Shown here: positions 1 through 64,000 of the stretch, one piece after another
Layout: each line of letters begins with the position of its first letter
Numbering within the stretch: the stretch's first letter is position 1
Assembly: GCA_028277845.1 (NCBI GenBank)
Contig: JANQFL010000110.1
Span: forward strand, 1-64,000
Direction of reading: 5' to 3'
Source: Sneathiellales bacterium
GTDB taxonomy: Bacteria; Pseudomonadota; Alphaproteobacteria; JANQFL01
DNA: 64,000 nt
Notes under the pieces: model-generated
Databases searched by the model: none
What the model was told of the DNA's origin: nothing
What the model saw: only the letters and a program-made list of their open reading frames with translations
Program-made: the position numbers and the translations under genes

Positions 1-3
1 ACG

Positions 4-295
4 GTCTTAGAGCGTTTCATCCTTAGACGGAACCATTCTGTTTCACGAGCGGCCTGGTCATCCACCAGGAAGACGGGGCAGAGCGATGGCGGGCATCGCG
101 CAAGCCGTCTGACGCCGTGGGGGGCGGCCGCTCGGAAACCCCCATTGCGCTTTTGTGGGACGGGCGTCTTGGCGCCAAATCCGGTGGCTGCCGTCTCGGC
201 CATACCGCCAGGTATGGCCGTCACCGCCAGCCTTGGCCTTGGCGCCAATGCGCTCCGTCAGAATGATTCCGTCTAAGGATGAAACGCTCTAGGAC
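4..295. repeat. MITE-like element with ~33-bp terminal inverted repeats
   Basis: The segment at 8-40 (beginning TAGAGCGTTTCATCCTTAGA) is repeated in inverted orientation at 259-291 with one mismatch in 33 positions; weaker pairing extends outward to about 4 and 295. The interior has smaller dyads, including CGGCCATACC-GCCA-GGTATGGCCG and TTGGCGCCAA. No ORF of transposase size lies inside. Size and ends fit a miniature inverted-repeat element or another mobile intergenic repeat. I see no clear target-site duplication and no second copy in this window, so mobility is inference. Confidence 0.65.
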
Positions 296-354
296 AGGGA
301 AGCGATCGGAATTCGCCGAGCGACTCATTCGAAGTTGCAACCCAAAGAGTCTTG

Positions 355-369
355 TGTAAAACTTTTACA
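355..369. promoter_or_regulatory. 15-bp perfect palindrome upstream of the LamG gene
   Basis: TGTAAAACTTTTACA is a perfect dyad (TGTAAAA-C-TTTTACA) in an AT-rich patch about 130 bp upstream of the LamG gene start. It looks like a repressor or activator operator, but no regulator gene is adjacent, so the binding protein is unknown. The remaining gap between 295 and 501 holds nothing else I recognise. Confidence 0.4.
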
Positions 370-501
370 AATAAAAGTAGTCATTCGTGTACGGGCCCAG
401 CCGGACCGAATTCCCTACAGCGCGGCCGCGCATTGGCCCCTATCTAACTCTTCACCATCGTCATTCCCCATGTCGAAGGCGGCTAACGAGGAGACGGAGC
501 C

Positions 502-2439
502 ATGCAAAGCGATCAAGCAGCGAATATCCAGGATTCGGGACGCATCACCGCGCCGAACATCGGCGCTTATGCTTTTGGCACCGGCGATTTCACGGTCGCG
601 GCACTGATACAAACCACCCATGGCGGCACACTGGTATCGAAGAAGTCAACCGAAGGGGGCGCGCAATCCTGCGCGGGCTGGCTGGTGGTGGTGAAACCCG
701 ATGGAACGATCAAGTTCGCCACCGACAATGGATACGGCTTTTATGAAGTAAATTCGGTGCCGACGACGGCGTTGAACGGCGAATGGCATCACGTCGCATG
801 TGTCCGCCGCAGCGGCGCCATGTCGGTATATTTCGACTTGGAAGAAATCCAAGTGACCCCGCGCCACAATTTGCCGTCGCCCCTGGACGTGAGCGGCGAG
901 ATCCGGCTGATGATGGGTGGTACCGATCAGACCCAGGAACCCCATAACCAATATACCGGCATACTCGAAGACGTGACCATTTTCGCCCGTGCCCTGACCA
1001 GGGAAGAGCTGATCCCCACGGTGTTCAATCTGCTCACCGGCAGCGAGCCCGGGCTCGTCGGGTTATGGCGCATGAACGACGGTTTGACCGACGATTCTCC
1101 CAGCGCAAACACCGGAACGGCCCACGGCAACGTCAGTTTCGTACCGGTCTATCACACAACCTGGGCCGACGGGGCCAATGCGTTCAGTTTCTGTTCGATC
1201 CGGTCGCTTTACGGCCAGGCCGAACCGGGTGATCGCGAAGCAGCCCGCGAAACTGTCGGCTCACCCAATGTCATCACTCAGACCCAGGTCGTCACCGTCG
1301 CCGAGGACGCGCCTTTTCTTTGCGCTGTCATGAATGGCCAGGGCGGCTTGTTCAAGTACCCCGAGAACACCCACTGCACGATCCGCAAGCCGGACGGCAA
1401 GGTACTCGACCGGGAAGTCGATACCGAAGACCTGCTGGTGAAACTGGTCGAGGGGTCGGTCCTGGCGGTGGTGCAGCGCGACCCGCAGCCGGGCGATTGG
1501 GAGATCACCATAACCGCGCCGGAAGACGTCGCGCTCAATTTCACTTGCCAGACTCTGCCGTCATCCGACCTGATGGCGACGATTACGAACACACTAACCC
1601 CTTGTTATCCGCCGGCCGAATCGGGGCCGCTGCTTGCTCAGGCCGCCTTATCCTCGCCATGGTCCTATATCGGCACTTACGGTGTCGCTGCCGTCGGTAC
1701 GATTTTCTTGGTTACGACCGGGGCGGTAACCGTTCCCACGGCCGTCGTCGGGCTTGCGGCATTCGGTTTCGCGGTCGAGGCGAAGTGGGCCTACGATATT
1801 ATTACCGATATGAACGCGGCCAAGCTGACGCCCCCTGTGGCGGCACAACAGACAGCCGATTATGTCGATCATTATCTTGCCGGCGGGCCGAAGACCCTGA
1901 CCCAGGTCTGGCGGGCGGTGGTCGATAAGGTGGGGGTGCCTGCGACCACCGATCCGGCGAAGTTCGCCTCCCGCGCCGATATGGGCGTCGACGCCGCCTA
2001 TCCGATCCACCTTGACGTCGGTGGAGAGGGTTATCACGAGGTCTTTGGCATCCGTTCCGGCTTCGAGCGGGCCCTTAACCTCAATGACAAAACCCAGGAT
2101 TCCCAGCCGCCCCATGGCAAGATTCCCATGCTGGTGCTGCTGACCTCCTTCTCGACCGATCCGCAATATCCGTTTACCGACGGCATCGCCAATCTGATCA
2201 CGTTGCAAGGGGCGCCTTTGACGCCCCAAAACGTCAGCGAGTTTTCGCGCCTGGTGGCACCCGGCGGCCGTATCGGCTTGTGGATCGATCGGGCGGATTT
2301 CCAGCCCCAAATCGACCAACTCGCGGACCTGCTGCATACGACGCCACGCTACAGCACGGACCCGCATTCGGGTTGCGTCGACGAATTCGACGGTGCTGCC
2401 GGATTTCCCAAGATATGTCTGCTTAACGAACGGGACTGA
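502..2439 (+). CDS. LamG-domain protein with hydrophobic segment and methyltransferase-like C-terminus
   Basis: A 645-residue protein of unknown role. Residues ~25-200 look like a LamG/concanavalin-A-like jelly roll (GDFTVAALI, GEWHHVACVR, GLVGLWRMNDG). Residues ~260-370 look like a second beta-sandwich (KPDGKVLDREV, PGDWEITITAP). A strongly hydrophobic stretch at ~395-430 could span or insert into a membrane. The last ~150 residues contain a glycine motif (LDVGGEGYHEVFG) and RLVAPGGRIGLWID, reminiscent of motif I and a post-motif strand of a Rossmann methyltransferase, but diverged. There is no N-terminal signal peptide. The start is chosen for the GAGGAGACGG ribosome site. Surface adhesin, effector or enzyme are all possible; I cannot assign a function. 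Confidence 0.75.
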   Translation: MQSDQAANIQDSGRITAPNIGAYAFGTGDFTVAALIQTTHGGTLVSKKSTEGGAQSCAGWLVVVKPDGTIKFATDNGYGFYEVNSVPTTALNGEWHHVACVRRSGAMSVYFDLEEIQVTPRHNLPSPLDVSGEIRLMMGGTDQTQEPHNQYTGILEDVTIFARALTREELIPTVFNLLTGSEPGLVGLWRMNDGLTDDSPSANTGTAHGNVSFVPVYHTTWADGANAFSFCSIRSLYGQAEPGDREAARETVGSPNVITQTQVVTVAEDAPFLCAVMNGQGGLFKYPENTHCTIRKPDGKVLDREVDTEDLLVKLVEGSVLAVVQRDPQPGDWEITITAPEDVALNFTCQTLPSSDLMATITNTLTPCYPPAESGPLLAQAALSSPWSYIGTYGVAAVGTIFLVTTGAVTVPTAVVGLAAFGFAVEAKWAYDIITDMNAAKLTPPVAAQQTADYVDHYLAGGPKTLTQVWRAVVDKVGVPATTDPAKFASRADMGVDAAYPIHLDVGGEGYHEVFGIRSGFERALNLNDKTQDSQPPHGKIPMLVLLTSFSTDPQYPFTDGIANLITLQGAPLTPQNVSEFSRLVAPGGRIGLWIDRADFQPQIDQLADLLHTTPRYSTDPHSGCVDEFDGAAGFPKICLLNERD

Positions 2440-2652
2440 GCCGCGCCGTCAGCGTACTTTCGTCGGCACACATCCGGTAGGAACGCGATAACGCGGGAAC
2501 GAACCGGAGGGAAATGCGGTCTATCATCCTTGCCGCTGCGGTATCTTCTGTCGACCTCATCATGGAATATGGTATCTCGAACGGAGACACGTCCGAACGC
2601 GAAGCCGTTGTCGGTCCGGTGTGACGGATGGTTGTGTTTTGGGAGGCTATCG

Positions 2653-3924
2653 ATGCTCGATCTTTTGCTCCGCAACGCGGTGACACCCGACGGCGAACCC
2701 GTCGACATTGCCTGTCAGGACGGCCGCATCGTCGAGGTCGGCCCCAACCTCCAGGGCGACGCGGCCGAGACCGTCGATGCCGGCGGCCATCTGGTGACGC
2801 CACCCTTCGTCGACAGCCACTTCCACATGGACGCGACGCTCAGTTTCGGCCAGCCCCGGGTCAATCAAAGCGGCACGCTGCTGGAAGGCATCGCCCTGTG
2901 GGGCGAGTTGAAACCGCACCTGACGGTTGAGGCCATCAAGCAACGCGCGCATGACTTCTGCAAATGGGCTATCGGGCGCGGTACCCTGGCCGTCCGCAGC
3001 CATGTCGACATCTGCGACCCGCGCCTCCTGGCCGTCGATGCCCTGCTCGAGGTGCGCGAGGAGATCAAGCCCTACATCGATCTGCAACTGGTGGCCTTTC
3101 CCCAGGACGGCTATCTGCGCGACCCGGACGCGGCCGGGCAACTGGACCGGGCGCTCGACAAGGGCGTCGACGTGGTCGGCGGTATCCCCCATTTCGAGCG
3201 CACCATGCAGCACGGCGCCGACAGCGTGAAGGCACTGATGGAGATCGCCGCCGCGCGCGGCCTGCTGGTCGACATGCATTGCGACGAAACCGACGACCCC
3301 AACTCGCGCCACATCGAAACCCTGGCCATGGAGACCCAGCGCCTCGGCCTGCAGGGGCGGGTCGCCGGTTCGCATCTCACGTCCATGCACTCCATGGACA
3401 ACTACTATGTCTCGAAGCTGATTCCGCTGATGGCAGAGGCCGGCGTCGCCGCCGTGTCCAACCCGCTGATCAACATCACCATCCAGGGCCGCCACGACAC
3501 CTACCCGAAACGCCGCGGCCTGACCCGCATCAAGGAACTGGTGGCGGCCGGCATCGACGTCTCGCTCGGCCACGACTGCGTCATGGATCCGTGGTACAGC
3601 CTGGGATCCCACGACATGCTCGAGGTGGCGCACATGGCGGTGCACGCGGCGCAGATGACCGGCATGGCCGAGATCCGGCAGATGTTCGACGCCGTCACCA
3701 CGGTTGCCGCGCGCACGCTGCATCTCGAAGGCTATGGGCTCGACAAAGGCGACAAGGCCGACCTGGTCGTGCTGCAGGCCGCCAGCCCGTTCGAGGCCAT
3801 CCGCCTGCGCCCGGCCCGCCTGTTCGTGATCCGCGCCGGCAAGGTCATCGTCCGCACGGCGCCGGTGACGGCGGAACTGGATTTGAACGGGGAACGCAGC
3901 ACGGTAGACTTTACCCTGTCATGA
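2653..3924 (+). CDS. codA: Cytosine deaminase / CodA-like amidohydrolase
   Basis: Cytoplasmic metal-dependent amidohydrolase of 423 residues, close to the usual ~427 of CodA, which converts cytosine to uracil and ammonia. It has the metal-binding DSHFH motif (H56, H58), NQSGTLLEGI, RSHVD, the catalytic HCDETDD segment, SHLTSMHS, GRHDTYPKRRGLTRIKE and the GHDCVMDPWY loop, all characteristic of CodA rather than of distant amidohydrolases. The ORF track starts at 2530, but ATG 2653 is chosen because TTGGGAGG precedes it and the family start (MLDLLLRNA) fits. It overlaps the downstream LysE gene by ATGA, implying an operon. Substrate could be another pyrimidine or an isocytosine-like ring. Confidence 0.85.
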   Translation: MLDLLLRNAVTPDGEPVDIACQDGRIVEVGPNLQGDAAETVDAGGHLVTPPFVDSHFHMDATLSFGQPRVNQSGTLLEGIALWGELKPHLTVEAIKQRAHDFCKWAIGRGTLAVRSHVDICDPRLLAVDALLEVREEIKPYIDLQLVAFPQDGYLRDPDAAGQLDRALDKGVDVVGGIPHFERTMQHGADSVKALMEIAAARGLLVDMHCDETDDPNSRHIETLAMETQRLGLQGRVAGSHLTSMHSMDNYYVSKLIPLMAEAGVAAVSNPLINITIQGRHDTYPKRRGLTRIKELVAAGIDVSLGHDCVMDPWYSLGSHDMLEVAHMAVHAAQMTGMAEIRQMFDAVTTVAARTLHLEGYGLDKGDKADLVVLQAASPFEAIRLRPARLFVIRAGKVIVRTAPVTAELDLNGERSTVDFTLS

Positions 3925-4559
3925 CCGAAGCCGCGATCTACCTGCCCGATCTGCTGCTGGCTTACACGGCCTACCTGGTCGCCGCCGTCACGCCCGGGCC
4001 GGCCAGCCTGGCGATCGCCGCCGCGGCCATGTCCGGCGGCCGGCGCGCCGGTGTCGCCATGGCGTCGGGCGTGCTCATGGGCACCTTGAGCTGGGGCCTG
4101 CTGGCGGCGTTCGGCCTGTCGGCGTTTCTGTTGGCCTATGGCGAGGTGACGATCGTCTTGCGCGTTGCCGGCGGCCTCTATCTGTTGTGGCTCGCCTTCA
4201 AATCGTTCCGCTCGGCGCTGTCGGGCGCGGCATTGCCGCCGGCGCCGGTGGACGATGTGCGCCGCAACCGCCGTTATGTCGCCCGCGGCCTGGCCATCCA
4301 CATGACCAACCCCAAGGCGGTCTTTGCCTGGATCGCCATCATCGCCATCGGGGTCGGGCCGGGGGCGCCGAGCTGGGTCTCCTTCCTGATCGTCGCGGGT
4401 TGTTTCGTGCTGGGTGTGGCCGTGTTCGGCGCCATTGCCCTGTTGTTCTCGACCCGGCGCATGATGGGTGCCTACGGCGCGGCGCGGCGGTGGATCGACG
4501 GCCTGGCCGGTGCGGTCTTCGCGGCCGCCGGCGTCAAGCTGCTGACCGCCCGGACCTGA
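3921..4559 (+). CDS. LysE/RhtB-family amino-acid exporter
   Basis: A 212-residue inner-membrane exporter with about six hydrophobic helices. The N-terminal YLVAAVTPGPASLAIAAAAM carries the PGP motif of the LysE/RhtB family, and NPKAVFAWIAI is the conserved second signature. The family exports amino acids or related compounds by proton antiport; the substrate cannot be read from sequence. The ATG overlaps the codA stop by four bases, so the two are probably translationally coupled, which hints at export of a product or amine linked to pyrimidine salvage. A second LysE paralogue lies at 39407. Confidence 0.85.
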   Translation: MTEAAIYLPDLLLAYTAYLVAAVTPGPASLAIAAAAMSGGRRAGVAMASGVLMGTLSWGLLAAFGLSAFLLAYGEVTIVLRVAGGLYLLWLAFKSFRSALSGAALPPAPVDDVRRNRRYVARGLAIHMTNPKAVFAWIAIIAIGVGPGAPSWVSFLIVAGCFVLGVAVFGAIALLFSTRRMMGAYGAARRWIDGLAGAVFAAAGVKLLTART

Positions 4560-4583
4560 TCCCGGTTTTTGAACCGCCGCCAA

Positions 4584-4627
4584 TTGACAACTGAATTGTC
4601 ATTCCTATATTGACAACTAAGTTGTCA
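4584..4627 (+). promoter_or_regulatory. Sigma70-type promoter with two TGACAACT dyad operators
   Basis: A near-consensus promoter TTGACA (4584-4589), 16-bp spacer, TATATT (4606-4611) stands out in GC-rich DNA. Two 17-bp dyads flank the core: TGACAACTGAATTGTCA (4585-4601, one mismatch) covers the -35, and TGACAACTAAGTTGTCA (4611-4627, perfect) covers the end of the -10 and the start region. Their centres are 26 bp apart. The layout predicts strong repression of the methyltransferase gene by a dimeric MarR- or TetR-like regulator that is not encoded next door. Confidence 0.7.
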
Positions 4628-4645
4628 TATCGAGGAGTGGCGATC

Positions 4646-5275
4646 ATGGGTATCCGCAGCACCATCGTCGGGCAATTCCGACGCCCCGCGGGCCGTTTGG
4701 GGGCGCTGGCCGGCTGGGTCATGCAGTCCCGGCCGTCCAACCGGCAGCGCAACGCCTGGACCGTCGACCTGCTCGGCGTCCGGCCCGGTGACCGGGTGCT
4801 GGAATTCGGCTGCGGCCCCGGTATGGCGCTGGAAGCCTGCGCCCGGCGGGCGAGCGGCGGGCGTGTCACCGGCATCGATCACTCGCAGACCATGATCGAC
4901 CAGGCGCGCAAAAGACTCCGTCAGGCCGGACAGGAGGACCTGGTCCATCTGATTGCCGGTGGCGAGGAGGAGTTGACGCGCTTCGATGCCGAGTTCGACA
5001 AGGCCTACCTGGTCAATGTCGTCCAGTTCCTGCCCGACCGGGCCGCGTTCTACGGCCATCTTCTGCGCGCCTTGAAACCCGGCGGTCTGGCCGCCACCAC
5101 CTACATGCCGCGCAGCAGGAACCCGACCCGCGACGAAGCCCTGGCCATGGCGGAACAAATCCGGTCCGCGATGGAGGTTTCGGGCTTCGAAGACATTCGA
5201 ACCGAGGAACTCCCCCTCGACCCGGTGCCCGCTGTCTGCGTGCTGGGCCGGCGCCCGGACCAGCCGGGCTCTTGA
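4646..5275 (+). CDS. Class I SAM-dependent methyltransferase
   Basis: A 209-residue cytoplasmic methyltransferase. The SAM-binding motif VLEFGCGPGMALEACARR is followed by GIDHSQTMIDQARKRL, a motif II/III-like strand and LLRALKPGGLAATTYMP, all typical of methyltransferase_11/25-type domains. The acceptor is unknown. ATG 4646 is preferred over the longer track start because GAGGAG precedes it and the longer start lies inside the operator. It is read from the dyad-flanked promoter at 4584 and stands alone, so it looks like a single regulated gene. Confidence 0.8.
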   Translation: MGIRSTIVGQFRRPAGRLGALAGWVMQSRPSNRQRNAWTVDLLGVRPGDRVLEFGCGPGMALEACARRASGGRVTGIDHSQTMIDQARKRLRQAGQEDLVHLIAGGEEELTRFDAEFDKAYLVNVVQFLPDRAAFYGHLLRALKPGGLAATTYMPRSRNPTRDEALAMAEQIRSAMEVSGFEDIRTEELPLDPVPAVCVLGRRPDQPGS

Positions 5276-5331
5276 CAGGGATCGGCCGGGCTCTCTTTGA
5301 TACCGGTTCCGCAAGTCGATTCCGGTGAACA

Positions 5332-6696
5332 ATGACCTCTCCCGACACACGCAGCCTGCTGACCGATGCCGCCGCCCGGGCGATCGCCTATCTCGAATCG
5401 CTGGATACGCGGCCGGTGTATCCCGCCGACGATGCCGTGCGCCGCTTGCGCGCCGCACTGGACGCGCCCTTGCCCGACGGACCGGCCGACGATGCCGATG
5501 TGGTGTCCTTCGTCGACGGCCTGGGCGCTCCGGCGACGGTGGCCAACGCCGGCGGACGGTATTTCGGCTTCGTCACCGGCGGCGCCCTGCCGGCGACCGT
5601 GGCGGTCAACTGGCTGGCCGGCGCCTGGGACCAGAACGGTTTCAGCGTGGTCTCCTCACCGGCCGTCGCCGCCTTCGAGGACGCGGCGCTGCAATGGCTC
5701 AAACAGGTGCTTCACTTGCCCGCCGAGTCGGCCGGCGCCCTCGTGACCGGCGCCACCATGGCCAACTTCACGTCCCTGGCGGCGGCGCGCCACCGCGTCC
5801 TGGCCGATGCCGGCTGGGACGTGGAACGCCGGGGCCTGTTCGGCGCGCCCGAGGTCACGGTCATTGTCGGCGCCGAGGCCCACGCGACGCTGTTCAAGGT
5901 GCTCGGCCTGCTCGGCCTGGGCCGCGAGCGGGTGGTGACCGTGCCGGCCGACGATCAGGGCCGCATGCGGGCCGACGCGGTGCCGGATATCGCCGGGCCG
6001 GCGATCCTCTGCCTGCAGGCCGGCAACGTCAATTCGGGCGCGTTCGATCCGGCCGCCGATATTATTCCGCGGGCCAGGCGACAGGGCGCCTGGGTGCATG
6101 TGGACGGCGCCTTCGGCCTGTGGGCGCGGGCGTCCCACACGCGGGCGGATTTGGCCGCCGGCTACGAGGGCGCCGATTCCTGGGCCGGCGATTGCCACAA
6201 GTGGCTCAACGTGCCCTATGACAGCGGCGTCGCCATCGTGCGCGACGGCGCGGCGCTGCAGGCCGCCATGTCCATCAGCGGCGCCTACCTCATCGCCAGC
6301 CGGCAGCGCGACGCCATCGACGTGACGCCCGATAGTTCGCGCCGCGCCCGGGCGCTGGAGGTCTGGGCGGCGCTCAAGTCGCTGGGCCGGTCCGGCCTGG
6401 CGGACCTGGTCGACCGCAATTGCCGCCAGGCGGCGGCGTTGGCGGGGCGCCTGAACGATGCCGGCGTTGAAATCCTCAACGACGTGGTGCTCAATCAGGT
6501 GGTCGCGGCCTTCGGCGACGAGGAACGGACCGACCGGGTCATCGCCAATCTGCAACACGCGGGTGAGGCCTGGGCCGGCGGCACGACCTGGCGCGGCCGC
6601 AAGGCCATGCGGATCAGCGTGAGCTCCTGGGCGACCACCGATGCCGATTTGGACCGCGTCTTCGACGCCATCCTCGCGGCCTGGCGGCAGGCATAA
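5332..6696 (+). CDS. PLP-dependent decarboxylase (group II, aromatic amino-acid/glutamate decarboxylase-like)
   Basis: A 454-residue fold-type I PLP enzyme. GYFGFVTGG-type N-terminal sequence, LVTGATMANFTSLAAARH, VHVDGAFGLWARAS (the cofactor-binding Asp strand) and DCHKWLNVPYD (the Schiff-base Lys in the HKW motif) match the pyridoxal-dependent decarboxylase family. Members decarboxylate L-amino acids such as tyrosine, tryptophan, DOPA or glutamate; some act as aldehyde synthases or other carbon-carbon lyases. Substrate is not resolved. It is monocistronic, with no strong ribosome site before the ATG. Confidence 0.85.
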   Translation: MTSPDTRSLLTDAAARAIAYLESLDTRPVYPADDAVRRLRAALDAPLPDGPADDADVVSFVDGLGAPATVANAGGRYFGFVTGGALPATVAVNWLAGAWDQNGFSVVSSPAVAAFEDAALQWLKQVLHLPAESAGALVTGATMANFTSLAAARHRVLADAGWDVERRGLFGAPEVTVIVGAEAHATLFKVLGLLGLGRERVVTVPADDQGRMRADAVPDIAGPAILCLQAGNVNSGAFDPAADIIPRARRQGAWVHVDGAFGLWARASHTRADLAAGYEGADSWAGDCHKWLNVPYDSGVAIVRDGAALQAAMSISGAYLIASRQRDAIDVTPDSSRRARALEVWAALKSLGRSGLADLVDRNCRQAAALAGRLNDAGVEILNDVVLNQVVAAFGDEERTDRVIANLQHAGEAWAGGTTWRGRKAMRISVSSWATTDADLDRVFDAILAAWRQA

Positions 6697-6714
6697 GGCC
6701 GCGCCCTTGGCATC

Positions 6715-6758
6715 TTGACATCTTCAATATTTCGAATATTCTAGAAATAAAGAATATT
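6715..6758 (+). promoter_or_regulatory. Promoter with repeated AATATT dyads
   Basis: TTGACA (6715-6720), 16 bp, TATTCT (6737-6742) forms a good sigma70-type promoter. Overlapping it are AATATTTCGAATATT (6726-6740, perfect dyad) and the pair AATATTCT/AGAATATT (6735-6742 and 6751-6758). Three AATATT half-sites would let a dimeric repressor block the -10 region. The regulator is not identified; the nearby TetR protein has its own different boxes. Confidence 0.55.
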
Positions 6759-6769
6759 AGGAGATACCT

Positions 6770-7609
6770 ATGCGGTGCGATTCGGCCGCCTGCGGGTCCG
6801 GGACACACAGGCAGGCGAGGCCATTGCCGGCGCTCGGCGATCCGGTCGTGTTGCTGCACGGCTCCCTCAGTTCCAGCGCCGTGTGGCGCCCGCTGCGGGA
6901 CGACCTGTCGCCGTTGTTCCCGACCGCTGCGCCGGACCTGATCGGTTACGGCACACAATCGGCTTGGCCGGACGGGCGCCCGTTCTCGGCCGGCGATGAA
7001 CTGGCGGCGTTGGCATCGGAGCTGCCCTGCTGCGGCGCTCCTTTTCATCTGGTCGGGTATTCCTACGGCGGTGTGCTGGCGCTGCTGCTGGCATTGAAGC
7101 ACCCCGCCCGTGTCCGCACCCTGACATTGATCGAGCCGGTATTCTTCAATGCGCTGCGTTATGCGGAGGACTGGCAGGCCTACCGCAAATTCGCCTTCGC
7201 CCGCGACGACTTCGATGCCGCGCTCACCTCCGGCGATGTCGACGGCGCCATGCGCGGCTTTGTCGATTTCTGGACCGGTACCGGGGCGTGGGACGCCCTG
7301 CCCGCCGCAGCCCGTGCCGGCATGCGTTCGATGGCGCCGAAGGTGCGGCTGGACTGGCAGGCCGCCTTCGCCGCCGATCCCGGCGCGCCCGGTCTCCAGG
7401 ACTTGGGCCCGCGGACCTTGCTGCTGTACGGCGGCCATTCGCCGGCGCCCATGCAGCGGCTGGTCGGCGCGTTGCATACGCACATGCCGGGCAGCCGGCG
7501 CGTGGCGGTCGGCGGCGCGGATCACCGGCTGCCCCTGACCCACGGCGCGGACCTGAGCGACGCCGTGTTGGCGCATCTGCACGCCGACGCGGAGCGCCGC
7601 CTGCATTAG
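6770..7609 (+). CDS. Alpha/beta hydrolase
   Basis: A 279-residue alpha/beta-hydrolase-fold protein. VVLLHGSLSSSAVW provides the oxyanion-hole HG motif, LVGYSYGGVLALLLAL carries the nucleophile elbow with Ser in GYSYGG, and VGGADHRLPLTHG supplies a plausible catalytic His. The family includes esterases, lactonases and C-C hydrolases, and the substrate is unknown. AGGAG precedes the ATG at 6770. It is transcribed from the dyad-rich promoter just upstream and converges with the TetR gene. Confidence 0.8.
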   Translation: MRCDSAACGSGTHRQARPLPALGDPVVLLHGSLSSSAVWRPLRDDLSPLFPTAAPDLIGYGTQSAWPDGRPFSAGDELAALASELPCCGAPFHLVGYSYGGVLALLLALKHPARVRTLTLIEPVFFNALRYAEDWQAYRKFAFARDDFDAALTSGDVDGAMRGFVDFWTGTGAWDALPAAARAGMRSMAPKVRLDWQAAFAADPGAPGLQDLGPRTLLLYGGHSPAPMQRLVGALHTHMPGSRRVAVGGADHRLPLTHGADLSDAVLAHLHADAERRLH

Positions 7610-7622
7610 AACGGATGGATGC

Positions 7623-8186
7623 TCAGCCCAATCGGCCCAACCGCTTGCCGGCGTCGTCGAGCGGCTTGGTCGAGCGTCTGAGGCGCGACAGGATCAGCGC
7701 GCCCTGGGCCGCGGCGATGGCGAACTGGGCGCGTGCCCGGGCTTCCGCCCGCGGCACGCCGGCGCGTTCATAGACACCAGCGGCGACCGCGATCCAGTCG
7801 TCCATGATCCGTTCACCGGCGGCCGCGATGGCCGCCGACTGGGGCACCGTTTCCAGGATGGTGGTGGCGATGGGGCAGCCCGACCGGTAACCCGAGCTTT
7901 TCATCCAACCGGCCAGTCGTTTGAGATAGGCCTTGAAAAACGCCGCCGGTTCGCGGTGCTTTTCCGCCAATTCGTTCAATGTCTCCGTCGCCGCCCGGCC
8001 GGCGGCGAGGACGGCGGCTTCGCCCAGTTGCTCCTTGCCCTGGGGGAAGTAGTGGTAGAGCGAGCCCTTCGGCGCGCCGCTCTTTTCGAGGATCTCCTGC
8101 AAACCGGTCGAGGCATAGCCCTGCCGGCGGAACAGCGTCACCGCCGTGCGCACCAGATTGTCCTTGTGGATGGCGGCCTTGCCCAT
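7623..8186 (-). CDS. TetR-family repressor, LmrA/YxaF-like
   Basis: A 187-residue transcriptional regulator. The N-terminal helix-turn-helix reads LVRTAVTLFRRQGYASTGLQ-EILEKSGAPKGSLYHYFPQGKEQL, and the KGSLYHYFPxGKEQL end resembles the LmrA/YxaF branch of TetR proteins. The C-terminal part (GYRSGCPIATTILE) would form the ligand pocket. It is divergent from the alpha/beta hydrolase at 8282, and two direct copies of an LmrA/YxaF-type box lie between them, so it most likely represses both itself and the hydrolase until a small ligand binds. Confidence 0.85.
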   Translation of the reverse strand: MGKAAIHKDNLVRTAVTLFRRQGYASTGLQEILEKSGAPKGSLYHYFPQGKEQLGEAAVLAAGRAATETLNELAEKHREPAAFFKAYLKRLAGWMKSSGYRSGCPIATTILETVPQSAAIAAAGERIMDDWIAVAAGVYERAGVPRAEARARAQFAIAAAQGALILSRLRRSTKPLDDAGKRLGRLG

Positions 8187-8209
8187 GCGGCGGTCTCCTC
8201 TCGCTTGAA

Positions 8210-8256
8210 ATTATAACGACCGGTCTATATTGTTCAATATTATAGTGATTGGTCTA
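8210..8256. promoter_or_regulatory. Two tandem LmrA/YxaF-type operator boxes
   Basis: ATTATAACGACCGGTCTA (8210-8227) and ATTATAGTGATTGGTCTA (8239-8256) are direct copies 29 bp apart. Both fit the Bacillus LmrA/YxaF box pattern AWTATAtagaNYGgTCTA in its conserved ends. They sit in the divergent gap between the TetR gene and the hydrolase it probably controls. The match to the known box is recalled from the literature on that family; binding here is inference. Confidence 0.65.
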
Positions 8257-8281
8257 ATTGAAGGGCGGCGGGACAAAATCG

Positions 8282-9112
8282 ATGTACGGATTGATGAGAA
8301 CGGCGGGACGGGTGTTGCCCGACCGTCTGATGTTTCTCGTGATGAAAAATCTGGCGGGCATCAATCCGCGCATGCCGCTGAAGGACCGCGACCGGGCCGC
8401 CCTTGCGGAAAGTAAACGCCTGACATTCGGGCCGCGGGGCCGCAACGTGGCCTGGAGCTGGGGCGCGGGGCCGTTGATCATCTGCATGCACGGCTGGGCC
8501 GGACGGGGCACGCAGATGGCGCCCCTGGCCATGCACCTGGCCGCAAGCGGCTTTCAGGCGGTGGTGTTCGATGTAACCGGGCATGGTGAGTCGGGCGGGC
8601 GCCGCACCAGCTTCGAATTGTTCACCGAAGACGTGGCCGCGTTGACCCGCCGTCTCGGCCGCGACGTGTACGCCTATGTCGGGCACTCCGCCGGCGGCAT
8701 GTGCCTGATGGCCGCGCGGGCGACGCAGGGTATCCGCGCCGACAATTACGTCCTCATTTCCGCGCCGCGCTTTCCCTATCCGCCGGTCCGCACGATCCGC
8801 AAGCTCATCGGCGTGTCCGACCGGGTGCTGGACCGGTGCAAGGAGCTGTTTTCGGCGCAGCTCGGGTCCACGTGGCACGATATCAGCCAGGGCGCGGCCT
8901 ACGCCTATCGGGACCAGGGCCGGTTGCTGCTGATCTACGATCACGACGATCCGGAAATTCATCACAGCGACGGCGACAAGATTGCCGCCGGCTGGCCCGC
9001 GTCCAAGCTGATCAAGACCAGGGAACTGGGCCACCACAGAATTCTCTGGGCGCCCGACGTGCTGGATAACGTGACGGCGTTTCTGCAGCCGGCGCAGGTG
9101 CAAGGCGTTTGA
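8282..9112 (+). CDS. Alpha/beta hydrolase under TetR control
   Basis: A 276-residue hydrolase-fold protein. LIICMHGWAGRGTQMAPLA has the oxyanion-hole HG, VVFDVTGHGESGG the second signature, YVGHSAGGMCLMAA the Ser nucleophile elbow (GHSAGG), LLLIYDHDD a likely acid region and LGHHRIL a His candidate. The track start at 8258 is a TTG; ATG 8282 is preferred because the upstream operator box ends at 8256, which leaves too little leader for the TTG. Substrate unknown; lipase/esterase-like or thioesterase activity is possible. It is divergent from its probable repressor. Confidence 0.8.
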   Translation: MYGLMRTAGRVLPDRLMFLVMKNLAGINPRMPLKDRDRAALAESKRLTFGPRGRNVAWSWGAGPLIICMHGWAGRGTQMAPLAMHLAASGFQAVVFDVTGHGESGGRRTSFELFTEDVAALTRRLGRDVYAYVGHSAGGMCLMAARATQGIRADNYVLISAPRFPYPPVRTIRKLIGVSDRVLDRCKELFSAQLGSTWHDISQGAAYAYRDQGRLLLIYDHDDPEIHHSDGDKIAAGWPASKLIKTRELGHHRILWAPDVLDNVTAFLQPAQVQGV

Positions 9113-9122
9113 GAAGGACGGG

Positions 9123-9281
9123 TTAGTGCATGCGCCCGGCGCGAAGGCTGCGCGGCGACCGGCCGTATTTGCGGCGGAAGGCGCGGGAGAGGTGCTGCAG
9201 GTCTTTGAAACCCCAATTCAGGGCGATGGGGCCGATCGGTTCGCCGTCCGAGGACCGATTCATCAGGGTGCCGTGAATGAG
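9123..9281 (-). pseudogene. C-terminal relic of an AraC-family regulator
   Basis: Reading the minus strand gives IGPIALNWGFKDLQHLSRAF then RRKYGRSPRSLRAGRMH and a stop. This is the second helix-turn-helix of an AraC protein, without the first helix-turn-helix or the sensor domain. The frame upstream carries no AraC sequence and no plausible start. The relic lies between a hydrolase and the rhodanese gene and appears to be a deletion scar. Confidence 0.7.
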
Positions 9282-9332
9282 CAAACCATGTCCCGGCCAC
9301 ATTGTCTTAGCCGGTTGGGCGTTGGATGACCG

Positions 9333-9701
9333 CTAGATGGAGTAGTCCTCTTCCTCGAAGCGGGCGCCCTGGGTGTCCAGCCCGGCCTCGCGCCAGGCGT
9401 CCAGGCCGCCCTTCAGATTGACCAGGTTTTCGAACCCGGCCTGGGCCAGTTGCTTGGCCGCGGCGGCGGAGCGCCGGCCGACCTGGCACATGATCACCAG
9501 CCGCGCGGCGCCGAGCCGGGGAAAGACCGTGGGATCCAGGAACGAGAGCGGCGCCAACAGGGCGCCCGGGATGTGTTCGTATTCGTATTCGTGGGTTTCG
9601 CGCACGTCGATCAGCACCGCGCTGCCGGCCTCGAGCCATCCGTTGACGGTGTTGGCGTCTTCCTCCGCCAGGGACCAGTCGGCGCCGCCGGTATCGCTCA
9701 T
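9333..9701 (-). CDS. Rhodanese-like domain protein
   Basis: A 122-residue single-domain rhodanese. VLIDVRETHEYEYEHIPGA is the CH2A motif and VIMCQVGRRSAAAAKQL contains the active-site loop with catalytic Cys (CQVGRRS), followed by NLKGGLDAWREAG. Such proteins carry sulfane sulfur as a cysteine persulfide. The track start at 9785 is 28 residues longer; ATG at 9701 is chosen because GGAGACA precedes it and the domain begins soon after. It is divergent from asnB. Confidence 0.85.
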   Translation of the reverse strand: MSDTGGADWSLAEEDANTVNGWLEAGSAVLIDVRETHEYEYEHIPGALLAPLSFLDPTVFPRLGAARLVIMCQVGRRSAAAAKQLAQAGFENLVNLKGGLDAWREAGLDTQGARFEEEDYSI

Positions 9702-9863
9702 CGCGCTGTCTCCAATCGTCTGCACGGCCACCATAGCACAGGACGCCGCGCCACAACCGTGCTGCGGCAAAATGCTTGTTAACATCTGTCATGCTAGGGT
9801 CTGACATGCGCTAGTGTGCGTGATATGGGTCGCGCGCCGGGCGCGTCAACAAGGGGGCCGAGA

Positions 9864-11756
9864 ATGTGCGGCATTGCGGGACTGCTGCGACTGGACGGAG
9901 CCGAGGCGTCTCCGGCCGTTTTGGCCGCCATGACCGAACTGTTGCGCCATCGCGGGCCCGACGACAACGGCACCTGGCATGACGGGCCCGTCGGCCTGGC
10001 CCACACCCGGTTGTCCATCCTCGATACCACCGCCGCCGGGCATCAGCCCATGGCCTATGGCGACGGCCGGTACCGGATCGTGTTCAACGGCGAGGTCTAC
10101 AACTTCATCGAGGTACGCGACAGCTTGCGCGGCCTCGGTCACACGTTCCGCACCGAAAGCGACACCGAGGTTGTCCTGGCCGCCTATGCCGAATGGGGCG
10201 AGGATTGCCTGTACCGGTTCAACGGCATGTGGGGGCTGGCCATCTGGGACGCGGCCGAGCGCCGCCTGTTCCTGGCCCGCGACCGGTTCGGCGTCAAGCC
10301 GTTGTATTACTGGTTCGACGGCAAGGCGCTCGCGTTTTCCTCGGAGCTGAAAGGGTTGCTGGCCGTCCCCGAAATTACCGTCGCCTTCGATCCCCGCGCC
10401 GTGGCCACGGCGGTGCGGTTCACCATGCAGGCCGAATCGACCGAACCCGCGTTGATCGACGGGGCGCGGCGGTTGCTGCCCGGCCGCGCGCTCACGGTCG
10501 ACCTGTCGGGCAGGATGTCGGTCCGGCGCTGGTGGCGGACCCTGGATCACCTGGTCGACATTCCACCGACCGAGGAAGGGCAGGTCGCGCGGTTCCGCGA
10601 GCTGTTCGCCGACGCCTGCGCCGTCCGGTTGCGTTCCGATGTGCCGTTGGCGACGACCCTGTCAGGCGGTCTGGATTCCAGCTCGGTGCACGCCATGCTG
10701 GCGCGCATGCACGACGAACGGGGCGACCTGCAGCGCGTCGCCGCCGTCAAGCCGACCGCCTTTGTCGGCATGGTCGAGGACCAGGAGGATGAAACGGAGG
10801 CCGCGCGGCGGGTGGTGCGGGATTCTGGGTCCGAGGCCGTGTATACGCCGCTCGATACGGGCGATGCTCTCAGCCGCATTCCGGACCTGGTCTACGCTTC
10901 GGATGAGATTTCCTATCTGTTCATCGGCCAGTGGAGCAATTACCGCGAACTGCGCCGTGGCGGTTTCAAGGTTTCGCTCGATGGCCACGGCGCTGACGAG
11001 CTGACGGCGGGTTACGTCGAGTTTCCGTTGCCGGCCCTGGCCGAGGAGTTCCTGCGGGTCCGCGATCTGGTGCGCGCCGCGTCCGGCATGATGGCGCCGC
11101 TGCCGGACTGGATCTCCAAGATCGCGCAGCAACTGCCCGAACCGCTGGACCGGCTCAATCTCGAAAGTCTGTATTGGCGCAACGAAGCCGACGCCGCGCT
11201 GACGGCCGAACCCTACGACCTCATGACGGACTCCTGGCGCGCGGATTCGGCCGCCATGGCCTCGGGCACCAATTTTCAGCGCCGCATGTACTACGAATTT
11301 CACGAGGGCCGGCAGCCCTGGATTCTGCGGGAATTCGACCGCGCCTCCATGGCCCACGGCATCGAGGTGCGGTCCCCATTCCTCGACTGGCGCCTGGCCG
11401 TCTACGCCTTTTCCCTGCCGGCCGAGATCAAGTTCAAGAACGGCTATGCCAAGTATGTCCTGCGCCAGGCCATGGCCGGCGTGCTGCACGACGACATCCG
11501 CCTGCGCCGCAAGAAGGTTGGGTTTCCGCTGGTGGTGTTCAAACTGGCCGCCGGAACCCTGCGGCCGTTGTTGACCGAGGTGCTGGAGAGTTCGCTGCTG
11601 GACAAGGCCACCGGTATCGACGCCGAAGCCGCCCGCGCCGTTGCCCGGGACGCCATGGACCGGGACCACATGCGGGTGCCGTGGCTCCTGGTCCATTCCG
11701 CCCTGCTCGAGGACAGCTTCCGCCGCAAGGCCGCCGAGGTGCGGGCCGGTTTCTAA
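9864..11756 (+). CDS. asnB: Asparagine synthase (glutamine-hydrolysing)
   Basis: A 630-residue cytoplasmic enzyme that amidates aspartate using glutamine and ATP. The start MCGIAGLL places the catalytic Cys at position 2 after Met removal, which fixes ATG 9864 rather than the track start. The N-terminal glutaminase domain contains RHRGPDDNGTW and FNGEVYNFIE; the synthetase domain has the PP-loop TTLSGGLDSSSVHAML and SLDGHGADELTAGY. Some homologues instead act in polysaccharide or peptide amidation, but no biosynthetic cluster is nearby. It converges with the DUF899 gene, sharing four bases at the stops. Confidence 0.85.
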   Translation: MCGIAGLLRLDGAEASPAVLAAMTELLRHRGPDDNGTWHDGPVGLAHTRLSILDTTAAGHQPMAYGDGRYRIVFNGEVYNFIEVRDSLRGLGHTFRTESDTEVVLAAYAEWGEDCLYRFNGMWGLAIWDAAERRLFLARDRFGVKPLYYWFDGKALAFSSELKGLLAVPEITVAFDPRAVATAVRFTMQAESTEPALIDGARRLLPGRALTVDLSGRMSVRRWWRTLDHLVDIPPTEEGQVARFRELFADACAVRLRSDVPLATTLSGGLDSSSVHAMLARMHDERGDLQRVAAVKPTAFVGMVEDQEDETEAARRVVRDSGSEAVYTPLDTGDALSRIPDLVYASDEISYLFIGQWSNYRELRRGGFKVSLDGHGADELTAGYVEFPLPALAEEFLRVRDLVRAASGMMAPLPDWISKIAQQLPEPLDRLNLESLYWRNEADAALTAEPYDLMTDSWRADSAAMASGTNFQRRMYYEFHEGRQPWILREFDRASMAHGIEVRSPFLDWRLAVYAFSLPAEIKFKNGYAKYVLRQAMAGVLHDDIRLRRKKVGFPLVVFKLAAGTLRPLLTEVLESSLLDKATGIDAEAARAVARDAMDRDHMRVPWLLVHSALLEDSFRRKAAEVRAGF

Positions 11757-12469
11757 CCGTCCGCGCCGTAACTGTCGTGCAGGCGCACCCAATGCATGGG
11801 GTTGCCTTCCGACGGTTCGTCCCGGCCCTTGGGCGTCAGGTCGATGTAGTTGTAGGCGCCGTTGAGCAGGTCCAGACCGCGGCTGTAGGCGGAATAGGTG
11901 TGGTAGAGGCTGCCGTCGCCGCCCTTGGCGAACACGCTGATGGCCGGCAGGTCGTTGATGGAAATTTTGGTTTCCCGGTAGTTGTATTCGACCATATCGT
12001 CCGGATCGCGGTCGTCCGGGAAGCTGGCGTGAAAATCCTCGCTGAATGTGGTGTTGCCCGACGACAACCAGGGGAAGTTCCAGCCCAGCCGTTTCCTGAC
12101 GGCCAGGAGCTTGTCGAGCGGGCCGCGCGAGATTGCGGCGAAGGCGGTGTCGCGGGCGTTGAGGTGCGGTTCGATGCCGTTGAAATTGTCGGCCCAGAAC
12201 GAACAACTGACGCATGGGTTCTCCCAGTCCTTGCCGAACATGAAGTGATAGACGATCAGCTGGCTGCAGTCGCCGAACAACTCAGCCATGCGGACAGGGC
12301 CGTTCTCGCCATCGAAGACATAATCCCTGTCGATCCTGACCCAGGGCAGTTCGCGCCGGGCCGCCGACAGGGCGTCGCGTTCGCGGGTGAAGGCCTTCTC
12401 GCGCTCCAGCAATTGTTTGCGTTGCGTGAGCCACTCTTCTCGGGAAACCACGTTGGGGGCGCTCATCAT
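11753..12469 (-). CDS. DUF899 family thioredoxin-fold protein
   Basis: A 238-residue protein of the DUF899 family (thioredoxin-like fold, function unknown). Diagnostic features are an N-terminal EWLTQRKQLLEREKAFTRERD helix, ELPWVRIDRDYVFDGENG, LIVYHFMFGKDWENPCVSCSFWADNFNG with a CVSC pair, and GNPMHWVRLHD at the end. Members are often induced together with stress-type repressors. GGAGAA precedes the ATG. The promoter region has two related dyads (12499-12570), so it is probably repressor-controlled. Confidence 0.85.
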   Translation of the reverse strand: MMSAPNVVSREEWLTQRKQLLEREKAFTRERDALSAARRELPWVRIDRDYVFDGENGPVRMAELFGDCSQLIVYHFMFGKDWENPCVSCSFWADNFNGIEPHLNARDTAFAAISRGPLDKLLAVRKRLGWNFPWLSSGNTTFSEDFHASFPDDRDPDDMVEYNYRETKISINDLPAISVFAKGGDGSLYHTYSAYSRGLDLLNGAYNYIDLTPKGRDEPSEGNPMHWVRLHDSYGADG

Positions 12470-12498
12470 CGTTCTCCTTGTCCGCTGTCGTCTATTTA

Positions 12499-12570
12499 TT
12501 TAACCATCTGGTTTAATAATTGGGGGCGGATCAGCCAGGGTCAAGTAGAAATTCAACCAATTGGTTGAAT
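12499..12570 (-). promoter_or_regulatory. DUF899 promoter flanked by two AACCA/TGGTT dyads
   Basis: ATTCAACCAATTGGTTGAAT (12551-12570) is a perfect 20-bp palindrome. TTTAACCATCTGGTTTAA (12499-12516) is a near copy. Their centres are 53 bp apart, about five helical turns. On the minus strand a TTGACC (-35) and AATTAT (-10) with 17-bp spacing lie between them. This arrangement suggests repression of the DUF899 gene, possibly with looping, by an ArsR- or MarR-like protein encoded elsewhere. Confidence 0.6.
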
Positions 12571-12591
12571 TAAATCGTAAGCGACTGAAAA

Positions 12592-13707
12592 CTAAAATAA
12601 AATAGCAGCGTGGTTGTCCCAATGCATGCCGCCAACCGGGGTTGTGGCCGGCCGGGAACCACCGCGCACGGGGTTGTGCCGGAGCACCGTTCCGTCGCCT
12701 GTGGTGAGCACGAACGCGCCCGGTTCGGCCGCCGGTGCCAGGCCGCAGACGTCCCGGGCTTTCAGGTGTCCGAGGAACCGGCCGTCGGCCGCGTTCCAGA
12801 ACACGGCCAAACCGCCGCGCGGCGCCGTGGCCGCGACCACGCGGCCCGACGTGTCGAACGCGACGCTGCCGATGTAATGGCGGAGTTTCCGTTCGATGGG
12901 TCCCGGTGCGCGAAGCAGTCTTGTCGGGCCCCCCGGGCGGTGAACACCTACCAACGGCACCTTGGCGGATTTGCCGCCCTGGAACTGCATGGCGAAGGCC
13001 ACGTCTCCGGAAACGTTGACGGCGATGTGGCGAATGGACAACTGGTGCCAGCCGGGTTCCAATTCCATGACGTCGACGGCCTGGCCCGACGCCACGTCGA
13101 CGAACGCCAGGTTCGGGCGCATGCTGTCCAGGTTGAGCTTGGTCCGCCCGTGATCCGGATGGGTGCGGATGCCGCCGTTGGCTATCGCGAGCGTCTTGCC
13201 GTCGGGCAGCCACGCGATCTGATGCGGACCGGTGCCGTGACTCGGAAACTCGCCCGCACGCTTGTAGCCATCGACGGCATCATAAACGGCGACAACACCG
13301 TCGCCGGATTCGTAATCGTTCTCGCCGGCCAACAGATACCGGCCATCGGCGGAATACACGCCGTGGCCATAGTAATGCCGTCCTTGCGGCGATGTTATGT
13401 CCATGACCCGTTGGCCGGTATCGCTATCGATGATGCCGACATAGGTGCCGGGCCGGCGCGCGAAGACGGCAGCGACTGATCCGGAACGCCTCACGGCGAT
13501 TCCGTGTCCCCGGCCCGGAAGCGGCTGCCGCCAGAGAAGCGGGCCCGACGGGTCGAATCGGGCCACGAAGTGGTTTTTGTCCTTGTCGGTCCCGCAACTG
13601 AGGATGTGCCGGGGCGGTTGCGCCGCTTGCGCGATCGGCCCGATCCAGACGCCGCATGCCAATGCCCCGCCGGCCGCGGACAAAAATCTGCGCCGGTTCA
13701 GTGTCAT
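12592..13707 (-). CDS. DUF1513 beta-propeller-like protein of the imelysin operon
   Basis: A 371-residue exported protein. The N-terminus MTLNRRRFLSAAGGALACG resembles a Tat signal (RRRFL plus hydrophobic stretch). The body has repeated strand patterns typical of WD40/YVTN-like propellers, including GHGIAVRRSG, GHGVYSADGRYLLAGEND and GPHQIAWLPDGKTLAIANGG, the core DUF1513 signatures. Genes of this family sit at the end of imelysin/DUF1111 iron-acquisition operons. It starts three bases after the imelysin stop, so it is the last gene of the operon. Its biochemical role is not known. Confidence 0.8.
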   Translation of the reverse strand: MTLNRRRFLSAAGGALACGVWIGPIAQAAQPPRHILSCGTDKDKNHFVARFDPSGPLLWRQPLPGRGHGIAVRRSGSVAAVFARRPGTYVGIIDSDTGQRVMDITSPQGRHYYGHGVYSADGRYLLAGENDYESGDGVVAVYDAVDGYKRAGEFPSHGTGPHQIAWLPDGKTLAIANGGIRTHPDHGRTKLNLDSMRPNLAFVDVASGQAVDVMELEPGWHQLSIRHIAVNVSGDVAFAMQFQGGKSAKVPLVGVHRPGGPTRLLRAPGPIERKLRHYIGSVAFDTSGRVVAATAPRGGLAVFWNAADGRFLGHLKARDVCGLAPAAEPGAFVLTTGDGTVLRHNPVRGGSRPATTPVGGMHWDNHAAILF

Positions 13708-13710
13708 GGG

Positions 13711-14799
13711 TCAGTCTCCGTCGCGGGCATTGAAGCCGAGATTGATGCCGAGTTCGACGGCGATCGCTTCGTTGACCAGCAGGTGCAGACCGAGGATCTT
13801 CTCGCGCAGGACCTCGATCCGGAACCGCGGTCTGATCTCGGTCACGGCATCGTGCAGCGGCATGGCGTCATCGCGTGCTCGTTCCAATGCCTGCTCGATG
13901 GCACCGGTGAAACCGTCGGCCAGGGCCTCGGCGCCCGCGTTGCGCAACTGATCCGCCAGGCCGCCCGGTACGGTGGTCACCGCCAGCGCGCTTTCCAGAT
14001 TGGCGGCGATGTTGGCCAGCGATCGGCGGCTGCGCCAGCTCTCCGCCCGGCGTGGCCGGGCGTCCTCGAGGCTCTTGCCGAGCGGCCGGTCGAGCTTCAG
14101 TTTGATGGCCGCGTCGAACACGCCGGACAGGCTTTTCAGAACATCGGTGGCGGCGTCCCTGTCGTCGTAATACAGTTCGTTGCCGTCGGCGGCGCTCAGG
14201 ACGGCATCACGGAATCCGCCCGCCCGCAGCCAGTCATCCAAAACCTGCGCCGCCAGATCTTCCTGGAAACGGGCCATGGAAGCCGCGAGCCGGCAGGCGT
14301 AGCGGTGATAATCGGAGGCATTCGGTTCGGTCATGGCCTCCGCGCTGGAAAACAGGATGCGTTCGACGGCGGCCAGGCTTTGCAGGGCGACGCTCTTGCC
14401 GGCCAGGCCACCAGGTGCGAGCAACGCCGGATCGCGCTTCTTCAAGGCCCGCTTCAACTGCCGGGCACCGACACCGCCCTTGTCGGGCCAGAAGAAGAAC
14501 CGGGATTCGCGGCCGTTCTCGGTAACCGGCCCATAGGAAAACGATTGCAGCCGTTGCCAGACGTCCATGACGGCGTGGAACGCGGCTCGGGTTTTGGCCA
14601 GACCCGCGGCGTCGGGGGCGGCGCAAAAGGCGGACGCGGTGTCGGCCAGTGCGACTTCCTTGGCCATCAGGTCGCGATAGGCCGGGATGATGACGCCGTC
14701 CGTGACCGCCTGTGCGAGTTCGCCGAAATCCGGCTCGGCCCGGGCCACCGTGGCGGCCAGGCAAAACGACAGAAGCGTGACGAGGGCACGGGTCAACAT
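13711..14799 (-). CDS. Imelysin-family protein (first type, no GxHxxE)
   Basis: A 362-residue periplasmic or outer-membrane-associated M75/imelysin-like protein with a signal peptide (MLTRALVTLLSFCLAATVARA). GVIIPAYRDLMAKEV, FHAVMDVWQRLQSFSYGPV and RESRFFFWPDKGGVG match the imelysin helix bundle of the shorter branch, which lacks the GxHxxE motif seen in the paralogue at 16314. Family members bind or help take up iron or haem; peptidase activity is doubtful. It lies between DUF1111 and DUF1513 with gaps of nine and three bases. Confidence 0.82.
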   Translation of the reverse strand: MLTRALVTLLSFCLAATVARAEPDFGELAQAVTDGVIIPAYRDLMAKEVALADTASAFCAAPDAAGLAKTRAAFHAVMDVWQRLQSFSYGPVTENGRESRFFFWPDKGGVGARQLKRALKKRDPALLAPGGLAGKSVALQSLAAVERILFSSAEAMTEPNASDYHRYACRLAASMARFQEDLAAQVLDDWLRAGGFRDAVLSAADGNELYYDDRDAATDVLKSLSGVFDAAIKLKLDRPLGKSLEDARPRRAESWRSRRSLANIAANLESALAVTTVPGGLADQLRNAGAEALADGFTGAIEQALERARDDAMPLHDAVTEIRPRFRIEVLREKILGLHLLVNEAIAVELGINLGFNARDGD

Positions 14800-14808
14800 G
14801 GCGCCATC

Positions 14809-16317
14809 CTACAACGAATTGAGAAAGGCCAGCAGGGCGTCGCGGTCGGCCTTGGGCATGGCGGCGAAGGCGTCGCGGCTGGCCTGGGCCTCGCCGCCGT
14901 GCCACAGGATGGCTTCGGTCAGGTTGCGGGCGCGGCCGTCGTGCAGGAATTGGGTATGACCGCTGACCTTGTGCGTCAGGCCGATGCCCCACAAGGGTTG
15001 GGTGCGCCATTCGCGGCCTGTGGCCAGACCTTCCGGCCGGTTGTCGGCAAGGCCGTCACCCATGTCGTGCAGCAACATGTCCGAATAGGGCCAGATCAGT
15101 TGCCCGGCGAGCCGGGGATCGACACCCTTGCGGCGGGTGGCGAACTTCGGCGTATGGCACCCCGTGCAGCCCGCGCCGTAGAACAGGGACTTCCCGCGGA
15201 GCACGGTGACATCATCGACATCGCGCCGTTCAGGCACGGCGACGTGGCGCACGTAAAACAGGATCAGGTCCATGACCTCGGCCGAGGCTTCCAGATCGTC
15301 GTACTGAGGGCTGTTGCCGTTGGGTGCCGACCGGCATTTGTCCTGCGCCTCGGTGCAATCGCCGGCGGCGAACGGGGCGAGGGGGTTGGAGATGCCGATG
15401 TCGCCGGCCATGGCGGCGGCGTTCTGTTCGGCGAGGCTGGGCTTGCCCGCCTTCCAGCCGAAGCGGCCGAGCATGGGCTTGCCGGCGGCGACGCTCCAGA
15501 CCCGGTTGGCCTTGCCGGAGATGCCGTCGTTGTTCGCGTCGTCCGGGTCCGCGGCGGCCAGGATGTCCTCGGCGGCGACGGCTTCGAGCAAACCGAGGCC
15601 GATCATGGGCTGGGCGACGCGCGGTGAGAACATGGCGTCGGGATGCAGCGGACCGTAACCAAGGTCGGCGAGGGCATAGGTGGGCTTGCGCAGGATGACG
15701 GTTTCGTCGTCCGCCAGTTTCACCGGCACGTCGGCGTATGCGATCACCATGCGGCCCTCGGGCGGGTGGCCGGGATTGGCGATGTCCTGGATCTGGCTGC
15801 CGTAAACGGGTTCCGGAATCACCGCGGCCTTGAGTTCGGCCAGAAGTTCGCGCTGCGCGTCGTTTGCCGGCGGCACCGAAACCCGCAGGAACATGGACAC
15901 GGCGCTGTCCTCGGCATCGGCCGGCGGATGACCGCGTCCGTCCTTCAGGTGGCAGCGCTGGCAGGCGCGGGCGTTGTAGATCGGGCCCAGGCCGTCGGCG
16001 GCCTGGGTCGAGGCCGGTGCCGTCACCCAGATGCGGCGGAACAGGCCGTTGCCGACGAAGAAATCGGCGCGCGCCTTGAAGGGCAGGTTGGCGGATGGCT
16101 GGGAAAAGGCTTCCCGGTCCAGACGCTTGCGGTTGGTGGCGCCGCCGCCGGGCAGGGCCTCCCACCTTTCGGCGCGGGAGAAGTCGTCGGTCGGAGCCAG
16201 GATTGCGGCGCGCTGCGCGGCGCTCATGCCGGCCCATGATACCTGGGATAGGCCCAAGACGATGGACGCCGCAAAAGCGGCGCCCAGGGTCTTGTTCAAG
16301 ATGTATCGTTCAATCAC
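14809..16317 (-). CDS. DUF1111 di-haem protein (cytochrome c peroxidase-like)
   Basis: A 502-residue exported c-type cytochrome. An N-terminal hydrophobic signal is followed by the haem-binding motifs CQRCH (Cys119-His123) and CTGCH in LFYGAGCTGCHTPKFATRR. NRVWSVAAGKPMLGRFGWKAG and THKVSGHTQFLHDGRARNLTEAILWHGGEA are DUF1111/di-haem oxidoreductase signatures. It could supply electrons or oxidise iron for the neighbouring imelysins. Its start overlaps the upstream imelysin stop by four bases. Confidence 0.85.
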   Translation of the reverse strand: MIERYILNKTLGAAFAASIVLGLSQVSWAGMSAAQRAAILAPTDDFSRAERWEALPGGGATNRKRLDREAFSQPSANLPFKARADFFVGNGLFRRIWVTAPASTQAADGLGPIYNARACQRCHLKDGRGHPPADAEDSAVSMFLRVSVPPANDAQRELLAELKAAVIPEPVYGSQIQDIANPGHPPEGRMVIAYADVPVKLADDETVILRKPTYALADLGYGPLHPDAMFSPRVAQPMIGLGLLEAVAAEDILAAADPDDANNDGISGKANRVWSVAAGKPMLGRFGWKAGKPSLAEQNAAAMAGDIGISNPLAPFAAGDCTEAQDKCRSAPNGNSPQYDDLEASAEVMDLILFYVRHVAVPERRDVDDVTVLRGKSLFYGAGCTGCHTPKFATRRKGVDPRLAGQLIWPYSDMLLHDMGDGLADNRPEGLATGREWRTQPLWGIGLTHKVSGHTQFLHDGRARNLTEAILWHGGEAQASRDAFAAMPKADRDALLAFLNSL

Positions 16318-17579
16318 TGAAATACGGCGTTTGGATTGTCCAGACTGTCGGATCCTTCGAATTCCAATTTACCCAACTCCAGCGCCGTCACAACCTTTTC
16401 GATCGTTCTGGTCTGATCGACCAGGGCGTCGATGGCGTTTTGGATCATGGCATTGCCCTTGGCGTTGCCTTCGGCGATCATTTGGTCATAGGCCATGGTG
16501 CCGCTGTCCGCCGATTTCTTGATCGCCGTGAACGCGGCGATTGTGGCGTTCAGCTTGGCGCGCATTTCGGCATCGAGCTTGGGCGCCCGGGCCTTGACCA
16601 GGTCGCTGAGCGACGGGCCCTGCACGCCGTTGCCGGTGGGGCCTTCGTAGCGGCCAATGTAGACATTGCGAACGCCGACGGCATCGTAGTAATGCGAGTT
16701 ATGGGTGTTGTCGGAGAAGCAGTCGTGCTCTTCCTCCGGGTCGTGCAACAAAAGGCCGAGCTTCATACGCTCACCGGCCAGTTCGCCGTACGACAGGCTG
16801 CCCATGCCCGTGACGATGACCGAAAGGCCGCGCTTGGCTCCGCCGTCGGCCAGGGCCTTGCGGGCCGCACCGCCGGGTTGCCACGCGGCGACCATCTCTT
16901 TCAGGTCGTCGATCAGAAGCTCCGACGCGGCCTTCAGATAGGCGCGGCGGCGGTCGCAGTTGCCGCCGGTACAGGCGTCCAGCGAGAAATCCGTTGCCGG
17001 CCGGGCGCCGGCGCCGGGGCCGGTACCGTTCAGATCCTGCCCCCAGAGCAGAAATTCGATGGCGTGATATCCGGTGGTGACGTTTGCCTCGACATCGTCG
17101 ATCTCGTGCAGGTCCTGGATCAGGGCCTTGTGAATCTTGGCTGCGTCAACGGTCTTGCCGCCGAATTTCAGCGTCGGGTTGGCGATGACGTTGGCGGTGT
17201 AGAGCCGGTTCTCGTCGCTGTCGCTGCCATAGGACGGATCGACGTAATCGATCAGGCCTTCATCCAAGGGCCAGGCGTTGACCTTGCCTTCCCATTCGTC
17301 GACCAGCGTGTTGCCGAAGCGATAGACTTCCGACTGCTGGTAAGGCACCCGCGAGTCGATCCAGGCCTTCTTCGCCGCGGCCAGGGTGGCGTCGCCCGGT
17401 TTGGCCAGCAGGGCATCGATTGCCCTATCCAGTTTGCGGGCCGTGTCCAAGGAATCGGCGTACTTGGCCGCCGCAATATCGCCATAGGTCTTGAGAACGG
17501 CGTCATTGTCCGCCGCCGGCGCGTGGGAGGCGCTCCAGCCGGTGACCATCGCCGCCAGGGCAATTGTGAGTTTGCGCAT
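16314..17579 (-). CDS. Imelysin-family protein with GxHxxE motif
   Basis: A 421-residue exported M75/imelysin protein. The start is set at MRKLTIALAAMV (17579), which gives a clean signal peptide; the longer track ORF runs back through the cupredoxin gene. The hallmark GYHAIEFLLWGQDLNG contains the GxHxxE putative metal site. RVPYQQSEVYRFGN, WEGKVNAWPLDEGLIDYVD and QEEHDCFSDNTH-like segments follow the iron-regulated IrpA/ICMP branch. It probably binds iron or an iron complex in the periplasm. It is the second gene after the cupredoxin, with 58 bases between them. Confidence 0.88.
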   Translation of the reverse strand: MRKLTIALAAMVTGWSASHAPAADNDAVLKTYGDIAAAKYADSLDTARKLDRAIDALLAKPGDATLAAAKKAWIDSRVPYQQSEVYRFGNTLVDEWEGKVNAWPLDEGLIDYVDPSYGSDSDENRLYTANVIANPTLKFGGKTVDAAKIHKALIQDLHEIDDVEANVTTGYHAIEFLLWGQDLNGTGPGAGARPATDFSLDACTGGNCDRRRAYLKAASELLIDDLKEMVAAWQPGGAARKALADGGAKRGLSVIVTGMGSLSYGELAGERMKLGLLLHDPEEEHDCFSDNTHNSHYYDAVGVRNVYIGRYEGPTGNGVQGPSLSDLVKARAPKLDAEMRAKLNATIAAFTAIKKSADSGTMAYDQMIAEGNAKGNAMIQNAIDALVDQTRTIEKVVTALELGKLEFEGSDSLDNPNAVFQ

Positions 17580-17637
17580 TGTGCAGTCGCTCCTTGTTGA
17601 ACTTTCTTCCGGTTGCAGAATCACACTGAACGTGTGA

Positions 17638-18138
17638 TCAGTTTTTCCTGCGTTCCGCCCATTCGCGTTCGGCGCGGACGAACAGCTCCTTGAACATCGC
17701 TTTCCCGCGGTCATTGACGCGTGCTTTTTTGGCTTCTTCCAGGTTCGCCGAAGGGTCGCCGACCACCACCAGGGCGAACATGCCGTGCCGGTTGTGGACC
17801 TTGCACTTGAAGCCATAAACACCAGGAACGGTGAGGGTGATATCGTATGTCGGGGCGTGTGAAATGTCGGCCGGTTGGGCTCCTTCGGGATACATGCCCT
17901 CGATGCTTTTCACCGTGTGCTGGCCGACCGAATTGAGGAACCGCACCGTATCGCCCGGTTCGATCCACAGGTATGTCGGACTGAACCGGTACACCTTGTC
18001 CGGCGAAAGCGCGGAAACATCGGTAATTTGATCGATTTCATGGACTTGACCGGCGCGGCTGTCGGCAATCGACATCCCGCCCAGGATCAGGGCCAAGGTT
18101 AGGACTAGGTGGTTCGAATATCTCCGGATCGTCATCAT
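17638..18138 (-). CDS. Cupredoxin (pseudoazurin-like copper protein)
   Basis: A 166-residue exported small copper protein. After a hydrophobic leader (LVLTLALILGGMSIADSRA) the type I copper ligands can be seen: His in SVGQHTVKSI and the loop YGFKCKVHNRHGM with Cys, His at +3 and Met at +8, the pseudoazurin spacing. A charged C-terminal tail extends beyond the fold. ATG 18138 is chosen over the longer track ORF. As first gene of the imelysin operon it may oxidise or shuttle electrons for iron uptake, as the cupredoxin domain of EfeO is thought to do. Confidence 0.85.
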   Translation of the reverse strand: MMTIRRYSNHLVLTLALILGGMSIADSRAGQVHEIDQITDVSALSPDKVYRFSPTYLWIEPGDTVRFLNSVGQHTVKSIEGMYPEGAQPADISHAPTYDITLTVPGVYGFKCKVHNRHGMFALVVVGDPSANLEEAKKARVNDRGKAMFKELFVRAEREWAERRKN

Positions 18139-18188
18139 GGCCTGTCTTTCGGACTTCGTATTTACCGCATTCAGATAGAATTGAAAAT

Positions 18189-18207
18189 GCGAATGATTAT
18201 TAGAAAT
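18189..18207 (-). promoter_or_regulatory. Candidate Fur box upstream of the cupredoxin-imelysin operon
   Basis: GCGAATGATTATTAGAAAT matches 12 of 19 positions of the classical box GATAATGATTATCATTATC, with an uninterrupted AATGATTAT core. It lies about 50 bp upstream of the first gene of an iron-type operon in a locally AT-rich stretch. Placement and context support iron repression; the actual regulator (Fur or another iron regulator) is inference. Confidence 0.55.
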
Positions 18208-18375
18208 TAGCACTAATAATGTTGTGGTTATTCCGAGTCCAGGAGGTTTATTGTCGCATGGTGCCGATTTAGGCTTTTACAAGCCGTTGAATGTTCGGCG
18301 GGTCTCATGACACCTGCCGGGCAAGCCACTAAAATACCGCCCGCCGATGAGCAGCGAACGTGGGGAGCAGAGACA

Positions 18376-19623
18376 ATGGGCATGGCCGGTCAGCCGGCGG
18401 CGGAGGCCGCGCATGAAGACGTCGACATTGCGGATTTCGATCTGACGGCCGTGCCCGACGGTTACATCGCCGATCCCTACCGCTATTTCGCCGCGCTGCG
18501 CCGCAACAGCCCGATCCACCGCAACCCGGACGGCTCGTACCTGCTGTCGCGTTATGACGACCTGACTACGGTCTACCGCGACCCCAAGACCTGGAGTTCG
18601 GGCAAGAAGGTCGAGTTCAAACCCAAATTCGGCGACAGCCCGCTCTATGAACATCACACCACCAGTGTCGTGTTCACCGATCCGCCCGATCACAAACGCA
18701 TCCGCGGCCTGTTCCAGGCCGCCTTCACCCGGGCCGCGCTGGAGGCCCTGAAACCGCGCATCGAATCGCTGGTCGATCAATACCTGGACGAACTGGAGGA
18801 CCGCCGGACCATGAACGTGGTCGACGACTTCTCCTTCAAGCTGCCGATCGAGGTGGTGTGCGACATGCTGGGCGTGCCGGGCGAGGACCGCATGCTGATC
18901 CGCGACTGGGCGCTGGCCATCCTTACGGCGCTGGAACCCAAACTGAGCCAGGCGCAATTCGACACCGGCAACCGGGCGGTAACCGACTTCAAGGCTTACC
19001 TACGCGACCTGGTGGCCCACCGCCGCGCCCATCCCACGGACGGATCCGACGGCGAGATCCTGACCGCGCTGATGAACGCCGAGGAGGACGGCGAGAAGCT
19101 GACCGAACTGGAGCTGCTGCACCAGTGCATCTTCATGCTCAATGCCGGGCATGAAACCTCAACCAACATGATCTCCCACGGCGTGCACGAAATGCTCCGG
19201 CGGCCGGACCAGGTGCAGCGCCTGCGCGACGACCCGTCGCTGATCGAGAGCTGCGTCGAGGAAATCCTGCGCTACCAGGCGCCGATCCAGATCAACAACC
19301 GCCGTGCCACCATGGACACCGAATTGAGCGGCGTGCCGCTGCCGGCCGGCACGCAGGTCAATCTGCTGATCGCCTCGGGCAACCGCGATCCCGAACAGTT
19401 CCCCTATCCCGACACCTTCGACATCGGCCGCCGGCCCAACCGGCATCTCTCGTTCGGTCTCGGCATCCATGTCTGCGCCGGCAATTCCCTGGCACGGATC
19501 GAGGGCGTCATCGCCTTCGGCAAGCTGTTCCGGCGCTTCCCGACATTGCACCTGATCGGCCCGGCCGTGATCGCCAACCGCATCCGCTTCCGCGAAGTCA
19601 CCGACCTGCCGGTGGCGATCTGA
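18376..19623 (+). CDS. Cytochrome P450
   Basis: A 415-residue soluble bacterial P450. The I-helix reads MLNAGHETSTNMISHG (oxygen-activation region), the K-helix ExxR is EEILRYQ, and the haem loop is FGLGIHVCAGNSLARIEG with the axial Cys in FGxGxHxCxG. ATG 18376 is chosen for the GGGGAG upstream. Class I P450s need a ferredoxin and reductase; none is adjacent. The amidotransferase gene follows after 14 bases, so the two are likely cotranscribed. The substrate is unknown. Confidence 0.88.
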   Translation: MGMAGQPAAEAAHEDVDIADFDLTAVPDGYIADPYRYFAALRRNSPIHRNPDGSYLLSRYDDLTTVYRDPKTWSSGKKVEFKPKFGDSPLYEHHTTSVVFTDPPDHKRIRGLFQAAFTRAALEALKPRIESLVDQYLDELEDRRTMNVVDDFSFKLPIEVVCDMLGVPGEDRMLIRDWALAILTALEPKLSQAQFDTGNRAVTDFKAYLRDLVAHRRAHPTDGSDGEILTALMNAEEDGEKLTELELLHQCIFMLNAGHETSTNMISHGVHEMLRRPDQVQRLRDDPSLIESCVEEILRYQAPIQINNRRATMDTELSGVPLPAGTQVNLLIASGNRDPEQFPYPDTFDIGRRPNRHLSFGLGIHVCAGNSLARIEGVIAFGKLFRRFPTLHLIGPAVIANRIRFREVTDLPVAI

Positions 19624-19637
19624 CGGCAGGGCAAACC

Positions 19638-20354
19638 ATGCGTGAGATCTTCATCCTCGAACACGGCCCCATGCCGGAACCCGACCGCGGCCAGAAGCAT
19701 CTGGCGGCGCGGGGCTTCGCCGTGCGTTCCGTCGCGTCCTACGACGGCGAAGCGGTGCCGGACGTCGACGAGCGCACCGCCGGTATCGTCATCATGGGCG
19801 GGCCGCAGATGGTCACCGATCTGGATGCCGCGTCCTATCTCCGTGATGAAATCGCCCTGGCCGACAAGGCGATGAAGCGGGACGTGCCGGTGGTCGGCAT
19901 TTGCCTGGGCGCGCAGATGCTCGCGCTGCATTTGGGTGCCCACGTGGGCTATCACGACGACGGACATGTGGCCTTCGGCTACTATCCGCTCGACCCGACC
20001 GACGATGGTCTGGACATATTGCCGGGCCACGATCCGGGACCGCCGCTGCATGTGCCGGCCGGCAACGCCCAGGGTTTCGATCTGCCGGCCGGGGCCACGC
20101 TGCTGGCCCGGGGGGAGGTGTTTCCCAACCAGGCCTACCGCGTCGGCCAAATGACGTATGGGTTTCAATTCCATCCCGAACTGACCCGGCCGATCCTCGA
20201 TCAATGGCAGCGGGTGCTGGCCGGCAATTACGGCAAGCCCGGCACCCAGACCCGGGCCGAGCAGGACGCCCTGTTCGGCCGCCACGACGCCCGGCTGCAC
20301 GACTGGTTCACCAGATTTTTGGACGACGTGTTCGGTGACCCCCGCCGGCAATAA
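19638..20354 (+). CDS. Class I glutamine amidotransferase (GMP synthase-type domain)
   Basis: A 238-residue stand-alone class I glutaminase domain. VVGICLGAQMLALHLGA carries the catalytic Cys nucleophile and MTYGFQFHPELTRPIL the catalytic His-Glu pair. Homologues are annotated as GMP synthase-like amidotransferases, and some hydrolyse gamma-glutamyl compounds. The synthase partner is absent. It sits 14 bases after the P450 and its 3' end overlaps the convergent MFS gene by 47 bases. Confidence 0.8.
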   Translation: MREIFILEHGPMPEPDRGQKHLAARGFAVRSVASYDGEAVPDVDERTAGIVIMGGPQMVTDLDAASYLRDEIALADKAMKRDVPVVGICLGAQMLALHLGAHVGYHDDGHVAFGYYPLDPTDDGLDILPGHDPGPPLHVPAGNAQGFDLPAGATLLARGEVFPNQAYRVGQMTYGFQFHPELTRPILDQWQRVLAGNYGKPGTQTRAEQDALFGRHDARLHDWFTRFLDDVFGDPRRQ

Positions 20355-21516
20355 TCGCCACCAGCGCGGCGAACACCACGCAGCCGGCGGCGACATAACA
20401 TAGCGGATCGAAACCGGCGGACGTGTAGAGCGGCCCGAAACTGACCGCGCCGACGCTGGCGGCGGCGTAAGTGACGGCGCTGTTCAGGCCCAGGATGGCA
20501 CCGCGCCGGCCCGGATCGATGACGGCCAGGCCGGCCACGATCAGGTTGAGGCCGAAGTGATTGAACAGGCCCCACAGAAACGCCAAAACGATCAGACCGG
20601 CAAAGCTTCCGGCCGATAACGCCATCGCGGCGTAAACCAGCGCGATGGCCGTATAGGCATGGGGCATGACGCGCCGGGCGCCGAGGCGGTCGATCCACGG
20701 GTCGCCCAGGGCGGCGGCACCGAAACCGATGCCGTAGCTCAAGGCGATCGCCGCGTTGGCGCTGACGGGCCAGCCGAGCGCCGTGTGGATGTGGTCGCCG
20801 ATATAGGCGTAGGTGCCGTAGAACGCCGTCATGTAGGCAAAACAGATGACAAGAAGAACGGGTACACCCCTGATGCCCAGCGCCTTAACCGGTGACATGG
20901 CCGGTCCCTTTGGCTCCGCGTGCTCCCGTGGCGGGCGGGTGACCTGGACCGCGGCCGCGGCCAGCAGGGTGACGGCCGCCAACGAGATATACACCGCGCG
21001 CCAGCCGACTAGATCGGAAAGCAACGCGGACAGAGTGACACCGGCGACAAGGCTCAATGTCCAGCCGATCAGGACACGCCCGACGACGGCGTTTTCGCGC
21101 CCGGCGGGAGCGACGGACGCGGCGAAGGCATAGATTGCCGGCAAGCCGACCCCTGCCGCCAGTCCCGCCATGGCCTGCGCCCCGATCAATCCCACGACAT
21201 TGGGCGTCAGTGCGCTGGCGACGAACGCGGCGGTCAAGGCGGACAATGCCGTCACGAGCGCCCGGCGGGCGCCGAAGCGGTCAATCAGGCCGGCCAGCAA
21301 CAAGGCGCCCAACGCGGTGCCGATGCCATAACCGCCGGCGGCGGCCATGACCTGCGTGATGTCGGCCTGCAGCGCCGCGGCGATGTTGGGTGCGATCGGG
21401 CCCAGCGCCAGGGAGTTGGCGCCGATCGCGGCGATGCTCCCGGTCAAAATCCAGACGATTTTGCTTGTGGAACCGGAATCGGTGGAAACGAAAGAATGTA
21501 GATTTTCATTATGCAT
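20308..21516 (-). CDS. MFS transporter
   Basis: A 402-residue inner-membrane major facilitator with about 12 hydrophobic helices. GALLLAGLIDRFGARRALV is the loop 2-3 signature (GxLaDrxGrkx-type), and the second half repeats it as GDPWIDRLGARRVMPHAY. Drug or metabolite efflux is likely. ATG 21516 (MHNENLHSF) is taken because the longer track ORF would overlap the Lrp gene. Divergence from an Lrp/AsnC regulator suggests amino-acid-responsive control. Confidence 0.8.
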   Translation of the reverse strand: MHNENLHSFVSTDSGSTSKIVWILTGSIAAIGANSLALGPIAPNIAAALQADITQVMAAAGGYGIGTALGALLLAGLIDRFGARRALVTALSALTAAFVASALTPNVVGLIGAQAMAGLAAGVGLPAIYAFAASVAPAGRENAVVGRVLIGWTLSLVAGVTLSALLSDLVGWRAVYISLAAVTLLAAAAVQVTRPPREHAEPKGPAMSPVKALGIRGVPVLLVICFAYMTAFYGTYAYIGDHIHTALGWPVSANAAIALSYGIGFGAAALGDPWIDRLGARRVMPHAYTAIALVYAAMALSAGSFAGLIVLAFLWGLFNHFGLNLIVAGLAVIDPGRRGAILGLNSAVTYAAASVGAVSFGPLYTSAGFDPLCYVAAGCVVFAALVAIIAGGGHRTRRPKIW

Positions 21517-21529
21517 TATGTGAATATTA

Positions 21530-21544
21530 CCGAATGATATTCGG
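21530..21544. promoter_or_regulatory. 15-bp palindrome between MFS and Lrp genes
   Basis: CCGAATGATATTCGG is a perfect dyad (CCGAAT-GAT-ATTCGG) in the 49-base divergent gap. The length equals that of typical Lrp/AsnC recognition sites, and a related GAATAT half lies beside it. The adjacent Lrp-type protein is the natural candidate to bind it and control both genes. Confidence 0.5.
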
Positions 21545-21565
21545 CAACAAAGCGGAATATACGTC

Positions 21566-22093
21566 ATGACGTCAGAAACAGATACGATTCAGCGGAACGA
21601 CACCAGGTCCCGTTCTCTCGACCGGTTTGACCGAAAAATCTTAAGCGCGCTGGTGGCCGATGCGGGCCAGAGCTATGCCCGCCTGGCGGAACAGGTGGGA
21701 TTGTCGGCGCCGGCCGTGCACGAACGGGTCAAACGCCTGCGCCGGGACGGCGTCATCGCCGCCACCGCGGCGCAACTGAATGCCAAGCAGATCGGCAAGC
21801 CGTTGCTGGCGTTTGTTCACGTGGATACGACGGGCTGGGGCAAGACCCAGAGTCTGATGGCCATCGAACAATATCCGGAAGTCGAGGAAATTCACTCCGT
21901 CGCGGGCGATACGTGCATGTTGCTCAAGGTCCGCGCCCGGGATACCCATGATCTGGAGTCCCTGTTGGCCATTCTCTACGACACGCCGGGTGTCAAATCG
22001 ACGCGCAGCTACGTGGTCCTGTCCACCTATCTGGAGCGACCGGTGCAGGCCGGTGTGACCGGCGATTGGCCGGCCATCCAGATGCCGGAGTGA
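21566..22093 (+). CDS. Lrp/AsnC-family transcriptional regulator
   Basis: A 175-residue feast/famine regulator. The N-terminal helix-turn-helix is RFDRKILSALVADAGQSYARLAEQVGLSAPAVHERVKRLRRDGVI, and the RAM ligand domain contains FVHVDTTGWGKTQSLMAIEQYPEVEEIHSVAGDTCMLLKVRARD. It probably senses an amino acid and controls the divergent MFS transporter. The C-terminal tail (LERPVQAGVTGDWPAIQMPE) is family-typical in length. Confidence 0.88.
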   Translation: MTSETDTIQRNDTRSRSLDRFDRKILSALVADAGQSYARLAEQVGLSAPAVHERVKRLRRDGVIAATAAQLNAKQIGKPLLAFVHVDTTGWGKTQSLMAIEQYPEVEEIHSVAGDTCMLLKVRARDTHDLESLLAILYDTPGVKSTRSYVVLSTYLERPVQAGVTGDWPAIQMPE

Positions 22094-22189
22094 AGGCGCC
22101 CCGGAACCACGATGGGCCGGGATGTTTGCCGGGACCGTTCCGGCGGCCCTGGAAAAGTCCACCGTCTATATGGGCGGGACCGCTTGGCG

Positions 22190-22312
22190 GGCGCCAGCCT
22201 CCATCCCGACGGCGCCCTCGACAAGGATTCGCCGATCAAAGCCGCCGACCGCGCCATGTACGCTGCCAAGGGCTCCGGCCGGAACGGAATCCGGTTTGCC
22301 CGATCCGCGTGA
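22190..22312 (+). pseudogene. 3' relic of a GGDEF (diguanylate cyclase) gene
   Basis: The plus-strand frame ends with IKAADRAMYAAKGSGRNGIRF then ARSA and stop. DxAMYxAKxxGRN is the standard end of a GGDEF domain. The catalytic GGEEF loop and everything before it are missing, so the piece is non-functional. It abuts an oppositely oriented PAS_5 relic, marking a rearrangement scar. Confidence 0.6.
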
Positions 22313-22317
22313 CGGGG

Positions 22318-22533
22318 TTAGTCCCGGTGAAAATAGTCCAGGCTGATCATCAGCATGTCGACGGTGTCGCCGTCACCGGAAAGCGGCAGCAGCAAATCCT
22401 CGACCGTCATGAAGTCCTTCTTCGGGCCGACATAGTTGGCCCGGGCTATCATCGGCTTCTTACCGAGTACGGCTTCCTCGTTTGCCATCCAGATCCGGTT
22501 GGGCCGCTGTACCGTCGCGTGCGCATCGTCATC
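22318..22533 (-). pseudogene. C-terminal relic of a PAS_5-family protein
   Basis: The minus strand encodes RPNRIWMANEEAVLGKKPM, NYVGPKKDFMTVEDLLLPLS and GDGDTVDMLMISLDYFHRD before a stop. DLLLPLS-GDGDTVDML is the usual C-terminal strand pair of PAS_5 proteins (compare the intact relatives at 38727 and 60741). There is no N-terminal half and no start codon in frame; the piece runs into the stop region of the cyclase-hydrolase gene. Confidence 0.5.
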
Positions 22534-23971
22534 CGGAACCCGCCGCCTGGTCGCCGGCCAGAAAGGTTCGCACTTCCTGCATGAAACGCGGCCATGCCGG
22601 GTCGGTTTCCAGGATCAGATGATTGTCACCTTCCAGCGGCACGAAACGGGCGCCGGGAATGTGGGCGGCCATCTTGCGTCCGGCGTCGAACGGCACGACG
22701 CCGTCATTCCGGCAATGCAGAACCAGTGTCGGTGCCGTGATGCGCGCAAGGTCGCCTGCGACATTGGCGGAACCGAAGATATCGCGAAGCGTAGCCGCGT
22801 TTTCCGGCGTCGTCGTCGTGCGCTGCAATTGATTGAACTCGTCCATCTGCTGCCGTGTCGCCTCGGGCATGAACAGAGTCGAGAAGAACTGCAAAAAGGC
22901 GGGGTTGTCCTGACCCCAGCCCTGAACGATCATCTGGCGCTGTAACGCGAAGCGTTCCTTGTCGGTCTCGGAATGGGTGCTCATCCAGCCCTTGGCGAAA
23001 CCGCCATACAGCACGAGCTTGCTGACCCGTTCGGGATAGCGGGCGGCAAAGGCGATCGAGAAGGCACAGCCTTGCGAAACGCCGAGCAAGGGACCGCGTT
23101 CGAAACCGCCGGCCTCGGCGACCAGCGCCATATCGTCGACCATGGCCTCGAAAGACAGCGCCGGGACGTCCCAGTCCGACAGGCCGGTGCCACGCTGGTC
23201 AAACCGCAGCAAGGTATGCTCGTCGGCCAGGAATCGCAGCATGTGACGCCATGCGGGGCTGCGCCAGTCATATTCCAGATGATTGAGCCAGTTGGGCGCC
23301 TTGTACAGCGGCGGGCCCCGGCCGACCGTGGCGAAAGCAATCTGGCAGCCGTCCGCGGCGCGGCAGAATCGGATATCCTGTTCGGCGGCGAGCGGCGATA
23401 GGCCCGGTCCCTCGTGTGTTGCTTCGCTTTCGTCGTCGGTGGCGACCGGCCTCCAGGTCCACACACGAACCGGCTTGCTGATGTTCTTGACCTGTTGTTC
23501 GCCGCTATCTTCGAATTGCAGGTCGAGTTTGCCGGCAACACTGCGGTATACGGCATCCGCGAGGGCGACGCCGCCGACAGGCGACAGTGCTTCGAGCCGC
23601 GCGGCGACATTGACGCCGTCGCCGAACAGGTCGTCATCCTGTTCGACGACATCGCCCATATTAATGCCAATGCGGTAGCGTATCGCCTGCTCGCCGGCAT
23701 CCCGTTCTTGGGCGGCTATGCCCACCTGCACTTCGGCGGCGCAAGCCATGGCGTCGGTCGCGCTGGAAAACTCGGCGAGCAGTCCGTCTCCGGTGGTTTT
23801 GAAAATACGACCGTGAAGGCGTTGTACAGCAGGGTCGATCAGGTTGGCGCGCAAATCCCGTTGCCGCGCCAGCGTGCCGTCTTCGTCGGCTTCCATCAGC
23901 CGCGAGAACCCGACCATATCGATGGCCAGTATCGCGGCGAGCCTGCGTACGCCTGCAATGTCATCTACCAT
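22529..23971 (-). CDS. Class III adenylate/guanylate cyclase fused to an alpha/beta hydrolase
   Basis: A 480-residue two-domain protein. Residues ~8-185 form a class III nucleotide cyclase (RRLAAILAIDMVGFSRLMEADE, GRIFKTTGDGLLAEFSSATDA, RIGINMGDVVEQDDDLFGDGVNVAARLE), retaining metal-binding Asp residues. Residues ~215-475 form an alpha/beta hydrolase (LRFDQRGTGLSDW, LLGVSQGCAFSIAFAARYPERV with Ser in GVSQGC, LHCRNDGVVPF, LEGDNHLI). Start 23971 is supported by GGAGACA. The fusion recurs in Alphaproteobacteria; whether the hydrolase regulates the cyclase or acts as an esterase is unknown. Confidence 0.85.
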   Translation of the reverse strand: MVDDIAGVRRLAAILAIDMVGFSRLMEADEDGTLARQRDLRANLIDPAVQRLHGRIFKTTGDGLLAEFSSATDAMACAAEVQVGIAAQERDAGEQAIRYRIGINMGDVVEQDDDLFGDGVNVAARLEALSPVGGVALADAVYRSVAGKLDLQFEDSGEQQVKNISKPVRVWTWRPVATDDESEATHEGPGLSPLAAEQDIRFCRAADGCQIAFATVGRGPPLYKAPNWLNHLEYDWRSPAWRHMLRFLADEHTLLRFDQRGTGLSDWDVPALSFEAMVDDMALVAEAGGFERGPLLGVSQGCAFSIAFAARYPERVSKLVLYGGFAKGWMSTHSETDKERFALQRQMIVQGWGQDNPAFLQFFSTLFMPEATRQQMDEFNQLQRTTTTPENAATLRDIFGSANVAGDLARITAPTLVLHCRNDGVVPFDAGRKMAAHIPGARFVPLEGDNHLILETDPAWPRFMQEVRTFLAGDQAAGSG

Positions 23972-24046
23972 GCCGTGTCTCCCGCATGGCCAGCATAGCT
24001 CCAACGCCGTGGCGCCGCCACTTGGACCGAAATTCTTGAAGAGGGA

Positions 24047-24565
24047 TCAGTGTATCTCGATAAACCGCTTGCCGAGCCAGGCGACGGGCGGCGGTCTTGC
24101 CGGGACGAAATTTTCCTCGGCGCGCAGGTGATCAAGACGCTCATATTCGTCCTGCCGCAGCCAACCGATGGCGGTGTCGTAGTCGTCAAATCGATGATCC
24201 GTACCGTCCAGGTCGCGCACCAGAACACCGCCCGTCGGCGCATCGACCAGCAGCGCCCACAACAGGTCGGGCAAGGCGGATTCGTCGAGCCACCATTCCA
24301 CCCGGCCTGCGCTACGCACGGTGTCGGCCGAATCGCCGGCGTCGGCTAGAAAGCACGTGCCGGACCAGTGGGCGGTGCCTGAGTCGTTGGAATCGATGAC
24401 CGACCTGCGCCAGGTCTGCGCGCAGGCACCGCCGCACAGCGGGCAGTACCGTGTCAATGCGCCGCCGCCGCATTCCACGCAACCCTCGGTAAACGCCCCG
24501 ATGCGCCAGTCGGCGCCACAATGCCGGCAGGGAATGGGGGGGATATTGTCGTTGTCCGGTCTCAT
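24047..24565 (-). CDS. Zinc-ribbon protein of unknown function
   Basis: A 172-residue cytoplasmic protein. Two to three Cys pairs near the N-terminus (PCRHCGADW, GCVECGG, RYCPLCGGAC) look like zinc ribbons, followed by acidic sequence with VEWWLDESALPDLLWALL and FDDYDTAIGWLRQDEYERL. I do not recognise a named family. Start at 24565 (MRPDNDN) is preferred for the AAAGGA upstream; ATG 24592 is an alternative. It lies 65 bases downstream of the permease gene on the same strand. Confidence 0.55.
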   Translation of the reverse strand: MRPDNDNIPPIPCRHCGADWRIGAFTEGCVECGGGALTRYCPLCGGACAQTWRRSVIDSNDSGTAHWSGTCFLADAGDSADTVRSAGRVEWWLDESALPDLLWALLVDAPTGGVLVRDLDGTDHRFDDYDTAIGWLRQDEYERLDHLRAEENFVPARPPPVAWLGKRFIEIH

Positions 24566-24630
24566 CGGCCGATCCTTTGCTTGCCCCGCCATCATAACCT
24601 TAGTGATGGCCATATTGACCAGCACCAGGG

Positions 24631-25875
24631 TCATCCCAATGACGTGGCGGACTGTTTGGCGTCGGCATACTTCGGTGACGTCAACAAGCGACGGCGTTGC
24701 GCATCGGTCACGCGCGGATCGGCGGCGAGGCGCCGTTCAAGACGCCGACCGTAGTACGACAAGCCGTAACCGATCGCGAAAAACACGGCGGCGTTGATGA
24801 CGAAAAGACTAGTGTCGAAACCATAGAGGCCCGTTTCGTTCAAGAAACGGATCTGGGGTACAGCCGAGAAGATCATGATCGCGGTTGTCGCTTTGACCAT
24901 TCCGGCCACTATGCTGACGATACCGGGCGCGGCCAGCCGCAACGCCAGTGGCAACACGACGGATTGCATGGTTCGCCAGCGGCCCATGCCCAATGACTTG
25001 GCGATGGCATACGGCGTATCACCGACCGCCATCAGGCCACCTCGGATAACCTCGGCCATATATGTGGAAAGCACCATAGCCAGGGCCAGCACGAGAAAAT
25101 AGAAGTTCGGCATCAGGCGATAGAAGTCCCACATGACCAACGGTGTGATGGAAAAGGTGGCAATCGCCGCAAGCTGCATGGGCACGGCGTGCCCGATTTC
25201 GGTGGCGCAGGCGGAGAACCAACAAATCACCGGAAACCGGCTTTGCCGACCCAGTGTCAGCAAGACGCCGAAAACCAATGCGCCGAACCCGGCGGCGATG
25301 GTTGCCATCAACAGGGCTGCAAATCCGTTCAACGCGCGGGGTTCCAACTGAAGGCCGGCAAAAACGATGATCGTGGCAAGAAAGGGATAGACGATGGCCA
25401 TGAAAACGCTGATGGCGATCTTGCCGGGTGCGCGGGGCACAATCATCCACACTGTGCATACACCGCCCAACAAGAGTACCAAAATGATGCGCCACGCTGC
25501 GTCGGTGTGATAGTCACCGAGCATCATCTCTTTAAAAACCGTTCCGGCAAGAGGCCAACACGCGCCTGCGATCGTTTGGCCGTGTTCATCGAAGCAGACC
25601 TTGGCTGCTTCGCCCCACCAGGCCGCATCGACCACCGACCATTGCAGAACTGGGACGGCGATCGCAACAATCAGGGCGGCACCGACAATCGTCAGAAACG
25701 TGTCCAGGGGCGAGGCGAACAAATTGCGACGAAGCCAGCCGGCCAAACCCGACGTGCCGCGCGGCGGCGGCAGATCGGGATGCGTCCCGGGTGCGTATTC
25801 GGCCAAATCATCCCCCCATAGCGACAGCATCGTGCTGCACGCATGTCCTGCAAATGATCTTAGCATTGCGTCCAT
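24631..25875 (-). CDS. Orphan ABC permease, AapM-like (general L-amino-acid)
   Basis: A 414-residue inner-membrane permease. AWWGEAAKVCFDEHGQTIAGACWP matches the periplasmic segment of the AapM branch, GRQSRFPVI the coupling start, and MAEVIRGGLMAVGDTPYAIAKSLGMGRWRTMQSVVLPLALRLAAPGIVS the EAA loop that contacts the ATPase. The usual EFVRGVPLITVLFMAS stretch is replaced by EIGHAVPMQLAAIATFS. No AapJ, AapQ or AapP gene is nearby, so it is either a diverged orphan or pairs with subunits elsewhere. The ribosome site is weak. Confidence 0.7.
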   Translation of the reverse strand: MDAMLRSFAGHACSTMLSLWGDDLAEYAPGTHPDLPPPRGTSGLAGWLRRNLFASPLDTFLTIVGAALIVAIAVPVLQWSVVDAAWWGEAAKVCFDEHGQTIAGACWPLAGTVFKEMMLGDYHTDAAWRIILVLLLGGVCTVWMIVPRAPGKIAISVFMAIVYPFLATIIVFAGLQLEPRALNGFAALLMATIAAGFGALVFGVLLTLGRQSRFPVICWFSACATEIGHAVPMQLAAIATFSITPLVMWDFYRLMPNFYFLVLALAMVLSTYMAEVIRGGLMAVGDTPYAIAKSLGMGRWRTMQSVVLPLALRLAAPGIVSIVAGMVKATTAIMIFSAVPQIRFLNETGLYGFDTSLFVINAAVFFAIGYGLSYYGRRLERRLAADPRVTDAQRRRLLTSPKYADAKQSATSLG

Positions 25876-25990
25876 GGGTTAGGAACGCTTCTGGACGCGA
25901 AGACGCCCTGGATTGCCGATCATTTTCCGGTTGATCACGGGCGTCGAATGTCGTGTCCTGATGGCCGAACGACAAAAGGACGCGTAACCG

Positions 25991-26752
25991 ATGGCTCGAA
26001 CCGCTGAAAACGTGACGACATTGAAGACAGGACATCTCGAGGAACGCCGCGACCTCGCCGCCGCTTTTCGCTGGACGGCGCGGCTCAACATGCACGAGGG
26101 CATCGCCAATCATTTCAGCCTGGCGGTGTCCGATGACGGCGCGCAGTTCCTGTTGAACCCGTTCGGCCGTCATTTTTCCAAGATGCGGGCCAGCGACATG
26201 CTGCTGCTCGACGCCAATGCCGGCAAGCCCGACGGGCTGGGCGAGAACGTCGACGCGACCGCCTGGTATATCCACGGCGCCCTGCACCGCAACGTGCCGC
26301 ACGCGCGCTGCGTCATGCACCTGCATTCGAAATATGCGACGGTTCTGTCGACCATGAAGGATCCGGTCCTGCCGCCGGTCGACCAGTCGGCGGCCCGCTT
26401 CTTCAACCGCGTGGCCGTCGATGCCCACTATGGCGGCCTGGGCCTGGCCGAGGAAGGCGAGCGCTTGTCGACGCTGTTGGGCAATCACTCCGTCCTGGTG
26501 ATGGGCAATCACGGCATTCTGACCGCGGCGCCGACCGTCGCCGAAGCCTTCGACCTGATCTACTATTTCGAACGGGCCTGCGAGACCTATATCACGGCGC
26601 TCGCGACCGGCCGCGAACTGGCGGTGCTTTCCGACGAGATCGCGGAAAAGACCGCCTACGAAATCGCCAACTACGAAGGCCATTACCCGCACCGGCACCT
26701 GTCCGCGATCCGCGACATTCTCGACGAGGACGAACCGGCCTACCGGGACTGA
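25991..26752 (+). CDS. Class II aldolase/adducin family protein
   Basis: A 253-residue metal-dependent aldolase-fold protein. The zinc ligands appear as HLHSKYA (His-x-His) and in GNHGILTAAPTVAEAF (third His). NMHEGIANHFSLAVSDDGAQFLLNPFG is the family N-terminal signature. Relatives cleave or decarboxylate sugar-phosphate-like or hydroxy-keto compounds. The substrate is unknown, and the gene stands alone next to gene relics. Confidence 0.82.
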   Translation: MARTAENVTTLKTGHLEERRDLAAAFRWTARLNMHEGIANHFSLAVSDDGAQFLLNPFGRHFSKMRASDMLLLDANAGKPDGLGENVDATAWYIHGALHRNVPHARCVMHLHSKYATVLSTMKDPVLPPVDQSAARFFNRVAVDAHYGGLGLAEEGERLSTLLGNHSVLVMGNHGILTAAPTVAEAFDLIYYFERACETYITALATGRELAVLSDEIAEKTAYEIANYEGHYPHRHLSAIRDILDEDEPAYRD

Positions 26753-26760
26753 CGTTCGCT

Positions 26761-26871
26761 TCAGTCGTACAACTGCGCGATCCCGGTAATGTTGTCGTTC
26801 CCATATCCGGCGGCCACGGCGCGGGCGTAGGGCTTGCGGGCGGCGGCATCGCCGCCAAGCTGTTCGACACC
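26761..26871 (-). pseudogene. C-terminal relic of a 3-hydroxyisobutyrate-dehydrogenase-like gene
   Basis: The minus strand encodes GDAAARKPYARAVAAGYG and NDNITGIAQLYD before a stop. This resembles the C-terminal helix of NAD(P)-dependent beta-hydroxyacid dehydrogenases. The Rossmann domain and catalytic Lys region are gone. It touches the start of the truncated LysR fragment on the other strand. The family call rests on about 35 codons. Confidence 0.4.
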
Positions 26872-27303
26872 GTCTACCGGGTGTGTGCCAGCCCGGCCTA
26901 CATCGAGGCACACGGCGTGCCGGACAAACCCGGCGCGCTCGCGCAGCACCGTTGTCTGCTGTTCGGTTTGGCGGACTACCAGGATACGTGGCGGGTGCGG
27001 AACAAGCGGGGCAGGGATACCGAGATCGCCATCACCGGCGACATCGTGATGTCGTCGGCCCTGGCGCTCCGGCAGGCGGCGCGGGACGGCCTCGGTCCGG
27101 CCTTGTTGGCCGACTGGATGACGGACGGGGATCGCAAGTCCGGCCGGTTGGTCGACCTGCTGCCGACCCACCGCGTTACCGCGACTATGTTCGACACCGC
27201 CGCCTGGCTGCTCTATCCCAGCCGCCGCTACCTGCCCAACAAGGTGCGTGTCACGATCGATTTTCTACGCGCGCGGCTTGGCTGGGTGGTTAGCCGGAAC
27301 TGA
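26857..27303 (+). pseudogene. Truncated LysR-family regulator (C-terminal ligand domain only)
   Basis: The plus frame reads KLFDTVYRVCASPAYIEAHG, LAQHRCLLFG, ALALRQAARDGLGPALLADW and FDTAAWLLYPSRRYLPNKVR, the second half of a LysR effector domain. The helix-turn-helix and first subdomain are absent, and no suitable start or ribosome site exists, so it is a pseudogene of about 140 codons. Its end overlaps the convergent GFA gene by 14 bases. Confidence 0.7.
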
Positions 27304-27691
27304 ACTTGGCATGGCGCGGCAGGTCATCCTCGATGCTGAGCCACGGCAAGTGCTCGGCGTGGAACACATGGAACGCCGGTGTGTAGTCTTCCGGGTTCTC
27401 AAGACTGGCAGCGTACAAGTGGATTTCGTGGGGCAGCCGTTCGGTTTCATAGGCCATCGGCGTGCCGCAGGTGCGGCAGAACGAGCGTTTGACGCCAGGA
27501 CTGGACTGATAAACGCCGGGCTCGTCACCGGTGAATTTGAACTTCTCGTAATCGACACCGAAGAAGGCCGTCACCGGCGCCGAAGTGTTGCGCCGGCAGC
27601 TTTCGCAATGGCAATAGCCGCGCCAGTTTTCGTCGCCCTCGTATTCGTATGTCACCGCGCCGCACAGGCAGCGGCCCCGTTTGACGCCCAT
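27290..27691 (-). CDS. GFA/CENP-V family protein
   Basis: A 133-residue zinc-binding protein of the GFA (glutathione-dependent formaldehyde-activating) fold. Cysteines are arranged as RCLCGAVTY, CHCESCRR and SFCRTCGTPMAYE, the typical zinc ligands. ATG 27691 is supported by GGGAGG; the longer track ORF has no extra homology. Most members have no confirmed glutathione-formaldehyde activity, so only the family is assigned. Confidence 0.85.
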   Translation of the reverse strand: MGVKRGRCLCGAVTYEYEGDENWRGYCHCESCRRNTSAPVTAFFGVDYEKFKFTGDEPGVYQSSPGVKRSFCRTCGTPMAYETERLPHEIHLYAASLENPEDYTPAFHVFHAEHLPWLSIEDDLPRHAKFSSG

Positions 27692-27729
27692 GGCGTGCCT
27701 CCCGGAGTTTGCCAAGCCGGACTGCGATG

Positions 27730-28620
27730 TTAGGAGCCGCGGACGGCAGTGGTCAACGCAGTGGCGAGGAAGTCGTAGAGCAACCGCACCCGGCGGCTCG
27801 CTTTCAGGTCTTCGTGCATGACCAGCCACATTTCCAGGGGCAGCTCGATCTCACCGGCCAGTACAGGGACGAGGTCGGGATCGCGCGCGGCGAGGTGGCG
27901 TTGCATACCGCCGATGCCGGCGCCGGCGCGGAGCAGCGCATGCTGCGCCAGGTCGCTGTCGCAGCGGTACTGGAAGCCGTCGCGGCCGCCCTTCAGACCG
28001 AGCGTCACCAGCGCCCGCAGTTGCGCCTGGTTGGCGTCGGGACCGATGCCGCGGTGATGATAGAGGTCCTCCAGCGTTTGCGGCAGGCCATGGCGGGCGA
28101 CATAGTCCTTGTGGGCGAACAGGCCGACGGGCACGTCGGCGATCTTGCGGGCGACCAATGCGGTCTGGGTGGGCCGGAACATGCGCACCGCGATGTCCGC
28201 TTCCCGCCGCAGCAGATCTTCCGCCCGGTTGTCGAGCACCAGCTCGACCTGGATGCCCGGATTGTCGTTGCCGAAGCGGGCTAAAAGGGGCGGCAGGATC
28301 TCACCGCCGACCACTTCGCTGGCCGCCAGGCGCACGACGCCGCGCGCCTCGGATTGCTCGCCCGAGGCAGTCCGCAGCAATGCCGACGAGGCAGCCGCCA
28401 TGGCTTCGGCATGAGGCAACAAGTCGAGAGCGGTTTCCGTCGGCGTCAAGCCGCGGCGCGAGCGGACGAACAGTGCGGTGTCCAACTGCTGTTCCAACTG
28501 TTCGATATGACGGCCGATGGTGGGTTGGGTGCTGTTCAGGTCGCGGGCGGCGCCCGACAGGCTGCCGGTGCGTATGACGGCGGCGAACGACCGCAACAGG
28601 TCCCACTGAGGTTCTGTCAT
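27730..28620 (-). CDS. LysR-family regulator
   Basis: A 296-residue LysR-type regulator. Helix-turn-helix LLRSFAAVIRTGSLSGAARDLNSTQPTIGRHIEQLEQQLDTALFVRSRRGLTPTE is followed by a complete effector domain (EILPPLLARFGNDNPGIQVELVLDN). It diverges from an NAD-dependent epimerase-like gene across an AT-rich 97-bp gap and probably activates it. ATG at 28629 three codons upstream is an alternative start. Confidence 0.85.
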   Translation of the reverse strand: MTEPQWDLLRSFAAVIRTGSLSGAARDLNSTQPTIGRHIEQLEQQLDTALFVRSRRGLTPTETALDLLPHAEAMAAASSALLRTASGEQSEARGVVRLAASEVVGGEILPPLLARFGNDNPGIQVELVLDNRAEDLLRREADIAVRMFRPTQTALVARKIADVPVGLFAHKDYVARHGLPQTLEDLYHHRGIGPDANQAQLRALVTLGLKGGRDGFQYRCDSDLAQHALLRAGAGIGGMQRHLAARDPDLVPVLAGEIELPLEMWLVMHEDLKASRRVRLLYDFLATALTTAVRGS

Positions 28621-28717
28621 AATATGCAAAATCGTATATCAACTATCGAAAAATGGCCAATTTATATTTGAATATGAATATTTGATTCTCTCCTCGGCAA
28701 ACATGAAGGAGTGACCT

Positions 28718-29689
28718 ATGCAGAAGACCGTTTTGATCATCGGCGTGACCGGCGGGATCGGCGCCGAAGCCGCCCGCGCCTTTCACCGCCACGGCTGGTC
28801 CGTCGCCGCTCTGCACCGCGACCCGGACCGGGTGCGCCCCGACCGCGCGGACCTGCCGCCCATGGTCTGGCATCGTGGCGATGCCATGAACGAAGCCGAT
28901 GTGATTGCGGCGTGCGAAACGGCCGGTGTGGTGGTACACGCGGCCAATCCGCCGGGATACCGGGATTGGCGCGGATTGGCCCTGCCGATGTTGCGCAACG
29001 CGATTGCGGGCGCGCGCCGGGCACGGGCGCGTCTGGTGCTGCCGGGAAACATCTACAACTACGCGCCCGACGATGGCCCGCTGCTGTCGGAAACCACGCC
29101 GCAGCACCCGTCGACCCGCAAGGGCGCCGTGCGCGCGGAAATGGAAACCATGCTGCGTGACGCGGTTGCCGCCGACACGACCAACGGCCTGCGGGGCCTG
29201 GTGGTGCGGGCCGGCGACTATTTCGGCGCCGATGCACCGGCGTCGTGGTTCCAGAACGTGCTGGTCAAGCCGGGCAAGCGGCTCACATCCGTGACCTATC
29301 CCGGAAGTCCCGGCACTGGTCACGCCTGGGCGTACCTGCCCGACTTGGCGGAAACCATGGTGCAGCTGGTGACACGGGACGCGGATTTGGCGCCGTTCGA
29401 TGCCTTTCATTTCGGCGGTCACTACTGCGAACGGGGAATCGATATGGCCGAGACGGTGTGCGATGCAGCCGGACTCACGGGCCGGTCGATCCGCCGTTTC
29501 CCCTGGTCCGTCGTGGTTCTGGCGTCACCGTTCGTGCGCCTGTTCCGGGAAATGCTGGAGACGCGCTACCTGTGGCAGGTGCCGGTGAAGCTCGACAACC
29601 GCAAGCTGGTCGCCCTGCTCGGCCGCGAACCCCACACGCCGCTGCCGGACGCGGTGCGGTCGTCGTTGGCAGCGTTGAAATGCGTGTGA
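28718..29689 (+). CDS. NAD(P)-dependent epimerase/dehydratase-like protein
   Basis: A 323-residue Rossmann-fold protein of the extended SDR type. VLIIGVTGGIGAEAARAFHRHGW is the nucleotide-binding motif (GxxGxxG). VVHAANPPGYRDW and LVLPGNIYNYAPDDG follow the epimerase pattern, but the usual YxxxK is not obvious, so catalysis may be atypical. The divergent LysR gene is the likely regulator. The reaction is unknown. Confidence 0.75.
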   Translation: MQKTVLIIGVTGGIGAEAARAFHRHGWSVAALHRDPDRVRPDRADLPPMVWHRGDAMNEADVIAACETAGVVVHAANPPGYRDWRGLALPMLRNAIAGARRARARLVLPGNIYNYAPDDGPLLSETTPQHPSTRKGAVRAEMETMLRDAVAADTTNGLRGLVVRAGDYFGADAPASWFQNVLVKPGKRLTSVTYPGSPGTGHAWAYLPDLAETMVQLVTRDADLAPFDAFHFGGHYCERGIDMAETVCDAAGLTGRSIRRFPWSVVVLASPFVRLFREMLETRYLWQVPVKLDNRKLVALLGREPHTPLPDAVRSSLAALKCV

Positions 29690-29702
29690 CGTACCGGTGG
29701 GT

Positions 29703-30017
29703 TTACGTCGGCATGACGATCAGTTCGGCAACCTCGATGGTGCCCTCATCCAAATGCGGACACCCTTCGGTCAGGGCGATGGCGGCGTCGATACTGTCGG
29801 CCCGGACGATGGTAAAGCCCGAGAGCGGATTGGCGCCGCCACCGTCACTGACGCCGCCGTTGCCAACGGTTTTGGACGGGCCGACCGGATTGCCGGGGTT
29901 GACGACGCCGTCACCCAGACCGGTCAGCCAGTCCTGCCAGCGCTGCATGACAACCGCGCCCTCTTCCGGGGTTTCCGGCGGCTTGCCACCGTGATAGGCG
30001 AAAATGTATTCGGTCAT
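29703..30017 (-). CDS. YciI-like protein (first of tandem pair)
   Basis: A 104-residue YciI/YCII-fold (dimeric alpha-beta barrel) protein: MTEYIFAYHGGKPPETPEEG, WQDWLTGLGDGVVNPGNPVG and GFTIVRADSIDAAIALTEGCPHLDEGTIEVAEL. Start 30017 has AAGGAG at ideal spacing. Very similar to the next gene upstream, so the pair arose by tandem duplication. Function of such proteins is not established. Confidence 0.82.
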   Translation of the reverse strand: MTEYIFAYHGGKPPETPEEGAVVMQRWQDWLTGLGDGVVNPGNPVGPSKTVGNGGVSDGGGANPLSGFTIVRADSIDAAIALTEGCPHLDEGTIEVAELIVMPT

Positions 30018-30061
30018 GTGTTTTCTCCTTGTCTGATTTCCCTGCCTGATTGAACGGCTCG

Positions 30062-30376
30062 TCAACCCGGCATCTGCATCAATTCGGCGACCTCGACGGT
30101 ACCCATTTCGGTGAAGGGGCACGCTTTCGCCATGTCGATCGCCGCCTCGATGCTGTCGGCCTTGACGACGGAAAAACCCATCAACTGACTCAGGACGCCG
30201 CCCTCGGTCACGCCGTCGGCGCTGACCGACTGGCACGGCCCCATGGGTGAGCCGGGATTGACCATGGCATCACCCAAGTCGGCGACCCACTGCTTCCAAC
30301 GCTGTTGCTGCGCTTGGCCCTCCTCGGGGCTTTCCGGCGGCCGGCCGCCACTGTACGCAAGGATGTATTCTGCCAT
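30062..30376 (-). CDS. YciI-like protein (second of tandem pair)
   Basis: A 104-residue paralogue of the protein at 29703, with the same layout: MAEYILAYSGGRPPESPEEG, GDAMVNPGSPMGP, GFSVVKADSIEAAIDMAKACPFTEMGTVEVAELMQM. The two reading frames have identical length and are separated by 44 bases on the same strand, so they are probably cotranscribed and may form a heterodimer. Function unknown. Confidence 0.82.
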   Translation of the reverse strand: MAEYILAYSGGRPPESPEEGQAQQQRWKQWVADLGDAMVNPGSPMGPCQSVSADGVTEGGVLSQLMGFSVVKADSIEAAIDMAKACPFTEMGTVEVAELMQMPG

Positions 30377-30417
30377 GTCCGATACTCCTGTCTGAAGGTT
30401 TCGTCTTGGAAACTGCG

Positions 30418-30795
30418 TTAGGCGAATTCGCCGTATACGCTCTGGAACGCCGGCCGTTGCGCGAGCCGGCCGTAATAGTTTTCAAGGGCCGGGTGATCGC
30501 CGATCAGGCCCGTGTGCTTGGCCATGAAACAGCTATGGCCGACGCAGATATCGGCACCGGAAAAGTTATCTCCGAGCATGAAGTCGTGCGTCTTGAAATG
30601 GTCGGATAACACGGCGGCGCGGAAATCGAAATCCTCCCGCCCGCGTCTGGCGATTTCGGCGTCGTGTTTCCGGTCGGGCGGACGCAGGTCGCCTTCCCGC
30701 CGCAGGGCGTTGTCGAAGTGGGCCATGATGTAGGGATCCAGTTCGGCGCAGGCGAAGACGCACCACTGATAATAATAGGACCGCTTGGCCGACCC
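30418..30795 (-). pseudogene. Glutathione S-transferase lacking its N-terminal domain
   Basis: The minus frame gives AKRSYYYQWCVFACAELDPY, FKTHDFMLGDNFSGADICVG and HPALENYYGRLAQRPAF, the helical C-terminal domain of a GST. The thioredoxin-fold N-terminal ~80 residues with the glutathione site are missing: the frame runs into stops where DNA of a TRAP permease begins (~30790). An internal ATG at 30726 gives a 102-residue ORF, but the protein would lack the active site. Confidence 0.65.
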
Positions 30796-31601
30796 CGGCG
30801 CGGCGCGACGTCATCGTCACCTCGCTGTTCTTCGCCGTGCCGTTCTTCGTGCTGCTGGAACGCATGTTCCTCGGCGGCTTCACGCCGCAATACGCCGCCT
30901 GCGTCGCCATCCTGACCGCCTTCGTGTTGCTGTTCTTCGACGCCCGCTTCACCTGGGACTGGCGCCGCACGCTGGGCCGCCTGGAACAGACCATGCTGAC
31001 CGCTGGCCAGCAGATTGCCACCATAGCCGCCATCATTCTGTGCGCGTCCATCGTCATCGGTGTGCTCGGCATGACCGGCCTCGGCGTCAAGATCACCTCG
31101 CTGATCCTGTCCGGCTCGGGCGAGATGCTGTGGCCGGCCCTGCTGCTCACGGCGCTCGCCTGCCTGCTGCTGGGCATGGAAGTGCCGACCACCGCCGCCT
31201 ACGTCATCTGCGTCTCGGTGGCCGGGCCGGCGCTGCAGCGGCTGGGCCTGGAACCGCTCCTGGCCCACCTGTTCGTCTTTTGGTTCGCGCTGCTCTCGAC
31301 CATCACGCCGCCGGTGTGCGGCGCCGTGTTCATCGCCGCCGGCATGGTCGGCGAGAACTGGCTCAAGGTCGCCGGCGTCGCCATGGCGCTGGGCCTCGGC
31401 CTCTACCTGGTGCCGCTCGGCATGATTGCCAATCCCGCCCTGATCACCCTGGCCGAGGCGCCCCTGGCCACGCTGGCCTACACCGCAAAGGTCGGCATCG
31501 CCCTGATCGCCATCTCCTACGGTGTGATCGCCCCATTCCACCCGGCCTTGCGCGCCGCGCTGGTTGTCGCCGGCGCCGCCGCTTTGTTTCTGGGCGGCTA
31601 G
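30795..31601 (+). pseudogene. TRAP transporter fused permease, C-terminal fragment
   Basis: The plus frame encodes about 268 residues of a DctM-type fused permease: RRDVIVTSLFFAVPFFVLLE, ACLLLGMEVPTTAAYVICVS, FWFALLSTITPPVCGAVFIA and NWLKVAGVAMALGLGLYLVP. A complete fused DctQM permease has over 600 residues; the first half or more is absent and no start or periplasmic binding protein is nearby. It abuts the GST relic head to head, so a deletion or inversion joined two broken genes. Confidence 0.72.
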
Positions 31602-31660
31602 ACGTTCACACGCCGGCGACACTCGTTTGCGAAATTTTTCGAATAATCTTCGGTCATTTT

Positions 31661-31692
31661 CGCAATATGCGCGAAAAAGTTTCGATATTGCG
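31661..31692. repeat. Imperfect inverted repeat before the hicA promoter
   Basis: CGCAATAT (31661-31668) pairs with ATATTGCG (31685-31692) and CGAAA (31672-31676) with TTTCG (31680-31684), leaving a GCG bulge. It could be a terminator-like hairpin or a protein site. No T-run follows it on the plus strand. The rest of 31602-31700 is AT-richer than the surroundings and shows no gene. Confidence 0.35.
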
Positions 31693-31701
31693 CGTCGTTA
31701 G

Positions 31702-31739
31702 TTGACACATAAAATATTCTGCGTACAATTATGAACGCA
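31702..31739 (+). promoter_or_regulatory. hicA promoter with 20-bp operator (copy 1)
   Basis: TTGACA (31702-31707), 16 bp, TACAAT (31724-31729) is a near-consensus promoter. The operator TGCGTACAATTATGAACGCA (31720-31739) overlaps the -10. It matches the operator in front of the HicB gene (32251) in 13 of 14 arm positions, and in both promoters it begins exactly 18 bases after the first base of the -35 box. Confidence 0.7.
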
Positions 31740-31864
31740 CTCTGAATCCGGAATCCAGTATTGCCCATTTCCGGAATGATAAGGAGAACGTCCGACAGCG
31801 AACCCTGCGACCCTTTGAAGGAGATCCAGGAGTACGAAAGCAATTGGCAGGAGTACCCCGGGAC

Positions 31865-32185
31865 ATGGAACCCATTAACAGCCGTGAATTTAGAAAACGA
31901 CTGCGCAAATTCTGTCTCGAACAGGGCTGGGAGTTCATCGAGAACCCCAAGCGTGGAAAGGGTGATCATCGAAGTTATATCCTGCGGCGGACCGATGAAA
32001 ACGGTCGGCGAATCGATGAAATCCCGATCGTTTTCGATGGCGGCCGCAAGGAGGTTCCGGCCGGCACACGCCGTATCATCATCCGGTCTCTCCGCGCCTT
32101 GCGCGACCGCATCTCGAACGAACTCGCGCGGCAAGCCGTTCGCGAGTTCGTCGATAGCCTCATCGAGTTCCTGCAAACTCTGTAG
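31865..32185 (+). CDS. hicA: HicA-like toxin (mRNA interferase family)
   Basis: A 106-residue basic protein. NSREFRKRLRKFCLEQGWEFIENPKRGKGDHRSYILRR and IPIVFDGGRKEVPAGTRRIIIRSL follow the HicA double-stranded RNA-binding fold: GDH holds the position of the catalytic His in the GSHH motif and KEVPAGTxRxIxR its C-terminal helix. It is longer than classic HicA (~60-80), with a C-terminal extension. ATG 31865 has AGGAG upstream. Typical HicA cleaves mRNA; here the antitoxin is not directly adjacent but about 290 bases downstream. Confidence 0.65.
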   Translation: MEPINSREFRKRLRKFCLEQGWEFIENPKRGKGDHRSYILRRTDENGRRIDEIPIVFDGGRKEVPAGTRRIIIRSLRALRDRISNELARQAVREFVDSLIEFLQTL

Positions 32186-32232
32186 CCAATGGTGCGGACG
32201 GGTGGAAATATGGACCGGAATCCACTAAATGC

Positions 32233-32282
32233 TTGACAAATCACAAGAAATGCGTACTATTTTGTACGCATTTCTTGTGATT
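32233..32282 (+). promoter_or_regulatory. hicB promoter with 20-bp operator (copy 2) inside a 44-bp palindrome
   Basis: TTGACA (32233-32238), 16 bp, TACTAT (32255-32260). The operator TGCGTACTATTTTGTACGCA (32251-32270) is perfect and is extended to 19-base arms: 32239-32257 pairs with 32264-32282 without mismatch across a TATTTT loop. The same promoter geometry occurs before hicA. The long arms could also form an RNA hairpin at the transcript start. Confidence 0.75.
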
Positions 32283-32310
32283 ACGGGATGAATACGGTGC
32301 TGAAAGCGCG

Positions 32311-32430
32311 ATGCGCCGTGTGACTGCAAAATATGATCCACACGATGTCCGTAAAACCCAGCGGCGTACCAATGTGGCGGCGGCGAGAGCCGTTGCCTTG
32401 GCCGAAGACTGTGAACGCACCAGCCCGTGA
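32311..32430 (+). CDS. Small ORF between hicA and hicB
   Basis: A 39-codon ORF (MRRVTAKYDPHDVRKTQRRT...) lies just after the hicB promoter, too short for the supplied track. Its stop region overlaps a GTG (32427) in frame with hicB, so it could couple translation of the antitoxin. It shows no recognisable domain and no strong ribosome site. It may be a leader peptide or chance. Confidence 0.25.
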   Translation: MRRVTAKYDPHDVRKTQRRTNVAAARAVALAEDCERTSP

Positions 32431-32474
32431 CACGGTTGGTGTTCGGCGAAATCCATGAAATTGGCGGGGATATC

Positions 32475-32963
32475 ATGACGGCAAATCAGAACGCGGCGCC
32501 GCGTATCAACAGGTTTGTTTGGACCTTCGATGCCTACCCTTATCGGGTGGTGCCCGAAGACGATGGACTGGCGTTGGACTTTCCGGATTTCCCGGAAATC
32601 GCCTGCTTCATTCCGCACGACGAAAATGACCGGGATATCGAGGCCTATGCCCTCGACGCGGTGATCGCCGCATTGCGTGGCCGGATCGAACGGCGCCAGC
32701 CGGTTCCCGTGGGCGACAGTCGTGCCGGCAACGTGGTCCGCATTCCGTTTCTGGCGCAGAACAAGCTGGCCCTGTATCACGGCCTGGTGGAACGCGGCCT
32801 GTCCAACCGGGCGTTCGCGAAGATGCTGGGTAAAAGCGAGGGCATCGTTCGCCGGCTGCTCGACCTGGATCACGAATCAAGCTACCGGTCCCTGGCGGCG
32901 GCCTTGGACTCCATCGGTATCCGGCACCAGGAGCGCGTCGAGTTTCTGGCGGAAGCGGTGTAG
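32475..32963 (+). CDS. hicB: HicB-like antitoxin with C-terminal helix-turn-helix
   Basis: A 162-residue protein. The N-terminal half (YPYRVVPEDDGLALDFPDFPEIACF, DALDAVIAALRGRI) is the HicB partial RNase-H fold, and the C-terminal half (NKLALYHGLVERGLSNRAFAKMLGKSEGIVRRLLDLDHESSYRSLAAAL) is a DNA-binding helix-turn-helix. HicB neutralises HicA and represses its own operon. ATG 32475 is chosen, with a GGGGATAT-type ribosome site; a GTG at 32427 would add 16 residues. It is the likely ligand of both operator copies. Confidence 0.7.
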   Translation: MTANQNAAPRINRFVWTFDAYPYRVVPEDDGLALDFPDFPEIACFIPHDENDRDIEAYALDAVIAALRGRIERRQPVPVGDSRAGNVVRIPFLAQNKLALYHGLVERGLSNRAFAKMLGKSEGIVRRLLDLDHESSYRSLAAALDSIGIRHQERVEFLAEAV

Positions 32964-33014
32964 CGTCCGGTCTACCCAATCATCGCCACTCTCTTCTAGT
33001 ACCTCTGCAGCCTT

Positions 33015-35252
33015 TCAAATCAACGCCGCGTCGGTCATGACCTCGACCAACGCCGGGCCGTCGTGGGCCAGCACCTGCTGGATGGCATCGCCCAACGCAT
33101 CCGCTGTCTCCACCCGCACGCCGTAGCCACCGCAGTTGCGGGCGAATTGGGCGAAGTCGGGGTTTTGCAGGGCGGTCTGCCAGACCGGCCAGTTGCCGGC
33201 CCGCTGCTCCTTGGAGATTTTGCCGAGTTCGCCGTTGTTGAGCAGGATATGCGTGAGGTTCATGCCGTACTTCACGGCCGTGGTGAACTCGCCCATGTAC
33301 TGGCCGAAGCCGCCGTCACCGCTGATCGCCAGCACCGGCCGGCCCTGGTGCGGGCCGGGGACCTGGGTTGCCGCCCAGGCGCCGATGGCGGCGGGCAGGC
33401 AGAAACCGATGGAACCGAGATAGCCCGACATCAACACCGACTGCCCCTTGCATTCGAAATAGCGGCCGAACGAATAAGTGTTGTTGCCGACATCAACGGC
33501 GATGACCGCGTCTGCGGGGCAGAGGTCGGACAGCGTCGCGAACACGGCCGCCGAGGAGATGCCCGAACTGCCCGTCTTGATCGCCCGGCGGGCCTTCTCG
33601 TCGCGCCACTGCCGCCAGCGCTCGGCCAGTTCGGCACGGGCATCAACGGCGGGCGTTTCGGCGGGCAGGGCGTTCATCATGCGTGATGCCGTGACGCCGA
33701 TCTCGCCCCACACAGGCACGTCGACGCCGTGGAACTTGCCCAGGGCCATGCGGTCGAAATCGACCTGGATGATCGGCTTCTTGGCTTCGATGCCGGTGTG
33801 GTTGGAAAACGATGCGCCGAACACGATCAACAGGTCGGCGCCGTTCATGGCCCAGCTCGCGACCGGCGTGCCGCTGCGCCCCAGCACCCCGGCGGCCAGA
33901 GGGTGATCGTCCGCAATCTGGCCCTTGGCCTTGAAGGTGGTCAGCACCGGCGCGTTCAACCGCTCGGCCAGTGCCGTGATCGCCGCCATGGAGTCGCGGG
34001 CACCGTAGCCGACGATGATGGCCGGATGTTCCGCCTGGGCGATCCTGTCCATGGCCTCGTTCAGGGCGTCGTCGGGCGGGGCGATGGCGGTGGCGCTCAA
34101 GCGGCCCGCAGGGCCCGAAGCCTCGGCACCGTCCTCCGCGGGGATTACCTGCACTTCGTCGGGGAAGATCAGGTGGGCGACATCGCGCTCGACGACGGCG
34201 TGTTTGAGCGCCAGCGTCATCAGCTCGGCATGTTTGCTGCCCGGCAGGACGGTCTGGCTGAAGCGGCTCACCGCCTCGAACGCCGACGAGAGATCGATTT
34301 CCTGGAACGCACCGGGGCCGAACACCTGGGTGTTGACTTGGCCGGTCAAGGCCAGCACAGGTGCGCGGTCCACTTTGGCGTCCCACAGGCCGGTGAGAAG
34401 ATTGGTGGCGCCGGGCCCGGCAATCGTCAGGCAGGCGGCCGGCGTGCCGGTCAGCTTGGCGTAGCCCGAGCAGGCGAAGGCCGCGGCGCCTTCGTGACGG
34501 ATGCCGATGAAGGTGAGTTCGCCCGCCTCCTCGCGCACCCGGATGGCGTCGGCCAGGCCAAGATTGCTGTGCCCGACCATACCGAACACGTGGCTGACGC
34601 CCCAGTTGACCATGGTCTCGGCCATGACGTCGCTGACGGTGCGGACGCGCTCGCGCCGTTCCTTGATCTGCACGTAGATACCATCGTCGCGCACCTCGAG
34701 CGGATAGGTGTCGGCCTTGTCGTCCATGCCCTCGGGCGCCTTGCCGGTGATCGGGTCGAAGTCCCAGCCGTGCCACGGACAACGCAGCCAGCAATCACCC
34801 TTGTCGTCGCAGTCGATGGTGCCTTCGCCCAGCGGCCCGCCCTGGTGCGGGCAGGCATTGTCCAGTGCGCCGAACGCGTCGCCCAGCCGGGTCAGGGCGA
34901 TGGTCTTGGACCCGGCCTGCACCGCCCGCACTTCGCGGTCGGCCAGGTCGTCTGGCCCGGCCACCTTGACCCAGACGGTTTCCAGACCCTGATCGGCGTC
35001 CAGGTCTTCCTGGGTGATGCGCTTATGGCTGCCGTCGCAATAGGGCGGCTTGCCGGTGCGTTTGCACTGACACAGGAACTGCCGTCCGTCCTCCTCGACC
35101 TTGAACACCACCGGCTTTATGCCGGAGCCCTTGTGCGAGCCGTCGCAGAACGGCTGGGTCCTGGACCGGCCGCAGGCGCACCAGGCGTAGTTCTTGCCGG
35201 CTTTCAGCTCGACGGGCGCGGGTTTGGTGTCGGCGATCTTGGCGTCTGTCAT
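33015..35252 (-). CDS. CDGSH-CDGSH-Rieske-thiamine diphosphate enzyme fusion
   Basis: A 745-residue four-module protein. Two CDGSH [2Fe-2S] motifs are complete: C25/C27/C36/H40 (CACGRSRTQPFCDGSH) and C61/C63/C72/H76 (CQCKRTGKPPYCDGSH). A Rieske [2Fe-2S] domain follows with C134-H136 and C158-H161 (CPHQGG, CPWHGW). Residues ~205-745 are a ThDP enzyme of the acetolactate synthase/pyruvate oxidase class: FIGIRHEGAAAFACSGYAKLTG holds the cofactor-activating Glu, and GDGGFGQYMGEFTTAVKYGMNLTHILLNN the GDG-NN diphosphate motif. Start 35252 has GGAG upstream. It probably decarboxylates a 2-oxo acid and passes electrons through the clusters. Substrate unknown. Confidence 0.85.
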   Translation of the reverse strand: MTDAKIADTKPAPVELKAGKNYAWCACGRSRTQPFCDGSHKGSGIKPVVFKVEEDGRQFLCQCKRTGKPPYCDGSHKRITQEDLDADQGLETVWVKVAGPDDLADREVRAVQAGSKTIALTRLGDAFGALDNACPHQGGPLGEGTIDCDDKGDCWLRCPWHGWDFDPITGKAPEGMDDKADTYPLEVRDDGIYVQIKERRERVRTVSDVMAETMVNWGVSHVFGMVGHSNLGLADAIRVREEAGELTFIGIRHEGAAAFACSGYAKLTGTPAACLTIAGPGATNLLTGLWDAKVDRAPVLALTGQVNTQVFGPGAFQEIDLSSAFEAVSRFSQTVLPGSKHAELMTLALKHAVVERDVAHLIFPDEVQVIPAEDGAEASGPAGRLSATAIAPPDDALNEAMDRIAQAEHPAIIVGYGARDSMAAITALAERLNAPVLTTFKAKGQIADDHPLAAGVLGRSGTPVASWAMNGADLLIVFGASFSNHTGIEAKKPIIQVDFDRMALGKFHGVDVPVWGEIGVTASRMMNALPAETPAVDARAELAERWRQWRDEKARRAIKTGSSGISSAAVFATLSDLCPADAVIAVDVGNNTYSFGRYFECKGQSVLMSGYLGSIGFCLPAAIGAWAATQVPGPHQGRPVLAISGDGGFGQYMGEFTTAVKYGMNLTHILLNNGELGKISKEQRAGNWPVWQTALQNPDFAQFARNCGGYGVRVETADALGDAIQQVLAHDGPALVEVMTDAALI

Positions 35253-35356
35253 GGGCGGCACGGCTCCGGCGGCAGTGAAAGGACTGCAAACAAGATGGTG
35301 CCACGGACAAGCCGTGGCAATCCACCTGCCGGTTTCTCCGCCGCGCCGGCGTGCCG

Positions 35357-37132
35357 CTACGCCGCCCGCACTACCCGGGCGATCAGGCCGAGCATGGTGT
35401 CGTCCCATTCGATCGGGGCGTCGCTGAGACGCCAGCGGCGGTAGAACGCGGCCGCCGCCAGCTTCGCGTCATCGCCGGTTGCCTGGGCCAGGTCGTCGCC
35501 TTCGCGCACGGCGGCCAGGTAGTAGTAGAGATCGCCCATGCGGTCGATAACGTGCTGGATTTTCATGGTCTGCAGCTCGGGCGAGGCGGTGCGCAGTTCG
35601 GCGGCCTTCTCTTTGAGGACGTCAAGTTCCGCTGCGATGAACGCGCGTTCCTCGGACAAATTATCGCCAAGCGTTGCCAGTTCCTCGTTCATGACCTGGA
35701 AGTAGGCCTTGTCGTGGTCGTAGCGGTGGATGTCGCGCAGCACCTGCATCAGCAGGGTGTTGTGGGAGCCTTCCCAATTCTCGAAGATGACGGTTTCGCG
35801 CAGCAGCCGGGGCAGCACCGACGTGGTCTCGATCGCGCCGTTGCCGGCCAGGGTGTCGACCGCCCGGTGCAGGCTGTCGACGGCGCGTTTGGAAATGACG
35901 CTCTTGCCCACATTGGCCATCAGGCGGCCGAAGGACTGCCGGGCCGGGTCGGTGCTTTCGCCGGTGTCGTTGGCGTCCTGCAACGCGATCAGGGCGTAAG
36001 TTCCGGCCAGGCCGACGGTCAACTCGGCCTTGATGCGGGCCAGGTTCTCGCGCACCAGGGGATAGTCGATGATGCGCTTGCCGAAGGCGTGGCGGGTGTC
36101 GGCGTAAACCCGGGCCAGGCGGTAACCCCGCTGGGTGAAGCCCAGAACCGCGGTGGCCAGGGCGATGCGCGAGTGGTGGATGACGTTCTCCATCATCCGG
36201 TTGAAGCCTTTCTCGACCGGGCCGAGGGGGATGGCGTAGGCGTCGTGGAAATCGATTTCGGACGAGGCCAGCGCCCGGGTGCCGAGCTTCTCCTTCAATC
36301 GCCGGAAGGAATAGTCGTTCAATGTGCCGTCGGGCTTGCGCACCGGCACGGCGAACATGGCCAGGCCCTTGGTGCCGGCCTGGGTTTCGTCGTAACGGGC
36401 GCTGAGCACGATCAGTTCGGCGTCGGCATTGGAGCAGAACCACTTCTCGCCGCGGATGTGCCAGTCACCGGCATCGTCCTGCCAGGCCAGGGTGGCGTTG
36501 GCGCCCACATCGGAGCCGCCTTGTACCTCGGTGAGGAATTGGGAGGCGGTGAAGTTATCGTCGTAACTCAGGGTCTCCAGCTTTTCGACCAGGTAATCGC
36601 GCTCGGGCACATTGGGCAGGTCGCGCAGCAGCCGGGCGATTTCAAAATTGCAGATCACCGGGCAATTGTGCCCGGCCTCGCCGGCCTGGCAGGCCAGGAA
36701 ATAGAATCCCATGCCTTCGCGCAGGCCGCCCTTGCGGGCCAGGCGGCCGACCACGCCGGTGCGGTAGATCATGTTGCCGGCATCGGCGTAGCTCGGGTGG
36801 TGCACGATTTTTTCGATGCGCTCGCCGATGCCGTTGTAGCGTTCGACGCGCGGATTGTTGGGATGCCGGTCGTTTTCGCTGGTCGCGTCCGTCAGGGGAC
36901 CGGAGACGTCGTCGCCGAACGCGGCCAAGTCTCCGTGTACGGTGTCGTAGTGCGCGCCCAGGTGATAGCGCAGGGTGTGCTGGAAATCGGGGTCGGTGAG
37001 GTAGGCGTTTTCACGGCAGGCCTCCATCCAGGCCCGCATGTTGGCTCGGCCGAAATCGTGGCCCGGCTGGGATTCTTCGCCCCGCCAGCTTTCCTTGCTC
37101 CCTTGCCGCTGCAGTTCCACAAATTTGTTCAT
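35357..37132 (-). CDS. AidB-like acyl-CoA dehydrogenase
   Basis: A 591-residue FAD enzyme of the acyl-CoA dehydrogenase superfamily. FTASQFLTEVQGGSDVGANAT is the flavin-binding loop (TExxxGSD), WHIRGEKWFCSNADAELIVL and KLGTRALASSEIDFHDA the substrate/FAD segments, and NWEGSHNTLLMQVLRDI the C-terminal dehydrogenase motif. Length and GNxPxI-type middle segment fit the AidB/long-chain branch with an extra helical C-terminal domain. GGGAGGA precedes ATG 37132. The ThDP fusion gene lies 104 bases downstream on the same strand and may be cotranscribed. Confidence 0.85.
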   Translation of the reverse strand: MNKFVELQRQGSKESWRGEESQPGHDFGRANMRAWMEACRENAYLTDPDFQHTLRYHLGAHYDTVHGDLAAFGDDVSGPLTDATSENDRHPNNPRVERYNGIGERIEKIVHHPSYADAGNMIYRTGVVGRLARKGGLREGMGFYFLACQAGEAGHNCPVICNFEIARLLRDLPNVPERDYLVEKLETLSYDDNFTASQFLTEVQGGSDVGANATLAWQDDAGDWHIRGEKWFCSNADAELIVLSARYDETQAGTKGLAMFAVPVRKPDGTLNDYSFRRLKEKLGTRALASSEIDFHDAYAIPLGPVEKGFNRMMENVIHHSRIALATAVLGFTQRGYRLARVYADTRHAFGKRIIDYPLVRENLARIKAELTVGLAGTYALIALQDANDTGESTDPARQSFGRLMANVGKSVISKRAVDSLHRAVDTLAGNGAIETTSVLPRLLRETVIFENWEGSHNTLLMQVLRDIHRYDHDKAYFQVMNEELATLGDNLSEERAFIAAELDVLKEKAAELRTASPELQTMKIQHVIDRMGDLYYYLAAVREGDDLAQATGDDAKLAAAAFYRRWRLSDAPIEWDDTMLGLIARVVRAA

Positions 37133-37320
37133 GGCATCCTCCCGTTGTCGGCCCATACCACCGTATGCTCAGGCTAAGTTCCGGCGATGCACGGGCCAAT
37201 GGGCGGTCCGGCCAAATACCGGGGTGGAACGGACAAAGCGCCTCAATTCGGACGCGTCAGGCCATTGCGTCTCCGCCGTTCCTGTCGCACTGTCGGGGGA
37301 GTTGACGACGGGGGAGGCCG

Positions 37321-38286
37321 GTGGAGGACCCATCCAAGGATATCGTTATCTTTGCACCGCGCTGCGCAGTCGGCATGAGCCTCATGCTGATCAAGGACCT
37401 ATGCTGGGTGGCGACGCGGGAAGCCGGTCTGGCGGCGCCGGACCGCAGCGTGCGTCTGGTCAGTGCCGACGGCACGGCCGTGCGCTGTTTTTCCGGAACC
37501 GAGGTGGCGGTCGACGGCGCCATCGATCCTGCCGAACGGCCGGGTGCCGTGTTCGTCGCCGCGTTCTGGGGCAGTGCCGAACAGGCCATGGCGGACGACG
37601 CCCCGGTCATTCCGTGGCTGCAGGCCTGTCATGACGGCGGCGTGCCGTTGGCGGCGTCGAGCACCGGGACGTTTTTTCTCGCCGAGGCCGGCCTGCTCGA
37701 CGGTAAGGTGGCGACCACCTATCCGCCGTTCGTCGAGACTTTCCGGCGGCGCTATCCCGACGTGCGCCTGCGGCCGGAGCGGGCGATCACCGACGCCGGC
37801 GGCCTTTATTGCGCCAACGGCATTCCGGCCGGCTGCGATCTTATCGTCTCGGTATTGGAACTGCTGCACGGGCCCGATGTGGCGCGGCGGGTGGCCGGCC
37901 AATTCCTGGTCGGTTTCAGCCGCAGTTACGCCGTCGCCAATATCGCGTTCGACGGCCAGAAATATCACCACGACCGCCAGGTGCTGACGGCCCAGCAATG
38001 GCTGGAACGCAATTACGCCGGCGATGTGCGCCTTACCGACCTGGCCGCCGACGTGGGTATGAGCGGGCGCAATTTCAGCCGCCGCTTCAAGGCCGCCACC
38101 GGCGACAGCCCGCAGGCCTATCTGCAGCGCATTCGTGTCGAGGCGGCCAAGGATCTGCTGCGCGAAACCAACATTTCGCTATCGGAAGTCGCCTACCGGG
38201 TCGGCTATGCCGATCCCGGATCGTTTACCCACATTTTTCGTCAGCTGACCGGCGAGTCGCCGCGCGATTTTCGTGACGGCGTCTAG
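37321..38286 (+). CDS. GlxA-type regulator (DJ-1/PfpI domain plus AraC helix-turn-helix)
   Basis: A 321-residue regulator. The N-terminal ~180 residues are a DJ-1/PfpI-like domain (VFVAAFWGSAEQ, LAEAGLLDGKVATTYPPFVETFRRRYPDV); the nucleophile Cys usually seen in the CTG elbow is Ser here (AASSTGTFF), so it is likely a ligand sensor without catalysis. The C-terminus is a complete AraC DNA-binding domain (LTDLAADVGMSGRNFSRRFKAATGDSPQAYLQRIRVEAAKDLL, SEVAYRVGYADPGSFTHIFRQLTG). GTG 37321 start follows GGGGAGG. It diverges from the acyl-CoA dehydrogenase operon. Confidence 0.85.
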   Translation: MEDPSKDIVIFAPRCAVGMSLMLIKDLCWVATREAGLAAPDRSVRLVSADGTAVRCFSGTEVAVDGAIDPAERPGAVFVAAFWGSAEQAMADDAPVIPWLQACHDGGVPLAASSTGTFFLAEAGLLDGKVATTYPPFVETFRRRYPDVRLRPERAITDAGGLYCANGIPAGCDLIVSVLELLHGPDVARRVAGQFLVGFSRSYAVANIAFDGQKYHHDRQVLTAQQWLERNYAGDVRLTDLAADVGMSGRNFSRRFKAATGDSPQAYLQRIRVEAAKDLLRETNISLSEVAYRVGYADPGSFTHIFRQLTGESPRDFRDGV

Positions 38287-38681
38287 CGCGGGGCCCACGG
38301 TTTGCAGTCGGGCCGCGGCACATAGGAAAAGGTTTTGGTGATGATGCGCCATTCGCCCTCGGATTTGACCAGCGTGAGGTAATCCGTGAACCGTTTGTCC
38401 CCCAGCGCAACCATCACTTTGGCGAAGGCGCATTCCGGATTGGATTGATCGACTGTGATGATGGCGTCTTCCTTGGGATTGCCCAGTTCGGCATCGCTGA
38501 TGCGGCCTGCGACGGCGGCATAGACCACATCCATGGGGCGGTCTTCCACTTCGCCCGTTGCCGCGCTGTACAAGTGACAGGCCGGATGGAAGATGGTTTT
38601 CAACGTGTCGATATCGCCTTCATAGAATCCATCGAAATAGGCGCGCAGGGCCTGGGTGATTTCGCCGTGATCTGCGTCCAT
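38283..38681 (-). CDS. NTF2-like (SnoaL/lumazine-binding-type) protein
   Basis: A 132-residue small cone-shaped fold protein: ITQALRAYFDGFYEGDIDTLKTIFHPACHLYSAATGEV and DYLTLVKSEGEWRIITKTFSYVPRPDC are typical of the NTF2-like superfamily, near the lumazine-binding-type subgroup. Function is unknown; members bind small hydrophobic ligands or act as isomerases or hydratases. It converges with the AraC gene, overlapping its stop by four bases. Confidence 0.75.
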   Translation of the reverse strand: MDADHGEITQALRAYFDGFYEGDIDTLKTIFHPACHLYSAATGEVEDRPMDVVYAAVAGRISDAELGNPKEDAIITVDQSNPECAFAKVMVALGDKRFTDYLTLVKSEGEWRIITKTFSYVPRPDCKPWAPR

Positions 38682-38726
38682 ACGGAACCTCCCGGAACTC
38701 GAATTGAGGTGATCATAGATCGAAAA

Positions 38727-39263
38727 CTATGCCCCGTCTTCGTTGATGATGGCGGGAGAACCGTTTGCTTCCAGATCGCTGTTGTCGACCAATTCCCAGA
38801 ACGGGCGGCCATGCATGAGTTGCACCGGGAAGGTTTGGGCGGCAAACCACATTTGCACCGCGCCCGGCATCCCGTTGCTCAATGGGGTCATGAGCCTTCG
38901 TGTGCGCCACTGGCCGCCCTGGTTCCAACGGAACGTACTTTCCGAATAAAGTGGCAGGCGGTATCGCACCAACATGTCGATATGGCCAACAATGTATTCG
39001 CGGTAATCCGTTTTCGTAACGTCTGTCAATCTTTTCCCGGTGACATTGGAACCGAAGGCCGCGTTGAAGGCGTCGCCGGCCAGGCGGACAATCCCGTCAG
39101 TATTGTCATCGACGAATTCGACCAGCACGAGGTGGGGCAGAATGGATTTCGGCATGGCAACCGGGTCCAGATCGCGGCGATCCGGAACGCCGTCGGTTCC
39201 AGGCAGGCTGTTCCAGTAACGGTAACAGGCCGTGAGAACGCTATCGTCACGAAAGCGCAACAT
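38727..39263 (-). CDS. PAS_5-family (PF07310-type) protein
   Basis: A 178-residue PAS-fold protein. VLTACYRYWNSLPGTDGVPDRRDLDPVAMPKSILPHLVLVEFVDD, IVRLAGDAFNAAFGSNVTGKRLTDV and MTPLSNGMPGAVQMWFAAQTF follow the PAS_5 family common in Rhodospirillales. These usually stand alone as presumed sensors with no output domain. Start at 39263 (MLRFRDDS) is uncertain, because the track ORF is open upstream and the ribosome site is weak. A second family member lies at 60741 and a relic at 22318. Confidence 0.7.
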   Translation of the reverse strand: MLRFRDDSVLTACYRYWNSLPGTDGVPDRRDLDPVAMPKSILPHLVLVEFVDDNTDGIVRLAGDAFNAAFGSNVTGKRLTDVTKTDYREYIVGHIDMLVRYRLPLYSESTFRWNQGGQWRTRRLMTPLSNGMPGAVQMWFAAQTFPVQLMHGRPFWELVDNSDLEANGSPAIINEDGA

Positions 39264-39406
39264 CAAAACCGATCCGTGATCGATGTTTTTTACAAACCGG
39301 TGCTTACCATCCGTGCTCGGTAATCCACTCAAATAGGAGTGCCATTTAATACCAGGCTGCGCAAGAATAAGTTGGTCTGGATACAACGGCGCTTCGGTGA
39401 TCGGCT

Positions 39407-40030
39407 TCAGTTGTCGAGCGCCAGCTTCCCGCCTAAACCGATCATCAAACTGCCGCCGAGATAACGGGTGACCCGCTGCGCCCGGCTGGACCGGCGCAGC
39501 CGGTCGACCACGGCGCCGGCGAAATAAACGCAGAATATGTCGGCCGACGAAAATGTCAGATTGACGATGGTGCCGAGAATCATCAACTGCGCCCAAAGTG
39601 GCAATGACGCCGCCGGATCGGCAAATTGGGGCAGGAAAGCGATGAAGAAAATCGCCGTTTTGGGATTGAGTACCTCGACGAGCACGCTTTCCATGAACGC
39701 CCGTCGTGGGCTTTTGGTTTTCGCGACACCGGTCTGCGTCTCGTTGCGTCGGATGATGATGGTGATGCCGAGCCAGATGAGATAGGCCGCGCCGGCCAGC
39801 TTGACCGCCAGATAGGCCGCCGGCACCAATGTGAAGACGACCGATAGGCCAAAGGCGGCGGCGATGACGTGGGCGTAGCCGCCGATGTGAATGCCCAGCG
39901 CCGCCATGAACCCGGCCCGCCGTCCGCGCGCCAATGTCTGTGCCGCCGCGTAGATCATCGCGGGACCGGGCATGTAGGCGAACACCGCCGTGGCGGCCAG
40001 AAAGGCAAGAAACAGTTCGATCGATGGCAC
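39407..40030 (-). CDS. LysE/RhtB-family amino-acid exporter (second)
   Basis: A 207-residue inner-membrane exporter with about six helices. AVFAYMPGPAMIYAAAQTLARGRRAGFMAALGIHIGG includes the PGP motif, and LVEVLNPKTAIFFIAFLPQF the conserved NPK segment. It is a paralogue of the protein at 3921. It is divergent from the DUF6134 operon, and its own promoter was not recognised. Substrate unknown. Confidence 0.85.
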   Translation of the reverse strand: MPSIELFLAFLAATAVFAYMPGPAMIYAAAQTLARGRRAGFMAALGIHIGGYAHVIAAAFGLSVVFTLVPAAYLAVKLAGAAYLIWLGITIIIRRNETQTGVAKTKSPRRAFMESVLVEVLNPKTAIFFIAFLPQFADPAASLPLWAQLMILGTIVNLTFSSADIFCVYFAGAVVDRLRRSSRAQRVTRYLGGSLMIGLGGKLALDN

Positions 40031-40109
40031 GGGCGCCGTCCCCGATAGCGGCAGATTGGCACGGACTATAACACGGGGCCTTCAAAATGCAGTCACCGCC
40101 GCCGGCCGG

Positions 40110-40138
40110 TGATCCATCCGTTTGTCGGCGCCGTACAA
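40110..40138 (+). promoter_or_regulatory. ECF11 (RpoE-ChrR type) promoter for the DUF6134-SDR-SnoaL operon
   Basis: TGATCC (40110-40115), exactly 18 bases, then TACAA (40134-40138). This is the TGATCC-N18-TA pattern known for the group IV sigma factor RpoE of Rhodobacter. It also agrees with the two promoters flanking the sigma gene at 47438-47517. Transcription would start near 40146, after the ATG of the track ORF. Confidence 0.7.
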
Positions 40139-40191
40139 GACGCGTGACTTGTGAGCTTTCATCCGGCGCGCGTCCGAAACGGCAGTTGGTT

Positions 40192-40893
40192 TTGAAAAAA
40201 CCGGTATGGGGCTTGGCCGCGTTGTGTCTGGCGCTGTGTGCCGGCATTGATGCGCGTGCTGCGAACCCGACCGACCCGTTATCCCTCTATGGCCCGCGCA
40301 TCGAGTTCGATGTCTACCGCAACGGATCCAAGGTGGGCTACCACCATGTCCGGCTCTCGCAAATCGGGGCCGAGATATTGGCGGAAAGCGAGTTCACCCT
40401 CCGTATCAAGCTGTTGTTCATTACGGCCTACAGCTTCGACTATCGGTCGCAGGCCGTTTGGCGTGAAGGCCAGTTGCAACGTCTCGACGTCAAGGTCGAT
40501 GACGACGGCAAATTGATCAATCTGACGGTGCGCAGGGACGGCGACGTCATGAAGATCGACGGCCGGAGCGGACGGATCTCGGAAACCGCGCCGCTCTTTC
40601 CCACCAACCACTGGCATGCCGGCGTGCTGAAGCAATCCCGCGTCCTCAATACGCTGACGGGCCGCATCAACAAGGTCTTGATCGCTCCGGCGGGAATGGA
40701 AGCGGTGGAAACCGAGCACGGCCGTGTCGAGGCGACGCGTTATGTCTATTCCGGCGACCTGCAAACCGAGGTCTGGTACGACGGGTCCGGGCGGTGGGTC
40801 AAAATGCGTTTCGAGGGCCGTGACGGGACGGCCATCGATTATGTCTGCCGGTTATGCCAGGGCCCGGCGGGCGGCAAGACGGCGGTGCGGTGA
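40192..40893 (+). CDS. DUF6134-like exported protein of the ECF11 regulon
   Basis: A 233-residue exported protein. The predicted promoter lies inside the longer track ORF (40087), so the start is moved to TTG 40192, which yields a good signal peptide (M-KKPVWGLAALCLALCAGIDARA). The mature part has IEFDVYRNGSKVGYHHVRLS, LRIKLLFITAYSFDYRSQAVW and VDDDGKLINLTVRRDGD, a pattern I associate with DUF6134. Beta-rich sequence suggests a lipid- or ligand-binding periplasmic role. It overlaps the SDR start as TGATG. Confidence 0.65.
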   Translation: MKKPVWGLAALCLALCAGIDARAANPTDPLSLYGPRIEFDVYRNGSKVGYHHVRLSQIGAEILAESEFTLRIKLLFITAYSFDYRSQAVWREGQLQRLDVKVDDDGKLINLTVRRDGDVMKIDGRSGRISETAPLFPTNHWHAGVLKQSRVLNTLTGRINKVLIAPAGMEAVETEHGRVEATRYVYSGDLQTEVWYDGSGRWVKMRFEGRDGTAIDYVCRLCQGPAGGKTAVR

Positions 40894-41654
40894 TGGTACC
40901 GAACGACAACCGTGTCGCCTGGATCACCGGCGCGGGCAAAGGGATAGGCCGCGCCCTGGCCGAACGCCTTGCGCGGGATGGATGGACCGTGGCCGCAAGT
41001 GCGCGGAGCGAGACCGACCTCGTCTGTCTTGCCGCGGTATGTCCGCCCGACAGCGTGCGGCCGGTGCCCTTCGATACGACCGTACCGCACGCCGCGGACA
41101 CGGCCATGGCGCGCATTGTCGAAGACATCGGTATTCCCGATCTGATCATTCTCAACGCCGGCACCCACAGGGCGACGCCGGTTGCCGGTTTCTCGGCGGA
41201 TGCGGCCCGCATGGTTATAGAAACCAACCTCTTGGGCACCATACATTGCCTGGACGCGGTCATGCCGCCGCTGATTAAACGGGGTAACGGACATATTGCC
41301 GTGATTGCGTCTCTGGCCGGCTATCGTGGTTTGCCGTATGCGTCCGCCTACGGCGCCAGCAAGGCCGGCCTGATCAACCTCTGCGAATCGTTGCGGCCCG
41401 AACTGGACCGCCACGGCGTACGGCTGACCCTCGTCAATCCGGGTTTCGTCAAGACGCCCCTGACCGATCTGAACGATTTTCCGATGCCGTTCTTGATTGA
41501 GGTCGAGGAGGCGGTGGACCATATTCTGCGAGGCCTGGAACGGTCCGCATTCGAAGTGGCTTTTCCCGGCCGGTTCGCCTGGTTGATGAAGCTGTTGCGC
41601 ATCGTGCCGTACCGCCTTTTCTTTACCGTGACCCGAAGGATGCTTCGCCCATGA
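40893..41654 (+). CDS. Short-chain dehydrogenase/reductase
   Basis: A 253-residue classical SDR. RVAWITGAGKGIGRALAERLARDGW is the TGxxxGIG cofactor motif, LIILNAGTHRATPV the NAG motif, and PYASAYGASKAGLINLCESL contains the YxxxK catalytic pair. The start is fixed at 40893, overlapping the DUF6134 stop as TGATG. SDRs recur in ECF11 regulons beside cyclopropane-synthase-like genes, so a lipid or aldehyde substrate is plausible but unproven. Confidence 0.85.
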   Translation: MVPNDNRVAWITGAGKGIGRALAERLARDGWTVAASARSETDLVCLAAVCPPDSVRPVPFDTTVPHAADTAMARIVEDIGIPDLIILNAGTHRATPVAGFSADAARMVIETNLLGTIHCLDAVMPPLIKRGNGHIAVIASLAGYRGLPYASAYGASKAGLINLCESLRPELDRHGVRLTLVNPGFVKTPLTDLNDFPMPFLIEVEEAVDHILRGLERSAFEVAFPGRFAWLMKLLRIVPYRLFFTVTRRMLRP

Positions 41655-42070
41655 CCACACCGCAGCAAGGGTACAAGCGGTTCCTCGAAAATTTGTCTTC
41701 CGATACATTGGGCGCGTTGCCGGACTACGTCACCGAAAACGTGCACTTCCAGGACCCGTTCAACGACGTGCACGGCGTCGAGGCCATGACCGAGGTCTTC
41801 CGGCACATGTTTGCCAATGTGGCGCACGTCCGTTTTCGGGTGCATCAGATCGCGGATCAAGGCGACATCTGTTTCATGGCCTGGACGTTCGAAGGCATAT
41901 TGCGCCGCGAGCCCTGGTCGTTCGACGGCACGAGTGTCCTGCGGTTCACGGAAGACGGTCGTGTGTCCGAACATATCGACTATTGGGATGCCGCCCGTCA
42001 CTTCTACGAGCGCCTGCCGGTCATTGGTTGGATGCTTGCCCGGCTGCGGCGGCGGCTGGCCGTTCGTTGA
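41651..42070 (+). CDS. SnoaL/NTF2-like protein of the ECF11 regulon
   Basis: A 139-residue NTF2-fold protein: YKRFLENLSSDTLGALPDYVTENVHFQDPFNDVHGVEAM, FRVHQIADQGDICFMAWTFEG and FTEDGRVSEHIDYWDAARHFYERLPVIGWMLARL. It overlaps the SDR by ATGA. In related clusters this gene accompanies the SDR and FAD oxidoreductase. The 3' end overlaps the convergent DUF3833 gene by 50 bases. Function unknown; ligand binding or isomerase-type chemistry is possible. Confidence 0.8.
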   Translation: MTTPQQGYKRFLENLSSDTLGALPDYVTENVHFQDPFNDVHGVEAMTEVFRHMFANVAHVRFRVHQIADQGDICFMAWTFEGILRREPWSFDGTSVLRFTEDGRVSEHIDYWDAARHFYERLPVIGWMLARLRRRLAVR

Positions 42071-42626
42071 CGGCGTGTTCGGTCAGGCCGACACGGGTTT
42101 CCGGCTTCATGAACGCAAGGGTCACGGTGCCGATTTCGATGCCCAGCTTGCTGACCCGGGCGCGGTTCAACAGCACGCCCGAGGGCTGATAGAACATCCA
42201 GTCGTTGAAATGCACTTTCATGGTGCCGTCGCCGACCTTCAGGTTCATGTCGTAACGCCAGTTCAGGGCGTTGCCGTGGGCCACGCCGTGCGCCACGCCG
42301 ATGACGTCGGCGGCCCGGCCTTCATAGGTGTTGGTTCCGGTCTTGCGGATGATCCAGACCCGCCGGTCGGTTTCGCCGTCGCTGTATCGGAATTGCTCGT
42401 CCAGAATCAGCGCCTGCCCATCCCACGTACCCGTGATGTCGACGGTGAACTGGCGCCGCAGTTTGCCGAACCGGTCTTCGAAAATTCCCCACGCCCGGGT
42501 CCGGCCGTCGAAATACCGCTCGATCAGCAGGCGCGGGGCGGTGTTCTTGAAGTCGATCGGCTTCATGCTCGTGCATCCAATGAGCGTCATCGCAGCGGTT
42601 AGCATCGTTACCAGGCGTGCCGTCAT
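42021..42626 (-). CDS. DUF3833 lipoprotein
   Basis: A 201-residue lipoprotein. MTARLVTMLTAAMTLIGCTS has a lipobox (LIGC), and the mature part with IERYFDGRTRAWGIFEDRFGKLRRQFTVDITGTWDGQ and FRYSDGETDRRVWIIRKTGTNTYEGRAADVIG is the DUF3833 signature. Start 42626 has GGAGGAGG upstream. It ends the operon that begins with the FAD oxidoreductase and probably sits in the envelope, where it may help in handling modified lipids. Confidence 0.85.
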   Translation of the reverse strand: MTARLVTMLTAAMTLIGCTSMKPIDFKNTAPRLLIERYFDGRTRAWGIFEDRFGKLRRQFTVDITGTWDGQALILDEQFRYSDGETDRRVWIIRKTGTNTYEGRAADVIGVAHGVAHGNALNWRYDMNLKVGDGTMKVHFNDWMFYQPSGVLLNRARVSKLGIEIGTVTLAFMKPETRVGLTEHAVNERPAAAAAGQASNQ

Positions 42627-44026
42627 CGGGCAGCCTCCTCCGGGCCAATGGTTGCTTGGCGGGTTTGGTGCAGCCGTCGGCGGATCAACGCATGGCGCCG
42701 AGGGGACAAGGGAAAGCGCCAAATCATCGCCACGGCTGCACCCTTTATTACGGCCGGCACGAGGGCATAGATCACAATCAGAACGTCGCGGCCCGCGTTA
42801 TCCTGCGTGCCCGGGTGAAACCCGAGGATTTCCAGGAGCGGCAGGGCCACGCCGACCGCCAGGGCGAGCGACAGTTTTGTGGCCATGCTCCATAAGGCGA
42901 ACTGCAATCCGGTACGGCGCCGGCCGAACCGCCAGGTGTCGTAGTCGACCACGTCCGCCTGGATGGCGGGCGGCAGGGCCAGGTCCGCGCCCAACGCCAT
43001 GCCGGTGATCACGCAGACGAGCGCAAAGCCCACAAATCCGCCCGCGGGAATCAGGGGGACGGTCGAGAATGCGGCGATGGCCATCACCATGGCCCAGCAC
43101 CACGCCCGGTGTTTGCCCATGACCCGGCTGATCGCCAGCCACGCCGGGATGGCGGCAATCGCCGAAACGAAATAGAGCAGGACGAACATGGACCGTGACT
43201 GTTCGCCTGCCGCCAGACCGTATTCGAGATAGAGAAAGAAAGTGCCGGCGGGAATGCCGTTGGCCATGCCGTTGAGGAACCAGGCGAACAACAGACGCAT
43301 GAACGGGCCGTTGCGGGTTAGGGTCGACCAGTCCTTCCGGATACGTCCGGTCGTTGAACGGCGCAGTCGCGGTCGCGGGATCGTTTTGTCGGGGACAATC
43401 CACAACATGGCCGGAATCACGGCGCACCCCAGGAGGATCGCGGTGACCGCGATCGCGCCGATCGACGCCCTTTCGCCGCCGCCGGTCCAGGTGATGCCGG
43501 CGGCGACCGCACCGGCAACGACAATCCCGAGCAGTGCGCAGCTTTCCCGCACGGCGGTGACGCGGGCCCGCTCGTGATAGTCGGCGCTCAGTTCCGCACC
43601 CCAGGCGGCATAGGGCACCGCGATCATGGTCCACCCCCCGTACAACGCCAGCAGCCAGACCAAAAGATACGTTCCGTCCACCACGGCCGGCGGATTGAGC
43701 ACCTTGTACAGACCGATGCCTGCGACCACACTGCCGACAGCGATCCACGGTTTCCGGTACTGCCCGCGCCAGGGCCAGCGGTCACTCGCGGCGCCGATGA
43801 GCGGGTCGGTCACCGTATCGAAAAGCCGGGCCAGCAACAGAACGGCACCGGTTGCCGACAGACCCAGACCCAGGTTCACGCCGTACATGGTCGGCAGATG
43901 GATGAACACCGGAATCGTCGGCAGGCTGATGACCAGCGCCGGCAAGGCGTAGGCCAGAAGGATCGGAAACGTCAGTCGGTCGCCGGCTCCGGCGTCATCG
44001 CCGCGCGAGGACATACTGGTAGACAT
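42623..44026 (-). CDS. GPH/MelB-type MFS transporter of the ECF11 regulon
   Basis: A 467-residue inner-membrane transporter of the glycoside-pentoside-hexuronide (MelB-like) family. LLLARLFDTVTDPLIGAASDRWPWRGQYRKPWI is the family signature, and MALGADLALPPAIQADVVDYDTWRFGRRRTG the second. Homologues in RpoE-ChrR regulons are annotated as cation symporters, some proposed to move lipids. It overlaps DUF3833 by four bases and the methyltransferase upstream by 32, consistent with coupled translation. ATG 44014 is an alternative start. Confidence 0.85.
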   Translation of the reverse strand: MSTSMSSRGDDAGAGDRLTFPILLAYALPALVISLPTIPVFIHLPTMYGVNLGLGLSATGAVLLLARLFDTVTDPLIGAASDRWPWRGQYRKPWIAVGSVVAGIGLYKVLNPPAVVDGTYLLVWLLALYGGWTMIAVPYAAWGAELSADYHERARVTAVRESCALLGIVVAGAVAAGITWTGGGERASIGAIAVTAILLGCAVIPAMLWIVPDKTIPRPRLRRSTTGRIRKDWSTLTRNGPFMRLLFAWFLNGMANGIPAGTFFLYLEYGLAAGEQSRSMFVLLYFVSAIAAIPAWLAISRVMGKHRAWCWAMVMAIAAFSTVPLIPAGGFVGFALVCVITGMALGADLALPPAIQADVVDYDTWRFGRRRTGLQFALWSMATKLSLALAVGVALPLLEILGFHPGTQDNAGRDVLIVIYALVPAVIKGAAVAMIWRFPLSPRRHALIRRRLHQTRQATIGPEEAAR

Positions 44027-45227
44027 CGGTCTTGCCGCCTTGGAAACCGGCCTCGCAATAACTCAAATAGTACTGCCATAGCCGATGGAACCGCCGGTCG
44101 AATCCGAATTGCTGAATGCGGGGCCAGTTGTCGAGGAACGCATTGCGCCAGCGGCGCAGGCTTTCCGCGTAGGACGGCCCGAATGCAAAGGCATCCTGGA
44201 TGAGAAAGCCACCCGCGTGCGCTGCTTCTCCGAATTTGGCCGGGCTGGGCAGCATGCCGCCGGGAAAGATATATCGTTGAATAAAGTCGGGATTGCGCCG
44301 GTAACCCTCGAAGGAGTCATCTCCGATCGTGATGACCTGCAGGGCGGCGTGCCCTCCCGGCTTCAGGCGGTCGCGCAAAACCGAAAAATAGGCCGGCCAG
44401 TTCTTTTCGCCCACGGCTTCGAACATTTCGATCGATACGATTTTGTCGAAGCTGCCGGAAACGTCGCGGTAGTCCTGCAATTTGATCGTGACCCGGTCTG
44501 CCATTCCCGCCTTGGCCATGCGTGCGCGGGCGAAAGCCGCCTGTTCGGTCGACAGTGTCAGCCCGGTGACGTGGCAGCCGAATTCCGCGGCGGCCATTTC
44601 GGCGAAACCGCCCCAGCCGCAGCCGATTTCCAGTACCCGTTCGCCCGGTTTCAGGTTCAACTGATGGGCCAGGCGCAGATATTTCCGCCGCTGGGCGGAG
44701 GCATGGTTTTCCCCGGGCGACGCGAAAAGCCCGGACGAGTAGGACATCGAACTGTCCAGCCAGTGCCGGTAGAAATCGTTGCCGAGATCGTAATGGGCGG
44801 CGATGTTGCGCCGGCTGCCGCGCCGTGTGTTGGCGCGTCCGGCGTGATGGAGACGTGCCGCCACGGCCGTCCACCAGGGGCGCCGGAGGGCGCCGGATAT
44901 GGCGGCTTCGTTTTCCACGCCAAGGCGCAATACGCTGGTGAGGTCCGGCGTCTCCCAGTCTCCGGCAATGTAGCCCTCCGCCAAACCCATATCGCCGGAT
45001 ACGAGGATCCGGGATATGGCGCGCAGGCGGTTGATGCGCACATCCGCGCGTGGACCGGCGCGGTGGCCTGAATATGTTCGGGGTAAACCCGATGGGAGGG
45101 TCACGGTCAGCTCCCCCGCCTCCAGGCCGCCGAGCCATCTGGAGAGCACGATTTCCGCAATGTGGGAACGTCGACCCGCGCCGCGCGCAAGGGTTTGGTG
45201 GACCGTTTGACTGATCGTGGACTCCAT
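43995..45227 (-). CDS. cfa: Cyclopropane-fatty-acyl-phospholipid synthase-family methyltransferase
   Basis: A 410-residue SAM-dependent fatty-acyl methyltransferase. The N-terminal lipid-binding part includes ISRILVSGDMGLAEGYIAGDWETPDLTSVL; the catalytic part has AAHYDLGNDFYRHWLDSSMSYSSGLF, VLEIGCGWGGFAEMAA (SAM motif) and IVSIEMFEAVGEKNWPAYF. In Rhodobacter the equivalent genes respond to singlet oxygen, and a family member makes methylated/furan fatty acids rather than cyclopropanes, so the product is open. It follows DUF1365 by 12 bases. Confidence 0.85.
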   Translation of the reverse strand: MESTISQTVHQTLARGAGRRSHIAEIVLSRWLGGLEAGELTVTLPSGLPRTYSGHRAGPRADVRINRLRAISRILVSGDMGLAEGYIAGDWETPDLTSVLRLGVENEAAISGALRRPWWTAVAARLHHAGRANTRRGSRRNIAAHYDLGNDFYRHWLDSSMSYSSGLFASPGENHASAQRRKYLRLAHQLNLKPGERVLEIGCGWGGFAEMAAAEFGCHVTGLTLSTEQAAFARARMAKAGMADRVTIKLQDYRDVSGSFDKIVSIEMFEAVGEKNWPAYFSVLRDRLKPGGHAALQVITIGDDSFEGYRRNPDFIQRYIFPGGMLPSPAKFGEAAHAGGFLIQDAFAFGPSYAESLRRWRNAFLDNWPRIQQFGFDRRFHRLWQYYLSYCEAGFQGGKTDVYQYVLARR

Positions 45228-45239
45228 CTGAACGAGCTC

Positions 45240-46031
45240 TCAATATCGGGATGACTGCATTGGGCCGGCGCTACTTTGCACGGGCTGCCGGGCCGCTTCA
45301 TGGCGGAAAACGCGAAGCCCTTTCAGGAACAGCTTCAGTGCATGCCAATGAATGGCCGCGGTGACCTTGAGGGTCATAAAGGGGAACGCGGCCAGTAATC
45401 GCGCGAGTACGGCGTCGTCGAATGGCTGCCTGGTCCCGCGGAAGGACGCCGCCAACAACAGGCCGTCGGTGTCTTCCTGTCTGATGACGATATTGACCGT
45501 CGTATCCGGGGGCAGAATACGAAAGTGATAATCGGCGTCAGGCCCGACAAAGGGCGAGACATACAGGTGTTTCCCGCAACGCTGTTTGATGACGCCCTGC
45601 TGTGCGGCGTCGACCGGAATGACATATGTGTGGCGTTCCTTGAAGGTGTTGCACACTTCGTAAAGGATGGCCATGAGGCCGCCGTCACGGCGATAGCAAA
45701 AGTACGTGCTCAAGGGATTGAACACGTAACCGAATATGCGCGGGTAACACAGCAGCCGAATCGCTCCGCCGTCGACGGGTAGTCCGGCTGAATGAAGGTG
45801 CCGTTCGACCCACGGACGCAGCGGTTCGCCCGTCAGGGGGCCATGGTCACGGTCGTAGAAGGACAGCGGACGAGGTCTGTTGTAGCCGAACATACGGGAC
45901 TGCCGGTCGATCGCGGGCAGTTCGTCCAGATCGAGCAGCAGCGAAAAGACGCGGTAGCGCAAATAGTGTCGTTTTGGCCGGAAGCGTTTGTGAACGACCT
46001 CCCCGCGATATACGGCGCTGTAGTCGCTCAT
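45240..46031 (-). CDS. DUF1365 family protein
   Basis: A 263-residue protein that always travels with Cfa-like and FAD oxidoreductase genes. SAVYRGEVVHKRFRPKRHYLRYRVFSLLLDLDEL, RLLCYPRIFGYVFNPLSTYFCYRRDG and CGKHLYVSPFVGPDADYHFRILPP are DUF1365 signatures. Start 46031 overlaps the FAD gene stop by four bases. It probably works on the same fatty-acid modification pathway; the biochemical step is unknown. Confidence 0.88.
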   Translation of the reverse strand: MSDYSAVYRGEVVHKRFRPKRHYLRYRVFSLLLDLDELPAIDRQSRMFGYNRPRPLSFYDRDHGPLTGEPLRPWVERHLHSAGLPVDGGAIRLLCYPRIFGYVFNPLSTYFCYRRDGGLMAILYEVCNTFKERHTYVIPVDAAQQGVIKQRCGKHLYVSPFVGPDADYHFRILPPDTTVNIVIRQEDTDGLLLAASFRGTRQPFDDAVLARLLAAFPFMTLKVTAAIHWHALKLFLKGLRVFRHEAARQPVQSSAGPMQSSRY

Positions 46032-47419
46032 GCCGTGATCGCCAAATCGGTTTCGGTGATACGGATGCGGCCGTTTTCCCCGGGCACCGTCCACGGACGG
46101 CGTTCGCCACCCAGCCGTTCGGCGACCGCAAGGCCCGATTGCAAGGCGTCTTCATGAAAGCCATGGCCGAAATAGCTGCCGCAGAACCAAGTTCGCCGTC
46201 TTCCCTGCAGCGACCAAAGGTCCTGTTGCGACCGCAACGCTTGCCGGTCGAAATAGGGGTGCGTGTAATTAAACGTTTGAATGACGGTCCCCGGGGCCGG
46301 ATCGTGGACCGGGTTCAACGTCACGAAGACCTGTTCATGGCAGGGAAGCGATTGCAGCCGGTTCATCCAGTAGGTTACGCACAGGGCGGTATCATCGTGC
46401 GGCTTCACGCCTTCGATGAAATTCCAGCTCGACCAGACACGGCGCCGTTTCGGCATCAGAGTCGGGTCCCGGTGCAGCACGGCGCGGTTTTCCGTATAGC
46501 GCCAGCAACCGAGGATGCGGTCTTCCAAAGGATCAGGGTCAGCCAGCAGGCGATAGGCCTGATCGGCATGGGTGGCGACAACCACATGATCGAACTGCTG
46601 CACCGCGCCGAATTCGTCCGCGACGGTGACGCCGTTGGGTCCACGCCTGATCGCGCGTACGCCGCCAAATCGAATGCGATCCCTGTACGGGGCGGTGAGA
46701 CGCGCGACATACGCCTTGCTACCACCATCCACCGTGCGCCATTGCGGGCGCCGCTGCAATTCGAGCAGTCCATGGCTGACAAAAAAACGGATAAACGATT
46801 TCGCGGGATAGGCTTCCATGTCCGCGGGCGTGGTTGACCAGATCGCCGCGCCCATCGGCAGCAGGTGGTCACGAATGAACCGCGTGCCGTAGCCGTGCCG
46901 GCGCAGATACGTGCCGAAGGATAATTCCTCGGCGTTCGCGTCGTCCAGAAGGGCGGGCGCTTCGCGGTAGAAGCGCAGCAGTTCGCGAATCATCCGCCAA
47001 AACCGCGGCCGAACGACGTTCCTGCGCTGACCAAGCAGCCCGTTCGGACCCGTGCCCGAATATTCGAACGCGCCGCCGGCCAGTGACGCGGAGAACGACA
47101 TGTCGCTGGCCTTGGTCGGCACACCCAGATGCGCGAAAAGGGCGGTCAAATTGGGATAATTGCGTTCATTGTAGACGATGAACCCGGTATCGACGGGCAC
47201 CGTGCCGGATCGTGTGGACATTTCGACCGTATTGGAATGCCCGCCGATGCGCGGTTCCCGTTCATAGACCGTGACATGATGGTTGCGCGACAGCATCCAT
47301 GCGGATGCCATGCCCGCGATTCCCGTGCCGATGACGGCGATATTCAATCGCGGTTTGCTTATGGGAACAATTTGGTTCAAGGGTCTGCACTCTTGTTGGC
47401 CGGCGGGGCGCACCGGCAT
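46028..47419 (-). CDS. FAD-dependent oxidoreductase (amine-oxidase/desaturase-like)
   Basis: A 463-residue flavoprotein. RLNIAVIGTGIAGMASAWMLSRNHHVTVYEREPRIGGHSNTVE is the FAD-binding Rossmann motif with GG-doublet. The remainder (VDTGFIVYNERNYPNLTALFAHLGV, WSSWNFIEGVKPHDD, CGSYFGHGFHEDALQSGLAVAE) is typical of the family linked to Cfa/DUF1365 pairs. It opens a five-gene operon and is the first gene behind the minus-strand ECF11 promoter. The predicted leader is short; a TTG at 47380 is an alternative start. Confidence 0.82.
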   Translation of the reverse strand: MPVRPAGQQECRPLNQIVPISKPRLNIAVIGTGIAGMASAWMLSRNHHVTVYEREPRIGGHSNTVEMSTRSGTVPVDTGFIVYNERNYPNLTALFAHLGVPTKASDMSFSASLAGGAFEYSGTGPNGLLGQRRNVVRPRFWRMIRELLRFYREAPALLDDANAEELSFGTYLRRHGYGTRFIRDHLLPMGAAIWSTTPADMEAYPAKSFIRFFVSHGLLELQRRPQWRTVDGGSKAYVARLTAPYRDRIRFGGVRAIRRGPNGVTVADEFGAVQQFDHVVVATHADQAYRLLADPDPLEDRILGCWRYTENRAVLHRDPTLMPKRRRVWSSWNFIEGVKPHDDTALCVTYWMNRLQSLPCHEQVFVTLNPVHDPAPGTVIQTFNYTHPYFDRQALRSQQDLWSLQGRRRTWFCGSYFGHGFHEDALQSGLAVAERLGGERRPWTVPGENGRIRITETDLAITA

Positions 47420-47437
47420 CCGCGTTCAGATGAATAT

Positions 47438-47466
47438 GTCTACGGCCGTTGTCCTTGATTGGATCA
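47438..47466 (-). promoter_or_regulatory. ECF11 promoter for the FAD oxidoreductase operon
   Basis: On the minus strand TGATCC (47466-47461) is followed after exactly 18 bases by TAGAC (47442-47438). Together with the plus-strand promoter at 47489 it makes a divergent pair of the same sigma-factor signature, with the -35 boxes facing each other across 22 bases. Confidence 0.78.
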
Positions 47467-47488
47467 CTCGAAATTACGCCATTCCGGG

Positions 47489-47517
47489 TGATCCACGGGA
47501 AAGCCGGCAACGTAGAC
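47489..47517 (+). promoter_or_regulatory. ECF11 promoter for rpoE-chrR (autoregulation)
   Basis: TGATCC (47489-47494), 18 bases, TAGAC (47513-47517), identical in boxes and spacing to the divergent minus-strand promoter. It lies upstream of the sigma gene, predicting positive autoregulation of the sigma/anti-sigma operon. Confidence 0.8.
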
Positions 47518-47597
47518 GTAATATGGATGCATCATGCACGCTTCGCCGCTCAACCGCGGAATTGGTATCAAATGGCCGTCCGGCTTATGCTGATCGC

Positions 47598-48212
47598 ATG
47601 GGACAACGGCGTCCGCGTCCAGGCGAACTGTCGGCGGTCACCCACGGAAGCAATGCGAGGAAAAGCACTATCGATCAGTTGGATCAGTGGATTGCCGCGG
47701 TGGCCGATGCTCAGGATCGCTCTGCTTTTGCGGCCCTGTTCGAACATTTCGCGCCCCGCATCAACGCTTTTCTTCAGCGCCAAGGGAGCGATCCGGCGCA
47801 GGCGGAAGAGGTTGTGCAGGAAACCATGGTCAATGTTTGGCGCAAGGCAAGCCTGTTCGATCCCGCGCGCGCTTCCGCATCGACATGGGTGTTCACGATC
47901 GCGCGCAATTTACGCATCGACATGATTCGCAAGGCAAGCCGGCCCGAGCCGGACATGATGGATCCGGCCTTCGTGCCCGATGCCGATCCGCCACCCGAGG
48001 AGATCATCGTCCGCAATCAAACAGCCGGCCGGCTGAAGGACGCCGTCGCCAAACTGCCGCAGGCGCAGCAGGATGTTTTGCGCCTGGCCTTCTTCGAGGA
48101 AAAGGCGCACCCGCAAGTGGCCGAGGAACTGGATATCCCGCTCGGCACGGTCAAGTCGCGGATCCGCCTGGCATTCAAGAGTATCCGCTCCGAGTTTGGA
48201 GATCCGTCATGA
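47598..48212 (+). CDS. rpoE: ECF11 sigma factor, RpoE of the RpoE-ChrR pair
   Basis: A 204-residue extracytoplasmic-function sigma factor. Region 2: AFAALFEHFAPRINAFLQRQGSDPAQAEEVVQETMVNVWRKASLFDPARASASTWVFTIARNLRIDMIRK. Region 4: AVAKLPQAQQDVLRLAFFEEKAHPQVAEELDIPLGTVKSRIRLAFKSIR. Pairing with ChrR defines the ECF11 group that answers singlet oxygen and some peroxides in Rhodobacter. The track ORF starts upstream of the promoter; ATG 47598 is used, though its ribosome site is weak. The stop overlaps chrR by ATGA. Confidence 0.88.
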   Translation: MGQRRPRPGELSAVTHGSNARKSTIDQLDQWIAAVADAQDRSAFAALFEHFAPRINAFLQRQGSDPAQAEEVVQETMVNVWRKASLFDPARASASTWVFTIARNLRIDMIRKASRPEPDMMDPAFVPDADPPPEEIIVRNQTAGRLKDAVAKLPQAQQDVLRLAFFEEKAHPQVAEELDIPLGTVKSRIRLAFKSIRSEFGDPS

Positions 48213-48871
48213 GTATTCATCACCACCCGAGCGAAGAACTCCTGCTCGATTATGCCGCCGGTGCCTTGGGCGAGGCATGGAGTCTGGCCGTTGCCACGCA
48301 TCTGGCCTTGTGCCCCGCTTGCCGCCGGACGGTTGGCCGGATGGAAGCCGTCGGTGGCAAGCTGTTGGATGACATCGCGCCGCAGCCGCTGACCGATTCG
48401 GCACGGGACGCCGTGATGGCGCGGCTGGACGAACCGGTCGGGAAGCCGGAATCGATCGCGCCGGCAGCGCCGGCCGGCGGTTCGGTTCCGCATCTGCCGC
48501 GGCCGTTGCGGGATTATGTCGGCGGCGATACGGATGCGGTGGCGTGGCGGCGCCTGGGATTGGGTGCCTATCAGGCACTTATTCTGACCGGCGACGATAA
48601 CGTTACGGCACGGCTGTTGCGTATTCCGGCCGGAAAACCGGTGCCGACCCATACGCACAACGGTCTCGAATTGACGCTCGTACTGTGCGGGGCGTTTTCC
48701 GACGCGACCGGCCATTATGGCCGGGGCGACCTGCAGGAAGCGGACGAAAACCTGGAACACCGGCCGCACGCCACACCCGAGGAGGACTGCATCTGCCTGG
48801 CGGTCACCGACGCGCCGTTGCGGTTTTCCAGCTTCGCCGCCCGGATGGTTCAGCCGTTTATCGGAATATGA
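48209..48871 (+). CDS. chrR: ChrR-type zinc-binding anti-sigma factor with cupin domain
   Basis: A 220-residue anti-sigma factor. The N-terminal zinc ligands fall at H6, H31, C35 and C38 (HHHPSEELL; THLALCPAC), the same positions as in Rhodobacter ChrR. The C-terminal cupin domain has H148-x-H150-x3-E154 (PTHTHNGLELTLVL) for a second zinc. The N-domain holds the sigma factor inactive; the cupin is needed to release it upon singlet oxygen. It starts inside the sigma stop codon, giving fixed stoichiometry. Confidence 0.92.
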   Translation: MSIHHHPSEELLLDYAAGALGEAWSLAVATHLALCPACRRTVGRMEAVGGKLLDDIAPQPLTDSARDAVMARLDEPVGKPESIAPAAPAGGSVPHLPRPLRDYVGGDTDAVAWRRLGLGAYQALILTGDDNVTARLLRIPAGKPVPTHTHNGLELTLVLCGAFSDATGHYGRGDLQEADENLEHRPHATPEEDCICLAVTDAPLRFSSFAARMVQPFIGI

Positions 48872-48893
48872 ACCGGCGGCTTTCGGCGCGCGT

Positions 48894-49286
48894 CTAAACC
48901 GCGAAAACCTGGACGCCGACAAGCACCAGCCCCAGGGTGGCGAAGTTCCAGCTGAACGTGCGCAGCCAGGGAATGCCCATGGCGTAGAGCGGCAGATACA
49001 GCACCCGCCCGCCCAGATAGAGGCCGGCGCCCCATGTGCTGAGGTGACCGCTGGTGCCGGTTACATGAACGACCAGGATGCAGGCGGCAAACAACGGGAA
49101 GGTTTCGAGAAAGTTCCACTGGGCCCGATGGAACCGCCCGACCAGACCTTGGCGGGGACGCGCCTCATCCCGTGGGCCGACGGTATAGGCGTTGCCTTCC
49201 TGCGCCTTGTAGAGAAAGGACGACAGGGAAAGATGGATCAACCCCAAAAGTACGGCGCCGAGCAGGGTCCATAACTCGAAGGTCAT
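48894..49286 (-). CDS. MAPEG-family membrane protein
   Basis: A 130-residue membrane protein with four predicted helices. FLYKAQEGNAYTVGPRDEARP, VGRFHRAQWNFLETFPLFAACILVV and GAGLYLGGRVLYLPLYAMGIPWLRTF match MAPEG (microsomal glutathione transferase/leukotriene synthase-like) proteins. Role may be conjugation of lipid peroxides with glutathione, which would suit the nearby oxidative-stress genes. No ECF11 promoter was found before it. Confidence 0.82.
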   Translation of the reverse strand: MTFELWTLLGAVLLGLIHLSLSSFLYKAQEGNAYTVGPRDEARPRQGLVGRFHRAQWNFLETFPLFAACILVVHVTGTSGHLSTWGAGLYLGGRVLYLPLYAMGIPWLRTFSWNFATLGLVLVGVQVFAV

Positions 49287-49361
49287 CGCTGGCGAACGCC
49301 CCGGCCGTTGTTTCAGTTCGTGGCGCGCAGGTTACAGAACGGATTTCGGATTGCAAACCGC

Positions 49362-50006
49362 TCAGTGCTGGGGGATGCCCTTGTAGGCCATGTCGCCCCA
49401 GAGCTGCTTGACCCGCTGATTGCGTCCGCAGTTCCAACGGTAATATTTGTAGCGCAGTGGGCTCTTTTTGTAGAAATCCTGGTGATAGTCCTCGGCGTCG
49501 AAGAACGGCACTGCGTCCTTGATCGGCGTGACGACGGATTTGCCGAGATCCTTCTCCGCCTTCGCTTTCGAGTCCTCGGCCGCTTTGCGTTGTTCCGCGC
49601 CGTCAACGAATATGGCGGTTTCATAGGATTGCCCCCGGTCGCAGAACTGGCCGCCGCCGTCGGTCGGGTCGACAGACCGCCAAAACGCCGTCAGTAAGTG
49701 GTCGTAGGATACCTTCGACGGATCGTAAGTAATGCGCACCGCCTCGTAATGGCCGGTACCGCCCGCCGTAACCTGTTTGTAGGTCGGATTGGGCGAAATG
49801 CCGCCCGTATACCCCGAAACCGTGGCCACGACGCCGGGGATGGCATCGAAGTCGGATTCCACGCACCAGAAACAGCCGCCGGCGAATATGGCGGTGGCCA
49901 GTGTTTCGTCCTGCTGGGCCAGAGCGCCCTTCAACGCGAACGATCCCGCGACGAGCGCGATGGCAACAACAAGACTTGCAGTGACTGTTCGGGCGGTGCG
50001 CTGCAT
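49362..50006 (-). CDS. msrA: Exported peptide methionine sulfoxide reductase MsrA
   Basis: A 214-residue enzyme reducing S-methionine sulfoxide in proteins. The active site FAGGCFWCVESDFDAIPGV has catalytic Cys45 in GCFWC, followed by GYTGG, GHYEAVRITYDPSKVSY and FWRSVDPTDGGGQFCDRGQSY. A signal sequence (ASLVVAIALVAGSFALKGALA) places it in the periplasm. Resolving cysteines may be in RWNCGRNQ. AAGGAGG precedes the ATG. It fits an oxidative-stress neighbourhood but is not preceded by TGATCC-N18-TA. Confidence 0.9.
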   Translation of the reverse strand: MQRTARTVTASLVVAIALVAGSFALKGALAQQDETLATAIFAGGCFWCVESDFDAIPGVVATVSGYTGGISPNPTYKQVTAGGTGHYEAVRITYDPSKVSYDHLLTAFWRSVDPTDGGGQFCDRGQSYETAIFVDGAEQRKAAEDSKAKAEKDLGKSVVTPIKDAVPFFDAEDYHQDFYKKSPLRYKYYRWNCGRNQRVKQLWGDMAYKGIPQH

Positions 50007-50099
50007 GGTAAGGGCCTCCTTCTGGCGTCGCCCTAGAATATGCCCGCCTTGGCGGCTATCGCCACCACACAGTCTTTCACAAATGCGTGGGAAACAGGG

Positions 50100-50792
50100 T
50101 TAAGCGACCCGTTTCTGTTCCGCGGCGAAAGGACTGAGGCCGAGCCAAGTCTGTATCGCCCGAGCGATATTCTTGTCGCCGACCAGTTCGATCTTGTCCT
50201 GTTCCTTCCTGACCGTCGTCAGGCCCATCCAGATCGCCGTCATCGTGCGCAAATCGGTGGTGACGTAAAGGTCGACGTCGAACCCGGGATCCGCCCAGCA
50301 CAAATCGACCTCGCCGTCCGGCTCGATGACCAGCCACCAGTTCCGTTTGGAAGCCGGCAATTCCGAATACAGAAATTGAATCACCGTGCGCGTTTCGGGC
50401 AAGGGGTCGGTGTTGAGGTTGCGGCGCATGTCCCACATCAACAGGGACGGATCCAGGTTTTTCAGCGAAAGCGAGGATTCGACCCACTTCTGGCCCCAGA
50501 AGCCGACCGTTTCCACAACCGGGCGCAGATCCTTGCCGGCTTCGGTGAGATGGTATTCGAACACTCCCTGCGCAGATTTCAACGCCCGGCGTTCGATGAT
50601 GCCGGCGGCCTCCAGGTCCTTCAACCGTTGGGACAAAAGCGCCGGTGACATCTTTGGAACGCCTCTGCGCAAGTCGTTGAACCGTGTCGATCCGGCAATC
50701 AGTTCCCGTAATAAAACCATGGTCCAACGGGTACACAGCACCTCGGACGCCATGGCGACCGGGCAGAATTGTTTGTAGCTGGCCTGGGACAA
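50100..50792 (-). CDS. HxlR-family regulator with SCP2-like C-terminal domain
   Basis: A 230-residue winged-helix regulator. CPVAMASEVLCTRWTMVLLRELIAGSTRFNDLRRGVPKMSPALLSQRLKDLEAAGIIERR is the HxlR helix-turn-helix with a conserved N-terminal Cys. The C-terminal half (WWLVIEPDGEVDLCWADPGFDVDLYVTTDLRTMTAIWMG) resembles a sterol-carrier-type domain. Start TTG 50792 is chosen for AAGGAGG five bases upstream; the track ORF runs across the operator. It diverges from DUF1330 and may respond to electrophiles. Confidence 0.82.
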   Translation of the reverse strand: MSQASYKQFCPVAMASEVLCTRWTMVLLRELIAGSTRFNDLRRGVPKMSPALLSQRLKDLEAAGIIERRALKSAQGVFEYHLTEAGKDLRPVVETVGFWGQKWVESSLSLKNLDPSLLMWDMRRNLNTDPLPETRTVIQFLYSELPASKRNWWLVIEPDGEVDLCWADPGFDVDLYVTTDLRTMTAIWMGLTTVRKEQDKIELVGDKNIARAIQTWLGLSPFAAEQKRVA

Positions 50793-50847
50793 AGCAGCCT
50801 CCTTGTCGTTTGTTTTGCGAAAATCTATCGGACCGCTCCGGACTGTA

Positions 50848-50868
50848 CCAGTACAGTTTCTGTACTGG
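50848..50868. promoter_or_regulatory. 21-bp perfect palindrome between HxlR and DUF1330 genes
   Basis: CCAGTACAG-TTT-CTGTACTGG is a perfect dyad; a further GTAC lies just upstream (CTGTACCAGTACAG). HxlR proteins commonly bind paired GTAC-containing sites, so the adjacent regulator probably binds here and controls DUF1330 and itself. Confidence 0.65.
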
Positions 50869-50928
50869 CGGAAACAAACTCGTCTCAACCAATCTGGGTT
50901 CTTTGCAATCGAAATCGGGAGAACGAAG

Positions 50929-51255
50929 ATGAGCGTCTTTCTGATAGCCGACATCAAGGTCACGGACGACGGCTGGGTTCCTGAGTACGCCGGTCATGTG
51001 CACGACATCGTCGCCCGGCACGGCGGCCGGTATCTGTCCCGCAGCGGCAACATTCGTACGCTGGAGGGAATGCCCTCAGATTCCACCCTGATGGCCATCA
51101 TCCAGTTTCCGGCCATGGAAAATGTCGACGCGTTCGTCGCCGACCCGGAGTACGAACCCTACGGCAGCGCGCGGCAAGCCGGGAGCATCAGCCGCATGCA
51201 GGTCATAGATGACAGCGACGTAGCCGGAACCATTCCTTATCTGACGGGCAGTTGA
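50929..51255 (+). CDS. DUF1330 family protein
   Basis: A 108-residue dimeric alpha-beta barrel protein. MSVFLIADIKVTDDGWVPEYAGHVHDIVARHGGRYLSRSG, LEGMPSDSTLMAIIQFPAMENVDAFVADPEY are DUF1330 features. GGGAG precedes ATG 50929. It lies behind the HxlR palindrome, suggesting induction by the ligand of that regulator. Its stop region overlaps the convergent membrane-protein gene by 19 bases. Function unknown. Confidence 0.82.
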   Translation: MSVFLIADIKVTDDGWVPEYAGHVHDIVARHGGRYLSRSGNIRTLEGMPSDSTLMAIIQFPAMENVDAFVADPEYEPYGSARQAGSISRMQVIDDSDVAGTIPYLTGS

Positions 51256-52808
51256 CGCCTGACTTGGTCCTTCAGTTCACGCCGGATATACCACTGGCCG
51301 CTTTCGTCGTTGTGGTGGCGCATGTATGTGTTTTCCAGATAGATGGACACACGGGGTTGCAGCCGCGCCAATTCGTGATTGATACGGTCGACAAAGACGT
51401 ATGGCACGCGCTCCCGGTCGAGCGTCGCAAGAATGTCGTCGATCTGTTCCGGCAGGAACCACTTCCACGACCAGCCGACCGTCCGGTGCGGGGATCGCCG
51501 GCCCGAAAGTTCATGAACGATGGCGTGACCGAACGCGTAGATAGGGCCGGGCAGTGCGTCCGGTGAACGGAGAAACCGTGCACCCTTCAGCATGACCCGG
51601 TAGTGCTCGCTGATTTGCACCTGATACGCGCGGGCGCCGGTTTTCTGCACGGCGACTTCGGACAACATCGGGCGCGCCTTGCGCACGAAGTCGTCCGCCA
51701 GTCCGGCGGTCGCGGTCAGAATGACGACGGCGCCGATCATGGCCTGACGCGCCGTCCCGATACGGTTTCCATCGTTCAGCCAGGCGCAAAGCCGGTCCAC
51801 GCCCACAACGGCAAACAAGCCGACGGGCAGCAGCACCAACAGCGTGTGGTAATACCACCAGGAAAATCGTTGTACGAGGAACAAGCCGGCGCCGACGACA
51901 ATCCATGTCACCAGCAATGCGCCAAACAGATCCCGGTCACGGCGTATCCACTGCACGATCGCGATGACGGCGAACAGTGCCCACGGCGCGACACCGGAAA
52001 TATAAAAACTTGCGGCAGTGGCCAGGCGTGTCACGCTGGCGGGCGGAGACGAGGCGAGAGCCTTCGGAGGGTAGACAAAGGCGGTCCACAGAAGGTCGTC
52101 GAGGTGTCCTGACCAGTGATACAACAGGACGACGCTTCCCAGGACCGCGACGACTCCCGCGGTGGCAGGCAGGACGGCTTTGAGCAATAGTGCGCCGACC
52201 GACATGCGGTTGCCGCGCCACAAATACATCAGTGCGACCAGCCAGAGCACCATGCAAAGGACCGCCAGCAGGAGCTTGAAGACAACGGCGATACCGGCCA
52301 GGAGGCCACTGGCGAAAAACAGGGCGGCCAACCATTGTGGACTGCGTTGCGCCCAAACAAGGCACAGAAAAAACGCGAACAGGGGAAAGGCGACGATAAA
52401 CTCCAGCTGCGTGAGCTCGGCTTCCCCCGACATGCCGTAATAGACGCCGACCGTTGCGACCGGCACGAACGCCGACAGCCATTTGTTCCGGAAGGCGCCG
52501 CGCAAAGTCGCCATCAGAACGGCGGAAAACGCCAACATCCAAATCAGTTCGAACAAGTGGATGCGGGATTCGCTGAAGCCGAACAAGCGTCCGGCGGCCA
52601 GGTAAAACCAATAGATGCCCGGTTGCTTGTTGTCCCAGTAATCGGCGTAGTACACCGCGCCCTTGTCGAGTTGCTGTGCGCCATAGGAAAAAAGCGCCTG
52701 GTCCGGACCGAAGGGATAGTAAAGGTTGGCGGCACCCATCAGAACGATGACGGCGAACGCAAACAGGTAGGCGCCTGCTTCCATGCTCCAGACAATTCTG
52801 GCGTTCAT
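51237..52808 (-). CDS. Multi-spanning glycosyltransferase-like membrane protein (ArnT/PMT-type fold)
   Basis: A 523-residue integral membrane protein with about ten to twelve helices and a short soluble C-terminus. The N-terminal loop NLYYPFGPDQALFSYGAQQLDKGAVYYADYWDNKQPGIYWFYL carries the acidic D-Q-A region after helix 1 that binds metal/lipid-phosphate donors in GT39/83-type enzymes. SESRIHLFELIWM and YYHTLLVLLPVGLF follow. It may transfer a sugar to lipid A or protein. Start MNARIVW (52808) is supported by GGGA. Stands alone. Confidence 0.7.
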   Translation of the reverse strand: MNARIVWSMEAGAYLFAFAVIVLMGAANLYYPFGPDQALFSYGAQQLDKGAVYYADYWDNKQPGIYWFYLAAGRLFGFSESRIHLFELIWMLAFSAVLMATLRGAFRNKWLSAFVPVATVGVYYGMSGEAELTQLEFIVAFPLFAFFLCLVWAQRSPQWLAALFFASGLLAGIAVVFKLLLAVLCMVLWLVALMYLWRGNRMSVGALLLKAVLPATAGVVAVLGSVVLLYHWSGHLDDLLWTAFVYPPKALASSPPASVTRLATAASFYISGVAPWALFAVIAIVQWIRRDRDLFGALLVTWIVVGAGLFLVQRFSWWYYHTLLVLLPVGLFAVVGVDRLCAWLNDGNRIGTARQAMIGAVVILTATAGLADDFVRKARPMLSEVAVQKTGARAYQVQISEHYRVMLKGARFLRSPDALPGPIYAFGHAIVHELSGRRSPHRTVGWSWKWFLPEQIDDILATLDRERVPYVFVDRINHELARLQPRVSIYLENTYMRHHNDESGQWYIRRELKDQVRRQLPVR

Positions 52809-52943
52809 TTCGTCCCGATCCCAGTTTTGCCACGATGACACATGCTGTGCGCGCACAAACGTGTGTCAATTCGCCAACAATAGGGGTTTTAGGAGGATCG
52901 GGTGAACAAATAAGAAATACTCCGGATCAACCCGGGCAAGTAG

Positions 52944-53297
52944 TCAGTTCTCCGACCAGACCGCCAACTCGTTGCCGTTGGGGTCCTGGAAGTGAAAGCG
53001 CCGGCCGCCGGGAAAGGCATAGATCTGCTGGCTGATCGTGCCGCCGGCGGCGCTGATGGCGTCCAGGGTGTTCTCGAGATCGTCGGCATACAGCACGACC
53101 AGGATGCCGGGAGATGCCGGTTTGACGCCGTCGACGCCGTTGAAACCACCGTCGATTCCGGCGCCGTCAAAGCTGATGTAGTCCGGTCCCCAATCGGTGA
53201 ATTCCCAACCGAACAGCGATCCGTAAAACGCCTTGGTGGCCGCCGCGTCTTTCAACGGCAACTCGATGTAGTTGATGGACTTGTCCTTCGGCGCCAT
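52944..53297 (-). CDS. VOC-superfamily (glyoxalase-fold) protein
   Basis: A 117-residue single VOC protein. INYIELPLKDAAATKAFYGSLFGWEFTDWGPDYISFDG, GILVVLYADDLENTLDAISAAGG and RRFHFQDPNGNELAVWSE with possible metal-binding His/Glu fit this superfamily. Substrate unknown; many members are detoxification dioxygenase- or isomerase-like proteins. It is monocistronic. Confidence 0.85.
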   Translation of the reverse strand: MAPKDKSINYIELPLKDAAATKAFYGSLFGWEFTDWGPDYISFDGAGIDGGFNGVDGVKPASPGILVVLYADDLENTLDAISAAGGTISQQIYAFPGGRRFHFQDPNGNELAVWSEN

Positions 53298-53416
53298 TGT
53301 CGTCTCCCGCGGCTGAAATCCAGCATTTTTCGCAATTTCATATGCAGGGTATCAGAAATGCCGCCATGAGAACATAACGGAAACATTCAAGCGCGAACAT
53401 TCATTTCCGGGCGGCA

Positions 53417-54301
53417 TCAATCAAAGAACGACTGAAAGTGCGCCAGCACCTCTTCTGGTGCCTCCTCGGCCAGATAATGCCCGGCGTTCACCGGGGCCCC
53501 GTCGACGTCGGCCGCGCTGTAGGCGCGCCACAGATCGAGCGGTTCGTACCAGGCGCCGATCCTGCCCTTCGATCCCCACAGTACCAGGAGCGGGCAGGCG
53601 ATTTTGTCGCCTGCCTCACGGCTTGCACGGTCGTGTTCGAGGTCGATGGTCGCGGCGGCCCGGTAGTCCTCGCACATACCGCCGATCATCGCCGGATCGC
53701 GCACGGCGGCAAGATAGTCGGCCAGCGCGTCCGGGTGAAAGAAGTCGTCGTCCTTCGGTTCCCGTGAGGTATGGGCGCGGAACCAGTCTTCGGGCGCCAG
53801 GTTGATCAGGTTCTCCGGAAACGGGTGACGCTGGGCCAGCCAGAACCAATGATAGTAGCCCATGGCGAAAGCCATATCGGTGCGCTCGAAGTGCTCGATG
53901 GTCGGGACGATATCGAGCACGGCCAGTTTGCGCACCCGTTCGGGTGCATCCAAGGCCAGCCGGTGCGCGACACGGGCGCCCCGGTCGTGGCTCGCGACCT
54001 GAAAGGATTCGTGGCCGAGCCCGGTCATCAGTTCGGCAAGGTCCCGTGCCATGGGCCGCTTGGCATAGGGCGCATGATCGTCACTGACGCCCGGTTTGAA
54101 CGACCGGCCATAGCCGCGTAAGTCGGGACAGATCACGGTGAACCGTTCCGCCAGAACCGGCGCCACCGCGTGCCACATGGCGTGGGTCTGCGGATTGCCG
54201 TGCAACATCAGCAACGGCGGGCCGCTGCCGCCTATGCGTAGGCGCAGATCTCCGCCGCTGACGGCGATGCTGCGCAGATCGAAGCCTTCGAAGAAAGCCA
54301 C
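53417..54301 (-). CDS. Haloacetate (fluoroacetate) dehalogenase-like alpha/beta hydrolase
   Basis: A 294-residue hydrolase with an Asp nucleophile. LLMLHGNPQTHAMWH has the oxyanion motif; VASHDRGARVAHRLALDAPERV places nucleophile Asp106 with Arg107 and Arg110, matching the carboxylate-binding arginines of fluoroacetate dehalogenase; GYYHWFWLAQ holds the halide-pocket His151-Trp152; NAGHYLAEEAPEE supplies the catalytic His. These features favour EC 3.8.1.3 over epoxide hydrolase, although defluorination is not provable from sequence. Sixteen bases separate it from the acuI stop, on the same strand. Confidence 0.8.
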   Translation of the reverse strand: MAFFEGFDLRSIAVSGGDLRLRIGGSGPPLLMLHGNPQTHAMWHAVAPVLAERFTVICPDLRGYGRSFKPGVSDDHAPYAKRPMARDLAELMTGLGHESFQVASHDRGARVAHRLALDAPERVRKLAVLDIVPTIEHFERTDMAFAMGYYHWFWLAQRHPFPENLINLAPEDWFRAHTSREPKDDDFFHPDALADYLAAVRDPAMIGGMCEDYRAAATIDLEHDRASREAGDKIACPLLVLWGSKGRIGAWYEPLDLWRAYSAADVDGAPVNAGHYLAEEAPEEVLAHFQSFFD

Positions 54302-54316
54302 CGTCTGCGGCCCGGC

Positions 54317-55297
54317 CTAGCGGTTGACATCGACTACGACGCGGCCACGGGTCTTGCCCGCCATCTGGTCCGATGCGGTGGCGATGGCGTCGCCGAGGGC
54401 GATCTCACTGATCATGGCTTCGATGTGTGCGATGTCCAAATCCGTGGCCAACCGGTTCCAGGCCTCCACGCGGTCCGCCTTGGGCCGGTAGACGCTGTCG
54501 ATGCCGGCCAGCGTCACGCGGCGCAGGATGAACGGCATCACCGTCGCCGGCAGGTCGAAGCCCTGGGCCAGGCCGCAAGCCGTGACCGTGCCGCCGTATT
54601 TGGTGGTGGCGCAGATGTTGGCGAGCGTGTGGCTGCCGACCGCGTCGACGGCGCCGGCCCAGCGTTCCTTGCCGAGTGGCCGTCCCGGTTCGGCCAGAGT
54701 GTTGCGGTCGATGATGTCCGCCGCGCCCAGGTCCTTGAGATAGACCTCCTGGTCGGGCCGGCCGGTCGAGGCAATGACGGTGTAGCCCAGCTTGGCCAGC
54801 AGCGAGATGGCGACCGAACCGACGCCGCCGGCCGAGCCGGTGACGATGATTTCGCCCTGGTCCGGCGTGACGCCGTTTTTCTCCAGCCCCAGGACGCACA
54901 GCATGGCGGTGTACCCGGCGGTGCCGATACCCATGGCCTGGCGCGGCGTGAAGGCTTCCGGCAGCGGCACCAGCCAGTCGCCCTTGAGCCGGGCGGTCTG
55001 TGCCAGGCCGCCCCAGTGCACCTCGCCGACGCCCCAGCCGTTGAGCACCACCTTGTCGCCGGCGGCGAAGTCGGCGTGGCTGCTCTCGGTCACCGTGCCC
55101 GCGAGGTCGATGCCCGGCACCATGGGGAAGCTGCGCACCACCGGCGACGAGCCCGTGATGGCCAGGCTGTCCTTGTAATTGAGGGTCGAATAGTCGACCT
55201 GCACGGTGACGTCGCCCTCGGGCAACTGGCTCTCGTCGACGTCGCTCAGCTCGGCGCGGTATCCGTCGTCGTCTTTATTGATCAGGATGGCTTTCAT
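54317..55297 (-). CDS. acuI: Acrylyl-CoA reductase AcuI-like MDR oxidoreductase
   Basis: A 326-residue NADPH-dependent medium-chain reductase of the YhdH/AcuI branch. [33 protein letters not shown] is the diagnostic N-terminus, [17 protein letters not shown] and [23 protein letters not shown] the cofactor site, and RKTRGR-type end [10 protein letters not shown]. AcuI reduces toxic acrylyl-CoA to propionyl-CoA. Its position directly after an AcuR-like repressor (42-base gap) supports the assignment. No DMSP lyase gene is present here. Confidence 0.85.
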
Positions 55298-55339
55298 GGT
55301 CGGTGTCCTCGGGCAGTCGATGGTTGTTGTTGAAAAGAT

Positions 55340-55990
55340 CTACCGCGGCAGGGCGGCGAAGAAACTGTCGGCGAACAGATCGATGGGGTCGTTGGAACGC
55401 ATGAGCTTGGCGCGCAGCACCGCGCCCTCCCAGCCGATCCAGAACAGGGCGGCCAGGGAATCGCAATCGGCATCGGCGGCGATCTCACCGGCCGCCTTGG
55501 CATCGTCCAGGCAACGGGCCACCCGCACCTGCCAGTCGCCGAACACGGCATCGGCGTGGCGGCGGAAGTCGTCGTGGGTGGCACCCAGTTCCTGCGCCAG
55601 GTTGCCGATCAGGCAACCACGGCGGAAATCGAACCGCACCATGCCGTCCCGGGCGTCGGCAACGAAATCCCGCAGGCGGTCCAGCGGTGCGCGGGCCTCG
55701 TTGCGCAGCCAGCGGTCCAGCTTCTTGGCGAAATACGCCGCGTAGCCGTCCATGACAGCGCGGCCGAAGTCGTCCTTGCTGGCGAAGTAGTGGTAGAACG
55801 ATCCCTTCGGTACATCGGCCCGTTTCAACACCGCGTCGATACCGGTGCTGGCGAAACCGTGTTCCGTCAGGATTTCGATGCCGCAGCGCACCAGCTTTTC
55901 GCGGGTTTCCAACCGGCCGCCGTCTTTCTTGGGCGGGCGGCCCCGGCGCTTCGCTTGTAATGGCCGTAGAGGCATGGCTTCCATCGTCAT
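55340..55990 (-). CDS. acuR: AcuR-like TetR repressor
   Basis: A 216-residue TetR-family regulator. RRGRPPKKDGG then KLVRCGIEILTEHGFASTGIDAVLKRADVPKGSFYHYFASKDDFGRAVMDGYAAYFAKKLD; the C-terminus MVRFDFRRGCLIGNLAQELGATHDDF and LFWIGWEGAVLRAKLMRSNDP closely resembles Rhodobacter AcuR, the acrylate-responsive repressor of acuI. A 15-bp operator overlaps its promoter (56001-56015), so autorepression is expected. Induction by acrylate or acrylyl-CoA is inferred from the family. Confidence 0.85.
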   Translation of the reverse strand: MTMEAMPLRPLQAKRRGRPPKKDGGRLETREKLVRCGIEILTEHGFASTGIDAVLKRADVPKGSFYHYFASKDDFGRAVMDGYAAYFAKKLDRWLRNEARAPLDRLRDFVADARDGMVRFDFRRGCLIGNLAQELGATHDDFRRHADAVFGDWQVRVARCLDDAKAAGEIAADADCDSLAALFWIGWEGAVLRAKLMRSNDPIDLFADSFFAALPR

Positions 55991-56000
55991 GTTTAATTAA

Positions 56001-56026
56001 TAGACTGGTCGTCTAAAAAATGTCAA
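56001..56026 (-). promoter_or_regulatory. acuR-acuI promoter with TAGAC-N5-GTCTA operator
   Basis: TAGACTGGTCGTCTA (56001-56015) is an inverted repeat of TAGAC/GTCTA. On the minus strand TTGACA (56026-56021) lies just upstream of it, with a TCTATT -10 overlapping its far arm, so binding would block the polymerase. The acuR ATG begins 11 bases beyond the operator. The motif agrees in type with operators of AcuR relatives. Confidence 0.7.
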
Positions 56027-56171
56027 CAGGAAGGAATGGGCCGTTTTCGGTAGCCATGGCGGTGTCCCGTATTGCGGAAAGACGCGGTTCTTCGGCATGG
56101 CACCCGCACGACTTGTGCTAGAACGGACGGATCGGCAATTGCCGTCTGGAAGCGGCCGGGGAGGAAAAGAC

Positions 56172-57056
56172 ATGGCGCAGATCAAAATCCAATTCAGTCT
56201 GTTTTCGGCGTTTTACTCGCCGCTGATCTCCGTCATGTCCGGCGGGTTCCTCAAGGACGAAGGCCTCGAGGCCGACTGGTCGGTGGCGCCGCCGGGCACG
56301 TCGGCCATCGCCGCCGTGGCGGCCGGCGAGGTGGACGTGGTGCAGTCGGCGTTGAGCCAGGGCTTCGGCCCGCTGGGCAAGGGCGAGACACCGCCGGCGG
56401 TGCACTTCGCCCAGATCAACGAGATGGACGGCTTCTTCCTGACCGCCCGCGAGCCCGATCCCGACTTCACCTGGGACAAGCTGGAAGGATCGGACGCCGT
56501 GTTGTTCGGCGGCGGCCAGCCGCTGGCCATGTTCAAATTCGCCTGCCACAAGGCCGGCATCGATTACGAAAAGATCGCCGCCATCAATCCGGGCAGCGCC
56601 GACATCGACGCCGCCTTCCGCACCGGCCAGGGCCAGTACGTGCAGCAGCAGGGCCCGTTCCCACAGCAACTGGAGAAGGACGGCGTCGGCCATGTGGTCG
56701 CCCAGGTCGGCAGGCAGATCGGCCCGTGCGGCTTTTCCAGCCTCGCCAGCACCCGCGAATGGCTTGACACCGACAAGGCCAAGGCCTTCATGCGTGCCTA
56801 CCGCAAGACCCGCGCCTATATCAACGACACTCCAGCCGCCGAGATCGCCGCCGCCGAAAAACCCTACTTCCCCGACATCGATGAAGACGTGCTGGCCGAC
56901 TGCATCGCCACCTACCAGCAACTGGGCTGCTGGACCCCGCACGTGGAGATCACCGAAGCCGCCTATCAGGCGACCCTCGACATCTTCCAATACAACGACC
57001 TGATCAGCGAACGCTTTGCCTACGACCAGGTGTGCGCGCCATCGCCGGAGGAGTGA
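56172..57056 (+). CDS. NMT1/THI5-like ABC-type binding protein without signal peptide
   Basis: A 294-residue protein with the periplasmic binding fold. IKIQFSLFSAFYSPLISVMSGGFLKDEGLEADWSVAPPGTSAIAAVAAGEVDVVQS is the NMT1-like start; PYFPDIDEDVLADCIATYQQLGCW lies near the end. Unlike usual solute-binding proteins it begins at MAQIKIQF with no signal peptide (GGGGAGGAAAAG ribosome site), so it may act in the cytoplasm, like THI5/NMT1 enzymes, or be a soluble sensor. No permease or ATPase is adjacent. It converges with a LysR gene. Confidence 0.75.
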   Translation: MAQIKIQFSLFSAFYSPLISVMSGGFLKDEGLEADWSVAPPGTSAIAAVAAGEVDVVQSALSQGFGPLGKGETPPAVHFAQINEMDGFFLTAREPDPDFTWDKLEGSDAVLFGGGQPLAMFKFACHKAGIDYEKIAAINPGSADIDAAFRTGQGQYVQQQGPFPQQLEKDGVGHVVAQVGRQIGPCGFSSLASTREWLDTDKAKAFMRAYRKTRAYINDTPAAEIAAAEKPYFPDIDEDVLADCIATYQQLGCWTPHVEITEAAYQATLDIFQYNDLISERFAYDQVCAPSPEE

Positions 57057-57064
57057 GAAAAGGT

Positions 57065-57958
57065 TCAGTCCGATTTTACGACCGCATCCAGTTGCTCGCG
57101 CAGCCACGTCTCGAAGGCGTGCACACTTTTAGATTTGCGGGTGCGCCGTCCGGTAACGAACCAGTACGTGGCGCCGTTGCGGTGGCGGCCGGGGAGCGGC
57201 GCCACCACGCGGCCGGCCTGCAGGGCGTCGAAGGCCAGGACGTCCCAGGCGAGAAACACACCCTGTCCGGCAATGGCCGCGTCGAAACACAATGAGGCAT
57301 CGGAGAAGCTGGGACCGTCGGCGAGCATGCTGTCGTCGCAGCCGTTGGGTTCGAGCCAGCAGTTCCAGCCATAGACGTCGTTGTCGTCGCGGATGATCGG
57401 TACCCTGCTCAAGTCATGCGGAGACGAAACCTGTTCAGCCAGCGCCGGACTGCAGACGGGGAAGACGCGCAGGTCGAGCAGTTTCTCGGCGCTGACGTCG
57501 GTGTAGGGGCCGCGACCGACGCGGATGCCCACGTCGACGTCGGAGAGGTCGGGGTCGACCAGGTTCGCGTTGGCGTCGACACGGACGCGGATATCCGGGT
57601 GGTGCTTGTTGAAGTCCTTCAGCCGCCAGACCAGCCACTTGCCGGCGAACACCGGCGCGCAGGAGACCGTCAGCGTGTCTTCCCGCTTGCGCCCGGCCAG
57701 CGCCACCGCCGCTGCCAGTTCCGACAGGCCGCGCGTCAAGTGTTGCACGACGTCCTCGCCGTGTGCCGTCAGCGTCAGGCCCTTGGGGCGGCGGTCGAAC
57801 AGCGTGCGGCCCAGTTGCTGTTCGGTTTTCTGGATCTGCTGACTGACCGCGCCGGGTGTCACGCCCAACGCATCGGCAGCCGCACGGAGGCTGCCCAAAC
57901 GGCCGACCGCCTCGATCGCCCGCAAACCGCCGAGGTGGATACGGTTCAATTCCTTCAT
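57065..57958 (-). CDS. LysR-family regulator (GcvA-like)
   Basis: A 297-residue LysR-type regulator. LGGLRAIEAVGRLGSLRAAADALGVTPGAVSQQIQKTEQQLGRTLFDRRPKGLTLTAHGE is the helix-turn-helix; TVSCAPVFAGKWLVWRLKDFNKHHPDIRV, YGWNCWLEPNG and DASLCFDAAIAGQGVFLAWDVLA follow the GcvA branch. It diverges from a small basic protein gene with dyads in the gap (58022-58036). Confidence 0.87.
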   Translation of the reverse strand: MKELNRIHLGGLRAIEAVGRLGSLRAAADALGVTPGAVSQQIQKTEQQLGRTLFDRRPKGLTLTAHGEDVVQHLTRGLSELAAAVALAGRKREDTLTVSCAPVFAGKWLVWRLKDFNKHHPDIRVRVDANANLVDPDLSDVDVGIRVGRGPYTDVSAEKLLDLRVFPVCSPALAEQVSSPHDLSRVPIIRDDNDVYGWNCWLEPNGCDDSMLADGPSFSDASLCFDAAIAGQGVFLAWDVLAFDALQAGRVVAPLPGRHRNGATYWFVTGRRTRKSKSVHAFETWLREQLDAVVKSD

Positions 57959-58021
57959 CCAGAAAAACTAAAACATCGATCAGAAAGAATCGATAAAAAT
58001 CAGTAGTTGGCAGGACTATTA

Positions 58022-58036
58022 TTTAGCCATGCTAAA
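58022..58036. promoter_or_regulatory. 15-bp palindrome over the start of the small basic gene
   Basis: TTTAGCCATGCTAAA is a perfect dyad (TTTAGC-CAT-GCTAAA) that includes the ATG of the small gene. A repeated ATCGAT pair (ATCGATCAGAAAGAATCGAT) lies 40 bases upstream. The adjacent LysR protein could bind here. Confidence 0.35.
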
Positions 58037-58214
58037 ATATCTTACTTCCCTTCTGCCTGTGTTTCGAAGGGCTCTTTCCGGCGGCCGCACCGACACGGCG
58101 GACGACCGGCGGCAATGGCGGCGCGATCCGCTGTCCCATCCCGATCTGCGCAGAATGACGTTGAATCAACTGGCCGACCTGCCGTTCGATCCGAGGCGGA
58201 TCAGCGATCACTGA
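58029..58214 (+). CDS. Small basic protein of 61 residues
   Basis: An Arg-rich small protein (RRQWRRDPLSHPDLRRMTLNQLADLPFDPRRISDH) that resembles short alphaproteobacterial proteins related to DUF1127 in its RRMTLNQLADL segment, though the match is too short to be sure. It is divergent from a LysR gene. The ribosome site is weak and the ATG lies in a palindrome. Confidence 0.45.
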   Translation: MLKYLTSLLPVFRRALSGGRTDTADDRRQWRRDPLSHPDLRRMTLNQLADLPFDPRRISDH

Positions 58215-58284
58215 CGCTCCGGAATTGCACGACGGTAAACTGTCGATCGAGTGTTGCAGTCCTTGGGTTGAGAGGCCTAAGACA

Positions 58285-58896
58285 CTAAATCTCTTCGCCG
58301 TCAAATAACCTGCGCGGTCTCACCGGATTCGAAGCTTTTGACAATCGGTCCGTAAGAGCTCGCCAGAATTTTTCCGCTCCCATGATGGCCGCTTGAGGTG
58401 GCGCAATTTTTGGCATTCGAAATCCCATGGCTTCGTATCGCGGGGCATATAATTCATAGTCAATGACTACGACGCTCTTATGGGATCCTCCTCGGACCAA
58501 TACATCCAAGGTCAGCTCATAATTCTTCGAGGGGTCAGGGCTAAGCCACAGCATGCCGCCCGAGAGTTTTCTCACACGCGGATCTTCCATCTTGATGACA
58601 ATCTCCCACTCCTCTTTGCTGAGTGGCGCGGGGGCTATTCCGCGCGCCTTTATCCGGCCGGTTATCATATTCGAGTGAATCACGGGCAAGCCCATGTCCA
58701 GCAGTGTCTTTTTAACCTGCAGAAACGTTTCGTCGGATGGCGCGTCAACCACTCTGGTTCGGTGAGAGCGTTCATTTCGTTGGTAATCCAACAGCCACGC
58801 AATCTCGATCTTTCGCGCGGCATGGTTGACATCGGATACCGTCGCGCAGCCAGGCAGCATGGCCAGCGCCAGAAGAACAAATACGGCTCTCGTCAT
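58285..58896 (-). CDS. Hypothetical lipoprotein, AT-richer than neighbours
   Basis: A 203-residue lipoprotein with lipobox AMLPGCA after a hydrophobic leader (MTRAVFVLLALAMLPGC). The body (TFLQVKKTLLDMGLPVIHSNMITGRIKARG, WLSPDPSKNYELTLDVLVRG) has no family I recognise. The codon use is visibly less GC-biased than adjacent genes (many AT-ending codons), as is the flanking DNA to 58960, suggesting acquisition. Start 58896 (MTRAVF) leaves out four codons of the track ORF. Confidence 0.65.
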   Translation of the reverse strand: MTRAVFVLLALAMLPGCATVSDVNHAARKIEIAWLLDYQRNERSHRTRVVDAPSDETFLQVKKTLLDMGLPVIHSNMITGRIKARGIAPAPLSKEEWEIVIKMEDPRVRKLSGGMLWLSPDPSKNYELTLDVLVRGGSHKSVVVIDYELYAPRYEAMGFRMPKIAPPQAAIMGAEKFWRALTDRLSKASNPVRPRRLFDGEEI

Positions 58897-58996
58897 AATA
58901 GTCTCCAAGCCAGAGGAACTATCATAACGAGTATAGCATTGTTGCCGGAAGAAAATTCTCTACTTGATCGTTACGACACGGTCTGTAAACACGACA

Positions 58997-60592
58997 CTAG
59001 TAGTCCGTCGGCGCGCCGCCTTCTTCCTTGCGTTTGGCGACGAAAGCCTGCAGTTCCTCGTCGATGGCCGGGTCGATGGGCGGCGGCGTGAATTCGGCGA
59101 GGATCTGTTTCCAGATCTTGTTGGCCCGTTCGGGCGTGTGCACGGCGCCGCGGTCCTCCCAGTTCTCGAAGTTGGACCAGTCCGACAGAAACGGGCCGTA
59201 GAAGGCGGTCTCGTAGCGTTCCTGGGTGTGGCCGACGCCGAAGAAGTGGCCGCCGTGTCCGACCTCCTTGATGGCGTCGAAGGCGATGTCGTCCTCGGTC
59301 GCCGTGACCGGCTTCATGTAGGCGATCATCTGCTGCAGGGTCTCGCAGTCCATGATGAATTTTTCATAGGACGCACACAGCCCGCCCTCGAGCCAGCCGG
59401 CGGCGTGGTAGACCATGTGGGTGTGGGACGACACGGCGGCCCACAGCGAAAACGCGCTTTCCCAGGCCGACTGGCTGTCGGCCACGTTGGCGGCGCAGGC
59501 GTTGGTCGAACGCAGCGGCAGGCCGTAGAAGCGCGCCATCTGGCCGGACATCTGGGTCGCCCGCATATAGTCGGGCGTGCCGAAGGCGGGGGCGCCGGTC
59601 TTCATGTCGACGTTGGAGGTGAAGGTGCCGATGGCCACCGGGCAGCCCGGGTTGATCAACTGCAGCAATACGATAGCCGCCAGGCCTTCGGCCATGGATT
59701 GCGCCACGGCGCCGGCCAGGGTGACGGGCGCCATGGCCCCCGCCAGCGTGAACGGGGTCACCACGACCGGCTGGCCGTGACGGGCCAGGCGCATGGCGCC
59801 GTCCAGCATGGGGTGGTCGTGCTTGAGCGGCGAGGTGGAATTGATGTTGGTGTACATGTGCGGCGCCGCGTCGAATTCCTCCCGGCTCATGGCGCCGGCG
59901 ATGCGCACCATTTCCATGACGTCCTCGACCCGTTCCTTGCCCAGGCTGTAGGCGTGCACCACTTTGTCGGTGATGGTCAGTTTGTCGTAGAGGCAGTCCA
60001 GGTGGCGGACCGAAGGATGCAGGTCCATGGGTTCCACCGGATAGCCGCCGGCGAAGTGGATGCAGTTGAAATACTGGGTGAGCTTGAGGAAGTCCCGGTA
60101 GCTTTCGCGCGTGCCGGTGCGGCGGCCGCGGTCCAGGTCTGAACAGTTGGGCGGGCTCGAGACATTGCCGAAGATCATGTGGTCGCCGCCCACCGTGATG
60201 GCCCGGTCGGGATTGCGCGGCGTCATGGTATAGCGGTCCGGCGCATGCTTGAGCTGTGCCATCACCAGCTCGCGGTCCATGCGCACGTTCTCGCCGTCGA
60301 CGATGCAGCCGGCTTTTCGCAATATCTCCACCGATTCCGGATTGAGGAATTCGATGCCGATTTCCTCGAGAATGCGCATGGCGCCGTTGTGGACGGCCTG
60401 CACGTCTTCTTCGCTCAACGGCTCGGTCGGCTTGTCGGTGTTGACCGGCAGGCTCCAGGGCATCTGCGTGATCGCGGCGCCCTTGCCGCGCACATTGCCC
60501 GCCCGGCCGCCGCTGCGCCGTCCGCCGCCGCGCCGTCCGCGACCGGTTGAGCCGTCTCCGGGCGCTTCGCTGATCAAGGGGTCCGATGCCAT
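58997..60592 (-). CDS. MttB-family (non-pyrrolysine) trimethylamine methyltransferase-like protein
   Basis: A 531-residue TIM-barrel corrinoid methyltransferase. A basic Gly/Arg-rich N-terminus (GRGRRGGGRRSGGR) is followed by the MttB core: LSEEDVQAVHNGAMRILEEIGIEFLNPESVEILRKAGC, FGNVSSPPNCSDLDRGRRTGTRESYRDFLKL and PAFGTPDYMRATQMSGQMARFYGLP. There is no in-frame stop, so it lacks pyrrolysine; such homologues demethylate quaternary amines such as glycine betaine or carnitine. No corrinoid protein or activator gene is near. Start 60592. Confidence 0.85.
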   Translation of the reverse strand: MASDPLISEAPGDGSTGRGRRGGGRRSGGRAGNVRGKGAAITQMPWSLPVNTDKPTEPLSEEDVQAVHNGAMRILEEIGIEFLNPESVEILRKAGCIVDGENVRMDRELVMAQLKHAPDRYTMTPRNPDRAITVGGDHMIFGNVSSPPNCSDLDRGRRTGTRESYRDFLKLTQYFNCIHFAGGYPVEPMDLHPSVRHLDCLYDKLTITDKVVHAYSLGKERVEDVMEMVRIAGAMSREEFDAAPHMYTNINSTSPLKHDHPMLDGAMRLARHGQPVVVTPFTLAGAMAPVTLAGAVAQSMAEGLAAIVLLQLINPGCPVAIGTFTSNVDMKTGAPAFGTPDYMRATQMSGQMARFYGLPLRSTNACAANVADSQSAWESAFSLWAAVSSHTHMVYHAAGWLEGGLCASYEKFIMDCETLQQMIAYMKPVTATEDDIAFDAIKEVGHGGHFFGVGHTQERYETAFYGPFLSDWSNFENWEDRGAVHTPERANKIWKQILAEFTPPPIDPAIDEELQAFVAKRKEEGGAPTDY

Positions 60593-60740
60593 TGCCGTAT
60601 TCCCTGCCTGCCTGGGGTTTTGGTGTCTTTTCCGGCGAATGATAGTCCCGGCCCCGGCGCGCAAATATTTTCCATGCGACCAAGCGGAGTCTGTTAGAGG
60701 AAACCCGTCAAAAAGGGGGGTACAGGCGGGAAAGCCGGGT

Positions 60741-61286
60741 TCAGGGAACCCCGGCGCCGATGTCGACATAGCGAAAGGCGTGGGCGAGGGGCAGGTCCAC
60801 GATCTGCGCGGCCGGATGGCCGTCATGGGGTTCGGAGAAGTCGGACGCCACATACAGCAGGGTCGGGCGCTCTCCCGGCTGCTCGCCGACCGGTAATGCG
60901 ACGCTGCGCAGTATGCCGGTCGCCCCGCTTTTCTTGACGACGCGGACTTCCATGATGGCACCGCACGGCGTTGTCACCATGTTCCAAATCCGTCGCTTGC
61001 GCTCCTCGCGGTCCTCTTCCCGGATGGCCTCGAGCAGATCGGCGCCCCGGCGGTTGATGCCGGTTTGCGCCGCCACTTCCGACGAGGAGACCCGAACGGT
61101 GACCGTATCCCGGTCTTCCACCGCGACCACCGCCATGGCCGCCAGGGCGGCACGCAGATCCTCCGGATGAACGTCGTCCTTCATGGGAAGGAGATTCCGC
61201 CCACGCCAATCGAGCCAGGCATCCACGAGACTGCGGCAATGCGAGGCATCGGGAATTTCAGCGGTGATGTCTGCGAGTCCGGTCAT
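60741..61286 (-). CDS. PAS_5-family protein (second intact copy)
   Basis: A PAS-fold protein of about 181 residues. SLVDAWLDWRGRNLLPMKDDVHPEDLRAALAAMAVVAVEDRDTVTVRVSSSEVA, INRRGADLLEAIREEDREERKRRIW and LPVGEQPGERPTLLYVASDF correspond to PAS_5 regions seen at 38727. Likely a stand-alone sensor. The start is uncertain (61286, 61292, 61334 or 61391), as none has a clear ribosome site. Nothing is recognised in the 148-base gap to the MttB-like gene. Confidence 0.65.
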   Translation of the reverse strand: MTGLADITAEIPDASHCRSLVDAWLDWRGRNLLPMKDDVHPEDLRAALAAMAVVAVEDRDTVTVRVSSSEVAAQTGINRRGADLLEAIREEDREERKRRIWNMVTTPCGAIMEVRVVKKSGATGILRSVALPVGEQPGERPTLLYVASDFSEPHDGHPAAQIVDLPLAHAFRYVDIGAGVP

Positions 61287-61447
61287 GCGCATGAACGGTC
61301 CGATGAGCCATCTTGTGAGTAAAACTACGCCCATGGAACGGTACAGACAACCGCCGTGCCATTCCGTCGGCGTTTTCCCTTCGCCGGTCATGCCGTGGCC
61401 GGTACACTTGCGGGCGCAAGAGTCGGTTTATTTCGGGGGACACACCG

Positions 61448-62758
61448 GTGGCCGTGCCGTTGAACGAACATCCTTTGCGTGAAAGCCTGGTACGGGAACT
61501 GCATGCCCGGCCGTACGAAATGATCACGGCACCGGCCCGGCTGTCGCACATTGCCGTTTTGCAAGCGGGCGAAGGCGGCGATGACGGAGGTCACGGTCAT
61601 ATCGCCGAATTGTGCCACCGTTTCGAGGCGCCCCCGCCATCCGGAGACAGCAATCATTACAGCATCGACCTGGGGCCGTTCCGATTACGCTGGGAACGTC
61701 ATACCGAGTTCAGCACGTATACGTTTATCAGCGCGGAGGCCTTCACCGAGCCGTTTGCCGAACCGGTGATCGGCCGGGTGCCGCAGGACTGGTTGGAAGC
61801 GTTGCCTGGTGCCGTGCTCGCCGCCGTGCATCTGACGTTCGAGGCCGCGGACTCGCCAAAGCGGGCGCCCGAAGAGCTCGCCGAATTGTTCTCCGGTCAC
61901 GCCGTCGTCGGCGCCAGGGTTGCCGGCGGCCGGGCGCTGGCCTGGTCCGACTTCCGTATCCACGATGACCGCTTCTCGCGCATTCTGGTGCGCGACGTCC
62001 AACTGGCCGAGCGTGGCGCCGAGCGGCAGGCCGGGCGGATGATCCAGCGTTTACTCGAGGTCAACTCCTACTGCGCAATGGCGTTGTTGGCCCTGCCATT
62101 GGCCCGGGACGCCGGGCCCCGGATCCACGCCGCCGACCGCCGCCTGGCCGAAATCGCCGTCGAGATGGCCGGTGCCGGCGCCGCGCACAGTGACTCCGAT
62201 CTGCTGCACCGTCTGTCCGGCATCGCCGCCGAGATCGAACAGGTTGCCGCCGCCACCTCCGACCGTTTTAGTGCCGCACGGGCCTACTACACGCTGATCA
62301 ACCAGCGCCTTAGCGACCTGCGGCAGGACCGTATCGAAGGGCTACAAACTTTTTCCGAGTTTCTCGACCGCCGTCTGGCGCCGGCCATGGCCACCTGCCG
62401 CGCCACCGGCGAACGCCGGATAGCGCTGTCGGAGCGTGCCGCGCGCATGGCCAGTCTGCTGCGGACAAGAGTCGAAGTGGCGATGACCGACCAGAACCGG
62501 CGCCTGCTCGAATCCATGAACCGCCGCGCCAGGCTGCAGCTGCGCCTGCAGCAGATGGTCGAAGGCCTGTCCGTGGTGGCGATCAGCTATTACTCGGTCG
62601 GCCTCATCGGCTACGCTCTGAAAAGCCTGCAAAAGGCCGGCGTCCCCGTCGATGCCGACCTGGGCATGGGCATCAGTATCCCCTTCGTCGTCGCCCTCGT
62701 CTGGCTCGGCCTGCACCGCGTGCGGCGGACGCTGCTGAAGGACGGGGAGGGCGATTAG
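61448..62758 (+). CDS. DUF3422 family membrane protein
   Basis: A 436-residue protein. The N-terminus PLNEHPLRESLVRELHARPYEMITAPARLSHIAVL, then IDLGPFRLRWERHTEFSTYTFISAEAF, NQRLSDLRQDRIEGLQTFSEFLDRRLAPAMATC and a coiled-coil-like segment are DUF3422 signatures. Two C-terminal hydrophobic stretches (SVVAISYYSVGLIGYALKSL; MGISIPFVVALVWLGLHRV) anchor it in the membrane. GTG start. Function unknown; regional coupling is not evident. Confidence 0.85.
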   Translation: MAVPLNEHPLRESLVRELHARPYEMITAPARLSHIAVLQAGEGGDDGGHGHIAELCHRFEAPPPSGDSNHYSIDLGPFRLRWERHTEFSTYTFISAEAFTEPFAEPVIGRVPQDWLEALPGAVLAAVHLTFEAADSPKRAPEELAELFSGHAVVGARVAGGRALAWSDFRIHDDRFSRILVRDVQLAERGAERQAGRMIQRLLEVNSYCAMALLALPLARDAGPRIHAADRRLAEIAVEMAGAGAAHSDSDLLHRLSGIAAEIEQVAAATSDRFSAARAYYTLINQRLSDLRQDRIEGLQTFSEFLDRRLAPAMATCRATGERRIALSERAARMASLLRTRVEVAMTDQNRRLLESMNRRARLQLRLQQMVEGLSVVAISYYSVGLIGYALKSLQKAGVPVDADLGMGISIPFVVALVWLGLHRVRRTLLKDGEGD

Positions 62759-62870
62759 CCTGCCTCTTAACCCCCCATAAACCATGACCGCCGGTTTTTA
62801 ACCGGACGCAAAGATCGAAGGCGTAGGGTCGCGGCGTATTCGGATGTTGCCGCAAAGGGGATGCCGCGTC

Positions 62871-63719
62871 ATGGCACGGGCCGCGCCGCACGATCACGTC
62901 TCCCAGTTTCACGCCCAGGGCTATGCCGTCGTGCGCGGCGTGTTCGACGCCGACGAGGTCGACTGCATGGCCGCGGCGTTCGGCCGCATCCACGAGGAAG
63001 CCATGGCCCATGGCCGCAGTTGGCGCGATCGCAACACGTTTTTCTGCCTGGCCAACGACGATTCGCTCGGGCGCATCGTGCGCTATGTGCAGTGGCCCGG
63101 CTGGGTCGATGAAACGCTGGAGCGCGTGCGGCGGGATACCCGGCTGTTCGACATCGTATCGCCGCTGATCGGCCGGGACTTGAAACAGATCATCAATCAG
63201 ATGCACTGGAAGCCGCCGGGCGCCGCCAACGCGGAATTCGGCTTTCATCAGGATTCCCGTTCGCGCCATCCGCGGACTGCCTACCGCCAACTGGCCACAT
63301 CCTATATCCAGACCGGTATCGCCATCGATCCCCATACCGCCGACAACGGCGCCATGGTGGTTTGCCCGCAAAGCCATCTGCAGGGGGAATTGCCCTACGA
63401 CCCCGACACCCGGTCCATGCACATGGCGCTGGACATCGATGATCTGAACGGTTTCGGCGTCGACACGGCCAATACCGTGACGGTCGAACTGGAACCGGGC
63501 GACGTGGCGCTGTGGCACGTGCATACCCTGCACGGCTCGGGCCCCAATGTGTCGGACATCGACCGGCGGTTCTACATCAACGGCTACGTCACGGCGGCGA
63601 ACTGCGACCGCGGCGAATGGGCGTTTCAGGACGGCGCCCCGTGCCCGCTCACCGGCGCGCCGGCGCTGGTGCATTATGAAGACCTGCACAGCAAGCCGGG
63701 GCCCATGTACGTGGACTAA
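62871..63719 (+). CDS. Phytanoyl-CoA dioxygenase-family oxygenase
   Basis: A 282-residue Fe(II)/2-oxoglutarate-type oxygenase. FGFHQDSRSRHPRTA has the HxD iron ligands (H-Q-D) and LWHVHTLHGSGPNVSD the distal His; DNGAMVVCPQSHLQGELPYD is the family double-stranded beta-helix signature. It probably hydroxylates a small molecule; ectoine, osmolyte or lipid substrates are all plausible. ATG 62871 is chosen over the track start. A hairpin (CCGGTTTTTAACCGG at 62791) lies between it and DUF3422, with no T-run. Confidence 0.82.
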   Translation: MARAAPHDHVSQFHAQGYAVVRGVFDADEVDCMAAAFGRIHEEAMAHGRSWRDRNTFFCLANDDSLGRIVRYVQWPGWVDETLERVRRDTRLFDIVSPLIGRDLKQIINQMHWKPPGAANAEFGFHQDSRSRHPRTAYRQLATSYIQTGIAIDPHTADNGAMVVCPQSHLQGELPYDPDTRSMHMALDIDDLNGFGVDTANTVTVELEPGDVALWHVHTLHGSGPNVSDIDRRFYINGYVTAANCDRGEWAFQDGAPCPLTGAPALVHYEDLHSKPGPMYVD

Positions 63720-63891
63720 GCCCAGATCGTTCGTCGGCCGGTATGTCGTTCGGTGGACCGGAACAGATCAGACGGTTCCATTTTCCCTCGTTATGCATTG
63801 ATAACCGCGCTGTGTGGCGAATCCGGTTGACGTTCACCGGGCGAACCGGGCAGCGTTGCGTCCCGCTTCGTACCGCTATCGTTCGGATGGA

Positions 63892-64000
63892 ATGATGTCC
63901 TTTTGCCGCGTTGCTTTGTCTGCCCTCGCCATCGTTTCCGTGGCTACGCCGGTTCTTGGCCAGGAGGCGGGTTACCGCCAGAAATACAGCCTCGGCGGAT
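63892..64000 (+). CDS. Secreted protein, truncated by window end
   Basis: The first 36 codons of a gene running off the right edge: MMSFCRVALSALAIVSVATPVLGQEAGY, a clear Sec signal peptide with cleavage after VLG or nearby. GGATGGA precedes the ATG. The function cannot be judged from this piece. Confidence 0.55.
   Translation, partial: MMSFCRVALSALAIVSVATPVLGQEAGYRQKYSLGG

Follow-up and report, generated by a model that had tools for sequence, protein, structure and literature searches.

The DUF6134 family (PF19630) turns out, on the evidence of promoter sequences and gene neighborhoods, to belong to the ECF11 stress response across many Alphaproteobacteria. The case starts from a 64,000-nt stretch of DNA, here called the window, from a Sneathiellales bacterium (GCA_028277845.1, contig JANQFL010000110.1). 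Positions 40110-48871 hold three operons with one promoter each, DUF6134-SDR-SnoaL, ufaD-ufaO-ufaM-transporter-DUF3833 and rpoE-chrR. Overall, it seems likely that this unit is an ECF11 stress island, with the ufa genes forming a furan-lipid operon and the DUF6134 operon a second arm. The novelty is the presence of DUF6134 in the regulon; most of the unit is the already known core ECF11 regulon, of which about eight genes have been published (PMC6852236; table in PMC5507510; regulon and core genes also in PMC4336711). DUF6134 was not found by name in the literature searched, and a listing by locus tag is possible (Dufour 2008). The gene and domain calls of a first-pass annotation agree with Pfam (DUF6134, adh_short, SnoaL_2, DUF3833, MFS_2, CMAS, DUF1365, FAD amine oxidase, sigma-70 ECF and ChrR), but its nine enzyme, envelope and transport genes are eight when the non-regulatory genes are counted. 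Most gene junctions inside the operons are overlaps of a few bases (ATGA or TGATG).

The regulators identify the type of system. RpoE (47598-48212, + strand) matches the R. sphaeroides sigma factor in PDB 2Q1Z (chain A, E 2.1e-48) far above other ECF factors, and its gene is headed by an autoregulatory-type promoter. The anti-sigma factor ChrR (48209-48871, +) scores 239 bits against TIGR02451, for which the cut-off is 124.5, and aligns with PDB 2Z2S (E 2.3e-60) at both zinc sites, that is, at the ligands H6, H31, C35 and C38 and at the cupin ligands H, H, E and H (zinc-ligand list in PMC6852236). By these matches the pair corresponds to that of R. sphaeroides and the unit is an ECF11 unit. 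The first-pass annotation had gone further and described a complete ECF11 regulon. While the ECF11 assignment stands, the completeness is not borne out, because the only photolyase gene found, a PF03441 gene at a contig end, has no strict promoter site upstream and an NRPS gene elsewhere has a further site. No PF04244 photolyase was detected in the genome (assembly 98.5% complete, 124 contigs).

The three promoters, P1 before the DUF6134 operon (40110-40135, +), P2 before ufaD (47466-47441, -) and P3 before rpoE (47489-47514, +), carry TGATCC-N18-TA exactly as had been claimed. They also fit the full published ECF11 consensus TGATCC-N16-CGTA (PMC5507510) at 10 of 10 positions. The loose pattern TGATCC-N(16-20)-TA is weak alone, with 3.6 chance matches expected per window, and its scan was set aside as evidence by itself since it did no better than chance there. 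Genome-wide, TGATCC-N18-TA gave 61 matches against 18 for the reversed control. The strict consensus gave 10 matches in the 5.39 Mb searched, against 2 for the reversed control, and the chance of at least three strict sites within 7.4 kb, at the rate of the other seven genomic sites, is about 1.5e-7. Those seven are mostly intragenic (in CheA-like, AMMECR1-like and other genes); the sites outside the unit were judged inert, with the exception of the one that lies 66 bp before the NRPS gene. Within the transporter gene, a site with one mismatch occurs at 42774 (-). Azospirillum thermophilum has the same site, which probably reflects conserved coding sequence.

Conservation of the sites across relatives follows the operon starts. 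The exact site, at spacer 16, lies just upstream of the gene in 29 of 100 loci of DUF6134 homologues; the other spacers tried gave one match at 17, one at 21 and none elsewhere, and 498 permuted motifs averaged 0.016 matches in the same upstream regions. At the corresponding positions, the site precedes ufaD in 17 of 41 loci and rpoE in 17 of 22, the window and Azospirillum being counted in both. It was seen before DUF3833 in 1 of 35 loci and in none of the 37-63 loci of each gene inside an operon (GPH, DUF1365, Cfa, SDR and SnoaL). Additionally, 72 of the 100 DUF6134 loci are linked to ECF11 genes, the neighbors being SDR in 54, ufa genes in 51, SnoaL in 43, DUF3833 in 33 and ChrR in 30, with chrR directly upstream of DUF6134 in ten. 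The remaining 28 have no such link within about 7 kb, and some family members therefore have other contexts. The DUF6134 of the window falls in a supported clade in which 20 of 21 rows are linked. Among genomes, ChrR and DUF6134 occur together in 103, alone in 49 and 31, and neither in 202 (p 2.6e-28, a statistic that ignores shared ancestry). The island recurs, with its synteny and promoters, in many families of other Alphaproteobacteria. That strict matches elsewhere in this genome are mostly intragenic indicates that a match alone can be inert, and P1 could in principle be a chance or non-functional match that leaves the DUF6134 gene outside the regulon. This is scarcely credible given how often homologous loci have an exact match in that position, set against the permuted motifs, and the three exact sites that head the same operons in A. 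thermophilum.

DUF6134 itself (40192-40893, +; probable TTG start; Pfam E 3.4e-50) has a signal peptide and is predicted to be exported. Its AlphaFold2 model (pLDDT 89.6) has as nearest PDB fold the Brucella protein EipB (6NTR; E 5.3e-7, TM 0.59, 10% identity), a modest match. Only PF19630 matched the sequence, even at E 10, so membership in DUF1849, the EipB family, was not found, and PDB sequence searches with DUF6134 and DUF3833 returned nothing meaningful. DUF6134 is predicted to be a periplasmic beta-spiral similar to EipB and LolA, and it probably binds a hydrophobic, lipid ligand. The next gene, whose start overlaps the DUF6134 stop, encodes an SDR oxidoreductase (40893-41654, +; adh_short, 1.6e-44) that resembles RSP1087 and SO_4170 by family and context, and it overlaps through ATGA with the gene for a SnoaL/NTF2-fold protein (41651-42070, +; SnoaL_2, 4.5e-20, and alignment). 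An operon of this composition could belong to the regulon and still serve general carbonyl or redox detoxification or repair, sharing its promoter in the way that photolyases do. In 13 loci a photolyase-related PF04244 gene neighbors DUF6134 in the same orientation and in most of them separates it from the SDR gene (Pfam-checked for 3), the Shewanella photolyase-SDR pair SO_4169-SO_4170 is under the same promoter (PMC4336711), and furan fatty acids do not require RSP1087 (PMC7380195). However, the predicted export and lipid-carrier-like fold of DUF6134, and the usual position of its operon next to the ufa operon, favor a lipid-handling arm, and the detoxification reading, while a serious possibility, appears the less probable account.

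The leftward operon begins with a probable furan fatty acid pathway. An FAD protein of the amine oxidase family, the probable desaturase UfaD (46028-47419, -; Amino_oxidase, 1e-27; closest solved structure LkcE), is followed by a DUF1365 protein, probable UfaO for the furan-forming step (45240-46031, -; 1.6e-79), and by a CMAS-family methyltransferase, probable UfaM (43995-45227, -; 1.1e-83). The probable orthology is judged from protein family and gene order, with the roles of UfaD and UfaO taken from PMC7380195. The same set and order is found in R. palustris RPA2571-2570-2569 (ufaD-ufaO-ufaM), part of the RPA2571-2568 operon that makes 9M5-FuFA (PMC7380195). DUF1365 had been listed as having no known activity, but in R. 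sphaeroides furan formation requires RSP1090, the UfaO of that species (PMC7380195). By analogy, the operon probably puts furan rings into membrane lipids. The CMAS match, and the fact that the best NCBIfam model is Cfa, would also suit a true cyclopropane synthase, with cyclopropane or methylated rather than furan fatty acids as the product. This is quite improbable, as the protein reaches 289 bits against a curated Cfa cut-off of 400, a second, higher-scoring CMAS gene lies elsewhere in the genome, and the gene here adjoins the UfaD and UfaO families in ufa order; cyclopropane synthesis as the main product was dropped. The inducing signal raises a similar question, since ECF11 systems also respond to t-BOOH and others (PMC6852236, PMC5507510), and this unit might answer mainly to organic peroxides, metals or UV. 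That seems unlikely, because the ChrR encoded here keeps the zinc ligands of the cupin domain, on which release under singlet oxygen depends in R. sphaeroides (PMC6852236). The proposal of singlet-oxygen-linked fatty-acid modification thus holds in part: from the ufa gene set and order and the recurrent synteny and promoters, the unit very probably serves to modify fatty acids under singlet-oxygen or organic-peroxide stress, but DUF6134 and DUF3833, put forward as candidates for undescribed steps, both look from their predicted structures like ligand-binding barrels of the periplasm or outer membrane rather than like enzymes.

The last two genes of this operon encode an MFS_2 transporter (42623-44026, -; Pfam domain match, PDB and profile comparisons) and a DUF3833 lipoprotein with the lipobox LIGC (42021-42626, -; 4.6e-63), the gene for which overlaps SnoaL by 50 bp at its 3' end, where the two operons converge. 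The earlier label of GPH transporter is misleading. The protein scores 152.9 bits against the GPH:cation symporter model TIGR00792, below the curated cut-off of 231.35, and compares better by profile with MFSD2A (4.3e-48) than with MelB (3.9e-31), whereas the control, E. coli UidB, ranks the two in the opposite order. By sequence it is nearer to lipid-type, MFSD2A-like transporters, and a role in sugar transport was discarded. DUF3833 is predicted to be a lipocalin-like barrel, again with a modest fold match (TM about 0.5). Its probable counterpart in R. sphaeroides is RSP1088, a lipoprotein without which furan fatty acids are still synthesized, and deletions across RSP1087-1089 left furan fatty acids unaltered (PMC7380195), so the SDR, lipoprotein and transporter would act elsewhere, if on these lipids at all.

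Compared with known systems, the unit shares RpoE-ChrR, the promoter consensus and the FAD protein, DUF1365, lipoprotein and SDR families with the sigmaE-ChrR regulon and RSP1091-1087 of R. sphaeroides. It differs in that the SDR gene belongs to another operon, with DUF6134 upstream and SnoaL downstream of it, the methyltransferase gene is inside the main operon, and no photolyase gene with a site was found. Unlike the R. palustris operon, the window operon continues with the MFS_2 transporter and DUF3833. On plasmid unnamed3 of A. thermophilum (NZ_CP029358) the genes, their order and convergent arrangement and the three exact promoters are all the same, except that a TPP enzyme gene separates ufaD from the gene for the sigma factor. 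In Shewanella oneidensis, SO_3386-3374 (phrB-cfa) as well as SO_4169-SO_4170 have TGATCC..CGTA promoters (PMC4336711), and DUF6134 was not reported there. EipB belongs to a separate Pfam family and has another genomic context, and MFSD2A, a lysophosphatidylcholine symporter and the best solved relative of the transporter, is eukaryotic.

In the favored model, singlet oxygen or organic hydroperoxides would inactivate ChrR, as homology suggests, and the freed RpoE would transcribe the three operons from their TGATCC-N16-CGTA promoters. By homology, UfaM, UfaD and UfaO would methylate, desaturate and oxygenate phospholipid acyl chains to give furan fatty acids. To this the leftward operon would add the putative lipid transporter and the lipocalin-like lipoprotein. 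In the second arm, DUF6134 would probably bind lipid in the periplasm, and the SDR and SnoaL, as cytoplasmic enzymes, would probably act on carbonyl products of lipid oxidation. The sequences themselves show the promoter sites, the operons, the regulator pair and their conservation and linkage; the lipid-handling roles of DUF6134, DUF3833, the transporter, SDR and SnoaL, and with them a branch of the singlet-oxygen response devoted to lipids, are inferred from folds and context. A more speculative, and rather doubtful, extension makes a relay in the envelope out of DUF6134, DUF3833 and the MFSD2A-like transporter. It would carry furan or oxidised (lyso)phospholipids between the two membranes, or sense them, while the SDR and SnoaL clear their carbonyl products. 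Were this true, the ECF11 response would include a dedicated trafficking and signalling arm for oxidised lipids.

If the transporter is of lipid type and both DUFs are barrels that bind ligands, other assays are called for. ChrR turnover requires the genes that make furan fatty acids, while the genes beside them have been given no role (PMC6852236, PMC7380195). How ECF11 systems sense singlet oxygen through lipids is the wider question, and DUF6134 may offer a definite candidate, amenable to testing, for a step of lipid handling in the envelope.

The rpoE and chrR genes (47598-48871, plus strand) are recognized by Pfam and NCBIfam as encoding an ECF sigma factor and ChrR. The nearest relative of RpoE is the R. 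sphaeroides sigma factor (PDB 2Q1Z, E 2.1e-48) and that of ChrR is PDB 2Z2S (E 2.3e-60), and both sets of ChrR zinc ligands are conserved (PMC6852236). By every feature testable in the sequence, the two form an ECF11 pair. The same profiles identify DUF6134, SDR, and SnoaL_2 genes on the plus strand (40192-42070) and FAD amine oxidase, DUF1365, CMAS, MFS_2, and DUF3833 genes on the minus strand (47419-42021). Because the gene junctions are mostly ATGA or TGATG overlaps, an arrangement as three operons is likely. The effector operons converge, as the first-pass annotation proposed, and hold eight effector genes rather than nine enzyme, envelope, and transport genes. The 3' ends of their last genes, SnoaL and DUF3833, share 50 bp (42021-42070), and in most syntenic relatives these ends lie about -18 to +133 bp apart, possibly allowing antisense coupling between the operons. 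Convergent to chrR are MAPEG-family and MsrA methionine sulfoxide reductase genes (48894-50006), which both fit oxidative stress; no strict promoter precedes them.

TGATCC-N18-TA sites are present at all three positions first claimed, 40110-40135 (+), 47466-47441 (-), and 47489-47514 (+). Alone, this pattern would not be convincing promoter evidence: 3.6 chance matches to the loosened TGATCC/TA pattern are expected per window, and TGATCC-N18-TA has 61 genomic matches vs 18 for a reversed control. ChIP-seq work in P. syringae gives the full consensus TGATCC-N16-CGTA (PMC5507510), and TGATCC and CGTATT are likewise reported in S. oneidensis (PMC4336711). Each window site matches this consensus at 10 of 10 positions, and only ten such places occur in the 5.39-Mb genome; at the density of the other seven, three within 7.4 kb has p ~1e-7. 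The island, including its three exact promoters, is repeated on an annotated A. thermophilum plasmid (unnamed3, NZ_CP029358). TPP enzymes adjoin that copy, and the window encodes, at 33015-35408, a 797-aa protein in which a thiamine-pyrophosphate enzyme domain is fused to CDGSH iron-sulphur and Rieske domains. A one-mismatch site within the transporter gene (42774, -), shared with A. thermophilum, is probably conserved coding sequence. Elsewhere in the genome, an exact site (contig C119:102323-102348) lies 66 bp upstream of an 835-aa NRPS-like gene, whose condensation, carrier, and thioesterase parts were assigned by eye; acyl-CoA dehydrogenase and AMP-ligase genes come next. This site is possibly an extra ECF11 target and may be chance. 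The core ECF11 regulon comprises rpoE, chrR, the SDR RSP1087, the lipoprotein RSP1088, RSP1090, RSP1091, phrB, and cfaS (PMC5507510). The window's regulon had been called complete, which is not borne out, since the sole photolyase gene found in the genome has no strict site.

DUF6134 occurs in 152 of 385 alphaproteobacterial genomes. For 100 loci, the highest-scoring of a single evenly drawn set, the 250 bp upstream of DUF6134 contain the exact consensus in 29 cases; other spacers of 10-23 give 0 or 1 matches each, and 498 permuted motifs average 0.016. The placement of exact sites serves as an internal control: they precede the operon heads ufaD (17/41 loci) and rpoE (17/22), and in the compared loci none precedes GPH, DUF1365, Cfa, SDR, or SnoaL. 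At 72 loci there is a link to ECF11, counted as a site, chrR, ufa genes, or DUF3833, with chrR immediately upstream of DUF6134 in ten; the other 28 have none within reach. The window's DUF6134 belongs to a supported clade that spans about ten families and in which 20 of 21 entries are ECF11-linked. ChrR and DUF6134 co-occur in 103 genomes, with 49 and 31 holding one alone and 202 neither (p 2.6e-28, ancestry uncorrected), and the odds ratio with ChrR is higher for DUF6134 (13.7) than for the known core-type gene DUF3833 (7.3). A photolyase-related gene adjoins DUF6134 in 13 loci and in most of these sits between DUF6134 and SDR, an arrangement that connects this operon with the Shewanella photolyase-SDR pair (PMC4336711). 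The Paracoccus sp. AK26 DUF6134 (8884-9510) has a different context, with AMP-binding, SDR, and TauD-like neighbors and no exact site at the locus. DUF6134 was not found by name in the literature searched, and earlier mention by locus tag (Dufour 2008 lists) is possible; on these comparisons, its link to the ECF11 response appears to be the new part.

Furan fatty acid synthesis is very probably the role of the leftward operon, because Lemke et al. showed that RSP1091 (UfaD), RSP1090 (UfaO), and UfaM make these lipids, as do R. palustris RPA2571-2569; RSP1087-1089 are dispensable for this (PMC7380195). UfaO is a DUF1365 protein, so this family had wrongly been said to lack known activity. A second CMAS gene in the genome (contig C51:88358-89146) scores higher than the operon's and is perhaps the true cyclopropane synthase.

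The confident DUF6134 model (pLDDT 89.6) best matches Brucella EipB (TM 0.59), a periplasmic envelope-integrity protein with an architecture like LolA and LolB (PMC10787603). DUF3833 has a lipobox, and the best matches of its likewise confident model (pLDDT 91.0) include calycin/lipocalin-like barrels. The transporter scores under the curated GPH cut-off and by profile is nearer MFSD2A (4.3e-48) than MelB (3.9e-31), the reverse of the control, E. coli UidB. Asp70, Asp74, and Lys384 are invariant among the transporter's relatives, which, judged by MelB and MFSD2A, is consistent with a cation-coupled carrier. Overall, the sequence itself shows the promoters, the operons, the regulator pair, and their conservation. 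From fold and context, DUF6134 is predicted to be a lipid-binding periplasmic protein, DUF3833 an outer-membrane-type lipocalin-like lipoprotein, and the transporter a putative lipid-type carrier, while SDR and SnoaL may act on oxidized products. These roles are guesses, though compatible with one another, and by homology the island would direct furan fatty acid synthesis under singlet-oxygen/peroxide control.
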